Part shown: in pieces, positions 1-64,000 of the stretch
Layout: every line of letters begins with the position of its first letter
Numbering within the stretch: position 1 is the stretch's first letter
Assembly (NCBI GenBank): GCA_964017065.1
Contig: OZ024790.1
Location: 12,101,498-12,165,497, forward strand
DNA from: Haliclona indistincta
Taxonomy: Eukaryota > Porifera > Demospongiae > Haplosclerida > Chalinidae
Reading direction: 5' to 3'
DNA: 64,000 bases
Notes under the pieces: model-generated
What the model saw: only the letters and a program-made list of their open reading frames with translations
What the model was told of the DNA's origin: nothing
Databases searched by the model: none
Translations under genes and position numbers: made by a program

Positions 1-1
1 C

Positions 2-2146
2 ACATCAGGTTCTGGTAAGACCACTCTAATGAGGCATGCCTGCCTGCAGTGGGCCAAGGGCAGGCTACTTGATGATGTGGATCTCCTCATCCATCTAACC
101 CTGGCTGATCCCACCTTGTGGTCTGCCAAATGTTTGGAAGACATTATCCCTCATCCTACATCTATTGAGATGCGCAGACCAGTAGCTGAGTACATAACAG
201 AGCGAAGAGGCAAAGGATGCTGCTTTATACTGGATGGATGGGAGGATTTGCCTGAAGAGTTGCATACATCTTCTTTTATTCATGATCTTCTCAAAGGCAG
301 TCAGCCGGGATTAGCACTACCACAATGTTCGTTTATCGTCACCACTCGTCCGATTGATTCTCCCTCCCTACAGCCACTAGTCACCACCATTGTCGAGATC
401 ACTGGCTTCTCATCTGAGAGTGTTGATACCTATGCTAGTCAGTATCTGACACAGCAAGGCAAGGACCCTGCTGTCTTCATAACAGCTCTCAATGATAACC
501 ACCATGCTCGTGGCTTGTGCAGTTTGCCCATCAATGCAGCCATCTTACTGCACTTGTTTCTTACTATTCAAACAGGTCTTCCCACTACTCAGACAGAGCT
601 GTTCAACTGCTTTATTCTTAACCTTCTTCTTCGTCATCTTGTCGCCAAAGCGAAATACAAGCATGCTAAGCCGCCTTTGCTTCGCTGCTTTTCAGATCTT
701 CCATCAAATGAGTATAAAGCATTCAATAACCTTTGTCTAATATCTTACCATTCCACATTCAGTGGTAAAGTAGCCTCTCAGAGTAACCAGCTAATCTCAT
801 CTGATGACCTTCATAAAGCCGGTCTACAGGACGTGCAGGAGACCCTGGGTCTAATGAAGGTACACCAGCAGCTGACCTGGTGTGGCTATGACCCTCACTA
901 TGGGTTCCTTCACTCATCAGTTCAAGACTTCTTATGTGCTGTGAGGATGAGCCAGCTGAGTCCAGAGCAACAGGTGAAGGACTTTATATGTATAATGACC
1001 AGTAATCCAACATCATTAGTACTTCGCTTCTATGCTGGCAAAGCGAAGCTTGAGAGTGAAAGGGTCTGTAACTATTTGAGTCAAATAGGAATGAATCCAC
1101 CTGGGTATTTTGCTGTTAAAAACTTGCGTACTTCTTCTTCTGACCCACGTAGACTATTTTTGACATATCTTCATTGTCTTTATGAAGCAAAGCATAACAA
1201 GATATTTTGTCAGTTTGTCAGTAAAGACTTCGTTAGTTTTGAATTCTATAGACTTTCTGTTCATGATCTCAACGTGATATGGTATTTCATGTTGGAAATG
1301 ATTGAAAAATGTCATCCTGAAGTTTTGAAAGTCAATTTCTTTAAGTGTGAAATTAATGATCGCGGCATTGAGTCAGCTGTAACAACTTTTATCAACCAGG
1401 CAAACACTCTTATGTGCTCAAAAGGTTGTTTTAAACTTTGCTTATGTGATGCTGGTATTACATATAATGGCGTTAGAAGTTTGACTAAATTGATGAGAAC
1501 AAAAAATGTTAGTTTAATTGAATTTCAGCTGCAATCGAAAATTGACTTTATAACCTTGAATCTGTTAATTGGTGCTGTACCTACCTCAACTATAACAACT
1601 CTTCGTCTAAGTTCTAATGGCTCGCCCTTGACTAGCAGACATACTTACCATTTAGTTCTTCTCGTTTACCAAGCAAGACATTTGCAAAAGTTGGATCTTT
1701 CTGACAATTCGATGCTAACAGAAAGTGTTCCACTTCTATTGATGGCTGCTAGAAATGTGGAAGAATTAGTATTTAAAACTATGTTAAGAGATCAGCAACT
1801 TCAGGAGATAGGTCCAATACTGCAGTCAAATACTAGTTTACAAATTTTGAATATAGAGAATAGTCATCCCTATAAGCACTGTTTTTACAGTTTTGAATCA
1901 CTTTGTGAGTTCATTAAAGTTATCACAGCACCTGAATCAAGATCACAACTAAGGATTCTTAATACTGAATATTTAGAAGATATCTATGCAAACAAAGAGT
2001 TAATGACAACCGTAAATAAGTTTGGGAAACGTCGTGGATATCCTTTAATTTTTACTATTCTGGATCCGCAAAGGGAAAGAATGATAGTGAGGGGCTTGAT
2101 AAATCTTCAATCTCTACCTGAATCTTTGGTCACAGGAAGAACGTAA
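2..2146 (+). CDS. NLR 1: NACHT-LRR receptor, 5' end outside window
   Basis: The frame is already open at base 2, inside the NACHT P-loop (TSGSGKTT), so the death domain and start lie off the window; the first in-window ATG at 29 is internal. It ends in TAA at 2144-2146. The Walker B-like LDGWEDLP follows at about 235-255, then the NACHT helical region and the GFLHSSVQDFLCAV segment typical of NLR winged-helix regions. The last 250 or so codons are leucine-rich, ending LPESLVTGRT. The visible 714 codons carry no stop or frameshift. By family, NACHT ATPases oligomerise after ligand sensing by the LRR. It is the first of six related copies and is followed by a convergent receptor pseudogene. Confidence 0.85.
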   Translation, partial: TSGSGKTTLMRHACLQWAKGRLLDDVDLLIHLTLADPTLWSAKCLEDIIPHPTSIEMRRPVAEYITERRGKGCCFILDGWEDLPEELHTSSFIHDLLKGSQPGLALPQCSFIVTTRPIDSPSLQPLVTTIVEITGFSSESVDTYASQYLTQQGKDPAVFITALNDNHHARGLCSLPINAAILLHLFLTIQTGLPTTQTELFNCFILNLLLRHLVAKAKYKHAKPPLLRCFSDLPSNEYKAFNNLCLISYHSTFSGKVASQSNQLISSDDLHKAGLQDVQETLGLMKVHQQLTWCGYDPHYGFLHSSVQDFLCAVRMSQLSPEQQVKDFICIMTSNPTSLVLRFYAGKAKLESERVCNYLSQIGMNPPGYFAVKNLRTSSSDPRRLFLTYLHCLYEAKHNKIFCQFVSKDFVSFEFYRLSVHDLNVIWYFMLEMIEKCHPEVLKVNFFKCEINDRGIESAVTTFINQANTLMCSKGCFKLCLCDAGITYNGVRSLTKLMRTKNVSLIEFQLQSKIDFITLNLLIGAVPTSTITTLRLSSNGSPLTSRHTYHLVLLVYQARHLQKLDLSDNSMLTESVPLLLMAARNVEELVFKTMLRDQQLQEIGPILQSNTSLQILNIENSHPYKHCFYSFESLCEFIKVITAPESRSQLRILNTEYLEDIYANKELMTTVNKFGKRRGYPLIFTILDPQRERMIVRGLINLQSLPESLVTGRT

Positions 2147-2327
2147 CTTCTGATTGCCAACAACTCATTCATAATAATTTTTAATTGGTAGTATAATAAT
2201 TATAACATGTCATAATTATAACATGTCACAAGTTATAGAAATAAGCATTGTCATTGTTGGTTTGAAAAATTGATGCTGACACATAAAATTGAAAAAATCA
2301 TGAACATGTTTTCATTGCAACAAAAAT
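2147..2327. other. Conserved NLR 3' flank between convergent genes
   Basis: AT-rich stretch between the NLR 1 stop and the receptor stop on the other strand. The same sequence, beginning with the block ACTTCTGATTGCCAACA and containing ATAACATGTCACAAGTTAT, follows NLR copies 2, 4 and 5 (11,584; 18,092; 23,059). It is probably the shared 3' UTR and transcription end of both convergent genes. No clear coding capacity. Confidence 0.6.
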
Positions 2328-3353
2328 TCAATCGTCAACAATGTTCAATTCACTGCGTAGAAGTGGATCTCTTTCATTATGTCCAGCTTCATCAGGTTGA
2401 GGTTCTTTATGGAAATGTTCAATGATAACAAATAAAGAGTATACTACAGCACATGACAAGCTATTGAGAGGAGCAATTGCTGCATGAATAATCCACAGTA
2501 TTGTATTATTGTGGATGGTAGTTGTGATCTGATACAAGCGGTGAGCAAGTCACAACAACTTGACAATGTGAAAGAGAACAGGATAGATCATCAGTGGAGC
2601 ATTTTCTCTCAGCATGGTTTTGTAGACCTGGTCTGGTGTCTCTTGGAAGTACAGTCACTTGCATAAAATTACCAACATTGCAGCGACAATGACCATAGCT
2701 ACAATTCATAGGAAAGACACAGGGCCATACCCCAGGGCATACTGCTCGATTTTACCAGCTAGAAGACTGTCACAGTTATCATCTTTTTGTCTTATCCAGC
2801 ACCAAGCTCCTGCTAGTCCGTAAGCATAATGAAGAAACGGTATCTACACAAACAAGAGGGAAATTACAATCGGTACAAAGACATAGCAGATCTCTAAGCA
2901 CAGTGCTTGTCTTCTTGCTTTAGTAGAGGTACGATCGGCTGGTTCAGAGAGGGTTATAATGAGCTCACGATAAGTGACACCTAATAGTATGATTGGTCGA
3001 ATCTCAATGAGGATAATGAGACATGAGAGATGAAACACTAACACAGACATGTACAGAAGTGTCGTCCACGTTGAAAACTCCAGTAAAGCCGCGATTGCCT
3101 TGCACCCAATGACGTATGCCGTGTTCGTAGGGTAATAGTTGTACATGGTTAGTTGTTAGCAGCGAATAACGCTGTTGAAGGCAACTGCGAAGAGAAGATA
3201 CGGATATCCGGTGAGTAAACCGTCTTCGACTCGACAGATGCAAGCAAGGGACAGAGCCACAATGCAGGCAGTTAGCGAGATGCCTGCAACAGATCCATAT
3301 GTCAGCAGTATCACGTGGCGGAGAGGACCATCACTGAGTGTTGTTGCAGCCAT
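2328..3353 (-). pseudogene. cAMP-receptor-like seven-helix GPCR, copy 1 (five in-frame stops)
   Basis: Read from 3353 downwards, one frame of 341 codons encodes a hydrophobic protein with about seven membrane segments. The loop motif YGLAGAWCWI resembles the YG-G-WCWI signature of class E (Dictyostelium cAMP-receptor-like) GPCRs. The tail is cytoplasmic and acidic (ERDPLLRSEL). The frame never shifts but carries five premature stops: TAA 3158-3156, TAG 2846-2844 (TGG in copies 2 and 4), TGA 2708-2706 (TGC in copies 2 and 4), TGA 2657-2655 (CGT or CGG-type Arg in others) and TGA 2552-2550 (Gly in copy 3). It is therefore a recently disabled gene unless the copy is mis-assembled. It converges on NLR 1 and is head-to-head with CMTR1. 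Confidence 0.72.
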
Positions 3354-3554
3354 TCCCTGAGGTGGAATGTTTCATGATGACAGTTAGCGAATGACGAAAG
3401 CTCACATTTCGTCTGTATTTAACCGCAGGAATGGTAGCTTCAGCTGATAACGGGTACTATTTACCCCCACTGCACTAGATCGTAGTAGACTCGCTCAGTC
3501 TCCATGTAGGCGTAGCTCAATAGTAGCCCCGCCCACTGTGTCGCCACGAGGGGA
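3354..3554. promoter_or_regulatory. Bidirectional promoter between GPCR copy 1 and CMTR1
   Basis: About 200 bp separate the receptor start (3353, - strand) from the CMTR1 start (3555, + strand). It contains a GC-box-like CCCCGCCC at about 3526. A diverged copy of this interval, with the same blocks (CTCACATTTCGTC, ATGGTAGCTTCAGCTGATAA, GACTCGCTCAGTCTC), occurs at 62,700-62,905, so the promoter was duplicated with the module. That it works in both directions is inferred from the layout. Confidence 0.5.
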
Positions 3555-7886
<4,332 letters not shown>

Positions 7887-8340
7887 GCTTTTCGCATTTC
7901 TTTAGCAGTGAAGGAGGCAAGCCTGTGCAACTATTTGGTCCACGTGGGATTGCTATTGATCAAGATGGAATGGTGTATGTCAGTGACTTTGGCAACCACC
8001 GAATTCAGAAATTTGCAACAAAGGGTTTCTTTTTGGCTTCATTTTATCATAAGAAGTTGTGTCATTCATTTAGTCCGTATGGCTTGTGCTTTGACAGCAA
8101 CAATCTACTCTATGCTACTGATATGCAGAACAGTGTAGTGTGTGTCTTCAATACTAGTGGGAAGTTTCTAGGATACATTGGTAATAGTGATGGTAGTAGT
8201 TTTTTTCGTCCTCGATTCATAGTTTCTGATAAAGACAGACTGTACATTAGTGATGACAATTGAGTGGTGACTAACAAGTGCTTCCAGCAGTAATAACATT
8301 GAATTGTTATCAAAAGTGTAAAAATTCAAATTAAGTAACT

Positions 8341-8454
8341 TATTGTGTTACATCATGCTCGTGAATCTCATTATCTGGCTATAAATGTCGTTACAATGTA
8401 ATAAGCGTCTTGACCTGCATCCCGTGACAGACCCGTGCACGATTCAGTACAGAA
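8341..8454 (+). promoter_or_regulatory. Conserved proximal promoter of NLR 2
   Basis: The 110 bp before the ATG share ordered blocks with the 130 bp before NLR 4: CATCATGC(T/A)CGTGAATCTCAT, CGTTACAATGTA, TGCATCCCGTGA and GATTCAGTACAGAA just before the start. The spacing differs. Conservation next to two starts, inside otherwise diverged intergenic DNA, marks a likely promoter and 5' UTR. It is absent from the fused copy at 57.8 kb. Confidence 0.5.
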
Positions 8455-11400
8455 ATGGCCGAGCCTATGTTCAACCAAACGGCGCTAGACGTAAGATGCT
8501 CTTATCCTCATATTGCAAAGTTGTCTGAGCATATTGAAGACTGGGAGGAACTGGCACCATATTTTGACCTTACCGAGGCAGCGCAGCAGGAGATACGAGC
8601 CAGCCACGCCCTCCAATACAAGATACAGAAACGCAAGATGCTCTGGAAGTGGGTCAGGAAGCTGGGAGAGAAGGCAACCTACCGTGAGCTGATAAAAGTG
8701 TTGGAAGAAGCAGGCGAATCTGTACTAGTTTCCAGAGTTAAAGAGCTCCTACAGGACTCGCATTCCGAATCACCTCACATCATAGTGAAATCGTTCCGAG
8801 AGTACCTCAAAGATTGCTACAGTACCTCAGCTTCTGATGGAGTGGCAGATAGAGAAGATTGGCCGCGACTAAAACATCCAGTGATTTTTGTGAACCCGGA
8901 GTTAGTCTCGAAGGACAAGAAGACAAGTCTAACCACACTCGACATTTTCAAAGACAAGAAAGTGATGCTCGAAGGCACATCAGGTTCTGGTAAGACCACT
9001 CTAATGAGGCATGCCTGCCAGCAGTGGGCTGAGGGAAAGCTACTTGATTATGTGGATCTCCTCATCCATCTAACCCTGGCAGATCCCACCTTGTGGTCGG
9101 CCAAATGTTTGGAAGACATTATCCCTCATCCTACATCTATTGAGATGCGCAGAGCAGTAGCTGAGTACATAACAGAGCGAAGAGGCAAAGGATGCTGCTT
9201 TATACTGGATGGATGGGAGGATTTGCCTGAAGAGTTGCATACATCTTCTTTTATTCATGATCTTCTCAAAGGCAGTCAGCCGGGATTGGCACTACCACGA
9301 TGTTCGTATGTTGTCACCACTCGTCCCATAGCTTCTCCCTCCCTACAGCCACTAGTCACCACCATTGTTGAAATCACTGGCTTCTCATCTGAGAGTGTTG
9401 ATACCTATGCTAGTCAGTATCTGACACAGCAAAGCAAGGACCATGCTGTCTTCATAACAGCTCTCAATGATAACCATCATGCTCGTGGCTTGTGCAGTTT
9501 GCCGATCAATGCAGCCATCTTACTACATCTGTTTCTTACTATTCAAACAGGTCTTCCCACTACTCAGACAGAGCTGTTCAACTGCTTTGTTCTTAACCTT
9601 CTTCTTCGTCATCTTGTCACCAAAGCGAAATACAAGCATGCTAAGCCTTTGCTTCGCTGCTTTTCAGATCTTCCATCAAATGAAAATAAAGCGTTCAAAA
9701 ATCTTTGTCTAATATCTTACCATTCCACATTCAGTGGTAAAGTAGCCTCTCAGAGTAACCAGCTAATCTCATCTGATGACCTTCATAAAGCCGGTCTACA
9801 GGACATGCAGGAGACCCTGGGTCTAATGAAGGTACACCAGCAGCTGACCTGGTGTGGCTATGACCCTCACTATGGGTTCCTTCACTCATCAGTTCAAGAC
9901 TTCTTATGTGCTGTGAGGATGAGCCAGCTGAGTCCAGAGCAACAGGTGAGAGACTTCATACGTATAATGACCAGTAATCCAACATCACTAGTACTTCACT
10001 TCTATGCTGGCATAACAAAGCTTGAGAGTGAAAGGGTCTGCAAATATTTGAGTCAAATAGGAATGAATCCACCTGGTGCTTTTGTTTTTAATAACTTGCG
10101 CTCTGCTTCTTCTGACCCACGTAGACTATTTTTGTCATATCTTCATTGTCTTTATGAAGCAAAGCATAACAAGATATTATGTCATTTTGACAGTAAATAC
10201 TTTGTAACTTTTGGATTCTATAGACTTTCTATTCATGATCTCAACGTGATATGGTATTTCATGTTGGACATGATTGAAAAATATCATCCTGAAGTTTTGA
10301 CTGTCCACTTCTTTGCGTGTGAAATTAATGATCACGGCATTGAGTCAGCTGTAACAACTTTTATCAACCAGGCAAACACTCTTAATTGCTCAAAAGGTTG
10401 TTTTGAACTTCAGTTTAAGGATGCTGGTATTACATATAATGGCGTTAGAAGTTTGACTAAATTAATGAGAACAAAAAATGTAAGTTTAATTGGACTTGAT
10501 CTAATTATGACAATTGACTTTATAACCTTGAATCTGTTAATTGGTGCTGTACCTACCTCAAATATAAAATCTCTCAGTCTATTGTCAGTTGGCTCGCCCT
10601 TGACAAGCAGACATATTTACCATTTAGTTCTTCTCATTAACCCTCGGCGCATGCGCGAGGGTTACGGTACTTGCCTGGTCGCATTCTGTCCATCGAGCTA
10701 CAGAGAACAGCGATCACTTCTACGCGTCGACAAAGGCAAGACAGACTAAGCACGACCAGAGCTTGCAATTTGACTCGTGGATTTTTCGAAAATGCTTTCG
10801 TTCGCGAGTTACGACTGGCTCACCTTGACGGCCGTCTCGGACCTCTCTGAGGACAAAAACGCTCATGGTTGGCTGTCTAGGTACTCTTACAGTCGATTTG
10901 AACTGTAGCACAGCTCTGGGATGCATAGATGCTTCAAGAAAGGGTTGTCAGCTTACTGCACACGTGTACGTATTCGGTTGTAGTCACGCCCACCTAACGC
11001 ACCTTGACAGACCAATATACTAATTTATGAAGTTTGCAGCTATGCAGACTGACTCTACAATGTGAATGGCATGCCCGCCGAGGGTTTGTGAAATCTGTTC
11101 ATTTACCAAGCAAGACATTTGAAAAAGTTGGATCTTAGTGAAAATTCAATGCAAGCAGAGTGTTTTCCACTTCTATTGATGGCTGCTAGAAATGTGGAAC
11201 AATTAGTATTTCAAACTATGTTAAGAGATCAGCACCTTCAGGAGATAGGTCCAATACTGCAGTCAAATAATAGTTTAAAATATTTGAATATAGAGAATTG
11301 TCCTCCCCATGAGTACTGTTTTTACAGTTTTGAATCACTTTGTGAGTTCATTAAAGTTATCACAGCACCTGAATCAAGATCACAACTAAGGTTTCTTTTT

Positions 11401-11583
11401 ACTGATTATGCAGAAGATATCTATGCAAAAAAAGAGTTAATGACAACCGTAAATAAATTTGGGGAACATCGTGGATATCCTTTAAGTTTTTCTACTGGGA
11501 ATCCGCAAATAGAAAGAAAGTTAATGATGGGCTTGAAAAATCTTGAATCTCTACCTGAATCTTTGATCACAGGAAGAACGTAA
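8455..11583 (+). pseudogene. NLR 2: death-NACHT-LRR gene split by a transposon
   Basis: The start MAEPMFNQTALDV is followed by a death domain (about residues 15-105), a linker, NACHT (P-loop GTSGSGKTT with Lys180, LDGWED near 252) and LRRs. The frame runs to 10,638. There a 460-bp TIR element interrupts the LRR-coding region and brings a stop at 10,747-10,749, giving 764 codons, the last 36 or so from the element. After the element the receptor frame resumes at 11,101 and ends LPESLITGRT, stop 11,581-11,583. Without the insertion it would be about the size of NLR 4. The insertion carries no obvious splice donor at its edge, so removal as an intron is unlikely. Function of the truncated product is unknown. 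Confidence 0.82.
10639..11098. mobile_element. TIR element (AACCCTCGG family) inside NLR 2
   Basis: Inserted in the LRR codons with target duplication TCATT (10,634-10,638 and 11,099-11,103). The left end is AACCCTCGGCGCATGCGCG. The matching CGCCGAGGGTT lies at about 11,076-11,086, about 12 bp inside the right edge. The uninterrupted site is visible in NLR 1, 4 and 6 as CTCATTTACCA or CTCATTCACCA. The same family occurs in inverse orientation at 45,282-45,814, and a short relative lies at 31,601-31,702. No coding capacity seen. Confidence 0.75.
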
Positions 11584-11922
11584 CTTCTGATTGCCACCAA
11601 CTCATTCATAATAATTTTTAATTGGTAGTATAACATGTCACAAGTTATAGAAATAATTATTGTCGTTGTTTAAAAAAATTACTTATTATTTCTTTATCAT
11701 GGGGAATAACGCTATAGACTTGTCTATAGCGTGTATGTCTAGAGACTTGATATATAGAGTTGGTTTGAAAAAATATTAATACCAGTATCATGATCAATGC
11801 ATGTAACCAGTAGTAGTTAAAGCTACTACTATGGAAACCCACATACCATTTTCAGTTCCTTGCTATAAAAATTAATGCTGTCACATAAAAATTGAAAAAA
11901 TCATGAACATGATTTCAAAAAT
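11584..11922. other. NLR 2 3' flank
   Basis: Repeats the conserved NLR 3' flank, then extra AT-rich sequence including a short hairpin around 11,711-11,735 (ACGCTATAGACTTGT and its reverse complement) and the block GTAGTAGTTAAAGCTACTAC also found near 18,225 and 23,210. No gene seen. Confidence 0.5.
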
Positions 11923-12664
11923 TCAATCGTCAACAATGTTCAATTCACTGGGTAGAAGTGGATCTCTTTCATTATGTCGAGCTTCATCAGGTTGAGGTTC
12001 TTTATACAAATGTTCGATGATAACAAATAAAGAGTATACTATAGCACATGACAAGATATTGAGAGGAGCAATTGCTGCATGAATAATCCACAGTATTGTA
12101 TTATTGTGGATGGTAGTTGTGATCTGATACAAGCGGTGAGCAAGTACCAACAACTTGACAATGTGAAAGAGAACAGGATAGATCATCAGTGGAGCATTTT
12201 CTCTCAGCATGGAGTGTAGACCTGGTCTGGTGTCTCTTGGAAGTACAGACGCTTGCATAAAATTACCAACATTGCAGCGACGATGACCATAGCTACAATG
12301 CATAGGAGAGACACAGGGCCGTACCCCAGGACGTACTGCTCGATTTTACCAGCTAGAAGACTGTCACAGTTATCATCTTTCTGTCTTATCCAGCACCAAG
12401 CTCCTGCTAGTCCGTAAGTATCATGAAGAAACGGTATCCACACAAACAAGAGGGAAATTACAATCGGTACAAAGACATAGCAGATCTCTAAGCACAGTAC
12501 TTGTCTTCTTGCTTTAGTAGAGGTACGATCGGCTGGTTCAGAGAGGGTTATAATGAGCTCACGATAAGTGACACCTAATAGTATGATTGGTCGAATCTCA
12601 ATGAGGATAATGAGACATGAGAGATGAGGCACTAACACAGACATGTACAGAAGTGTCGTCCACG
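11923..12664 (-). pseudogene. GPCR copy 2, truncated and frameshifted
   Basis: Antisense to NLR 2. It retains membrane segments 3-7: MSVLVPHLSCLIILIEI from 12,644, the motif YGLAGAWCWI and the tail ERDPLLPSEL. Compared with copy 3 (TGGTTTTGTAGACC), copy 2 reads TGGAGTGTAGACC near 12,211, a 1-nt loss that shifts the frame after DQVY. The first two helices and start are gone: homology to copy 1 ends at about 12,664 and runs directly into LRR codons of another NLR in the opposite sense. Pseudogene. Confidence 0.75.
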
Positions 12665-12666
12665 CA

Positions 12667-13707
12667 GAAAACTCCGCCTGGGCTTTTTGCTATTAATAAT
12701 CTGAGTACTGCTTCTTCTGACCCACGTAGATTATTCTTGACCTACCTTCACTGTCTTTATGAAGCTAAATGTACTAAAACACTTTGTCAGTTTGATAGTA
12801 AATTCGAAGTAAGCTTTCAATTCTATAGACTCTCATATCATGAACTCAATGTAATATGGAATTTTATGTTGGACATTGTAGGAAAATGTCAACCTGAAGT
12901 TGTGAAGTTTAATTTTCAATTTTGTAATATCAATGATCGCAGCATTGATTCAGTTGCAACAACTCTTACCAACCAGGCAGATACTCTCAATTGTTCAGTA
13001 CTTAACGTTGATGATGCTGGTATAACATATAATGGTGTTAGAAGTTTGACTAAATTGATGACTGGAAAAATGTAGGTTTAATCGGACTTTTCTTATCAAT
13101 TAAAATTGATTTTTTAACATTGAATATGCTGATTGTTGCTATAACTAACTCAAAAATTACAACCCTTGGTCTAACTTCAACTAACCAGTCCATGCTGACA
13201 AGCAGACATGTTTATCATTTAATTCTTCTCATTTACCAAGCAAGGCATCTCCAAAAGTTGGATCTGTCTGGAAATTTTATGCTAGCCGAGAGCGTATCAC
13301 TACTGATGATAGCTGCTAGAAATGTGAAAATGTTAGTATTTCAAAATCTGTTAGGAGACCATGAACTGCGTGAGATTGGTCCTTTGCTGCAATCAAATAC
13401 TACTTTGGAATGTTTGGATATAGATTATTTTTTCTTTTTTAAAACTTATACTTTTAAATCACTTTGTGAGTTCATTAAAGTTATCACAGCACCTGAATCA
13501 AGATCACAACTAAGGATTCTTGTTGCTAATTATGCAGAAGATGTCTCTGCTAATAAAGAGTTAATGACAATTGTGAAGAAATTTGGTGAACGCCAAGGAT
13601 ATGCTTTAATGTTTTTTACTGGTGATCAACAAACTGTTAACAATTTCACAATAGGCATGGAAAAACTCCTTTTTCTACCCGAGTCATTGATCACTGGACA
13701 GACATGA
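12667..13707 (+). pseudogene. NLR 3: LRR-only remnant fused to antisense GPCR DNA
   Basis: Begins in the middle of the post-NACHT region (PPGLFAINNLSTASSDPRR) immediately after the broken GPCR copy 2. The + frame opened at 12,617 is only antisense receptor DNA for its first 17 or so codons. The LRR frame shifts near 13,067 (ATGACTGGAAAAATG lacks one base relative to NLR 1, 4 and 6), then continues from about 13,080 to the stop at 13,705-13,707 (LPESLITGQT). It is the most diverged copy at both base and residue level. No death or NACHT domain remains. Confidence 0.8.
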
Positions 13708-14177
13708 TAACTTGAACTAATATCTTCTATGCATGGCTATAACAAATTAAATTAATTCGTCCAGATCTGCATTTTGTATTGGAATTATAAACTTGTGTCA
13801 TTAATATTTATTTTACTCCAAATCTAATTTTTTTGAAAGATACGCAATTAACATAATAAACATAGTCTTGCATTTGACCCATGCATGCAACACCATGCAT
13901 TACCAGAACTGACCCATGCAAGCAGCATCACCAGAACTTCGCCAGCACCAGAGCACATAATGCTCAGTACACGGAATATCTCATTTATTTTAAATGTCCT
14001 TGTTTTGCTCTATAGCTATACTGCTATAGACACCCACATGCATGCATATACAATGTTTCAAAGGAATGCTAACACACTAATCATGAGCTAACATAGCATG
14101 TTTTTATCACAGTTGAAAATGCGTTGATGAGGATCTCTTTCAATTTGCTTAGCTCCATTCTAAAATACAGCATGGTA
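13708..14177. other. Intergenic, nothing recognised
   Basis: AT-rich DNA with a few short direct repeats (for example CATGCAAGCAGCATCACC-type blocks near 13,895-13,935). No gene, RNA or element could be supported. Confidence 0.4.
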
Positions 14178-14945
14178 ATACTCTACTGCATGATCTATTA
14201 AGTCATTCACATTCTTCAAACTACTAGTAATTATTCTGTCTCACAGGAAGGTCACCTCATTCTTACTGATTGATCAAGGTGTGACCATCTTGATTAAAAC
14301 ATTTGGATCAGGACAGGGAGAATTTGATGAATGACATTGATACAAGATGGTCGCATCGTCGTTGTGGCTGACTCTTCCAACCATATTGACTACAAGTTTT
14401 AGTGAGCCTTTAGAGTACAGTAGAGTAACAGTAGAGTGTGCTATTGTAGCTGCTGTTGCTTCTAGAGGATTTCGGCCACTACAGTTTCAATGATATCACT
14501 GAGCTTTAGAATCATCTTGTCCATGCAGGTCCTCAATTCTGATCTGCATACGAGCTTCTCGCATTTCTTTAGCTGCGAAGGAGACAAGCCTGGGCAACTG
14601 TATGGTCCACATGGGATTGCTATTGATCAAGATGGAATGGTGACTTTGGGAACCATCAAATTCAGGAATTTGCACCGAGGGGTTTCTTTTTGGTTTCTTT
14701 CGATTATAAGAAGTTGCGTCATTCATTTAGTCCATATGCTTTGACAGCAACAATCTACTCTATGCTACTGATAATTATGCAGAACAGTGTAGTATGTGTC
14801 TTCAATACTAGTGGGAAGTTTCTAGGATACATTGGTAATAGTGATGGTAGTAGTTTTGATCGTCCTTGATTCATAGTTTCTGATAAAGACAGACTGTACA
14901 TTAGTGATGACAATGGAGTGGTAACTAACAAGTGCTTCCAGCATT
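14178..14945 (+). pseudogene. Decayed NHL propeller gene upstream of NLR 4
   Basis: Aligns in order with 56,969-57,780 of gene B, from GATCTATTAAGTC at the exon start through GAAGGTCACCTCATT, GACTCTTCCAACCAT, GGGATTGCTATTGATCAAGA and AGTGATGGTAGTAG to GCTTCCAGCA. Several indels and stops break it (for example GATTGATCAAGG for GATTGGTCAAAG near 14,268, and CCTTGATTC for CCTCGATTC near 14,868). Coiled-coil exons are not visible upstream. It confirms that an NHL gene lies before each NLR in the module. Confidence 0.75.
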
Positions 14946-15294
14946 AAATTGTTATTAAAAATAATGAATTTTCAATTTTCTGTGCTATACTGACACACAC
15001 TGGCTAGCTAACATCATTATATACCATACTATACACTATGGTACAAATGTGTGTGTTTATTCATCAAAATCATGAACTTTACAAACATTCAACTCATAAT
15101 AATGATAATACCATGCTGTATGATATACCATGCTGTGTATTTGACCTTGTTTGATCATGACTGTGTACTTTCAACGTCTTTCAGGAAACAATACTCTGAT
15201 GTTGATAACATTATACTTCGTTGTTATGAAATTACTATGACGATAATTATTATACTGAAGTGCATGCATAAACAATAACAACAACATTGTAGGT
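14946..15294. other. Intergenic between NHL remnant and NLR 4 promoter
   Basis: AT-rich. A short frame at 15,051 has no homology that I recognise. Contains the imperfect repeat ATACCATGCTGT near 15,110-15,135. Nothing else supported. Confidence 0.4.
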
Positions 15295-15424
15295 ATATGT
15301 TGTGTTTATACATCATGCACGTGAATCTCATAATGTGACTATCGTTACAATGTACATACGTCGTTACCAAGAGTAGATAACGTACCCGCATGATGCATCC
15401 CGTGATTCAGTACAGAATCTAGAA
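15295..15424 (+). promoter_or_regulatory. Conserved proximal promoter of NLR 4
   Basis: Carries the same ordered blocks as the NLR 2 upstream region (CATCATGCACGTGAATCTCAT, CGTTACAATGTAC, TGCATCCCGTGATTCAGTAC) and ends in AGAAATGGCC around the start codon. Confidence 0.5.
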
Positions 15425-18091
15425 ATGGCCAATCCTTTGTTCAACCCTACAGCACTAGACGTAAGATGCTCTTCTGCTCATATTGCAAAGTTTTCTGAGC
15501 ATATTGAAGACTGGGAGGAACTGGCACCATATTTTGGCCTTACCGAGGCAGAGCAGCAGGAGATACGAGCCAGCCATGCCCTACAATACAAGGTACAGAA
15601 ACGCAAGATGCTCTGGAAGTGGGTCAGGAAGCTGGGAGAGAAAGCAACCTACCGTGAGCTGATAAAAGTGTTGGAAGAAGCAGGCGGCGAATCTCTGCTA
15701 ATCGTAAGAGTTAAAGAGTTACTTGAGGACTCATATTCTGAAGCACCTCACATCATTGTGAACTCGTTCCGAGAGTACCTCAAAGATTGCTACAGTACCT
15801 CAGCTTCTGATGGAGTGGCAGATAGAGAAGATTGGCCGCGACTAAAACATCCAATAATTTTTGTGAACCCGGAGTTAGTCTCGAAGGATGAGAAAACAAG
15901 TCTAACTTCGCTCGACATCTTCAAAGACAAGAAAGTGATGCTCGAAGGCACATCAGGTTCTGGTAAGACCACTCTAATGAGGCATGCCTGCCAGCAGTGG
16001 GCCGAGGGCAAGCTACTTAATCATGTGGATCTCCTCATCCATCTAACCCTGGCAGATCCCACCTTGTGGTCTGCCAAATGTTTGGAAGACATTATCCCCC
16101 ATCCTACATCTATTGAGATGCGCAGAGCAGTAGCTGAGTACATAACAGAGCGGGGAGGCAAAGGATGCTGCTTTATACTGGATGGATGGGAGGATTTGCC
16201 TGAAGAGTTGCAAACATCTTCTTTTATTCATGATCTTCTCAAAAGCAGTCAGCCGGGATTGGCACTACCAAAATGTTCGTTTATTGTCACCACTCGTCCC
16301 ATAGCTTCTCCCTCCCTACAGCCACTAGTCACCACCATTGTTGAGATCACTGGCTTCTCATCTGAGAGTGTTGATACCTTTGCTGGTCAGTATCTGACAC
16401 AGCAAGGCAAGGACCCTGCTGTCTTCATAACAGCTCTCAATGATAACCATCATGCTCGTGGCTTGTGCAGTTTGCCCATCAATGCAGCCATCTTACTACA
16501 TCTGTTTCTTACTATTCAAACAGGTCTTCCCACTACTCAGACAGAGCTGTTCAACTGCTTTATTCTTAACCTTCTTCTTCGACATCTTGTTGTTAAAGCG
16601 AAATACAAGCATGCTAAGCCTTTGCTTCGCTGCTTTTCAGATCTTCCATCAAATGAAAATAAAGCATTCAAACATCTTTGTCTAATATCTTACCATTCCA
16701 CATTCAGTGGTAAAGTAGCCTCTCAGAGTAACCAGCTAATCTCATCTGATGACCTTCATAAAGCTGATCTTCAGGACGTGCAGGAGACCCTGGGTCTAAT
16801 GAAGGTACACCAGCAGCTGACCTGGTGTGGCTATGACCCTCACTATGGGTTCCTTCACTCATCAGTTCAAGACTTCTTATGTGCTGTGAGGATGAGCCAG
16901 CTGAGTCCAGAGCAACAGGTGAAGGACTTTATATGTATAATGACCAGTAATCCAACATCACTAGTACTTCGCTTCTATGCTGGCATAACAAAGCTTGAGA
17001 GTAAACGGGTCTGCAAATATTTGAGTCAAATAGGAATGAATCCACCTGATCATTTTGTTTTTAGTAACTTGTGTACTGCTTCTTCTGACCCACGTAGACT
17101 ATTTTTGACATATCTGCATTGTCTTTATGAAGCGAAGCATAACAAGATATTATGTCAGTTTGACAGTAAAGACTTAGTATGTTTTGCTCACTATAGACTT
17201 TCTATTCATGATCTCAACGTGATATGGTATTTCATGTTGGACATGATTGAAAAATGTCATCCTGAAGTTTTTAATATCGATTTCAATTTGTGTAAGATTA
17301 ATGATCACGGCATTGAGTCAGCTGTAACAACTTTTATCAACCAGGCAAACACTTTTAATTGCTCGAAAGGTTGTTATAGACTTTTCTTTAGTGATACTAG
17401 TATTACATATAATGGCATTAGAAGTTTGACTAAATTGATGAGAACAAAACATGTAAGTTTAATTGGATTTCATCTGGTATCGAAATTTGGCTTTAAAACC
17501 TTGAATCTGTTAATTGGTGCTGTACCTACCTCAACTATAACATCTCTTGGTCTATTTTCACATGCCTCTCCCTTGACAAGCAGACATATTTACCATTTAG
17601 TTCTCCTCATTCACCAAGCAAGACATTTACAACATTTGGATCTTTCTAATAATTCAATGCTAGCAGACGCTCTTCCACTTCTATTGATGGCTGCTAGAAA
17701 TGTTGAAGACTTATTATTTAATAATATGTTAAGAGATCAGCACCTTCAGGAGATAGGTCCAATACTGCAGTCAGATACTAGTTTCGAAGTTTTGTCTATA
17801 GACAATCCTCCTCCCTATAAGCACTGTTTTTACAGTTTTAAATCACTTTGTCAGTTCGTTAAAGTTATCACAGCAGCTGAATCAAGATCACAACTAAGGA
17901 TCCTTTATACTGAATATGCAGAAGATATTTATGCAAACAAAGAGTTAATGACAAACGTAAATAAATTCGGAGAACGTCGTGGATATCCTTTAAATTTTTC
18001 TACTAGGAATCAGCAAGAGGAAAGAATGTTAGTGACGGCCTGCTTAAATCTTCACTCTCTACCTGAATCTTTGATCACAGGAAGAACTTAA
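15425..18091 (+). CDS. NLR 4: complete death domain-NACHT-LRR receptor
   Basis: A single uninterrupted 888-codon exon, the only intact stand-alone NLR here. Starts MANPLFNPTALDV. The death-fold domain spans about 13-105 (HIEDWEELAPYFGL, KMLWKWVRKLGEKATYRELI). The linker ends KVMLEGTSGSGKTT, with Lys181 as the Walker A lysine. Walker B-like FILDGWEDLP is near 250-259 and NACHT sensor-like VTTRPI near 287. The winged-helix segment GFLHSSVQDFLCAV is near 476-490. C-terminal LRRs run from about 600 (ARHLQHLDLSNNSML) to LPESLITGRT. By family it is a cytoplasmic sensor: the LRR senses, NACHT binds nucleotide and oligomerises, and the death domain recruits partners. An NHL remnant lies upstream and a convergent GPCR remnant downstream. 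Confidence 0.9.
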   Translation: MANPLFNPTALDVRCSSAHIAKFSEHIEDWEELAPYFGLTEAEQQEIRASHALQYKVQKRKMLWKWVRKLGEKATYRELIKVLEEAGGESLLIVRVKELLEDSYSEAPHIIVNSFREYLKDCYSTSASDGVADREDWPRLKHPIIFVNPELVSKDEKTSLTSLDIFKDKKVMLEGTSGSGKTTLMRHACQQWAEGKLLNHVDLLIHLTLADPTLWSAKCLEDIIPHPTSIEMRRAVAEYITERGGKGCCFILDGWEDLPEELQTSSFIHDLLKSSQPGLALPKCSFIVTTRPIASPSLQPLVTTIVEITGFSSESVDTFAGQYLTQQGKDPAVFITALNDNHHARGLCSLPINAAILLHLFLTIQTGLPTTQTELFNCFILNLLLRHLVVKAKYKHAKPLLRCFSDLPSNENKAFKHLCLISYHSTFSGKVASQSNQLISSDDLHKADLQDVQETLGLMKVHQQLTWCGYDPHYGFLHSSVQDFLCAVRMSQLSPEQQVKDFICIMTSNPTSLVLRFYAGITKLESKRVCKYLSQIGMNPPDHFVFSNLCTASSDPRRLFLTYLHCLYEAKHNKILCQFDSKDLVCFAHYRLSIHDLNVIWYFMLDMIEKCHPEVFNIDFNLCKINDHGIESAVTTFINQANTFNCSKGCYRLFFSDTSITYNGIRSLTKLMRTKHVSLIGFHLVSKFGFKTLNLLIGAVPTSTITSLGLFSHASPLTSRHIYHLVLLIHQARHLQHLDLSNNSMLADALPLLLMAARNVEDLLFNNMLRDQHLQEIGPILQSDTSFEVLSIDNPPPYKHCFYSFKSLCQFVKVITAAESRSQLRILYTEYAEDIYANKELMTNVNKFGERRGYPLNFSTRNQQEERMLVTACLNLHSLPESLITGRT

Positions 18092-18348
18092 CTTCTGATT
18101 GCCAACAACTCATTCATAATCATTTTTAATTGGTAGTATAACATGTCACAAGTTATAGAAATAATTATTGTTATTGTTGGTTTGAAAATAAATATTAATA
18201 CCGGTAGCATGATCAATGCATAACCAGTAGTAGTTAAAGCTACTACTATGGAAACCCACATACCATTTTCAGTTACTTGCTATAAAAATTAATGATGACA
18301 CAGAAATTGAAAAAATTATCATGAACATGTTTTCATTACAAAAGAAAT

Positions 18349-18840
18349 TCAATCGTCAACAACGCTCAATTCACTGCGTAGAAGTGGATCTCTTTCATTA
18401 TGTCGAGCTTCATCAGGTTGAGGTTCTTTATGGAAATGTTCAATGATAACAAATAAAGAGTATACTATAGCACATGACAAGCTATTGAGAGGAGCAATTG
18501 CTGCATGAATAATCCACAGTATTGTATTATTGTGGATGGTAGTTGTGATCTGATACAAGCGGTGAGCAAGTCCCAACAACTTGACAATGTGAAAGAGAAC
18601 AGGATAGATCATCAGTGGAGCATTTTCTCTCAGCATGGTTTTGTAGACCTGGTCTGGTGTCTCTTGGAAGTACAGTCACTAGCATAAAATTACCAACATT
18701 GCAGCGAGGATGACCATAGCTACAATGCATAGGAAAGACACTGGGCCGTACCCCAGGGCATACTACTCGATTTTACCAGCTAGAAGACTGTCACAGTTAT
18801 CATCTTTTTGTCTTATCCAGCACCAAGCTCCTGCTAGCTA
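18349..18840 (-). pseudogene. GPCR copy 3, truncated remnant
   Basis: Convergent with NLR 4. It encodes the last three helices and tail (LAHRLYQITTTIHNN, ERDPLLRSELSVVDD), with further upstream codons through KIEQYALGYGP. Those contain a CAG-to-TAG change near 18,764 (ATACTACTC on the + strand) and adjacent stops near 18,676-18,681. Homology ends at about 18,840 inside AGAWCWI. Dead copy. Confidence 0.72.
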
Positions 18841-19890
18841 GTCCATTAAAAAAGTGCAACAAGAATTTTTTACTTCTGCTTGCTACAGGATATGGCTAAC
18901 TAATTACTTGCAAAGTTAGTGTTAACTACTAAAGTTTAACAGCTTTCATGTTATGATGTTCCCTACTCGTGATCATAGGTAAAAGTAAAAAGGTGACAAG
19001 CAAGCTAAAGCAGCTCTAAGAGAAGTTATATTCTGAGCTGATTAAAACAGTCTCTGATCCTGACACTCTGACTCTCAATGCTCAGCTCTCTAGAACATAA
19101 TAAATCATGCAATGTACTCTAAGGTACACACTGTTGAGGAACATATCCTTCTAGTAGCCCGCCATAATAGATAGTCTGTATTGACTAAAAGTGTTGCAAA
19201 TCACAGGATTGGTAGCAGGAGCTGATGATAGATATACTATATCAATGCACTTTATAAACTATCTTCCTAGTTTCTTCACACCACAGTAACTAGCACACTC
19301 ACTCAGGCTCCACAACCACCTCACTGCAGGCACTCACTCCCAACAACAATCGGTCCAGGAATAGTTGTTGCTAAACTAACCAGTAACCATCATGCAGTTG
19401 CTCATCGTCACCAAACACTGACAGCTCCTACAAATTATATTGCAACAAATTTTATTGATTTTCAAATTATGCACCATGCATAGGTCTGTCTTGTAAGAAT
19501 GGTTAAATAAGAATTACATCCATTGCTGGCTAAGAACTAAGAGCATTGTGCATACTCTAGATCTTTGCCCTATAAAACTACTCCAACTGGGTGCAACATA
19601 GGCAGCGCTCTGCACACACTTGCTAGTACCAATCTGTTCGCTTTATCACATTTTGAAATTTAAAAAAAATTAATATAAAATTCTTACAAATCACTAAAAA
19701 TGATATATTGATATAGTTCTGTCAGAGCTGAGACCAAAGAAACATAAATTTATGGATGGTCGGCCCAACACCATCCAAGGGAAAAAACCGGAGAAGTAAA
19801 ACCCGATGGGATAAAGCCTTCTCTGGAAAAACCCAAATGATAAATACAACAGCTCAAAATTTAAGATAAAAGTGTAAATGGGTATTGACC
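18841..19890. other. Intergenic with a death-gene exon relic
   Basis: Mostly unrecognised AT-rich DNA. Bases 18,985-19,097 resemble part of the fifth exon of genes A and B (AAGCTAAAGCAGCTCTAA, GTCTCTGATCCTGACAC) with many changes. This shows that the upstream death/coiled-coil gene was also once part of this module copy. Nothing else supported. Confidence 0.5.
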
Positions 19891-20290
19891 TGTAGTAAAA
19901 AGAGATTAGACATTATACAGTAATATACCTCTCAATGATCACACAAGCTCAATCTGTTGGAGAAATTATTAATGAAATAAAAAGAATAAAAATGGGTCTT
20001 TTGATCTGTACTAAAAAGAGATTAGATATTATACAGTAATATACCTCTCAGTGATCACACAAGCCTCAGCTCAATCTGTGGGAGAAATTATTAATGAGGT
20101 AAAAAGGATAAAAATGGGTCTTTTGATCTGTAGTAACAAAGAGATAAAACAGCATACAACAATATACCTGTCAGCATAAGTAAAATATGTTTGACCTGTA
20201 TTGAAAAGAGGTAAGACAATATACAACAGGTACCTTTCAGTATTTACACAGGTGTTGGGTAGATCTGTAGAATAACTAGCCTCGTTCCCA
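19890..20290. repeat. Tandem repeat of about 117-121 bp
   Basis: About three and a half units, each containing AAAAGAGATTAGACATTATA, CAGTAATATACCTCTCA, GATCACACAAGC and GAGAAATTATTAATGA. Later units degenerate. Confidence 0.8.
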
Positions 20291-20332
20291 GGCTCCACTC
20301 CTCTCGGTTTTGAGAGAAGTGGAGCCGGGAAA
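20286..20332. repeat. Short hairpin
   Basis: GGCTCCACTCCTCTC pairs with GAGAGAAGTGGAGCC across a short loop. The flanking CTCGTTCCCAG recalls the termini of the TIR element at 33,862-34,445. Confidence 0.55.
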
Positions 20333-20334
20333 AG

Positions 20335-20780
20335 GCTAAGAAAGATAGCATGTTAATAAATAGTAAGAATACCTCTAATACAGTGTCTTTGTATAGCTGA
20401 TTTATCTGCTAAGAAAGATAGCATGTCAATAAACAGTAAGAATACCTCTAATACAGTGTCTTTGTATAACTGCTTTATCTGCTGAGAAAGATAGCATGTC
20501 AATAAACAGTAAGAATACCTCTAATACAGTGTCTTTGTAGAGCTGCTTTATCTGCTAAGAAAGATAGCATGTTAATAACCAGTAAGAATACCTCTAATAC
20601 AGTGTCTTTGTATAGCTGCTTTATCTGCTGAGAAAGATAGCATGTCAATAACAAGTAAGAATACCTCTAATACAGAGTCTTTGTATATATAGCTGCTTTA
20701 TCTGCTAAGGAAAGATAGCATGTCAATAACCAGTAAGAATACCTCTATGTATTTGTATAATTGATTTATCTGCTGAGAAT
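20335..20780. repeat. 73-bp tandem repeat
   Basis: About six units starting GCTAAGAAAGATAGCATGT or GCTGAGAAAGATAGCATGT and containing AGTAAGAATACCTCTAATAC and GTGTCTTTGTATA. The last units carry small indels. Confidence 0.88.
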
Positions 20781-20914
20781 TAAAAGAGCATGCAGATTAA
20801 TAATGATCCTTATCTTAAAAGGATATCTTCTTTTTATTCTGTGTAGGAGGACATGTGGATAAACAATAACAATACCATACCATCAGTTTGGTTCTGTTGC
20901 TTGCTTAAGACCTA

Positions 20915-21255
20915 TCATGAGACTTATCTGTTTGTTTGACACCTCTCTGTCGTTCATCCGACTCGTTTGTCCCCGCCTCTGGAACTCTCTCCCTCACTCT
21001 ACCGAAGGCCCTTCTACTCTTCATTACTTTAAAAACAACTTAAACTCTTTTTGTCTGTTTTATTTTTTGTTTGTTTGTTTGTTGTGTGTGTACTTTTAGT
21101 TTTCTTTTATTTCTGTACACTTTCCCTTGGTTTATTTGCTCATTGGTTATTGTATTAATTTTAATAGTTTGTTTTACTAATTATTTTTCATTGATGATAC
21201 TCTTAATAATTTATTAGTCTAGTGCTATTGAGTATTTTTTGTTGCTAAAAATAAA
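20915..21255 (+). mobile_element. LINE 3' end remnant
   Basis: A 60-codon frame reads VCPRLWNSLPHST, then HYFKNNLNSF. The R-LWNSLP motif with a downstream F-K-L is the usual C-terminal end of many non-LTR reverse transcriptases. It is followed by a T-rich, then A-rich tail (AAATAAATAAAAAC near 21,260). Everything upstream is missing. Confidence 0.55.
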
Positions 21256-21315
21256 ACATAAAAATAAATAAAAACTTTTTAAAGAAATCACATGAGCATA
21301 ATAAAGCAACATGAA

Positions 21316-21435
21316 TTGGTGTGATCGAATCAATGACTCGATAATTGGTGTGATCGAATCGATGACTCGGTGATTGGTGTGATGAAATCGATGACTCGGT
21401 GATTGAATTGATGAGTCAGTGATTGTATCGATGAA
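21316..21435. repeat. Short tandem repeat, about 30 bp
   Basis: Four units of ATTGGTGTGATCGAATCGAT followed by GACTCGGTG, the last ones degenerate. Confidence 0.8.
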
Positions 21436-21442
21436 TTCATCT

Positions 21443-22673
21443 ACATTGTACCTGTACATTAGACCAGTGAGGGGTGAGCTACATTGAACCAGTACATTAG
21501 ACCAGTGAGGAGTGAGCTACATTGAACCAGTACATTAGACCAGTGAGGGGTGAGCTACATTGTACCTGTACATTAGACCAGTGAGGGGTGAGCTACATTG
21601 AACCAGTACATTAGACCAGTGAGGAGTGAGCTACATTGAACCAGTACATTAGACCAGTGAGGAGTGAGCTACATTGAACCAGTACATTAGACCGGTGAGG
21701 GGTGAGCTACATTGAACTAGTACATTAGACCAGTGAGGAGAGAGCTACATTGAACCAGTAAATTAGACCAGTGAGGAGTGAGCTACATTGAACCAGTACA
21801 TTAGACCAGTGAGGAGAGAGCTACATTGAACCAGTACATTAGACCAGTGAGGGGTGAGCTACATTGAACCAGTACATTAGACCAGTGAGGGGTGAGCTAC
21901 ATTGTACCAGTACATTAGACCAGTGAGGAGTGAGCTACATTGAACCAGTACATTAGACCAGTGAGGAGTGAGCTACATTGAACCAGTACATTAGACCAGT
22001 GAGGGGTGAGCTACATTGTACCAGTACATTAGACCAGTGAGGGGTGAGCTACATTGAACCAGTACATTAGACCAGTGAGGGGTGAGCTACATTGAACCAG
22101 TACATTAGACCAGTGAGGAGTGAGCTACATTGAACCAGTACATTAGACCAGTGAGGGGTGAGCTACATTGAACCACTACATTAGACCAGTGATGGGTGAG
22201 CTACATTGAACCAGTACATTAGACCAGTGAGGGGTGAGCTACATTGAACCAGTACATTAGACCAGTGAGGGGTGAGCTACATTGAACCAGTACATTAGAC
22301 CAGTGAGGGGTGAGCTACATTGAACCAGTACATTAGACCAGTGAGGGGTGAGCTACATTGAACCAGTACATTAGACCAGTGAGGAGTGAGCTACATTGAA
22401 CCAGTATACATTAGACCAGTGAGGGGTGAGCTACATTGAACCAGTACATTAGACCAGTGAGGGATGAGCTACATTGAACCAGTACATTAGACCAGTGAGG
22501 GGTGAGCTACATTGAACCAGTACATTAGACCAGTGAGGAGTGAGCTACATTGAACCAGTACATTAGACCAGTGAGGGGCCGGGTGAACTACATTGAACCA
22601 GTACATTAGACCAGTGAGGGGTGAGCTACATTGAACCAGTACATTAGACCAGTGAGGAGTGAGCTACATGTAC
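21443..22673. repeat. 38-bp minisatellite, about 32 copies
   Basis: The unit AGCTACATTGAACCAGTACA plus TTAGACCAGTGAGGGGTG repeats head to tail with few changes (GGGG or GAGT, AACC or TACC variants). It ends abutting LRR codons of NLR 5. No spacer diversity, so not a CRISPR array. Confidence 0.95.
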
Positions 22674-23058
22674 AAGCAGACATATTTATCATTTAATTCT
22701 TCTCATTCACCAAGCAAGATATTTGCAGGAGTTGGATCTTAGTGAAAATTTAATGCTAGGGGAGAGTGTTCCACTTTTATTGATTGCTGCTAGAAATGTG
22801 GAACAATTACTATTTAGAACTATGTTAAGAGATCAGCAAGTTCAGGAGATAGGTCCAATACTGCAGTCAAATACTTGTTTAAAGCATTTGAACATAGAGA
22901 ATCGTCATCTCTTTAAGCGCTGTCTTTACAGTTTTGAATCACTTTGTGAGTTCATTAAAGTTATCACAGCACCTGAACCGCAATTGGAAAGAAAAGTAGC
23001 GATGGGTTGGAATAATATTCGATTTCTACCTGAATCTTTGATTACAGGAAGAACATAA
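22674..23058 (+). pseudogene. NLR 5: C-terminal LRR fragment
   Basis: Starts directly after the minisatellite with the LRR codons SRHIYHLILLIHQARYL and runs to LPESLITGRT, stop 23,056-23,058. Relative to the other copies there is an in-frame deletion of roughly 135 bp after ITAPE, joining to PQLERKVAMG. All of the death domain, NACHT and earlier LRRs are gone. The conserved 3' flank and a convergent GPCR remnant follow, as in the other modules. Confidence 0.85.
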
Positions 23059-23321
23059 CTTCTGATTGCCAACATCTCATTCATAATAATTTTTAACTAG
23101 TAGTAGACTATAACATGTCACAAGTTATAGAAATAATTGACATTGTTGATTTGAAAAATAATTATTGTTGATACCGGTAGCATCATGATGATCAATGCAT
23201 AACAAGTAGTAGTTAAAGCTACTACTATGGAAACCCACATACCATTTTCAGTTACATAAAAATTAATGCTGACACATAAAAATTGAACAAATCATGAACA
23301 TGTTTTCAATGCAACAAAAAT

Positions 23322-23938
23322 TCAATCGTCACCAATGTTCAATTCACTGTGTAGAAGTGGATCTCTTTCATTATGTCGAGCTTCATCAGGTTGAGGTTCT
23401 TTATGGAAATGTTCAATGATAACAAATAAAGAGTATACTATAGCAAATGACAAGCTATTGAGAGGAGCAATTGCTGCATGAATAATCCACAGTATTGTAT
23501 TATTGTGGATGGTAGTTGTGATCTGATACAAGCGGTGAGCAATTATTTTCTCTCAGTATGGTTTTGTAGACCTGGTCTGGTGTCTCTTGGAAGTACAGCC
23601 GCTTGCATAAAATTACCAACATTGCAGCGACGATGACCATAGCTACAATGCATAGGAAAGACACAGGGCCGTACCCCAGGGCATACTGCTCGATTTTACC
23701 AGCTAGAAGACTGTCACAGTTATCATCTTTTTGTCTTATCCAGCACCAAGCTCCTGCTAGTCCGTAAGCATCATGAAGAAACGGTATCCACACAAACAAG
23801 AGGGAAATTACATTCGGTACAAAGACATAGCAGATCTCTAAGCACAGTGCTTGTCTTCTTGCTTTAGTAGAGGTACGATCGACTGGTTCAGAGAGGGTTA
23901 TAATGAACTCACGATAAGTGACACCTAATAGTATGATT
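23322..23938 (-). pseudogene. GPCR copy 4, truncated remnant
   Basis: Convergent with NLR 5. It keeps WIPFLHDAYGLAGAWCWI, GKIEQYALGYGPVSFL, the next helix and the ERDPLLHSEL tail. A deletion between RENN and the ITTTIHNN helix, near 23,545, shifts the frame and removes about 30 residues. Homology ends abruptly at 23,938 (ATGATTG|TTCCATTTG). The segment that is broken in copy 1 (Trp and Cys codons) is intact here. Confidence 0.72.
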
Positions 23939-25349
23939 GTTCCATTTGATAGGGTATGAGATTGTTCTGCGTGATTGATTTGTGGTGATTTTGATTAGTT
24001 AATGGTGATCTTGATTGATTGATAGAGATCTTGATTGATTGGTAGCGTTGTGGTTCTGGTTGATGCATGGTGATCTTGTCTGGTTCTGTCATGCTCTCTT
24101 GGTAGCTATCTACCTATCTACTTATCTAAGGCTTTAACTACACTATACCTAGCTATCTACCTGGCTAAGGCTCTGACTACACTATACCTATACTACACAA
24201 TGTTCATTCTAAGGCTTTGACTACACTAGCTAACATACATCAATATTTACAATGAAATATCACAGCAATATCACATGCAACATTATTAAAGATGATTCAT
24301 AATATACACTCCCACTGACTCACTCACTGTCATGCCATGCTAGCAGATACATACAAACACTCACTAACCTTGTTACTATCTATCGCACGCTAACATGCTG
24401 GCATGCAAATACATTCTAACATTGCTATCATACAGCCTAGCATTGCTAAAACCACAAAATTTAATGGTACACTCTCTTGTGCCATAGATAGTGTAGCATC
24501 CATGGTTACTATACTGCTTAACATTTGTACATAACCTTAGAACAACTATAAATTACTGGTACCGTAGCATATTTGGGGAGATGTATCGTCAGTAATATTG
24601 TAACCAATAGCTGAGGGTAGCGGCCAGTAGCAGAGGGTAGCAGAGGGTAGGCCCAGCAGCAGAGGTTAGAAATAGTAGTAGAGGATAGAGCCAGTTGACT
24701 GAGTTCACGAGTTGTATTGAAATTGGCGCGTTTTTGAGTTCAAGTTGATACCCACTTCTGTTTGATCTATCTCAGGATGACAGTGTCTGCTGGTGGCGTC
24801 ACAATGCTGGAGCAATAGCGTTGTTGGCAGGGCTTAGTTGGGAAAGGATAAGGCTGTGAGTGAGAGAAATAATTATGTACACAGACTGCAGCCTTCTCGG
24901 TCACAGTAGTGGAGACTAACCGCTAACGCATTCAGTGAGGTAGCGAGACATTAGTGACAGCATTGTGAATCTTGGTTGGCTATAGCTCGATGGGTTCTTT
25001 CTTGTCAGCAGCTCATTCTCCTTCTTCGTAGCATCATCTGGCAAAGACTGACCTCGCATTCTTCTTCATAGCTCTTTATAGCAATTCAAAATTGGCGCTC
25101 AACTTTACACTGCTGCGCATGCGTTACAAGCGAGCGAATGAAGATTACATTTCCATAACTCTGTTTTATAATAAAATTATTCTGTACTATGCTTATACCA
25201 TGGGTCCTGCAATAAAACCTTTGAGCGCGCCTTAAAATGGCGGGTCAACAAACAGTTTGCAATCGCGCCATAGTACACGATATCGAGCTTATGTGTGCAT
25301 TGTTTACACTCCAGATCAAGGCAAGTAATTATGTAGTTGAGGCTAACTC
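23939..25349. other. Intergenic, local repeats only
   Basis: Contains a GATTGATTGGTAG-like simple region (23,975-24,060), three copies of CTAAGGCT(T/C)T(A/G)ACTACACTA (24,125-24,235) and short GCAGAGGGTAG repeats (24,610-24,690). No coding region supported. Confidence 0.5.
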
Positions 25350-25530
25350 CTGCAATCGTCAGTTACAAGTGTTGACAGAAGGGTAACCTTTCGTAGCTGC
25401 TGTTGGCTCCAGAGGATGTCATCGACTACAGTTTCATTATCCATGTGATGAAGCTGTTGATCATAATGGTGTTCATCTATCGTATCTCCAGGTATTAAAG
25501 GATCTGATTTGCTGCGCGCTTCTCGAGTGC
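25350..25530 (+). pseudogene. NHL propeller relic
   Basis: Matches 57,205-57,385 of gene B: AGTTACAAGTGTTGACAGAA, GTAGCTGCTGTTGGCTCCAG, TTTCATTATCCA and GCTGTTGATCA, with frame-breaking indels. It is the last trace of a propeller gene downstream of GPCR copy 4. Confidence 0.7.
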
Positions 25531-25762
25531 AGACCTAGGGACGCTTGCTCATGGCTGTTTGGCGTTCGATGACTTCGATCGTGTATCTAACGAACAAAAG
25601 AGAGATATCGAAAAAGCATCCTTGAAGTCCTAGATCCTGGGGTGGTTGGTATATATGTAGCTGTAAGCTCTTCGTTTAGCATGCAACTCGATAAAAACTG
25701 CATAAACCTCCTCGCGATGGTCCGTCATCATGGTCGGTCTTGTAGCTTCGCGACGGCGGGGA

Positions 25763-27092
25763 GCATAGGTAGGGTCCGCAATGGAAAAAAAAAAGTCAGA
25801 GAATCTAGCCTTTACTGCAGTTACAAACAACACTATATACGTAACAAACAACTGCATATTCAAATCTCTGAAATCGTTGCTCGTTGCTCTGCAATCGCTA
25901 GCTGAAATCGGCAACTTTCGTGACCTTTGACCTTGGGGTTAAATAATGGTGCATTCTCGACTCTTCGCGACAGTTAGCAGTTCGCGCTTTGTTTGTGCGT
26001 GCTTAGTACCGTCTCGGAAGTTCTTGCAACAGCTCAGATTGGCTGGCTTACATCCCCCAAATAAGCGCTTCAGGACTAGCAATGACTCGCGATTCCAACA
26101 TATTTGGGCTTTACTTTTTGTGACATTGAACAGACAGATCGATACCAGTATTTTCTGATAGTACTAAGCCTAAGCATTGCATAAAACAAATTTCAGCCGA
26201 AATGCTTACTGTTTGCCATCTGGCTGAAAAGCCTCAAAATATTAACCGTACACCCCATGTAATACAGAGAACCATGACCATAAACGCGGCATCACCAGCA
26301 CAAAACTAGCATTAAAGGAAAGATCTCCAACCGTAGCATCCGTTGCAAGTACAACTAGCAGTCAAACGCTACTTTGGGCCTGCATTTTCGCGAAGAAAAA
26401 TAGTGCTCTCTTGGGGGGCGTGACCGATACTTCAAACTAGAACCACGCCCACCAAAAAGCACTGTTTTTCTTCTCGAAAATGCAGGCTCAAAAGTTGCGT
26501 GTGGCTGCTGATTGTACTTGCAACGGATGCTACGGTTGGAGATCTTTCCTTTAATGCTAGTTTTGTGCTGGTGATGCCGCGTTTATGGTCATGGTTCTCT
26601 GTATTACGGTTAATATTTTTAGGCTTTTCAGCCAGATGGCAAACAGTAAGCATTTCGGCTGAAATTTGTTTTATGCAGTGCTTAGGCTTAGTACTATCAG
26701 AAAATACTGGTATCGATCTGTCTGTTCAATGTCACAAAAAGTAAAGCCCAAATATGTTGGAATCGCGAGTCATTGCTAGTCCTGAAACGCTTATTTGGGG
26801 AGGTAAGCCAGCCAATCTGAGCTGTTGCAAGAACTTCCGAGACGGTACTAAGCACGCACAAACAAAGTGCGAACTGCTAACTGTCGCGAAGAGTCGAGAA
26901 TGCACCATTATTTAACCCCAAGGTCAAAGGTCACGAAAGTTGCCGATTTCAGCTAGCGATTGCAGAGCAACGAGCAACGATTTCAGAGATTTGAATATGC
27001 AGTTGTTTGTTACGTATATAGTGTTGTTTGTAACTGCAGTAAAGACTAGATTCTCTGACTTTTATTTTTTCCATTGCGGACCCTAGCATAGG
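25763..27092. mobile_element. 1.3-kb foldback element, hAT-like ends
   Basis: Element 25,770-27,085 has termini TAGGGTCCGCAATGG and CCATTGCGGACCCTA. Almost its whole length is two mirrored arms of about 650 bp meeting near 26,430. A 7-bp direct repeat GCATAGG (25,763-25,769 and 27,086-27,092) flanks it. The left arm has a short extra block (ACCCCATGTA, near 26,252) absent from the right. Termini and duplication length suggest a non-autonomous hAT element. Open frames in the arms are mirror images without recognisable domains. Confidence 0.85.
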
Positions 27093-27346
27093 CTCGAAAC
27101 TTACATTAATCAGGCCCTAGAGACAGCGCGAGTAAGACTGAGTGCAAAAAAGCAGCCACCAAGTTCAGTCTTGTCGTGAGTACCCAGTAAAAATCATGAA
27201 TAATAATTATCATTAATTGTGGTACAGTCACGTGCTGCGCGCTCTCGCGTCATAACTACTAATAATTAACCAGGAGGAAGTCTGTAATAACAAGATTCTA
27301 TGTCCTTGGCTACGCCACTGGCCCACTATGTTACCCAGCACTGACA
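27093..27346. other. Upstream region of gene A
   Basis: About 250 bp between the foldback element and the gene A start, containing ATCATGAATAATAATTATCA-like AT-rich sequence. Presumed to hold the promoter. Only the last 20 bp resemble the sequence before gene B. Confidence 0.4.
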
Positions 27347-30300
27347 ATGTCTGACCGTGAGTTCTTTCTCCTCGTTATTCTAAATTTCACATAACATGTG
27401 CAGGTACTCCTACACTACAACAGCTTGTGACGGCACTGAAGACGTTGGAGAATTGGTTTGTTTTTGGAGTGATTCTGGGCGTGCCTTTCTCTACACTGAA
27501 GAAGATCGAGTCATCAAACGGCCAGAGGGAGTTGGAACGATGCAAGACAGAAATGTTGCAGTGCTGGCTTACCAGCAAGTTGGTTCCTAAGTGGAATGAG
27601 GTGATACTAGCACTAGAGAAAACTGACCAACTAGCCCTGGCTGCTCGGATCAAGCATGATTATTTGTTGTCTACAGATGGCAGAAAAGAAGACGGTATGT
27701 TGTGAATATTATATATCTGAAATGCTGATTATCTATCTTCAGCTATCACAACATCACCTTCTTCCGATTCTGCTTCTTCTACTTGCTCTTCAGCTTCTCC
27801 AATTGCAACTCCTCCTCCCGCTGTTGATGCTGATGAGATAATCAGAGCTGATGAGGCTGTAGTCAGCAGTCTGAAAGAATTGGAGACTTCTTTTGGCTGT
27901 ATGATCGTGAAAGTGAAATGTCATCTTGAAAAATGTGACTTGTCTAATGCAAAAATATTTCTCCTTTCTGTTATGGGTACTGATGCCTTTGAAAGGTGCA
28001 AAAACTTTGGAGAAATTTTAAAACTGTTACTGCAAGAATATGTTGATGTCTTCAATATTTGTACTCTTCAACAGCTTATGACATACTGTGAACAAACTGA
28101 AGTAATCAGGTCGTATAACGAAACGAAAGAGAAATTTCTTCAACAGACGACAGTTCTTGAATTCCAACGTGCTGTTGTCAGCAGAGTGGAGCCTATTCTA
28201 GCTCGTGGTAAAGCTGTGGTATCCATTGTCATCTCAAGAGAAATGGCTTGCAATGCAACTCTGAAGCACATTGAGAAACTAGCATTGGAAGGATTTGAGG
28301 AATGTCACAAACAGTTCATCCATTTGTGTGCAAACCCAGGCTCTGTGATCATATCTTGGGTCTTTCCTGAGAGGATTAGTGGCAGGTTGAAAGAACTGGG
28401 TCGTAAAAATGCTCATGTTTTCAAGAATGCTGGAGTAGAGAAGTTGACAGTTGGAGAGATGATTGTTTTCCCTTGCAATCAGCAAAAGGTGAGAGCCATT
28501 GCTAATCCAATATGCAAGTATAGGTATTTATTTTACTACAGGGTACAAGTTTGGAAGGTTAGTATTCACTTTTGATTCTGTATACGTACTTTGAAGTTAA
28601 TATACAATTAGGTGTACAAGAGAAGGAAGAAGAGAAGAGCAAACTGAAGCAGCTCTACACAGAGTTCTACCAGCAGCTGGTTGAAGCAGTCTCTGATCCT
28701 GACACATGTCACTCTCTCACTACTCAGCTCCATTCTACAAGTCTGTTATCAGAGGAGACGAAAGCCACGCTAAGCTCCAGTATGGCTAGTGGCATATCAT
28801 TCCTGAAGGTGTTAGGAGTGGAAGAAGAGCCTCACCTAGTGACTGTGCTGATGGAGAAGATGTTAGAAGTTAAACAGCTGCAGACACTATCAGAAGATAT
28901 GAGTGCCTGGATGAGTGGATCAAAACAAGGTACCATGATGCACATGTTATGAGACGTACTTGCAAAGCAGCTGTCTACAAAAAAATTAATAATAGGTTAG
29001 ACGATGGATCGAGGCAACTACGGGATTTTAGAGTGCCGGTGGAACCGATGTATAGACGTTCCGAGCACGTAGCGCGAGGTCGTCTATTTTGGTTGCCAAG
29101 GCGCTCTAAATCCTGTAGTTGTTGATGATTCGTCGTCTAAGATATTTGTACTACAGCTACATGGCAACAATAAACAGACGCAGATAATTTTGGTGGATGA
29201 CTGTCCCAAAGCGACAGGTTCCTGCGGCATTAGCATTTCTTCTTGCTCGAAAACATGTGCTGTGACCCAGCTGCCACACCCACAAACGCCGCTTTGCATT
29301 ACACTTGGCAATGGCTGACCTTGGACTCAACCAATGGTTAAAATGATAGTTTCTACTTGTAGAGTCCAGCAGTCTTTTGTTGAGCTGTGTGCGTTTATTA
29401 GGCAAGCTTTAAGCTGTCAACATAGCAAAACGCCGTGAGTTACTTGCTTTCTTACGTTTTTCATACACAACAAGTCAATCGTAGCCAAGTAAGTTCACAC
29501 AGCCAGGCTATAGATGCAGGCTGCACTGTGTGCTCATGCCAAGAAGCGAACACAACACCCAGTAACTACCAAAGCTAGTACCTGTGCTATTAATCTGAAC
29601 ATGAGACAATAGACTGAATGCATACAAAAGAAACTCATGCCATCAACTTCCAGAGAAAAATACGAGTTCCCACGGAAGAATACAGGATTTATTATCCTCC
29701 AACTGACCAATCAGATTCTAGAATTATATTGGGCTGTAGTATAAATACATTTATACCATACTTCAATGTAATTCTGCAATTTGATTGGTCAGCCAGAGGT
29801 GTTCTAAATTATGTAGACCACAGTACTGCTGATTTCACTTAGACCACCACTGAGTTTACTTAGACCACCTTTAATTAACCACATCATTAATAACCACAAC
29901 AAAATGGCGTCGTCGAAATATGCACGCGAGTTTATACTGCCATTGTTTGAAAACGGGCTGTCGCTTGACTCTGGGAACTTCTCTGGGCTCTCTATCACCT
30001 CGAGCGTTTCGTTTGCTTTAGCGCAGGTACAGGAAATTACAACGTTCTTGCACCAGCTACACGCGAAGCGAGAATGCTTAGTCAGCAATGATCACGTGAT
30101 CACTGATTATTGCTGACTAAGCATTTCTCACTTCGCGTGTGGTTGGTGCAAGAACGTTGCAACTTCCTGTATGGTTTATACATCTCAGACGATAGATTCT
30201 CGGTGTCTACGAGATTTAGCTCACCTTAGAAACCGAATGGACGCCCTCGCGCTACGCGCTCGGGACGTCTAAAACATCGGTTTCCACGGTGATCTAAATT

Positions 30301-31417
30301 CTTTAGACACCTCGAATCCATAGTCTAACCTATATATTTTTACAGAGCAGCTTGTAACAGATGTCGAGAGGCTGACTAGGGACAAGGCAGACCTGCTTAC
30401 TAGACTGCAGAATTGTGAGGACGACCTCAAGACAGTTAATGAATGTGAGCATTCATTCATGTGGTCAATTAAGAATGTGGCTTGATCATTTCAGTACTGA
30501 GGTCAAGTGAAAAAGATGTTTCAGGTATGATGGCAACAGTTCACAGAAAAGATGCTGATGTGGAGGAGAGAGAAGAGATGATCAGTCACTTGAAAAAGGT
30601 AATCAGATGACAGCTTCTAAACTTGTGTGTTGATTATGCTGTGTTAGGAGAGAGAAGAATTGAAAAGAGAAATAGTGAAAAAGTGAGTTAGGAATGAAAT
30701 CTCATAATTTTTCAACTGTTCTTTATGTCTCTCAGCGAAGAAAGAGAAAGGAGTGAAATCGAAGACTTGAAGAGCAAACTTGTTATCAAGACTGATGAGC
30801 TCAATGAAGCTGTCGAGAAAATTTCTAAAGTATGCATGCATGCACGTGACTATACTGAAAATCTTTCACTGTATATAAAGTTGAATTCACAGAAAGTCAT
30901 TAACGACCGTCAATTGAAGAAAGATAGTGACAAAATTAATGAGCTAGAAACTCAGTGAGTGTTTGAATAATTTTTCTTTCAATTTGTTTATTGATATTCA
31001 TAGAATCAAAAGCCTAATGACAAAGACTGAAAAAACAGGTATAATAAACAGGGGTACCAGCTGGGTACATGCATGAAAATATTTTGACCCCAGGCCGAAA
31101 GTAATAAACATTTTCTGAAGATTTTGAGCAATTGTATAGAGCAGTAGCAGTGTAGAGCTGCATCAGTAATGCATGTTGTATGTGGTATCATGGTACATGT
31201 ATAACCTGTTGTATGTTGTACCATGGTGTAGGTACAACAAGAGACAGCTGTTAAAGCATTTTTCAAGAAAGCTATTGCTTACGTCATCAACAGCAGATGT
31301 GTCTGTGACTTTCCAAGTGATAATTTGATTGACCCGACCATCATGTGCCCAAATGATGGTTCCAGAGATCTCGTCTATCGAGCTCACATAGTCCAACTGG
31401 ACCACCTTGTAGTATAA
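27347..31417 (+). CDS. Gene A: death-fold / conserved unknown domain / coiled-coil protein
   Basis: Twelve exons inferred from GT-AG sites and phase: 27347-27356, 27404-27694, 27743-28488, 28542-28557, 28612-28929, 30346-30444, 30495-30598, 30648-30682, 30736-30829, 30893-30954, 31004-31038 and 31242-31417. They sum to 1986 nt, or 661 aa. The 10-nt first exon reads MSDR across the junction. Residues 5-100 form a death-like helical fold (LENWFVFG, LEKTDQLALAARIKHDYL). After a Ser/Ala-rich linker comes a domain of about 230 residues (RVEPILARGKAVVSIVISRE, SWVFPERISGRL, LTVGEMIVFP) that I cannot assign. A helical segment and Glu/Lys-rich coiled coil follow. The last exon (AYVINSRCVCDFPSDN) ends at TAA 31,415-31,417; its acceptor is weak. 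Probably a cytoplasmic signalling scaffold (inference). Confidence 0.65.
29702..29793. repeat. Short inverted-repeat MITE
   Basis: ACTGACCAATCAGATTCTAG at the left is mirrored by the right end TTTGATTGGTCAGC, around an AT-rich core (GTATAAATACATTTATA). Confidence 0.7.
29836..30335 (+). repeat. Interspersed repeat carrying a MASSK frame
   Basis: Also present at 37,622-37,906 plus 39,896-39,965. Both copies contain ATGGCGTCGTCGAAA, opening MASSK, then AREFILP or ASEFILP and ENGLSLDSGNFSGLS, 36-42 codons followed by GCGCAGGTA (a possible donor). The 3' part has CGCTACGCGCTCGGGACG and CACCTCGAATCCATAGTC. Conserved residues in two copies suggest a captured or transposon-borne exon. Its phase does not fit the next gene A exon. 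Confidence 0.55.
30030..30169. mobile_element. Palindromic MITE with TA duplication
   Basis: CAGGAAATTACAACGTTCTT at the left is mirrored by AAGAACGTTGCAACTTCCTG at the right, 140 bp in total. The paralogous empty site near 37,805 reads GCAGGTATGG, and here TA flanks both sides, as in Tc1/mariner-type elements. Confidence 0.85.
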
Positions 31418-31920
31418 TCTTTTGTTATTTCTTGTAATCCGTCAGTCTTGTTGTAGTCAGTCAGTCTTTCACCACCTGTATGTTTGTCATGTAAGTCATT
31501 GTTCCTCTCTCCGTTTAAATACCGTGTGTTGTGATTTGAGAATTAGAATTTTGATCCAGTGAATTTCACTATTTGTTTCTCTTCACGTGACTACATATTT
31601 AACCCTAGGCGCATGCGCGAGGGTTACGGTATTTGGTTTGTCGCGAGGGTTAGGGTTACGCGAGGGTAACGGTACTTGTGCGCATGTGCGCTAACCCTAG
31701 GACTAGCAGCTATACATAGTATGTCCACCTTTGCCACGTTTGCAATCGTGTCCATGATCTAATTCATACAGTACACACAACACCGAATACTTGTGTATGT
31801 GTATAAGCATTAATTTCATTTCATGAAGTAAACACGAAAGTGTAACAACGAGACAGACCTGCTCAATAGCTTTCAAGACGATTGCATACGTACGTCCAGA
31901 GACGATCGATTTTCTGAGAC
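31418..31920. other. Downstream of gene A
   Basis: No gene supported. At 31,601-31,702 a GC-richer patch contains AACCCTAGGCGCATGCGCGA and ends GCGCTAACCCTAGG, a 100-bp relative of the AACCCTCGG TIR family with short mirrored ends. Confidence 0.55.
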
Positions 31921-33113
31921 AACAATGGACCACACGAAGAGACTGTAAAAGTATGTTTTTGACATTTTGTTTCATATCTCAGGAACCAAGTGTCCTATGA
32001 TCATCTTGCAGATGTCATTATGATCCTCTATCCTTACTGAACACCCTCATTCATATGGCTTTGTGTCAATGAAGTGAGGTGGGGGTGTCACAACACGGCG
32101 GCGTATCACACCCACTGCAACGACAGTTTTTAGCTAGGATTTCCAGAATTACTGGTAGTTAAGAATTCTTAACGCTGTATTACAACCTTCACCTAGAGCG
32201 CTAACCAGTGGGCAAGTGTCCGTCTATAACCTAGCGTTAGTTCAGCGACGGGGAGCAAAAGATGGGTTTCGCGACAAGCCAGAACTTTAGGTGCGGGAAA
32301 TCCGATTCCGTAGGATTTAGGCTCCAATACTTGGAGACTGCACAGCCAATACATTCATCCACACTTTTCCACACACTACGCGTCCCTACAAATGTGCACA
32401 GCGACAAACGAGACTCTTTCCTGCTCGAGTGCTGTTTTCTTGCCGCCATCTTGTTAATTTAATGGATTTTGTGATGTCACACGATGGTTATTAGCATGTG
32501 TTGCATCATAGCTATTGCCACTTATTCAATGTGTTTTCAATAGTTATGACGTTTTTCACAGCCAATAGTTATTATGCGTGACATCACAAAAATAGCAAGA
32601 TGGCGGCAAGAAAACAGCACTCGAGCAGGAATTAGTCTCGTTTGTCGCTGTGCACACTTCTAGGGACGCGTAGTGTGTGGCAAAGTGTGGATGAATGTAT
32701 TGGCTGTGCAGTCTCCTAGTATTGGAGCCTAACACCCAAGGAATCGGATTTCCCGCACCTAAAGTTTTGGCTTGTTGCGAAACCCATCTTTTGCTCCCCG
32801 TCGCCGAACTAACGCTAGTTAAAGACGGACACTTGCCCACTGGTTAGCGCTCTAGGTGAAGGTTGTAATGCAGTCTTAACTACCAATACTATAGTTCTGG
32901 AAATCCTAACTAAAAACTGTCGTTCTAGTGGGTGCGATATGCCGCCACGTTGTGACACTCCCACGTCACGTGACACAAAGCCATATGAATGAGGGTGTTC
33001 AGTAAGGATCGGCACCTGCAACATGATCATAGGACACTTGGTTCCTGAGATATGAAACAAAATGTCAAAAACATACTTTTACAACTTTTACAGTCTCTTC
33101 ATGTGGTCCACTG
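31921..33113. mobile_element. 1.2-kb foldback element
   Basis: Two arms of about 550 bp (31,921-32,475 and 32,555-33,113) are reverse complements with scattered differences, around an 80-bp centre. Matching blocks include TGGACCACACGAAGAGACTG, ACTTGGTTCCTGAGATATGA, GGGCAAGTGTCCGTC and GGTGCGGGAAATCCGATTCC. Frames inside the arms are mirror shadows. No target duplication was identified with confidence. Confidence 0.85.
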
Positions 33114-33261
33114 TATGTACTATTACCAAGAGTATATAATTAAGAAGAGTGTCGAACTGCCAATACCCGCGTAGAAACACTGTGAACAAAGTAACGTGAC
33201 TTCCGGTCAGTTTCACGTGAGCCTGACTGACGTCAGAGTGTTTGCTAGCTAGCTAGAGCCA

Positions 33262-33477
33262 ATGGACGTCGTCGACGATGAAAGTGAAGGTGAAGATGGG
33301 GGCTTCGATTGCTTATATCTAGATGACTACTGTGAGGAAATAGAATGCGAGGAAGTAGAACATGACGAACAGCAAATGACTGAGCCGTGCGCTACTCCAA
33401 AGCGCCGTGGTGGCAAAGGCAAAGGTAGAGCAAAAGACAAGCAGGGAGGTCCTATAGGGCTAAGAAGCGGCGCTTGA
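33262..33477 (+). CDS. Acidic/basic hypothetical ORF in TIR element
   Basis: 71 codons: an acidic N-terminal half (MDVVDDESEGEDGG, EEIECEEVEHDE) and a basic Arg/Lys/Gly C-terminal half (KRRGGKGKGRAKDK). A further frame at 33,474-33,665 could belong to the same transcript by splicing or a frameshift. I do not recognise a family. It may be a captured host exon or transposon protein. Confidence 0.3.
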   Translation: MDVVDDESEGEDGGFDCLYLDDYCEEIECEEVEHDEQQMTEPCATPKRRGGKGKGRAKDKQGGPIGLRSGA

Positions 33478-34029
33478 TGTTAAACAAGGACGAGAAGGCG
33501 AGAGTCTTGCTGTCCATATGTGACGTGAAAGTAGAGAATGTTGTTTTGCATGTTGATGAGACAATCACGGACAATCAGCAGTGCAAGGCACGTTTTAGCA
33601 TGGGATCAACTAGGCTTGCAGTTACTAGCATTGGTCGTTTTACTACTGTTCCTTGTACATCGTGATCTTTTCTTCCCTGCTCCATTCCACTAAGTTTGAC
33701 GGCGAGCGGGCGGAGCGGCTGCTGCGAGTGACGTTTCAGGCTGACCACGTCTCCTTGCTATACGTATCACTTAGTTATACTAGCAGATTACAGACGAATT
33801 TACGGCGTTTTTCTCACGTGAAACTGACCGGAAGTCACGTTACTTTGTTCACAGTGTTTCTACGTAGTCTCGTTCCCAGACCACACCTCTTCCGCTTTGC
33901 TTCTGAGAGGGTCTGGTGACTTTAGTCGATTTTCTTGGGCCAGGAAGTAATATCTTCCCTGGAATGTCTGGGAAAGAATCTGATTGGTCAGAAGGCCAAC
34001 TCTTACGTAATACAAACCACATCGATAGA

Positions 34030-34239
34030 ATGATGGCGTTGAAGATACCTAGATACGACTGTAGTCTTTGCCTGACGTTCTCGACAGAGCTGCATTTGTC
34101 AGAATCGTTTATGAAAGTGCGACAGACAATCAGCGTGCGTCTTGCTATTACTGAGTTTGTCAAGGAGAAACAAGTGTTCGTCTGCCTCCCGACTGGAGAA
34201 GGCAAGAGTCTATGTTTTGCTACTCTGCCTGCTGTCTAG
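34030..34239 (+). pseudogene. RecQ-like helicase N-terminal fragment
   Basis: The frame MMALKIPRYDCSLC continues to FVKEKQVFVCLPTGEGKSLC, then FATLPAV and a stop. LPTGEGKSLC matches helicase motif I (Walker A) of RecQ-type enzymes, preceded by the usual Lys/Gln-rich lead-in. Motifs Ia-VI are absent, so it cannot be an active helicase. It sits between the mirrored arms of the inner TIR element and is probably a captured exon. Confidence 0.6.
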
Positions 34240-34630
34240 ACGTCTTCGCCGTCGTAGATTGCCTCCCTCGTCTAACGCGCAACTACATACCAGACAATTG
34301 CATTGCAGGTGCAAAGTCCAACATTTATACGGATTCATTAGTGTTACGTAACTTTCTTACACGAAAAGCCCAAGAAAGTGCAACTAAAGTCACCAGACCC
34401 TCTCAGAAGCAAAGCGGAAGAGGTGTGGTCTGGGAACGAGACTAGTTTCTACGCGGGTATTGGCAGTTCGACACTCTTCTTAATTATATACTCTTGCTAT
34501 TACTAGTACTTGTACTTACACATCAGAACCGTGCCGAACCGCGCCGGGCGTAACAACTGTACTGGCCCGGATCGGTTTGTAACCGTGCCGCTGGCGTTCA
34601 CACTGTCAAGCTACAACCGTGCCTTTTACA

Positions 34631-35955
34631 ATGGCTGACAAGAGGCAATTGCTGCTTTTCGTGCAATTGTGCGAGCAAGAGCGTCTCAGGCGACGTCAGA
34701 ACGGTATTGAACGCCAAAGGAGACGTATACAGTCCCTTCAACGGCGTATTTCGCAGCAAAGAAAGAAAAAGTCTGAACAGAAGATAGCATTGCTCACTTA
34801 TTGCTAACTCAGTTTTCCTTGTTGTCCACACTCGTCGTTTATAGGGCTGAATGGACAGCACCAAGGTTTGCTTGATATTTACCCATAGGACATGTATCAT
34901 AATAGTTTTGTAGGACCAGAGATTGGTGGGAGAATGTAGTGCTGTTGACATTCACTGATTATGATTGGGTGCAAAACTTCTGTATGAAGAAAGCAACATT
35001 CGATTATTTGTGTTCTCAGCTTCAGCCACTGATTGAAAGACAAGACACTCACCTACGCCGTCCGATCACTGTCAAACACCGTGTTGCAATTACCTTGTGG
35101 TGCTTAGCTACAGCTGTAGAGTATCGTACAATTTCTCATCTCTTTGGCATAGGACGATCTACCGTTTGTGAAATTGTACATGATACTGTTCGTGCCATAG
35201 TCACTCAGTTGAAGGGAGAATACATCAAGTTTCCTACTGGACAAGCACAACGGGATGTGATTGAAGGATTTGAGGATAGATGGGGTTTTCCTCAGTGTGT
35301 AGGTGCTATGGATGGTTCTCATATACCAGTTCGACCTCCAGCTCTTAATCATACTGATTATTATAATCGTAAGGGCTGGTACTCTATGCTAGTACAAGCA
35401 GTGGTAGATCACGAGTACCTCTTTCGAAACATTAATGTAGGGTGGCCAGGTAGCGTTCATGACGCACGTATCTTTGCTAATTCCTCTCTCTTTGCTGATG
35501 CTACTGCAAAACGCATTTTACAAGGAGACAATCGGACAATTCTTGGATGTGTAGTTCCGCCACTGCTCATTGCTGATTCAGCTTACCCACTTTTGCCATG
35601 GTTGTTGAAACCAACACTACACTCACTTCAAAACAGAAAAACTTTAATTACCGTCTATCTCGTGCCAGAATCGTGTCAGAGAATGCCTTTGGGAGACTAA
35701 AGGCAAGGTGACGCAGGCTTATCAAACAAAATGAAATGGAGGTCACAAAAGTGCCAAATGTTGTGTTAGCTTGTTGCATACTCCACAATAATTATGTGTG
35801 AGATTCACAAAGAAGAGTTCGACAATGAATGGTTAATAGAAAGTCAGCAGCAGTCTCAGTGGTTTATTCAGCCTACTTCTGCTTCACATCAAAGCAGTAA
35901 AACTGATCCAAGCACGATTCGAGAGAAATTAGTGGACTACTTATTCCAGCAACAA
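34631..35955 (+). pseudogene. Harbinger transposase (HARBI1-like), frameshifted
   Basis: A short first exon (MADKRQLLLF, Arg/Lys-rich) is followed after an AG near 34,913 by RDWWENVVLLTFTDYDW. The DDE nuclease core shows the first Asp in GAMDGSHIPV and the second in GWPGSVHDARIF. The open frame from 34,939 ends at 35,700. However, the continuation containing the third acidic residue (RARIVSENAFGRLKAR) lies in another frame, implying a 1-nt shift near 35,620, and is followed at once by TGA where Trp is usual. The C-terminal remainder continues to about 35,955 (REKLVDYLFQQQ). Inactive copy; it once catalysed cut-and-paste transposition. Confidence 0.78.
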
Positions 35956-35994
35956 TAATTATTGCTGTGTTTGTTGTACTGAAATAATTTACCA

Positions 35995-37283
35995 TCATGT
36001 ATGATTATGATATTTTGCATGATGAATAATAATGGTTGATAAGTGATAGTGATACAAGTGATTGGATATAGAAGCGCATGATGTCAAGGTTAACTGATCA
36101 TAACTTGAGTTAAACTGATAAGGTGAATGGGCATCAGTGAAGTACGAAGTACTTGGAGAATGCAAACCAAAGGCTCCATTTGGAGGAGGCGCTTGCATAA
36201 TCATTGCAAACATTTTCATCTGGAACTCTCTATCTTGCTGTCGCTGCCTTTCCTCACTTTCCATTAACTTCTCTTCCAATTTCATTCTCTTCTCTTCAAG
36301 CTCTAAAAACTTGCTGTCACTGGATTCTTGTGCCTTCATTACCCTATCAACCACCTGTGTCATTGCTTTTTCAAACCGTTCCTCTTTATTTCTCTTATTC
36401 AACTGTCGCTTTTCTGCACTAGACAACCGAGGAGTAGTTTTCTTATTGTCTTTAATAGATTCAGTTGCGCTAGGTTCTTTTTGTCCTGCAGCTGATGACG
36501 GTGAGGACGTGTTGACTGATGACGGAGAGGTGACTGATGACGGAGAGGTGACTGATGACGGAGAGGTGACTGATGACGGTGAGGACGTGTTGACTGATGA
36601 CGGTGAGGTGACTGATGATGATGAGGACGTGTTGACTGATGACGGAGAGGTGACTGATGACGGTGAGGACGTGTTGACTGATGACGGTGAGGTGACTGAT
36701 GACGGTGAGGACGTGTTGACTGATGACGGTGAGGTGACTGATGATGATGAGGACGTGTTGACTGATGATGGCGGGGAACCTAAAGATCCTTCAGATTCAA
36801 TGTCAGTGCGGCCACCTCCATCTTGTCTAGGCTCTACATGATCTGATTCACTCCCTGGCTCATGACGGGCACGATCATCCTCAATTCGTGGCTCAGTGGC
36901 AACCACCAAAGTATCAACCAACACATCAGGGCGAGTGGCAGGCTTGTCTCCTAGTACCGAGTCCATTGATTCAAGAAACAACCATTTCCTCCTTTCCTCG
37001 CCCGTTTTTCCATGCTTATCTTTAATGGATCGGTAGATTTTTTTAGCTTCTTGGCCTTGTCTCGACATTGGGTTCCCGATTTCTGATATCCAGCTACTAA
37101 CAATTTCTCAAAAATGGCAGAGTAAACTTCTTTGTTTCGTTTACATCCCTCCAGCTGCGCTTGAATTCTGTCCTCTCCCCACAACTCGATCAACTTGAAG
37201 GTTTCGTCGTCAGACCAGTACAGTTGTTTGCGAAGATCTTGCATAGCGGAAGCGAAAGCGGAAGTATGACGTTGGCCAATCAA
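35995..37283 (-). pseudogene. Harbinger Myb/SANT-like DNA-binding protein
   Basis: The first frame, from 37,283, encodes a trihelix Myb-like domain (WSDDETFKLIELW, RNKEVYSAIFEKLL, GTQCRDKAKKLKK). A frameshift near 37,050 leads into the second frame, which begins at 37,068. That frame continues with an acidic linker and about a dozen tandem SSVNTSSPSSVTSPS repeats (36,500-36,770), then a basic coiled coil (EEKRMKLEEKLMESEERQRQ). In PIF/Harbinger elements this protein binds the termini and partners the transposase. The Ser/Thr repeat is encoded by a 30- to 60-bp tandem DNA repeat and is probably length-variable. Confidence 0.72.
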
Positions 37284-37621
37284 ACGTACGTAGGCGTGAC
37301 CAACTGAAGCTGTACACGTGACGAAAAGTGAATTTGATTGGCCAGTGTCACACTTCCGCTTTCGCTTCCGTTATGCAAGATCTTGGCAAACAACTGTAGC
37401 AAGCCATTGCCGCTTTTCTCCGTATTCGGTTCCATGCGGTACGGTTCGGTTTTGGCGCGGTTCGCTTGCGTTCACACTGCGCTTGAGAACCGAACCGAGC
37501 CGTGCCTGGCACGGCTCGGTTCGGTTTTATGGTGTAGTCGTGTGAACGGGGTATTTGATCATAAAGTGTGGCCCGGTTCGGTTCGGCCCGGTTCTAACGT
37601 GCAGTGTGAACGGGGTATTAG

Positions 37622-37906
37622 TACACCGCTGAGTTTACTTAGAACACCTTTAATTAACCACGTCATTAATAACCACAACGACATGGCGTCGTCGAAAAAC
37701 GCAAGCGAGTTTATACTACCATCGCTTGAAAACGGGCTTTCGCTTGACTCTGGGAACTTCTCTGGGCTCTCTACTACCGCGAGCGCTTCGTTTGCTTAAG
37801 CGCAGGTATGGTCTAAACACCTCAGACGATAGATTCTCGCTGCCTACGAGATTTAGCTCACCTTGGTAACCGAAATAGACGCCCTCGCGCTACGCGCTCG
37901 GGCCGG
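37622..37906 (+). repeat. Second copy of the MASSK repeat, 5' part
   Basis: Near-identical to 29,836-30,250 apart from the missing 140-bp MITE. The frame MASSKNASEFILP ends in TAA inside the Ala-rich segment. It is split from its 3' part (39,896-39,965) by the LINE-containing structure. Confidence 0.75.
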
Positions 37907-37939
37907 ATGTCCAATACGAGTCTCGTTAAGCGGAGACTT

Positions 37940-39410
37940 CCTAATTAATTATTATTATTATTATTATTATTGAGAACACACACCAACATAGGTGCATAAG
38001 TATAATTAAGAAGTTAGAATAGTCCGGAGCATTAGTTCAGTATCAGAAATACCATGAATAATATCAAGATTCCTTTTCAAAAAAGGCCGAACAACAGCAG
38101 CACAATATTTATCATCATCATGGTAGACTTTCAAAAATTGCGACCCAAACACAGAATTGAGACCAGCGAAGGAATACACCAGAACAGATGACTCACGAAA
38201 AACAGCACGAACAAGCAGATTCGAACTGTTAGAAGCTCTGTCAATAAATTTAGCAGATCTTGAGAATACAAGGTTATAAATACTTAACATATTAGCACAA
38301 CAGTGCAAAATAGAAGTGTGAGTGTTAGCAGGTAGGGACCAGATACGTCGCAAGCAGTTATTAAAAGCCACCTCAAGGACTCTAAGAGATTTAGATGAGA
38401 GTTTCCACAGCTCGCAGCCATACAAAGCAAGGCAATGAGATTGAAATAAGTATGATAGGAGGGAAGGACCAACGTACCCATTGGCTGCACCGATAAGATA
38501 ACGAGTCTTAAGCAGAATATCCTCAGAATCTGAAAGATCATATTTCAACCTGTTACCAAGATGTAGCACTGAGTCAGCAAAATGTAGAGATTGCCCAAAG
38601 AAATTGAAGCAGACATCATCAGAAGCCCGATTACCAAGACAAAATTTGATCAACTGAGTTTTCTGTGGATTAAAAACAAGGCCACAATCAGATGCAAAGG
38701 ATTCACAAGTACAAAGCAATAAACGCAGCGCAGAAGCAGAGGGAGCTAACAAAACAACATCATCTGCGTACGCCAGGGCTCCAGCAAAGTGATGACTCCA
38801 GTGACAACCAACACCACTGGATTTCAATCTAAGGAGAAGTTCGTCAAGGTAAATAGCAAAAAGGATGGGAGAAAGAACACCTCCCTGTCGAACTCCATTG
38901 GAAACAACAAAAGGGTGAGACAAAGCAGCGTCCCACCTGACTCTCAGATTTTGAGATACATACCATGAATGGAGGAGACGTACAACTAACGGGGGCAAAC
39001 CACGAGAAAGCAATAACTTAAACAAGATGTCATGTCTAACCAAATCAAAAGCCTTCGAAGCATCCAGAAAACAAGCAAATACCGAAGAGTCATGGTGAAT
39101 GTACTTACTCACGACTTGCTTCAAAACACCAGTGCAGAGAGTGGTAGAGAGGTCCTTCTTAAAACCAAACTGTAAGTTACAACTGTCCAGGTGAGACGCA
39201 TATTGAATGAGAATGCACCATTCGAGAATCTTACTGAGAGAGGAAGCTAGAGCAATGGGTCGGTAACTGTCAGAGTGAGAGAGGTTTTTTCCAGGTTTAG
39301 GAACTGGTACTAGTAAACAGTCAATAATCTGAGGAGGGAGAAAACCATGATGCAATAACGCTGTGAAAAAAAGCGCTAAGACCTCGCGTTGTGCGCGCGC
39401 GTACAGAATT
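37940..39410 (-). mobile_element. Non-LTR retrotransposon (LINE), 5'-truncated
   Basis: A 484-codon frame (39,460-38,006) encodes a reverse transcriptase. It contains PVPKPGKNLSHSDSYRPIAL, CFLDASKAFDLVRHD, GVRQGGVLSPILFAIYLDEL and the catalytic LAYADDVVLLAP, then thumb and C-terminal segments. There is no upstream endonuclease, so it is 5'-truncated; the first 19 or so codons come from the adjacent SINE-like element. The 3' end carries a TAA/AAT trinucleotide tail (37,952-37,972), common in CR1/L2-like elements. The RT frame itself is intact. Confidence 0.88.
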
Positions 39411-39812
39411 ACTATAAAGGCTTGTTTGTAGCACCAACCGGTCAGTTGGTTCGGTGGCACAGCGGTTTAGTATGGTGGCTTGTGAAGCAGACGGTCAGGG
39501 TTCGATCCTCGTAGAATGCATGTTTTTTATTTATTTATAAAAGTTAAGTTTTAGCTCCATCCTTAGTTGAGGCCTGTTTATGACGACTCTCCCGACGATC
39601 CTTATAACAGGCCCGGTTTAGGACGACCCTCCCGACGATCCTTAGTTAGGAAGACTCTCCCGACGATCCTTAGTTAGGAAGACCCTCCCGACGATCCTTA
39701 GTTAGTTAGGAAGACCCTCCCTACTTTGCGCAGTTAGGAGAAGGTTTTTAGGTTTTTAGGGTTTTGGGTTTAGCTGTATGTTAAACTTAGTGCTACAAAC
39801 AAGCCTTTATAG
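39411..39812. mobile_element. SINE-like / TIR element with tRNA-type promoter boxes
   Basis: ACTATAAAGGCTTGTTTGTA at the left is mirrored at 39,791-39,812. Within it, 39,450-39,512 has a box A-like TGGCACAGCGG and a box B-like GGTTCGATCCT at tRNA spacing, but the T-arm stem does not pair, so it is tRNA-derived rather than a tRNA gene. At 39,585-39,725 a unit CCCGACGATCCTTAGTTAGG repeats four or five times. Confidence 0.55.
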
Positions 39813-39895
39813 CAATTAGTATCGATGATGACTCGCATAACGCGAGTGCTGAGGAGAACCCTATTAATTAGGAAGTCTCCGCTTAACGAGACTCG

Positions 39896-39965
39896 TCTAA
39901 AACATCGGTTTCCGCGGTGATCTAAATCCCGTAGACACCTCGAATCCATCGTCTAACCTATAGGT
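39896..39965 (+). repeat. MASSK repeat, 3' part
   Basis: GTCTAAAACATCGGTTTCCG and CACCTCGAATCCATCGTC match 30,268-30,330. This completes the repeat interrupted at 37,906. Confidence 0.7.
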
Positions 39966-39989
39966 ATACCATTGTTGCATTTCAGAATG

Positions 39990-40131
39990 GATTATGCGCA
40001 TGCGCGTCAGTACTTGATGCGCATGCGCATTTTAGATATAGACCACACCTCTTCCGCGCGCGCCATATATCCATGGCCATATGTAAAACGTAGCTAGTGG
40101 CTAGCATTTTGTGTACCGTTTAGCCCTAAAA
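39990..40131 (+). promoter_or_regulatory. Gene B upstream region with NRF1-like palindromes
   Basis: Two copies of the palindrome TGCGCATGCGC (near 39,995 and 40,019) lie 110-140 bp before the start codon. TGCGCATGCGCA is the known NRF-1 binding sequence in animals. Regulatory use here is inference, and similar palindromes also occur in the local TIR elements. Confidence 0.35.
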
Positions 40132-41748
40132 ATGTCTGACCGTGAGTTTTCAGAACATTCACAAAGCTCCAAACACTTAGTGTTTTTGTTGTGCAGGTAC
40201 GCCTACACTTCAACAGCTGCTAAAGGCACTGAAGACTTTGGAGAATTGGTTTGTTTTTGGAGTGAAGCTAGACGTGCCTTACCCTGCACTGAAGAAGATC
40301 GAGTCATTATATGGCCAGAGGGAATTGGAACGATCTAAGATAGAAATGTTGCAGTACTGGCTTGCCAACAAGTTGGTTCCTGAATGGAATGAGGTGATAC
40401 TAGCACTAGAGGAGACTGACCAACTAGCCCTGGCTGCTCAGATCAAACACGACTATCTGTTGTCTACAGAATCGGATGATAGAAAAGAAGAAGGTATGTT
40501 GTGAAATTATACGTCTGAAACACTGATTATCTATCTTCAGCTATCGTGGCAACATCAACTCCTTCCGATTCTGCTTCTTCTCCTTGCTCTTCAGCTTCTC
40601 CAATTGCAACTCCTCCTCTCGCTGCTGATGATGATGAGATTAAAGCTAAGATCAGAGCTGATGTTTCTGTAGTCAGCAATCTGAAAGAATTGGAGACATC
40701 TTTTGGTTGTATGATCGTGACAGTGAAATGTCATCTTGAAAAGTGTGACTTGTCTAAAGCAAAACTATTTCTCTTAGCTGTTATCGGTACCAAAGCCTTT
40801 GACAGGTGCAAAAACTTTGGAGAAATTTTAGAACTGTTACTGCAAGAATATGTCGATGTCTTCAATATTTGTATTCTCCAACAGCTTCTGACATACTGTG
40901 AACAAACTGAAACAATCAAGTCATATAACGAAGTGAAAGAGAAGTTTCTTCAACAGACGAGAGTTCTTGAATTCCAACGTGCTGTTGTCAGCAGAGTGGA
41001 GCCTATTCTAGCTCGCGGTAAAGCTGTGGTATCGATTGTAATCTCAAGAGAAATGGCTTGCAATGCAACTCTGAAGCACATTGAGAAACTAGCATTGGAA
41101 GGATTTGACGAATGTCACAAAGAGTTCATCCATCTGCATGCTGAGCCGGGCTCTGTAATCATATCGTGGGTCTTTCCTGAGAGGATTAGTGGCAGGTTGA
41201 AAGAACTGGCCCATAAAAATACTCATTTTTTCAAGAATGCTGGAGTAGAGAAGTTGACAGTTGGAGAGATGATTGTTTTCCCTTGCAATCAGCAGAAGGT
41301 GAGGGCCATTGCTAATCCATTATGCAAGTAACTTATACTAGGTGTTTATTTTAATACAGGGCACAAGTTTGGAAGGTTAGTATTTTACTTTTAATTCTGT
41401 ATACATACTTTGAAGTTAATATACAATTAGGTGTACAAGAGAAGGAAGAAGAGAAGAGCAAACTGAAGCAGCTCTACACAGAGTTCTACCAGCAGCTGGT
41501 TAAAGCAGTCTCTGATCCTGACACGTGTCACACTCTCGCTACTCAGCTCCATTCCACAAGTCTGTTATCAGAAGAGAAGAAAGCCATGCTAAGCTCCAGT
41601 ATGGCTAGTGGCACATCATTCCTGAAGGTGTTAGGAGTGGAAGAAGAGCCTCACCTAATGACTGTGCTGATGGAGAAGATGCTAGCAATTAAACAGCTGC
41701 AAACACTATCAGAAGACATGAGTGCCTGGCTGACTGGATCAAAACAAG
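40132..41748 (+). CDS. Gene B exons 1-5: death-fold and conserved unknown domain
   Basis: Part of gene B. Start MSDR spans a 10-nt exon and the next one, as in gene A. Death-like fold: LENWFVFGVKLDVPYPALKK to LAAQIKHDYLLSTE. After a Ser/Ala/Pro linker comes the same unassigned domain as gene A (GCMIVTVKCHLEKCDLSKAK, RVEPILARGKAVVSIVISRE, GSVIISWVFPERISGRLKEL, KLTVGEMIVFP), ending at 41,298. A 16-nt micro-exon then adds GTSLEG, and exon 5 is a helical region (LYTEFYQQLVKAVSD, FLKVLGVEEEPHL). If transcription stops in the long intron, this would be a separate shorter product. Confidence 0.75.
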
Positions 41749-44700
41749 GTACTGTGATGCATACAGTAGGCCTCAAAATAAACTTCCCGTTTCGTCTGCG
41801 TTTTACAACCGTTTTTATAAGTACGCGTTGTTAAAAGACTGCAAGAAACGTACAAACGAACTGTCGTGATCACGCACTATCGTGGGATCGATCGTTTATA
41901 CGCAAAATATGTTCGCGCGTGCGCTCGCACGCAAGTTAGCTAACTGCGGCTGCTAGCTTGTTCAAAGCTTCTGCCGCTGCTCATGGAGGCGATTCGTGTA
42001 GGAAAGGCAGCGTCTAAGTACAGGAAGCTTGCTGTGCTCTTGGCTCTAGCGCTCATATCTTTTACACGTACACGCGCTGAATAGACTAGATGAGCGTTCG
42101 TTAGTACGCAAAATTTTCGTTAGTATGCAGAATTACTCGTTATTACGAATGACAATCGTTTAAACTAGACTGTTTTTAAAACGTACAAAAGCAATCGTTT
42201 TACTAATCGTAATAAAAGACAAAACGGGAAGTTTATTTTGAGGCCTACTGTATGTTATGGGTTTATTAAAGTTTGTTTTGCGACAATTGAGAATTTTGAT
42301 TTAATGCTTGTAAGTGGTAGGTTGTTTGTGCTATTTCTTACAAACTTGAAACAACCTTTCTTCCACCTATTTCCTCTATGTTTGCTTAGCTTGTAAGCAA
42401 CAGACAGATGACAGAGAAATGAGAACTATCACAGAAAATTGACTCAATTTTATAGAAAATTAATGTGAATATTTTACAAAACAGACACGTCATGCTGCTC
42501 ATACATAATTTTTATGCCTCAGTGGACGGAGCCTCGAGGCATACAGTAGTTCCATAGATTTATGAGACTACGTATCCGGGATTGGAAACGACGGTACGAT
42601 ATCAATAGCAACGCGTACAAACCACGTGAAGCACTCTGTGTCCGATTGAAAAAGCTGATTTTTGGGCTAATTTTTGGCCTTTGTGACTCGTTTGCTGGAA
42701 AGCTCAAAGTGCTTCAAGAAATCCAACCAGCTTTTCAGACTCTATGCGCTCTCTTCTCAGTGATGGTAAAAGCTTAAAACCGAGATTGCTTTAAAAGAGT
42801 CTTTTGCGTGCAGTTTTATAATTATCTCCAAACAAACAGTGCGTTTGCAGGGATCCCTCCTGTGAGTTACTGAAGCTTCTGGTGGTTTACTTGGTTGTTT
42901 CTAAGTGTCAACCAATGCCTGCTGTGTAAAGTAGTGTAGTATTTGCCTGCATTAGCAAATTGTGTAGATCAAAAATTAATTGTCGCAAGAGTAGAGAATT
43001 TTGCTGTTTTTAGTCGATTCACGGGAATCCCTTTTGGGACAATACAAAGCAAGTGGGAGCCAAGACAGCCTTGCTGTTTAAAAGATCGACAATTGTTCCA
43101 TACAACTGAATGGGTAGGAGCATCGATGCATTTGATTGTAGCATTCAGTGTGCCTGTGAAACACCGGGTTTCTCGTTCGTGTCAAGGCAAAAAGCCCTGT
43201 TACAGTACGAAAAATCGCTCAAGCTTCTATCAGCTCACAAACAAACATCTCTAACGTGTGAAGCCAAGTCGCACAGCATCTGCTGTGCGTGCATGAGTCT
43301 CCTTTAAGCGTTTGTCATTTGACCATTGCTGCGCAGCCATATTGCAAGTCCACCCTATAGCAACGGATGCAGAGTGTTTAAACGCACGTGCACTGTTTTC
43401 AATTCCAGTTACGTGTACAGCTTAGAACATGCCCGCGAGGGAGTTATCGAGAATACACGATAAATCACGACGTGGGCATGTTCTTGGCAACTTGTATCAT
43501 AGCAACACGAATGATGTTGTTAGCACATTTTATGTTACTCGAGTCTTCTAATACTAATGGGTCCTGTGATCAACACAATAATTATTCATTCTGTTAATCA
43601 CAGGACCCATTAGTATTAGAAGACTCGAGTAACATAAAAGAAGTGTGTGATTGCACAAGCATTAAGCTTTCTGGTAGGTTGGCTTTCAACTTTTACCTCC
43701 TCCTTATTTAACTTCATGGAGGGTTACCCATGTGGGTCATGTGACTTTACTATGTACAGCACATGACTTCCTGGAAAATATGCGATATTCCCTAGGGATT
43801 TCTCATATTGGACAGGAAATCACATGGCTTTTTTGCATATTGCCCTGGAGTCACATGATCTCCAGGGAAATATGCTCTATAAACTGTGAGCGGTGCCTTT
43901 GATCTAAAGGCCTGCTATGATACAAAGTCTCATAAATCTATGGTAGTTCGTTTGTCAATCAGTCATTCCGTGCGTTACAGCACCCTGAACGATGAGCTCT
44001 GAAACTAGCAATGCAAGTAGAACTGATATTATCTCACTTTTGAACATTTGAAACTTGTATACGAAGCTTCGTTCTCGAGGTATGGCGTAATTTGCTTGTC
44101 TTGCGATCAATGGCCATTGCTGGCGATCTAGAATTCTCCGTTTACAAAAATATCCCCCAGTTGAATGCCTAGAAGCTGATAGGTTAGAATAGACCTTTCG
44201 TTTAAGGCGATGGAATGTTGGCTCGTCATAGTTGCGTCATAATTAATTGTAATTTTTACATCCGTAGTAAGGCTGGGCCTTCATTTGCAGTGATTTTACA
44301 TTACCTCAATAGAGAAATGAACTACTTTCAAAGTGCGCGGGTTTTGCAATGCCGCCGAATATTCCTAAATAAGAGCAATAGAAGAAAACTTTCATCTTTC
44401 CTGTATACGCTTGCATTTGTTCCGTCGTTCTACTTACAGTGTGGGCCGAGTTCTGAGGTAACAGATACATGTACACCGACGAAGCAGTATTGATAACACA
44501 GCAGCCACCGACGAAGGTAACATAGCAACCACCGATGAAGCTGTGTTGTAGTGTGTTTGTCGTATGGCAGCTGTATACGCTTGCTCCAGGAACATCGTCC
44601 TCTATAAGTACAACAGTGTAGTCGGTACTGGTAGCTGCCATTAGCTCCCTGAGATGTGCTACTATAGACCGCTGGAAGTCAGCACACGCAGTAAGTAGAG

Positions 44701-47700
44701 CAACTGAACAAAAACTAACCGACACTATAGGAAGACGAAAGATCTCTTCCACTGCTCTTATTCTGGAATATTCGGTTGCGCTACAAAGCCCGCGCAGTTC
44801 AAAACTAGCTTATTCTCCGTTGATCGTAATGTAAAAGCAGCTTCAGCTTTACTACAGATATGATGTAAAAATTAATTTTTGATAATTGCATTCTTCAGTG
44901 TCTTAAACGAAAAGGTCTATTTCACTACAGGATAGCAGCGCATGTCCTGTGCATGTCTAAAGAAATTGTGTGTATTATTATGGATGCTATCTCTGTATCT
45001 CGTTCGTGTGCTGTGCCGTACTGAACTTTATGGACACGCCCAGTTGTCGTTAGCACTGATTGGCTTCTGATTGCATAGCTATTATACTCCATTGTGATTT
45101 TATGTTTTCAACTGCAACAACTGCGGCAAAAAACGCTTTAGCAACAATCTGACGGCTGCTATCATCGTTTCTACTGTCCACTAATCCTTAAGACACTTTT
45201 CAACTGACTGATGTCGATTTTCGAAACCACTTTGCAATTCGGCAGCAAAGCAATGCGCTTTTGAAATGAACGAATTTCACGAACCCTCGGCGTTTGAGCA
45301 CCGTTGCAACATTGTAGAGTTAGCTCCTTAGTTATGGTTTGCAGAAGGAGCTTTGCAGCTACAGCCAACCTGTTTGCGCACTGCTAACCAGAAGACAGCA
45401 AAGTGCTGACCACAACCGAGACAAGGTGTGTCAAGTGGGCGTGACCGTGAACACTGAGTAGGTAGCCATAGCTCTTGGCTTTTATAGGCTTTTTCTTGAG
45501 ATGTGTACGCACCCCCAGAGCCGTCCTGCTGTTTATATGGAATCTACAAGTACCTAGGTAGTCAACTATGGGCGCGTTTGTTGTCAGAGAGGTCCAAGAT
45601 GGCCGTCAAGGTGAGCCAGCCATACATAACTCGAGAACGAAAGCACTTTAGCAAAATCCACGAGTCACATTGCAAGCCATTGTCATGCTAAGCCTGTTCA
45701 TACCTTTACCGAGTTTCAGAAGTGAGCGATGGTCTCTGCAGCTCGATGGACAGAACGAATGAACGAATGAGTGACAAACCAAGTACCGTAACCCTCGCGC
45801 ATGCGCCGAGGGTTAAAAATCAATGTTTAACAGTTCTCTACATAGTAGAAACGATGATAGCAGCATTCAGATTGTCGCTACAGCATTGTTTGCCGCAGTT
45901 ATTGCAGCTTGAAACAGCTTTTGCCAACCAATGGAATAAACACAATCTGAAGTGGGCGTAACATTGAAATCTGAACGAGGTGAGAGTTCGCTCCGAAGCT
46001 ATGTATAGCCCACGTGTTGGATATGGCGTAAAGCTAGAAGACGTCCAGATCCAGTGTGCGATGGCGAAGTTTATGCCAAAATGCGTGTTGGCAAGGGCAG
46101 CGCCATTGGAATGCTATAGCTGAGTATACAGTTGCTATTGGCTGTGGTTTGTCGTGTAAACATTTGCTATGTCAGCAACCACACAATGACAATGATTTGG
46201 ACGCTTCAGCGCACAAGCCAGAGGTATGAAATTTGTCTACAGCAGTACAATACCCTAAGTAACACTGATCTGTTCGTTAAAGCTTCAGATGGCGGGTTAA
46301 AACTGACATACCCAGACGTGAACAAGCCTAGATATTCTAGCCTGACCTTACCGGCAGCAAGATTCTACGCACAGTAAGGTTCCTACACCACGCAGCATAA
46401 GTTGTAAAGGACTAGAAGCCTCTGTGAGTGTGATATTGACATCAACAAGGTTCTACTAGGCGTGCTCCTACTTTTAGGCTTGCTGCATCATGAATTGTCA
46501 GTATTATAGTCTCTTCCTTCATCCATTACTGTACTAACAAGTATCATGTTGTCAAATCATACCTGGACTTGATATTTTGCTGTCTGCGTCCTTAACCTCT
46601 TTACTATTTTATACCTTTCATTGAATGATTGGTAATATTAAACATTATTTTAAACTACACTCCTTACTCTCAAGACCCTGTGCACGTTCACATCTGCTAG
46701 ACTAGTAACTGCTGCTCACAGAGTTGTCAAAATGAAATAACATCTAACATAGAATACAACTAATAAGATCAAACTGATAGTGATCATAAAGTAACAGGAA
46801 CAAGTAATTAAAAGTAAAAAAGCTTTAATAAAAAAACTGAAAAGTGTAGGGATGACTCTTTAAAAAAGTAAAGGAACAAGATGGAATAATTCTAAGCTTG
46901 CAAATGTGAATGTCCCAAGTATCCCTACATTTGCGGCTTGCTGCGACAACTTACAACTGACAAATGCGGAATCCTCCTTCTATACCTTTAGAACCGTCGA
47001 TTACTTCATCGGACTGTGTCCTCCAAGCACAGCTACCTGCGGCATATTTACTACTGTCAACTACTTCATCGGACTGCGTCCTCCTAAACACAGATACCTC
47101 TAGTTATTTACAACCGTCAATTACTTCATCGGACTGCGTCCTCCAAACACAGATACCTCTAGTAAGATCTGTAACAACTTCTAGGTGTATGGCGTGTACA
47201 ACACAACAGGTAAACAAACAGACCCATACCTTCTTAGCGCCATCGGTAATGTCATGTCGGACGTATAGTGGGCCGGCAAAGTCCACTCCTATGTTTGTAA
47301 AGGGTGGCACCTCTTCAACTCTTAGTAGTGGTAGCGGTGGAGGTGGAGGTACTTGGAATGGAGGTCCTTCATGTATCCGGCAGACCACGCACTGTCGCAC
47401 TATTTGTCTGACAATGGTTCTCACGCGTACGATCCAAAATCTTCACCTAAGCTCAGTTAGAGTTGCCTTCGTCCCTGAGTGCATCACTTGTTCATGAGCC
47501 TTCCAGATTCTGAGGGTAGTGAGATGATGTTTCTCGTCAAGTAGTATCGGGTGAATTGTTGACCAAGGGAGATTTGTGTGTTGGAGTCGTCCTCTGCAAT
47601 GCCATAACTTATCCCCCGCCACAAACAGGTCGAATTGTGTTTTCCACTGAGAAAACCTTTTCTTGTTTGCTAGTGATCCCTGAGAGCTTTGGATCCATAG

Positions 47701-50700
47701 TATCTCGGCCTCATTCAGAAGGTCGTTGTGGGATTTTATGGAATGGTGTACTCTTTTCAGCAAGGAATAGCAGAATTTTAACACAAAGTAGGTCACCTGA
47801 AGTAGACGGGAGAGGGTGTTGTATTTTGTGCAGTCTATGACCTGATCAATACCGATGTCTATGTTAGCTGTCAGAAGACTGTGTATTACCGACTCTCGGA
47901 ACTCTTTACTTCTAGTAGACACTCGTTTGGCATTGGTGGAGTGACGAGATCAAGAAGTTTATCTCTGTCTCTGAGCCAGGTTGGTCCATGCAGCCAGAGG
48001 TCGGAGGTTGTTAGTTCTTGCATAGTGAGGCCTCTTGATGGCAAATCAGCTGGGTTGTGACGTCCCGAGCAGTGCGACCACTTCTCCGGTGGGATTAATT
48101 TCCTGACTTCAGCTACTCTATTCTGTACAAAGGTTTTCCAGCATTTGTCGGTTCCTTGGATCCAATGTAAGGCGACAGTAGAATCTGTGCAGCAACGGAA
48201 TGATGTCAACTGCAAGTCATCTTGAATGGATTCAGCAACAGATAAGGCGAGCAAGTAATACCGCAGAAAGCAGTTCTAATCTTGGAATGGTCTGCACTTT
48301 AAGAGGTGAAACTCTTGTTTTGCTAATGACAAAGTCAACATACACTTCAGACTCGGTCTCAGGCTCCAAATATACAACAGCATGCAGAGTATGCTTTGAG
48401 GGAAGCGTCACAAAAGCCTCACAGTTCGTGATGACAAGGCTGGTCTCTAAGCAACCGTGCATAACAGCGAGGGAGTTGGATCACAGTTGATAACGGGCAT
48501 GATGCAGTGCAGTCACACTTTTCTATTCCAAATCTTTCGCCTTTCTCTTTTGTAGAACCAAATGCAGATAGAAAGTATAGCATCTCTAGATATTCTGCTT
48601 CACTATCCTAAGACACGTTCTCGACCAGCATAGCCAAGGATCTCTAACACGTCGTCTGAATCGCGCCTAACATAAAGCACAGTTAAGTTGCACAGTCAGT
48701 AACAGCAACTTACTTGGATCCAGTCGACATATTCGTCACTAAAGCAATCGAAGCCGAGCTATCTAGGCCAGCCGTTCGTTGTGTATGAACTAAAATTCTC
48801 TTCGCGTGAATTCGTCACGTGTGTGAGTTACCCGTTTCCCCGCATCCCGGAAACGCCAAACTAAAATTCTCTAGTGTTCCACTGGACACCGAGTACGCGT
48901 CTTTCCCCTAGGTTACATTTCTCACTAGATCCCAATGTGATGTTGGAATACGTGTCATCTGTGTCGTCAAGTAGGCATGAGCCTATTAATTTTTCCTATT
49001 ATTCTTTTTAGAATTTCTCAAATTATAGCCCGATTATTCTTATTAAATGGACCGATTATTCTTGTGATTCTCAAAGCATCATGACAATTTACAACACAAT
49101 ATTTACAGGTAATTAATGAGCAACATTTGACAAACACTAAGCTGTTCAGTACAGATCATCTATTCCCTTTTGTTATACTGTAGCATAATAGAAGCTTCGA
49201 CGTAGTCTTCAAGAGCTCTTAACTGTTTCCTTGCAAAGGTATTGTTCAAAACAGAAAAGACTCTTTCTGCTGCAGCGGAAGAAGGTTGGAGAAGAAGGAC
49301 ATTTTGAGCAGTGTTACTCCATATTTGGATTGATGCGGTGTGATCAATAACCCGTTTTCTTGATAGCTCGGAAGATGTTGGAGGACGTAGCCTGGAGAGT
49401 AGGCTAGGCAGTGCAGTTTCCACACTACTAGAGGCTCGACTAAAGGACTGACTGTGAGCAGCATTGACGGTGAGATCTGACCCTGGCACCGACGTTGTCA
49501 AATCATCGACTTCTTCTTCACTACTCGTGCTTAGCTCGTACTCGTCACCATCATCGTCCACACGCATCAACTCATCGATCGCTTCTTCTACTGATCTTGC
49601 CATGTGGACCGCTTAGTACAGACATTACTGGGGGGCGTGGAAACATTGCACGTGATCATTTGCATTGGGATAAATTTCACCGATTATTCTCGAATAATTC
49701 TCAAAATTTTACACTACCTATTATTCTAAAAATTATTCCGGCATAATAAGCGCATGCCTATCGTCAAGACAAGAGAATTTTGTAGCTGGTTGAGGGTGTG
49801 GTTTCTTTTCTCTGTCAACGGCTGATCTTAATATCAGTGAGTTAGAGGTGAACTTCCTGAGGTGAAAACCACCTTTCTTGAGTATTGTTTTGGCTGTGTG
49901 GTAGAGACCATGTGCTTCGTTCTCGTTGCTATATAGCTCCAGTCACAAGGTCGTTGACATAGAAGGCTTTCAGTAACTTGTTAACTGTTTGAGGGTCAGC
50001 TTGGGTGTGTTCTAAGTGGTATTTAATGGTCGCGTTCAATAAGAAAGGACTCGATGACACTCCAAAGATGACTCTTGCTAATCGCAGTTCGATGATTTCT
50101 GGTGGTTCTGTCGTCAGGTCTTTCACCCACAGAAAACGTAACACATCCCGATCTTCCTCAGCAACCTGAATCATCAAAAACGGCTTTTCTATATCTGCCA
50201 CAACTGCCACAGGGTAGACACAAAATCTTAGAAGGAGATCTGCAATTCGTTGATGAAACTTAGGCCCTGTGTGTAGGCATTGGTTGAGCGAAGGTCCCTC
50301 ACTCTTGGCCGAAGCATCATACACTATTCTAATCTTGGTAGTGTCTTTATCCTTTCGGATCACAGCATGATGCGGTAGATAGTGCACCGCACGCTTTGAG
50401 TTGTCATTTTCATTGGGAGCCTTAGCAAGTTCCACTATGCCCTGCTGCAACTGGCCTTGTATGATTGAGTCGTATTCTCTCATGACTTCAGGGTTTTGTT
50501 TCAGACGTCGGAGGAGTCCCTTTAAGTGATCTTCACACAGTGTGTAATTAGGAGACAAGGGAGCATTGGAAGTATTCCAAGGTAGTGATACCTCATATCT
50601 TTCTCCTGTGAAACGAATTCTTTCTTCGAACTCTTCTAAAACAGAACCTTTGTTTGTTCTCAGCGACTCCAAATGACTCAAGGTCCCAGAAGGTACTCAG

Positions 50701-53700
50701 CTGGTTATCTAACGCATAGTCAGTGCTTGGATCAGTACCTGCATGAAGAACGTGAGTAACCGAGAGGTTCACGAGGCTGTTTTCAGAGTTTCCTTGAGAT
50801 GATGGGCCGGACAAAACCCATCCCAGTTTCGTGTGGATTGCCGTTGGACCTCCTTCACCATGACACACGTTTCCGGTGACTATTTTCCAATAATAGTCGG
50901 CACCCACAAGCAAATCAACCGGCAAACCATTAGTGGGACTAGGGGAATCAGCTAAATCTTGCCCTAGCAGATGTGGGTATGCTTGTATGCAATCAGCAAT
51001 GGGCTGCTCGGTCAAAGGCTCGCAAATGGTTGGGACGACATACAATGACAATGACATTTTTGGGTATCCCTTCAAGGTCAAACAGACATTAACAATAGCT
51101 AGGGCATACCTTCTTGGTACGTCTCAAGGATCCAAATGTAGCAATCGAGAGCGACTGTTCTCCGTATGACTTCAGGTTTAGTAGATCAAGAGCCCGTTCA
51201 CTGAGGTAAGACTTCTGGTTTCCACCATCCAAGAGCAGACGGACTTCCTGAGGGGTATCAGGTTGGTTAGGGTTGTGAATCGATACACCGGCTGTTTGGA
51301 GGAGTATAGCTTGAGTGTCGCTAGAGCAAATGGTTGTAGTCGTGTGGTCTGGTTTAAACGGAGGTGCAGTTGGGCTGAGATTAGAGTCTGCCAGGCTTGG
51401 AGGTCGGGGACCAGTCTTGTCGGCATCGCAGATGGAAGTGTGATGGCGTGCTCGGCATTTCTGGCATCGTGAGGAAGACCTACATGTCCGAGAAACATGG
51501 CCTCTGCGCAGACAGTTGAAGCATCTTCCATTACTCTTCAGGGCATGTCGGCGAGCGTCAGTAGTGACCACTGTGGTGCAGTTAGAAGATATGTGATCTT
51601 GCTGACAAAATTCACAGCGAGTTCCAGCATCTGAGATACGATTGTTGGCCATGAGCACTGCGTTAGTGGGGGTGATCGCTTCTCTGGGTTTGTCTTGCTT
51701 GAGAGACCAGCTAAAGGGTTGGCTCTCTCGTGGGCAGATAATTCTTGATTGAAGCTCTTCAGCAGTTTGTCCATGTCGAGGTTGGAGTCGCCCACTTCTC
51801 TACTGATGATGAGGCGCATATCTGGTGGCAGCTTTGTGAGGAGAACTGGTGAGAGAAGAGACCCATAAGTATCGGATGATATACCCAGCGAATGTAAACT
51901 ACGGATGTGTGTCACGGCGCTGTCATATAGCCTGCGCAGGTCTCGTAGGTGGCGGTCTGAAATCACTGCTTTTAATTTCATTAGGGTGTCCATGTGCCGG
52001 GATATAATCAACTGCCGGTCACAGAACCTCTTCTGAAGGACTTCAACAGCCTTATCATAGTTAGCGTTTGAGAGCGAGAAACCTGATATAGCTTCTAGTG
52101 CTGGACCTTGAATGAAAGATTTGAGGTAGCTAAACTTTTCTACACCACTCAGTGACTGGTTCTTGTCGACTGTAGTCTGAAAGGAGTCCCAGAAGGTCGT
52201 CCACTTTGTTGGGTCCTCTCGAAATGGGCAGATCATGAGTTTTGGTAGCTTAACCGCGGAAGATGAAGCTGCAGCAGGTCAATGGGCGGGAGCTACACTG
52301 GAATTCAGCTGTTTTATCCTCACCAGAACTGTGTGTGCAGTCCTTTTGATCGTGTCGGATTGCTGTATATCCTCGGCCACAGCGTCGTCCGTGTCAAGTT
52401 TGTCCCAAATTTCGGTGTCTAGGTTGTCGAGTACGGTTAGCTTTTCACGAATCGACATCTCTAAGGCGGCTAGCACAGTTTGATCCGGTGGGTCAGTAGT
52501 CAAATCAGCCTCGGCATCATTGATCATTTTCGTGAGAGATCCTCTGTGACCTGAGCGAAATCTTTCTTTTGTGCCAGGGCAGCCATTTTCTAGCACGTGC
52601 AGGCTTGGTAGTTAGCGTGTTCGCAGTAGATAGTAGTCAGGGCGTCGTCAAAGTATTCTTCAGTAGCTTAGTAGATCCTGGTCACGGCACCATGTAAGTT
52701 ATCCCCAGACTACCTCGGCTACTGAGTCTATCTGCCTACTGTACCAATCACTTTCTGACCAAAAATTCATAATAGTCAATAATGACATCATAATGTATAA
52801 TGATAACTAACAGACGGTGATGCTACCAGATCTCACATGAGCTATAGGCTACTAGTTTCTTACACTTCCCAGCGTAAGCTATACCCATAAGACCCCTGTG
52901 CTGTTGACAACTGGGCATTGGTCATTGTAAAAAGCTAGAGGCCTCTGTGATCGTGATATCAACATCAACATGCAAGCCTGGGACAGTACTGAGTCTATAG
53001 ACTAGCCATGATCATCATAGTGTTCCACTGAGTTGTTAGTGTTAGTCTCTTCTTCTATCACAGTGCTAAGAAATATCATGTTGTCAATTCATACTCCCAA
53101 CCTCTCTAACTAATTTAAACCTTTTCATTATTCTTGTGATTGCGATAATGACATTCCATGTTGTAAAAATGAAATAAAAGCTATAGCATAGAATACAGCT
53201 AATAAGTTCAAACTGATAGTGATCAAAAAGTAACAAAAACAAGTAAAGTAAAGAAGTTTTAATTAAAAAAAACTAGAAAGTGTAGGGATGACGCTTGCAA
53301 AAGTAAAGGAACAAGATGGTTGATACTTGCAAAAGTAAAGGAACAAGATGGGATGATGCTTGCAAAAGTAAAGGAACAAGATGGGATGATGCTTGAAAAG
53401 TATAAAGGAACAAGATGGGATGATGATTGCAAAAGTAAAAGTCCCAAGTATCCCTACATCAGCGGCTTGAAGGAGGACGCAGTCCGATGAAGTAGTTGAC
53501 AGTTGTAAATAACTAGAGGTATCTGTGTTTTGGAGGACGCAGTCCGATGAAGTAATTGACAGTTGCATGTAAATAAATAGAGGTATCTGTGTTTGGAGGA
53601 CGCAGTCCGATGAAGTAATTGACGGTTGCATGCAAATAACTAGAGGTATCTGTGTTTGGAGGACGCAGTCCGATGAATTAGTTGACAGTTGTAAATAACT

Positions 53701-56700
53701 AGAGGTATCTGTGGTTTGGAGGACGCAGTCTGATTAAGTAATTGACGGTTGTAAAAGGTATAGGAAGAGCATTTCACATTTGTCAGTTGCACGTCATAGC
53801 AGCAAACCGCTGATGTAGGGATACTTGGGACTTTTACTTTTGCAATCATCATCCCATCTTGTTCCTTTATACTTTTGCAAACATCATCCCATTTTGTTCC
53901 TTTACTTTTGCAAGCATCATCCCATCTTGTTCCTTTACTTTTGCAAGCATCATCCATCTTGTTCCTTTACTTTTGCAAGCGTCATCCCTACACTTTTTAG
54001 TTTTTTTATTAAAACTTTTTACATTAGAAATTGAGCGATAGTCGCTACTTTGAAGTGCATTTTGGAACGGACTTTTTTCAACTCTACTGCAACTTTTTTA
54101 GCTCAATAGATAGCTAATAGGCTGAAGTTTGCTATCCTGGGTCGACCAAGTGAAAATCTAGTTTGTGAAAGTCTGGAAGGCGAGTAGAAGTTCATCTTCC
54201 AACGACATTAGCTGAAGTGAATACGGTACTGTGCAAAAAAGGTTCCGATGCCTTCGCGAACGGTTCGCGAGCTATGGCGAACCTCTGACGACATAGTTCG
54301 CGTACAAGCGCGGTTCGCGAATGTTCGTGACCAGCATTTGCTCGCGAATCGAGCCACGTGTCTCAATACATGATATGTACGTACAGAAGAGTACTAGTGA
54401 GAACAGAAGGACAGTACCGTGGACAGAGCACTATCAAGGACAGAAGACTGAGTGAGAAGACTTGCTCTGGGTGATATGGACCACCACCACCTGTCGCTCA
54501 ACAGCAGTCACCAAGTCCACTGCAACCACCTCCGCCGCTAAACACAGGCATTCCGCAATCGCCACCGCTCAACTCTCAGGCAAGTCTGTCTCTCACCAGT
54601 CACTGCCACCCATCGCTCAGCAGTTACAAAGGCAGTCACCAAGTCCACGACCCCCTCGGCCGTCTTCCAGCATAAGGTGGTCCGTGATAGCTGTAACTGA
54701 CATGCCCTGACGGTGAAAACTAGTGACTCGAAGCTTTACATACGTAGTCACCAATCACCATGCTTGCATCCAGCTGCGTATTGATAGCCCTAAAGTTTTA
54801 CTATAAAGTGTCAGCATGAAAAAATACGCCACATTAACCTGCGGGCCTCGGTCAAAGTCGGTAAAACTGACAGCGCGAGAAGCTGTCACGGTGCCAGGAT
54901 GGACGCAGGATACAACGTCACTCGATCAGTAGTAAATAACTCGTTTGATTACAGACAACTAAGAAGAAAGACAGGTACACGTACGCGTGAACAACAGCAA
55001 CAACAATAACAGTAACAGCAGCAACAGAATTACTATTCACGTACATGCTGGTTTACGTATATAAGTACAGTAGCTTCGCGAATAGGTTCGCGCCCATCAG
55101 GTCGCGATCATGCTCACAAATAGTCGCACGCGTCTTAAAGGCACAGTATTGGTATCGCGAAACTTAGGCTGAAATCAGTCGCGATATGTCGTGCAACTTT
55201 GGAACCTTTTTTTGCACGGTACCGTATACGGACCTAAGTTTTGATAGTATACGGAAATTGAAACAGGATGTCGTTATTAGCTGGCAATGTCATATAGTTT
55301 TTAGCTCAATACTGCCTAGAGCAGCCCACTTGGATCCTGCTGATGCGGCCTCCGGAAACAACAACGCAAGCTTGTTGAAGAATCCATGTAGCATGCAATT
55401 CTTGAGTACTTTTGATACTCCTTCGCTGAGTATGATCCCAGTTCTGTACAGATCAGTCCTTGTTCTCCACACACACATTTTACTCATTATTCCATTTAAT
55501 AACACAAGCAAGCACTTAGCTAATGCTGTTCCAAAACAGCGTATAAGTGATATTTTTAGTAGTATGCAATCAGAATTGTCTACTGTAACACTGGAATTTA
55601 CTTATCAGTCTAAAATGAACATATTATGTAAAACCAACATAAATCCAAGAGATGAATTGTCTCACAGTCCCATGCACCTTTAGGTGTACTTGATAGCAGC
55701 TATCTACAAAATGAATAATGTACAAATATTTTTACAGAGCATCTTGTAACAGATGCCGAGAGGCTGACTAGTGACAAGGCAGACCTGCTTACTAGACTGC
55801 AGAATCGGGAGAAGGAACTCGTGTCAACTAAAGAATGTGAGCATTCATTGATGTGTTCAATTAAGAATCTGACTCGATCATTACAGTATTGAGAATGAGA
55901 CAGAAAGCTATTTCAGGTATGCAGGCAACAGCTGTTGTGGAGGAGAGAGAAGAGAGGATCAGTCACTTGAAAAAGGTAATCAGATGACAGCTGCTAAACT
56001 TGTGTGTTGATTATGCTGTGTTAGGAGGTCGAAGAATTGAAAAGAAAAATAGTGAAAAAGTGAGTTAGGAAGGAAATCTCATAATTTTTCAACTGTTCTT
56101 TATGTCTCTCAGTGAAGAAAGGGAAAGCAATGAAATTGAAGACTGGAAGAGCAAACTTGTTATCAAGACTGATGAGCTCAATGAAGCTGTCGAGAGAATT
56201 TCTGAAGTATGCATGCATGCACGTGATTATACTAAAAATATTTCATTTTATATAAAGTTACATTCACAGAATGTCATTGACGATCGTCAATTGAAGAACA
56301 ATAGTGACAAAATTAATGAGCTAAAAACTCAGTGAGTGTTCAAACCTAATAATTGTTCTTTTGATTTCTTCATTGATCTTCATAGAATCAAAAGTCTAAT
56401 GACAAAGACTGAAAAAACAGGTATAATAAACAGGGGTTCAGTATGAAATTTTCGGACCCATGCAGGCCGAACAAAAGGGTGGTGGGTAATGTTATTTTTG
56501 AAAAAAGGCCATTTACTTCAAAAAATAATAATAAAGCCATTTTCTGGAGATTTTGAGCTATTAGTACCACAATTGTGTAGATCAGTAGCAGTGTAGAGCT
56601 GCATCAGTAATGCATGTTGGTATCTTGACCCTTCACCCTAGGCCTAGCTCATGAATATTAATTCAGCTAATAATTATTATAAGAATAATAATTATGTTAG

Positions 56701-59700
56701 TAGACTGCGTGAATATAGTTAACTGACTGTATGAATATTATTATTAGTTCTGAATATCATTAAGTGTTGTCATAATTGACCTAGTGGGAACTTTTGGCCT
56801 GAGGTACAAAATTTTCTACACTGATATACCCTGCTTTGTATCAGTTTTGCAATGTTAGATAACATAGGCTGATAAAAATTTAATGACAATTAACATGTGA
56901 AGTTAACTGAAAATAACGGACAATTAAGGATTGAAATTTTCTATTGTAAAATACCACACTCTCTGCAGGATCTATTAAGTCGATCACACAACAAGCTATT
57001 GCTCGTGGAATGGCTGTCTCAAAGGAAGGTCACCTCATTATGGCTGATTGGTCAAAGCGTGGTGTGACCATCATCAATATTACTAGTGGAGAAGTGATTA
57101 GAAGCTTCGGAGGATTTGGATCAGGACACATGGAATTTGATCTTACAGAAGGAGTGGCATTGACGCAAGATGGTCACATCGTTGTGGCTGACTCTTCCAA
57201 TCATCGTTTACAAGTGTTGACAGAAGAGGGTGCCTTTGTAGCTGCTGTTGGCTCCAGAGGATCTAAGCCACAGCAGTTTCATTATCCACATGATATAGCT
57301 GTTGATCACAACGGAAAATTATTTGTTACTGAGCTTTGGAATCATCGTGTCCAGGTCCTTAATCCTGATTTGAGCTTTTCGCATTGTTTTGGCAGTGAAG
57401 GAGACAACCCTGGGCAACTTTGTGGTCCACGTGGAATAGCTATTGATCAAGATGGAATGGTGTATGTCAGTGACTTTAGCAACCACCGAATTCAGAAATT
57501 TGCTTCAAGTGGTATCTTTTTGGCTTCTTTTGATCATAAGAAGTTGTTTAATTCCTTTAGTCCGTATGGCTTGTGCTTTGACAGCAACAATCTACTCTAT
57601 GCTACTGATATGCAGAACAGTGTAGTGTGTGTCTTCAATACTAGTGGGAAGTTTCTAGGATACATTGGTAATAGTGATGGTAGTAGTTTTGATCGTCCTC
57701 GATTCATAGTTTCTGATAAAGACAGACTGTACATTAGTGATGACAATGGAGTGGTAACGAACAAGTGCTTCCAGCAGCCACTAGATTTAAGATGTTCTTC
57801 TGCTCACATTGCAAAGTTTTCTGAGCATATTGAAGACTGGGAGGAGCTGGCACCATATTTTGGCCTTACCGAGGCAGAGCAGCAGGACATACGAGCCAGT
57901 CACGCCCTCCAATACAAGCTACAGAAACGCAAGATGCTCTGGAAGTGGGTCAGGAAGCTGGGAGAGAAGGCAACCTACCGTGAGCTGATAAAAGTGTTGG
58001 AAGAAGCAGGCGAATCTCTACTAATTTCCAGAGTTAAAGAGCTATTTGAGGACTCATATTCTGAAGCACCTCACATCATTGTGAACTCGTTCCAACAGTA
58101 CCTCAAAGATTGCTACAGTACCTCAGCTTCTGATGGAGTGGCAGATAGAGAAGATTGGCCGCGACTAAAACATCCAATGATTTTTGTGAACCCGGAGTTA
58201 GTCTCGAAGGACAAGAAGACAAGTCTGTCTACACTCGACATCTTCAAAGACAAGAAAGTGATGCTTGAAGGCACATCAGGTTCTGGTAAGACCACTCTAA
58301 TGAGGCATGCCTGCCAGCAGTGGGCCGAGGGCAAGCTATTTAATGATGTGGATCTCCTCATCCATCTAACCCTGGCAGATCCCACTTTGTGGTCTGCCAA
58401 ATGTTTGGAAGACATTATCCCTCATCCTACATCCATTGAGATGCGCAGAACAGTAGCTGACTACATAATGGAGCAAGGAGGCAAAGGATGCTGCTTTATA
58501 CTGGATGGATGGGAGGATTTGCCCGAAGAGTTGCAAACATCTTCTATTCTTCATGATTTTCTTAAAGGCAGTCGGCCGGGATTGGCACTACCAAAATGTT
58601 CGTTTATTGTCACCACTCGTCCCATAGCTTCTCCCTCCCTACAGCCACTAGTCACCACCACTGTTGAGATCACTGGCTTCTCATCTGAGAGTGTTGATAC
58701 CTATGCTAGTCAGTATCTGACACAGCAAGGCAAGGACCCTGCTGTCTTCATAACAGCTCTTAATGATAACCATCATGCTCGTGGCTTGTGCAGTTTGCCC
58801 ATCAATGCAGCCATCTTAATGCATCTGTTTCTTACTATTCAAACAGGTCTTCCCACTACTCAGACCGAGCTGTTCAACTGTTTTATTCTTAACCTTCTTC
58901 TTCGTCATCTTGTCGCCAAAGCGAAATACAAGCATGCTAAGTCTTTGCTTCGCTACTTTTCAGATCTTCCATCAAATGAAAATAAAGCATTCAATAACCT
59001 TTGTCTAATATCTTATCATTCCACATTCAGTGGTAAAGTAGCCTCTCAGAGTAACCAGCTAATCTCATCTGATGACCTTCATAAAGCCGGTCTACAGGAC
59101 GTGCAGGAGACCCTGGGTCTAATGAAGGTACACCAGCAGCTGACCTGGTGTGGCTATGACCCTCACTATGGGTTCCTTCACTCATCAGTTCAAGACTTCT
59201 TATGTGCTGTGAGGATGAGCCAGCTGAGTCCAGAGCAACAGGTGAAGGACTTTATATGTATAATGACCAGTAATCCAACATCACTAGTACTTCGCTTCTA
59301 TGCTGGCATAACAAAGCTTGAGAGTGAAAGGGTCTGCAAATATTTGAGTCGAATAGGAATGAATCCACCTGGTCTTTATGTTTTTAATAACTTGCGTACT
59401 GCTTCTTCTGACCCACGTAGACTATTTTTGACATATCTGCATTGTCTTTACGAAGCAAAGCATAACAAGGTATTATGTAAGTTTGACAGTAAAGACTTAG
59501 TGTGCTTTGATTTCTATAGACTTTCTATTCATGATCTCAATGTGATATGGTATTTCATGTTGGACATGATTGAAAAATGTCATCCTCAAGTTTTGACTTT
59601 CTATTTCTATGCGTGTGAAATTAATGATCACGGCATTGAGTCAGCTGTTACAACTTTTATCAACCAGACAAACACTCTTAATTGCTCAATAGGTTTTTTT

Positions 59701-60414
59701 GGACTCTTCTTTGGTGATGCTGGTATAACATATAATGGCGTTAGAAGTTTGACTAAATTGATGAGAACAAAAAATGTAAGTTTAATTGAATTTCGTCTGC
59801 TATCGAAAATTGATTTTATAACCTTGAATCTGTTAATTGGTGCTGTACCTACCTCAACTATAACAACTCTTGGTCTATTTCCATTTGGCTCGCCCTTGAC
59901 AAGCAGACATATTTACCATTTAGTTTTTCTCATTTACCAGGCGAGACATTTGCAAGCGTTGTGTCTTGGTGATTCAATGCAAGCAGAGAGTTTTCCACTT
60001 CTATTAATGGCTGCTAGAAATGTGGAACAATTAGCATTTCAAACTATGTTAAGTGATCAGCACCTTCAGGAGATAGGTCCAATACTGCAGTCAAATACTA
60101 GTTTAAAGCATTTGAACATCATAGAGAATTGTCATCCCAATAAGCGCTGTTTTTACAGTTTTGAATCACTTTGTGAGTTCATTAAAGTTATCACAGCACC
60201 TGAATCAAGATCACAACTAAGGATTCTTGTTACTGAATATGCAGAAGATATCTATACAAACAAAGAGTTAATGACAACCGTAAATAAATTTGGGGAATGT
60301 CGTGGATATCCTTTAACTTTTTTTACTGAGAATCGGCAAATTGAAAGAGATTTTTTGATTGGCTTGAAAAATGTTCTTTCTCTACCTAAATCTTTGGTCA
60401 CAGGAAGAACGTAA
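40132..60414 (+). CDS. Gene B: death-fold/coiled-coil/NHL/death/NACHT/LRR fusion (12 exons)
   Basis: Exons inferred from GT-AG sites and phase: 40132-40141, 40197-40493, 40541-41298, 41360-41375, 41431-41748, 55738-55836, 55887-55975, 56025-56059, 56113-56206, 56270-56331, 56386-56420 and 56969-60414. They total 5259 nt, or 1752 aa, with every junction in phase. Exons 1-11 match gene A in order, length and phase, except small differences in exons 2, 3 and 7. In place of gene A's short last exon, gene B has a 3.4-kb exon encoding the NHL propeller and a whole NLR minus its first 10 or so residues. Intron 5 is 14 kb and full of transposons, so continuity across it is the least certain step. Likely a cytoplasmic immune sensor with death-fold regions at both the start and middle (inference). 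Confidence 0.6.
41764..42250. mobile_element. Mariner-type MITE in gene B intron 5
   Basis: Ends CAGTAGGCCTCAAAATAAAC and its exact reverse complement, flanked by TA on both sides (41,762-41,763; 42,251-42,252). 487 bp, non-coding. Confidence 0.85.
42251..42551. other. Intron sequence between elements
   Basis: About 300 bp of AT-rich intron DNA. Nothing recognised. Confidence 0.4.
42552..43943. mobile_element. 1.4-kb TIR element with 5-bp duplication
   Basis: CCATAGATTTATGAGACT at the left and its reverse complement at the right, flanked by TAGTT (42,547-42,551 and 43,944-43,948). Internal frames (42,562; 42,943) show no recognised domain. Contains the perfect hairpin listed separately. Confidence 0.75.
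43524..43640. repeat. Long hairpin inside the TIR element
   Basis: TTTTATGTTACTCGAGTCTT through GGGTCCTGTGATCA is mirrored after a 25-bp AT-rich loop, with a stem of nearly 50 bp. Probably a nested palindromic MITE. Confidence 0.85.
44192..44917. mobile_element. TIR element with TA flanks
   Basis: GACCTTTCGTTTAAGGC at the left corresponds to GTGTCTTAAACGAAAAGGTC at the right, with TA on both sides. 726 bp. Non-coding as far as seen; the - strand frame 44,752-44,306 has no recognised domain. Confidence 0.7.
44918..45281. other. Intron sequence between elements
   Basis: Unrecognised single-copy-looking DNA in gene B intron 5. No feature supported. Confidence 0.4.
45282..45814. mobile_element. 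AACCCTCGG-family TIR element
   Basis: Starts AACCCTCGGCG and ends CGCCGAGGGTT. Its right half is the reverse complement of the element inserted in NLR 2 (shared blocks GCGAGGGTTACGGTACTTG and GGCTCACCTTGACGGCC, with changes). Non-coding. Confidence 0.75.
45815..46395. other. Intron sequence, nothing recognised
   Basis: Short frames only (for example 46,132-46,377), without recognisable domains. Confidence 0.4.
46396..47165 (-). repeat. Left direct repeat flanking the BEL/Pao element (LTR-like)
   Basis: Shares ordered sequence with 52,925-53,830: AG(A/G)CCTCTGTGA, ATGAAATAA, CAAACTGATAGTGATCA, AAGTGTAGGGATGAC, GTCCCAAGTATCCCTACAT, then GGACTGCGTCCTCC-type units. In such a pair the repeats are probably diverged LTRs. 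The integrase frame breaks off where this repeat begins. Confidence 0.5.
47104..47922 (-). pseudogene. BEL/Pao integrase (truncated)
   Basis: Frame 47,922-47,443 has the H2C2 zinc-binding region (LTTLRIWKAHEQVMHSGTKA, matching the His arm). Frame 47,424-47,104 has RQCVVCRIHEG and the catalytic core start TNIGVDFAGPLYV (first Asp) with HLEVVTDL (second Asp). The remainder is missing. A frameshift separates the two frames near 47,440. Confidence 0.78.
47886..48462 (-). pseudogene. BEL/Pao RNase H region
   Basis: Overlapping frames carry KVQTIPRLELLSAVLLARL and CTDSTVALHWIQG, then SGRHNPADLPSRGLTMQEL. These motifs are typical of the Pao RNase H domain (TDS as an active-site segment). The two frames imply a shift near 48,240. 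Confidence 0.78.
48972..49760. mobile_element. hAT-type element nested in BEL/Pao
   Basis: Ends TAGGCATGAGCCTATTA and TAATAAGCGCATGCCTA, flanked by the 8-bp duplication TCGTCAAG (48,964-48,971 and 49,761-49,768), the diagnostic hAT length. 789 bp. Its one sizeable frame (next entry) encodes only the transposase dimerisation end. Confidence 0.9.
49160..49603 (-). CDS. hAT transposase C-terminal dimerisation-domain protein
   Basis: 147 codons, MARSVEEAIDELM to MLQYNKRE. The C-terminal 70 or so residues carry the hAT dimerisation motif (LQPSSAAAERVFSVLNNTF, LEDYVEASIMLQYNKRE). The N-terminal half is acidic and Ser-rich. There is no catalytic DDE core. The frame has its own start and is intact, so it is either a deletion derivative or a kept small protein that could pair with full transposases. 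Confidence 0.75.
   Translation of the reverse strand: MARSVEEAIDELMRVDDDGDEYELSTSSEEEVDDLTTSVPGSDLTVNAAHSQSFSRASSSVETALPSLLSRLRPPTSSELSRKRVIDHTASIQIWSNTAQNVLLLQPSSAAAERVFSVLNNTFARKQLRALEDYVEASIMLQYNKRE
49929..50681 (-). pseudogene. BEL/Pao reverse transcriptase region
   Basis: Shows YLPHHAVIRKDKDTTKIRIV, then YDASAKSEGPSLNQCLHTGP and VAVVADIEKPFLMIQV. The usual catalytic YVDD appears as YVND, and the A in EKAF is P here, so the enzyme is unlikely to be active. The frame begins at the protease-RT linker. The C-terminal part of RT is interrupted before the nested hAT element. Confidence 0.8.
50593..51658 (-). pseudogene. BEL/Pao zinc-knuckle and protease region
   Basis: Frame 51,658-51,089 has Cys/His knuckles (CEFCQQDHISSNC, CFNCLRRGHVSRTC, CQKCRARHHTSIC). 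The protease segment LLLDGGNQKSYL has DGG where an aspartic protease needs DSG. Frame 51,081-50,593 continues with LLVGADYYWKIVTG and TKLGWVLSG. A shift separates the frames. Confidence 0.78.
51538..52596 (-). pseudogene. BEL/Pao gag-like region
   Basis: Frame 52,596-52,279 is a helical N-terminal gag segment. A shift or stop near 52,240 precedes frame 52,236-51,538 with FREDPTKWTTFWDSFQTTVD and FSYLKSFIQGPALEAISGF, the DUF1759-type capsid region of Pao elements. Confidence 0.78.
52692..53820 (-). repeat. Right direct repeat flanking the BEL/Pao element (LTR-like)
   Basis: The inner edge reads TGTAAGTTATCC on the + strand next to the primer-site-like sequence. From about 52,925 it parallels the left repeat. 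The left repeat lacks the first 230 bp, so one LTR is truncated or the boundary is misread. Confidence 0.45.
53240..54030. repeat. Foldback repeat with 62-bp internal tandem units
   Basis: Arms 53,240-53,475 and 53,795-54,030 mirror each other (AAGTGTAGGGATGACGCTTG, AAGGAACAAGATGGGATGAT, GTCCCAAGTATCCCTACATC). Between them about five units of GGAGGACGCAGTCCGATGAA plus AACTAGAGGTATCTGTG-type sequence repeat. A half copy lies at 46,840-47,165. Confidence 0.8.
54224..55224. mobile_element. 1-kb TIR element with TA flanks
   Basis: CGGTACTGTGCAAAAAAGGT at the left and its near reverse complement (GGAACCTTTTTTTGCAC and GGTACCG) at the right. TA lies on each side (54,222-54,223; 55,225-55,226), as in mariner-like elements. 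The frame at 54,462-54,710 is low-complexity Ser/Pro. Confidence 0.75.
55225..55737. other. Intron sequence before the coiled-coil exons
   Basis: A 165-codon frame (55,186-55,683) starts in the TIR of the preceding element and has no recognisable domain. It is not supported as a gene. Confidence 0.35.
55738..56420 (+). CDS. Gene B exons 6-11: coiled coil
   Basis: Six short exons (55738-55836, 55887-55975, 56025-56059, 56113-56206, 56270-56331, 56386-56420) encode Glu/Lys/Leu-rich heptads: EHLVTDAERLTSDKADLLTR, ERISHLKKEVEELKRKIVKK, WKSKLVIKTDELNEAVERIS and DKINELKTQIKSLMTKTEKT. They match gene A exons 6-11 at equal length, except a 15-nt difference in the second. A coiled coil before NHL repeats is the arrangement of TRIM-NHL proteins, though no RING or B-box is visible here. 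Likely mediates oligomerisation. Confidence 0.78.
56421..56968. other. Gene B last intron with homology breakpoint
   Basis: The first 200 bp match the corresponding gene A intron (CAGGGGT, GTAGAGCTGCATCAGTAATG). Similarity stops near 56,620, before the position of gene A's terminal exon. The rest is AT-rich and unique, and ends at the acceptor CTCTGCAG. Confidence 0.6.
56969..60414 (+). CDS. Gene B terminal exon: NHL propeller fused to death-NACHT-LRR (NLR 6)
   Basis: One 3446-nt exon; the longest ATG frame is 57,010-60,414 (1134 codons). Counting from 57,010, residues 5-250 form five or six NHL blades (EGVALTQDGHIVVADSSNHR, DIAVDHNGKLFVTELWNHRV, GPRGIAIDQDGMVYVSDFSN). The NHL tail NKCFQQ (to residue 256) is followed directly by PLDLRCSS, entering the death domain where stand-alone NLRs read ALDVRCSS. 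NACHT has GTSGSGKTT (Lys427) and FILDGWEDLP. LRRs extend to LPKSLVTGRT. Both halves are intact. Separate copies of the two parts, with their own stop, spacer and start, exist at 7.8-11.6 and 14.2-18.1 kb, so this is a gene fusion by deletion. Confidence 0.85.
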
Positions 60415-60450
60415 CTTCTGATTGCCAATAATTCATTCATAATAATTTTG
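60415..60450. other. Residual NLR 3' flank
   Basis: ACTTCTGATTGCCAATAATT and CATTCATAATAATTTT match the conserved flank of other NLRs, then stop where LINE sequence begins. Confidence 0.7.
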
Positions 60451-62600
60451 TTTTATTTTTAATTTAATTTGTTTTTGTTTTTGTATACAAAGGGTAATGC
60501 AATGCAATTTATACAATAAATAGAAAAGTTACGACTAGATCGGCAAAATGAAAGTGCGACGGATGGAGATGGCATTGCTCCGTTGGATAGCAATTGAGAG
60601 GCGTTGGATGAGATAAGATGTTGATTTGGGGTCACCAGAATGTTGATAGAGTCTTTTACCAAGTGATTTAACAAAAGAGAGAATCTTGGACCCGAAAGCA
60701 CCAGTGGTTTCAATAGCAACGGGAACAAAAATGTGGGAACTGAGCAGATCTGCATTTTTCACTCTCTTGAGGTCCTCAGCTTTGGCTGCAATCCCGCCAG
60801 CAGAGTGAACAGCAAGACTCCTGTGAGACTGAGCAAAGGTGTCAGGACAGGTAGCATCCCACACCAGAGGTTTTCCAGATGACCAGTGAGCAATTGTAAC
60901 TCCATCAGGACGTGTTCCATCACTACAAGACAGGCCAGTAAGAGCTGGAACATGGGCAAAGGAAGTCATTTAAAACAGAATGTCTGTGATGCCTGCCTTC
61001 ACTCCACCTGCAGCTGCATGAGACCATGCCTGCATAGAGGATTAACTAGATCATTGCAGTGGCGACAGGAATGGGGGGTGCAGGCGGAGGCCCACAGCAA
61101 TACGGAGTGTATCATCATCCAGCCGGCATTTAGCCAGACACCAGATTCCCAGGAAGCAGCCAACAAGCAAGCTGTATCTTCTTCATCATAAGCATTATCA
61201 AGGAGTTGATCAGCTAGAGCTGCAGCTCTTGGATGGTCCCAAGCCTTTTGAGAGCACTGAGGTATAGCCTCGCCAGAGGGGGGTGGTAAATCCATGCCTG
61301 ATGACACAGCCTCTTAAACACTGGCATAGGACAAGGAGGGAAGATCTTGAAGAGAAAATTTCATGAGCCAGCTGAGAAGTTGCATGGACTGAAGATAAAA
61401 AGCAGGAGCCACATCTACAGCCTGGCGGACCCTCAAACCACCCAACCTCACAGGCAAAGAAGCCTGGAGCCATGCTGCACTATTGGTGTCCAAGAGGGTG
61501 TTAGTCACATCACCCGAAACAGACATGAGGACTGAGTCATACTCCATAAGAGAGGGAGAAAAAAACAAGGAGCCGACCGCAGGAGTAGCTTTGGAATTGC
61601 GAAGGAAGCTCAAAGGAGAAGAAGAGCATCGTGAGCTGCAAGATGGCAGAGGTGATTACCCATTCTCTGGAGGGCTTCGACTTATGCATAATAGCAGCAG
61701 ACATACAGATCTCATCACCCAAGTGAGAGCCCAAAAGAGATGCTTGAGATAGAGGAAGGAACTGAGCACCAGAGAGCAGAGACAAGGTGGAGTCATTGGC
61801 AGAAATTATTTCCGACTTGGAATTATTCAAAATGTGCCCCAGAGATTCGCCGGCACCCTTGACCAGCTCCAGATCTGACAAGATGCAGTCAAGGTTAAGT
61901 CCAATGGTCACATCATCAAGGTGCAGGATGCTCAGGTCGGAACTAAGCTCCTGATCGAGATGGTATAATGTGAGACAAAACAGGAGAGGGCCCAGAGGGT
62001 CACCCTGCATGCTGGACTCCTTCGGCAGATAGAATTTGGTGTTCACCCAGAAGAGGCAAGAAGAAGATGAGTAGGCTGAATGGGCAAGGTTGTAAATATC
62101 CGGAGCAAGTTTACTCACAGCTTCCAGCATCCTATCCCGGTAAACACGTCCTTGAAATCAAGTTTCACTAGTGCATCTGAGAGGGGAGTAACAGCCTCGC
62201 TGCATGAACAGCAGCTTCTGCACCACCCCTAACACCATAACCCAGCTGTCTGAGGCTAAGAAGTCCAGTCATATCCTCCATCACAGACAAGCCTGCCACT
62301 TTAGCCACCAAACGGCTAAGGGTACAGCCCACAGAGGTGTGCCTGCATGATTCCTCCCTGCTTTTTGCGAAGTGCGACCAGAGCGGCACTGAAGAAAGGG
62401 GCCTAACAGCAGCTGGAGTCTCTCCACGAATCACCATAGAACAAAAAGCTGCGAGAGTAGACAGCAAGGGGGAGACCCCAGGATGAAGGGTGGGAGCAGA
62501 TTCTTGAGATGTTGAGGTCGCAAATGGTCAGGGTCCCCAGCAGAGCCATCGGAAAAGGACTCCAGCTGCTGTTGGAGCCATTAATTGTAGTGGAGGATCG
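60451..62600 (-). mobile_element. Non-LTR-type retroelement with DATC C-terminal region, degenerate
   Basis: Broken - strand frames cover a reverse transcriptase. VRPLSSVPLWSHFAKSREES is the fingers region. Near 62,150-62,175 KLDFKD is motif A. GDPLGPLLFCLTLYHLDQEL is motif B and LHLDDVTIGLNLD is motif C, with LDD. The C-terminal part has RPDGVTIAHWSSGKPLVWDA, then TCPDTFAQSH and YLIQRLSIAIQRSNAISIR, an arrangement common in invertebrate RT proteins. At least three frame changes and several stops make it inactive. The A/T-rich tail at 60,445-60,490 suits a LINE 3' end. Confidence 0.75.
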
Positions 62601-62617
62601 ATGTTAATTGGTATTGG

Positions 62618-62905
62618 TTAATTGGTTAGTGAGATGCCTGCAATAGATCCATATGCCAGCAGTATCACGTGACGGAGAGGATCATCAGTGTTGTTGCAGC
62701 CATTCCCAGAGGAGGAATGTTCCATGATAACAGTTAGCGAATAACGAAAGCTCACATTTCGTCAGTAGTTAACCACAGGAATGGTAGCTTCAGCTGATAA
62801 CGGGTACTATTTACATAAACTCTTTACCCACTGCACCGGTGTTTGTAGTAGACTCGCTCAGTCTCTATGTAGGTGTGGCTCAATAGTAGCTCCGCCCACT
62901 GTAAG
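62618..62905 (-). pseudogene. GPCR copy 5: first-exon and promoter remnant
   Basis: 62,618-62,705 matches the first codons of GPCR copy 1 (GAGATGCCTGCAATAGATCC, AGCAGTATCACGTGACGGAG, GTTGTTGCAGCCATTCCC). It continues through the bidirectional promoter to GCTCCGCCCACTG and CGCCACG, with insertions near 62,812 and 62,900. The rest of the receptor is absent; LINE sequence lies where it should be. CMTR1 does not follow on the far side. Confidence 0.75.
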
Positions 62906-62944
62906 CTTACCGCCACGATCGAGCTGGAGCGAGGGGTCCGACAC

Positions 62945-63165
62945 TCCAGGAATCTCGTACACTCTCCCTGGGAATCCACAAGAATCCAGGAATCTAAGTC
63001 CGAATACGAGAATCCATGTCCGAATCCAGGAATCTAAGTCCGAATCCAAGAATCCTCTCCCGAATCCAAGAATCCACGCCGAATCCAAGAATCCACTACC
63101 GAATCCAAGAATCCACGACCGAATCCAAGAATCCACGACCGAATCCACGACTACACTACGAATCC
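62945..63165. repeat. Short tandem repeat (GAATCCAAGAATCCACGACC type)
   Basis: Degenerate units of 10-20 bp with the core CGAATCCA(A/G)GAATC. Frames on both strands are periodic artefacts. Confidence 0.85.
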
Positions 63166-63169
63166 ATCA

Positions 63170-63940
63170 TAATAGTTATTAAAATTATAGGTTTATTAAT
63201 AGTGAATAGTCATAATGTTAATAATTATTATTATCCGTGAGCTAAAGCGTGGGTTGCACGAGATCGTCCACGAGCGAGAACTCCAGCTGTGCATGTAGTT
63301 GGCTGTAAGACTAGTCATTGGTCATCAATAAACTGAATACAAGATCTTCGGTGAGTATCAAAGAAACGTACTAGATCCATGATCATGCATGCTATGTTTA
63401 ACTGGCAAGCAAGGCTGATACATACAGTGTATTGTTGTATTCCGACTAGGCTGTGTTCTCTGCAATCTCCAACTGTGTTCTCTGCAATCTCCAACTACCG
63501 CATTTAATTTGCTTGCAGGCTGGCTCAATTCATGTAAGTCCATATTTTGATAGGGTCCTTATATCTGTTTACAGCATCACAACACAGTAATATTATGTGA
63601 TGTATAGTACTATGAGCCTAATGAGCTCAGTATACTTATACTGAGCTCACAATTTTATGCAAGAACTGAGCAAGAATGACCTTTTCTCGCCCACATTCAA
63701 CACATTAACATACAGTATAATAATTAATTACCCACCTACTTTACCAGTGGTGTGTAAAATGTACAACTCAGCAGCTGCTATAGTGTACATGTTTCAGCTG
63801 CCATTGTGCACTCTATAATTTATTCAGACAAAACAAAAACATAATAATTATTTGTATTGAGAATGAGAATCACGGCTCAGTATAGTGCTATATTTAATCA
63901 AACAAATAAATACTAAAATGTATTTCTTATCTTTGTGCAG
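63170..63940. other. Intergenic, nothing recognised
   Basis: AT-rich DNA with a tandem pair TGTGTTCTCTGCAATCTCCA near 63,450-63,497. No gene supported. Confidence 0.4.
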
Positions 63941-64000
63941 CATGGATGAAGAGAGCCAAGGGTGTGACGGTCAAGACTATACCTTACAAGCTACTCAAGC
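63941..64000 (+). CDS. Possible exon start at window end
   Basis: After a good acceptor-like TTTGTGCAG, the sequence CATGGATGAAGAGAGCC stays open to the edge (MDEESQGCDGQDYTLQATQ). It may be the first coding exon of the next gene. Too short to identify. Confidence 0.25.

Follow-up and report, generated by a model that had tools for sequence, protein, structure and literature searches.

The NHL propellers of TRIM-NHL proteins bind protein or RNA, and APAF-1-type proteins combine a STAND ATPase and a WD40 propeller in one chain, in which the propeller follows the ATPase; integrated domains are, to our knowledge, better documented in plant NLRs than built-in extra domains are in animal NLRs. In sponges, e.g. 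in Dysidea avara, Death-NACHT-LRR proteins (NLRD) have been described as bona fide NLRs that form large and in some cases clustered families (PMC12909245, where NACHT-WD40 proteins are named as well); the term "NHL" does not occur in the main text of this publication. Zebrafish NLR-B30.2 genes are described as having gained a domain that is also present in TRIM proteins and as having then multiplied, with gene conversion between the copies (PMC4852459). The legend of Figure 1 of a 2021 study on Halichondria panicea receptors names "NHL, repeat" together with LRR, WD40 and DUF4062, NLRs being part of the figure (PMC8242945), and NHL and NACHT are both named, in separate contexts, in PMC11639872.

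In the window (the whole analysed stretch of 64,000 nucleotides of the Haliclona indistincta contig OZ024790.1), a single open exon on the forward strand (56,969-60,414) joins an NHL propeller in frame to a Death-NACHT-LRR receptor. The reading frame is open from stop to stop over 1,154 codons (56,950-60,411; stop codon at 60,412-60,414); the exon begins at 56,969 directly after CTCTCTGCAG (1,148 aa if read from 56,968), and the count from its first Met at 57,010 gives 1,134 codons, the number reported in the earlier note. The Pfam scan detected NHL (2e-30), Death (57,805-58,038; PF00531, 1e-11, above cut-off) and NACHT (58,258-58,725; PF05729, 4e-22, above cut-off), the last with the P-loop GTSGSGKT, which we take to be the Walker A motif. 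In the AlphaFold model, residues 15-266 (57,010-57,765) form a beta-propeller of 23 strands in six blades (blade 1, to about residue 60, with a pLDDT below 60), followed by a Death bundle, by NACHT and, beginning at about residue 844, by an LRR-like array of beta-alpha units. The LRR assignment is one of predicted fold (59,497-60,327; array 844-1120, pLDDT mostly 80-96), the Pfam LRR model matching neither the whole exon nor its C-terminal part by itself; in Foldseek, the exon model matched NLRP3, NOD2 and NLRC4, the alignments spanning about 830-1,000 columns. At the joint (CAGCAG-CCACTA, 57,772-57,783), CAGCAG passes directly into CCACTAGATTTAAGATG at 57,777/57,778, and the junction peptide reads CFQQ-PLDLRCSS. 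Counted from the joint, the first Met of the NLR half comes 52 residues in, within the Death domain, which has become internal by the fusion, so that a separate intact NLR cannot begin there at an ATG. The stretch 56,969-60,414 is a real gene fusion, as had been claimed and as the open frame, the Pfam matches and the AlphaFold model agree, and it encodes a predicted receptor of putative function.

Like the sponge NLRD described in PMC12909245, the encoded protein has a NACHT domain, as bona fide NLRs do, and the order Death, NACHT, LRR with Death ahead of NACHT; in NLRD, however, Death is the N-terminal domain, whereas here the NHL propeller precedes it in the same exon and is itself preceded, in sibling genes, by further death-fold exons. 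The most similar known history that we found is that of zebrafish NLR-B30.2 as given in PMC4852459, where an NLR likewise gained a domain shared with TRIM proteins; the B30.2 domain is C-terminal and variable, whereas the NHL propeller is N-terminal and conserved and it is the LRR end that varies. Pfam found no B30.2 domain in the fused exon and the 5' exons scanned, which sets the gene apart from NLR-B30.2. The propeller fold is that of the TRIM-NHL proteins (its identity to the NHL domains of known structure in TRIM2, TRIM3, TRIM71 and Thin is 26-34%), but in place of RING and B-box before NHL, death-fold exons were found among the exons examined. With APAF-1-type and NACHT-WD40 proteins it has in common the combination of a STAND ATPase and a beta-propeller; here, in contrast, the propeller is of the NHL type and precedes the ATPase, and the LRR end is retained. 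The earlier note did not know the architecture from any described NLR family: no NHL-Death-NACHT-LRR protein was found described in the open-licence literature at abstract level, except for the ambiguous legend of PMC8242945, and because of the NHL in that legend, which may mean that a NACHT protein with NHL has already been depicted for Halichondria panicea, the novelty of the domain combination is not certain. Judged by its domains, the fusion would add a new domain variant, with a presumptive function, to the NLR family.

The unfused arrangement is present in two other modules of the window, both on the forward strand. In the first (8,261-10,746), a decayed NHL end with TAA is followed by a spacer with a shared upstream stretch and by a separate NLR that is broken near residue 724; in the second (14,915-18,088), it is followed by a 477-bp spacer and a separate stop-free NLR (protein P0017). 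In both, the TAA stands directly after CAGCAG/CAGCAT (8,290 and 14,944), i.e. at the place of the joint, the distances from stop to NLR ATG (8,455 and 15,425) are 161 and 477 bp, in line with the 160-480 bp given before, and the NLRs begin with MAEPMFNQTALDV or MANPLFNPTALDV. Relative to these copies, the fused exon lacks the NHL stop, the NLR upstream region, the NLR start and about ten NLR residues, as the earlier note had stated. In the 330 bases 5' of the NLR (16 unfused and four fused copies surveyed), GTGAATCTCATTAT (up to 2 mismatches) was found at 12/16, the TATA-like CTATAAAT at 8/16 and CATCCCGTGA (up to 2 mismatches) at 13/16 unfused NLRs, each against 0/4 fused ones; ATTCAGTACAGAAATGGCC (up to 4 mismatches) was found at 14/16 unfused NLRs, and a form of it is retained in two of the further fused copies, L011 and L012. 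The "conserved promoter" previously assigned to the spacer holds as far as shared upstream motifs are concerned, but these occur in part of the unfused copies only, and a promoter role is putative. Splicing, with the spacer as an intron, was rejected as an alternative to fusion, because the NHL stop TAA directly follows CAGCA(G/T), because the third window copy has no GT at that place, and because in five C5 relatives (L014-L018) the NHL exon closes with CYQQ and a stop; others end at CYQE (L021) or elsewhere (L019, L020, L023).

Among the matches listed in a genome-wide search with the NHL half as query were five complete NHL exons (at least 82% identical), all of them on contig C8: the window copy, L010 (11.351 Mb), L011 (12.078 Mb; fused locus C8:12077613-12081124), L012 (11.970 Mb; fused locus C8:11970470-11966968) and L013 (12.200 Mb). 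Four of the five are fused in frame into Death, L013 ending with a stop; the window fusion is not unique, since L010, L011 and L012 lie on the same contig. The junction peptide is CFQQ-ARLDLRCSS in L010 and CFQQ-ALDVST(K/N)MAKSLFNPTALDVRCSS in L011 and L012; the latter junction is 48 bases longer than that of the window copy, includes an 11-base direct repeat (GCACTAGACGT) and, judged from its sequence, could be an older or a younger form. The frame of L010 stops after the Death domain. About 225 bases past this stop (reverse complement, about 2,820-2,870), GCTACCTCCCTAA and TTAGGGAGGTAGC form an inverted repeat, which has the look of a small MITE-type element inserted there. Because several gene copies have the NHL-NLR join in common, they look like a small new receptor subfamily and not like a single accident. 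On another contig, an NHL match (G000:C4:220790-221575, reverse strand) lies in an open frame of 2,626 aa, the longest NHL frame among the matches listed, and could be another unusual NHL fusion.

L011 and L012 form complete predicted four-exon genes from ATG to stop (1,623 and 1,619 aa; GT-AG introns with matching phases; exon ends set by eye, the first two introns being short, 48-55 bases), with a start exon, a Death-domain exon and a 350-aa exon situated 5' of the fused exon at a distance of about 2 kb. The predicted proteins have the domain order Death, DED-like region, NHL, Death, NACHT, LRR; in L012, the copy tested, the 5' Death exon matched Pfam at 5e-5 (above cut-off), and the 350-aa exon of the siblings gave a weak DED match (0.0068, below cut-off). 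With the AlphaFold model of the E2-E3 region (mean pLDDT 79.2), Foldseek returned no match with E below 0.001. The order NHL-death-NACHT-LRR given in the earlier note is correct, but its extent was set too short, the sibling genes having a Death domain and a DED-like region ahead of NHL. Upstream of L012 exon 1 (about C8:11974510-11975000), stacked BLAST matches mark a directly repeated unit of about 38 bases.

In the window, exons of the same gene type lie at 40,132-41,831 on the forward strand (ATG at 40,132; Death-like exon at about 40,190-40,501, Pfam Death 0.013 and thus below cut-off; others at 40,519-41,831), 15 kb before the fused exon as against about 2 kb at the two sibling loci; they are a candidate 5' end of the fused gene, with a provisional E2-E3 splice. 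Four small candidate coiled-coil exons (56,025-56,059, 56,113-56,206, 56,270-56,331 and 56,386-56,420, forward strand) would splice in phase into the NHL exon and, together with the fused exon, keep the frame open to the stop over 1,223 aa (GT-AG ends picked by eye); sequence similar to the second and third adjoins L010 and L013. Neither RING nor B-box was detected by Pfam in the 5' exons of the window copy (scanned outside the 14-kb interval 41.8-56.0 kb) and of L012, Death (above cut-off in L012 only) and a weak DED being found instead. Retroelement-like open frames, as judged by eye, are situated on the reverse strand on either side of the fused exon, in the interval that separates it from the 5' exons (47,446-52,611) and behind it (61,540-62,157). 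At 27,361-31,181 lies another 5' portion of a Death/coiled-coil NHL gene of this type, with small coiled-coil exons at about 30.7-31.0 kb; no NHL exon was found behind it.

In other public assemblies, the search with the whole-exon protein yielded 157 proteins, and NHL, Death and NACHT are combined in three of the 120 listed (P0001, P0002, P0006); the other listed NACHT proteins, down to 28% identity, contain no NHL by Pfam annotation. When the NHL part was used (1,809 proteins), NACHT again occurred, among the 120 listed, only in these three; the named matches include the Amphimedon B-box-NHL protein P0301 (39% identical) and crustacean, mollusc and coral proteins. P0001 has a different junction (CFQQ-ALTLDVICS); the NHL of P0002 matches that of L011, with Leu where the old NLR start Met stood, and that of P0006 matches L012, the protein ending early at 874 aa. 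The window's own fused protein is absent from the 120 listed. At least 8 of the 120 are identical to frames of this array, so that some of those contigs come from the same or a very close species, perhaps from the same animal, and the three fused proteins are not fully independent evidence.

In the NHL DNA tree (18 rows), the four fused copies form one group (89/89; 92% of the bootstrap trees); two many-stop rows (11951044, 11955271) were kept, and the decayed 11918348 and 11931226, one short piece, six distant C5 rows and pieces below about 140 residues were left out. The NHL protein tree (14 rows including P0001, P0002 and P0006) requires two changes, shows one clade in 20% of the bootstrap trees and has unsupported forks around the fused copies, P0001 standing beside the window copy (87/84). 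The tree of the NLR half (15 rows; without 11907973, 12109982, 11958937, L013 and L010, which have stops or are partial, and without unfetched C8 copies) is mostly unresolved; the fused copies are not one group there, and a single group is not rejected (p-AU 0.479). Since the NHL parts of L011 and L012 differ at 5 sites only, part of the evidence reflects recent duplication. Among L011, L012, P0001 and P0002, near-identical NHL-Death-NACHT parts carry strongly different LRR ends, which have been swapped: P0002 has the NHL of L011 and an LRR end closest to that of L012, and the LRR end of L011 is closest to that of P0001. Independent multiple fusions are possible but less favoured, as all junctions in this genome have their CAGCAG start in common and extend to the same CTAGA stretch; because of this common joint and the grouping of the fused NHLs, a single fusion with later small changes is more likely. 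One origin of the fusion, followed by duplication to at least four loci and later recombination of the NLR half, is thus the most likely course suggested by the sequences.

The genome search with the NLR half gave 57 matches (52 candidates scored out of 846 in a first look). Near-full-length copies, i.e. C8 copies at least 81% identical that reach residue 835 or beyond, number 24 among the matches listed: three fused (open frames of 1,154, 1,188 and 1,185 codons) and 21 unfused, 20 of which have no internal stop. Outside this set are two further, broken C8 copies (12109982, cut at residue 724, and 11958358, 75% identical with 18 stops) and shorter pieces. The statement in the earlier note that most neighbouring copies are dead is therefore wrong for the NLR halves; the decayed part is the adjoining NHL halves. 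None of the 15 unfused NLR copies in the 260 kb analysed has a complete NHL, and among the matches listed a complete NHL exon precedes 3/3 near-full-length fused but 1/21 unfused NLRs (L013), a contrast with p of about 0.002 by simple counting of related copies, hence not a clean test. Eight unfused NHL pieces share start residue 113, by which the contrast is not independent; one truncated NHL module was probably amplified. Stops are absent from the fused NHLs and present in several unfused pieces.

For the NHL of the four fused copies, pooled dN/dS was 0.33. The pairs of the window copy with L010 and L011, in which 50 and 66 of 810 sites differ (6-8%), gave 0.33 (p 2e-4) and 0.26 (p 3e-7), each below neutral expectation. 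In the NLR (14 rows, three fused and 11 unfused; divergent 11952487 left out), pooled dN/dS was 0.25-0.41 for residues 1-480, 0.45 for 481-520, 0.66 for 521-600, 0.81-1.01 for 601-840 and 1.87 for the last 38 residues. In most full-length copies, these variable last residues close with a near-constant LPESL(I/V)TGRT-like tail (window 60,379-60,411). Over residues 113-270, the fused NHLs (0.30) are not separable from the decaying unfused fragments (0.49; bootstrap P 0.11, Fisher p 0.27), a control that makes dN/dS a weaker proof of selection. These values suggest that the fused propeller is under selection; past constraint or gene conversion can explain the low dN/dS of both fused and unfused NHLs. 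That the fusion is maintained, as the earlier note concluded, is favoured by the three further fused loci, two of them with complete predicted genes, but the argument from dead neighbours fails for the NLR halves, and dN/dS does not set the fused NHLs apart from decaying ones.

We consider it probable, at roughly 0.6, that head-to-tail NHL and NLR genes were fused in frame by a deletion, likely once, that the fused gene was duplicated and that it is made as one predicted protein. In the ancestral state, the gene of a death-fold/NHL protein would have stood head-to-tail ahead of an NLR gene; a deletion from the NHL stop to the NLR start, to which the joint in the sequence points, would have connected both in frame. 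According to the gene models, the fused gene would be expressed as one protein from the start of the NHL gene, where expression must begin for an NLR without its own upstream region. That the joint is a misassembly of tandem modules is very improbable: the array is indeed repetitive, but the join recurs at four loci with three junction types, with a fourth in P0001, and P0002 and P0006 lie on other contigs, though partly perhaps of the same animal. It is rather improbable as well that the NHL gene lends promoter and 5' end only and that the NLR half is what is kept, in which case the propeller would have to remain open, since any stop in it would silence the NLR as well. The lost upstream region of the NLR and the stop-free fused NHLs, compared with several unfused pieces with stops, would fit such a passenger; a polar constraint, however, bars stops and not missense changes, and the dN/dS of 0.33 in the fused NHL, weakened by the control, speaks against it.

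More weight, although we still hold it to be unlikely, is due to a neutral chimera in a fast-turning array, i.e. a by-product of deletions between modules that is functionless as a fusion and carried along by duplication until it decays. The many rearranged pieces of the array, the broken L010 and the early end of P0006, the failure of the dN/dS control to separate fused from decaying NHLs and the five differing sites between L011 and L012, which make the evidence partly one of recent duplication, are consistent with it; 1,154-1,188 codons nevertheless stay open at three loci, the 5' exons are complete in two, and the dN/dS of the pairs of the window copy with L010 and L011 is low despite 6-8% differing sites. 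With somewhat less than even confidence, we propose that the fused genes constitute a lineage-specific subfamily of NLRs. A whole death-fold/NHL adaptor (Death, DED-like, coiled coil or helical linker, NHL) would have been placed before a complete Death-NACHT-LRR receptor; the product would be a combined sensor and adaptor that has a conserved propeller arm beside its two death-fold arms and that has been retained, through duplication, at four or more loci with reshuffled LRR ends. The single chain would comprise an N-terminal Death domain, the DED-like region, the NHL propeller, Death, NACHT and LRR. Its variable LRR end may act as the sensor, and the conserved NHL propeller may bind an invariant partner, protein or RNA, by which the receptor would be anchored or regulated. 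Oligomerisation of NACHT would gather the death-fold domains of several chains and start signalling, so that sensor and adaptor would be united within one chain.

A stretch of about 900 kb of one contig contains the gene pair in its unfused state, the fused gene, several variants of the junction and decayed copies, so that the path from neighbouring genes to a fused receptor can be followed directly. The conserved propeller as opposed to the variable LRR end leads to a testable prediction as to which part of such a receptor senses and which anchors or signals.
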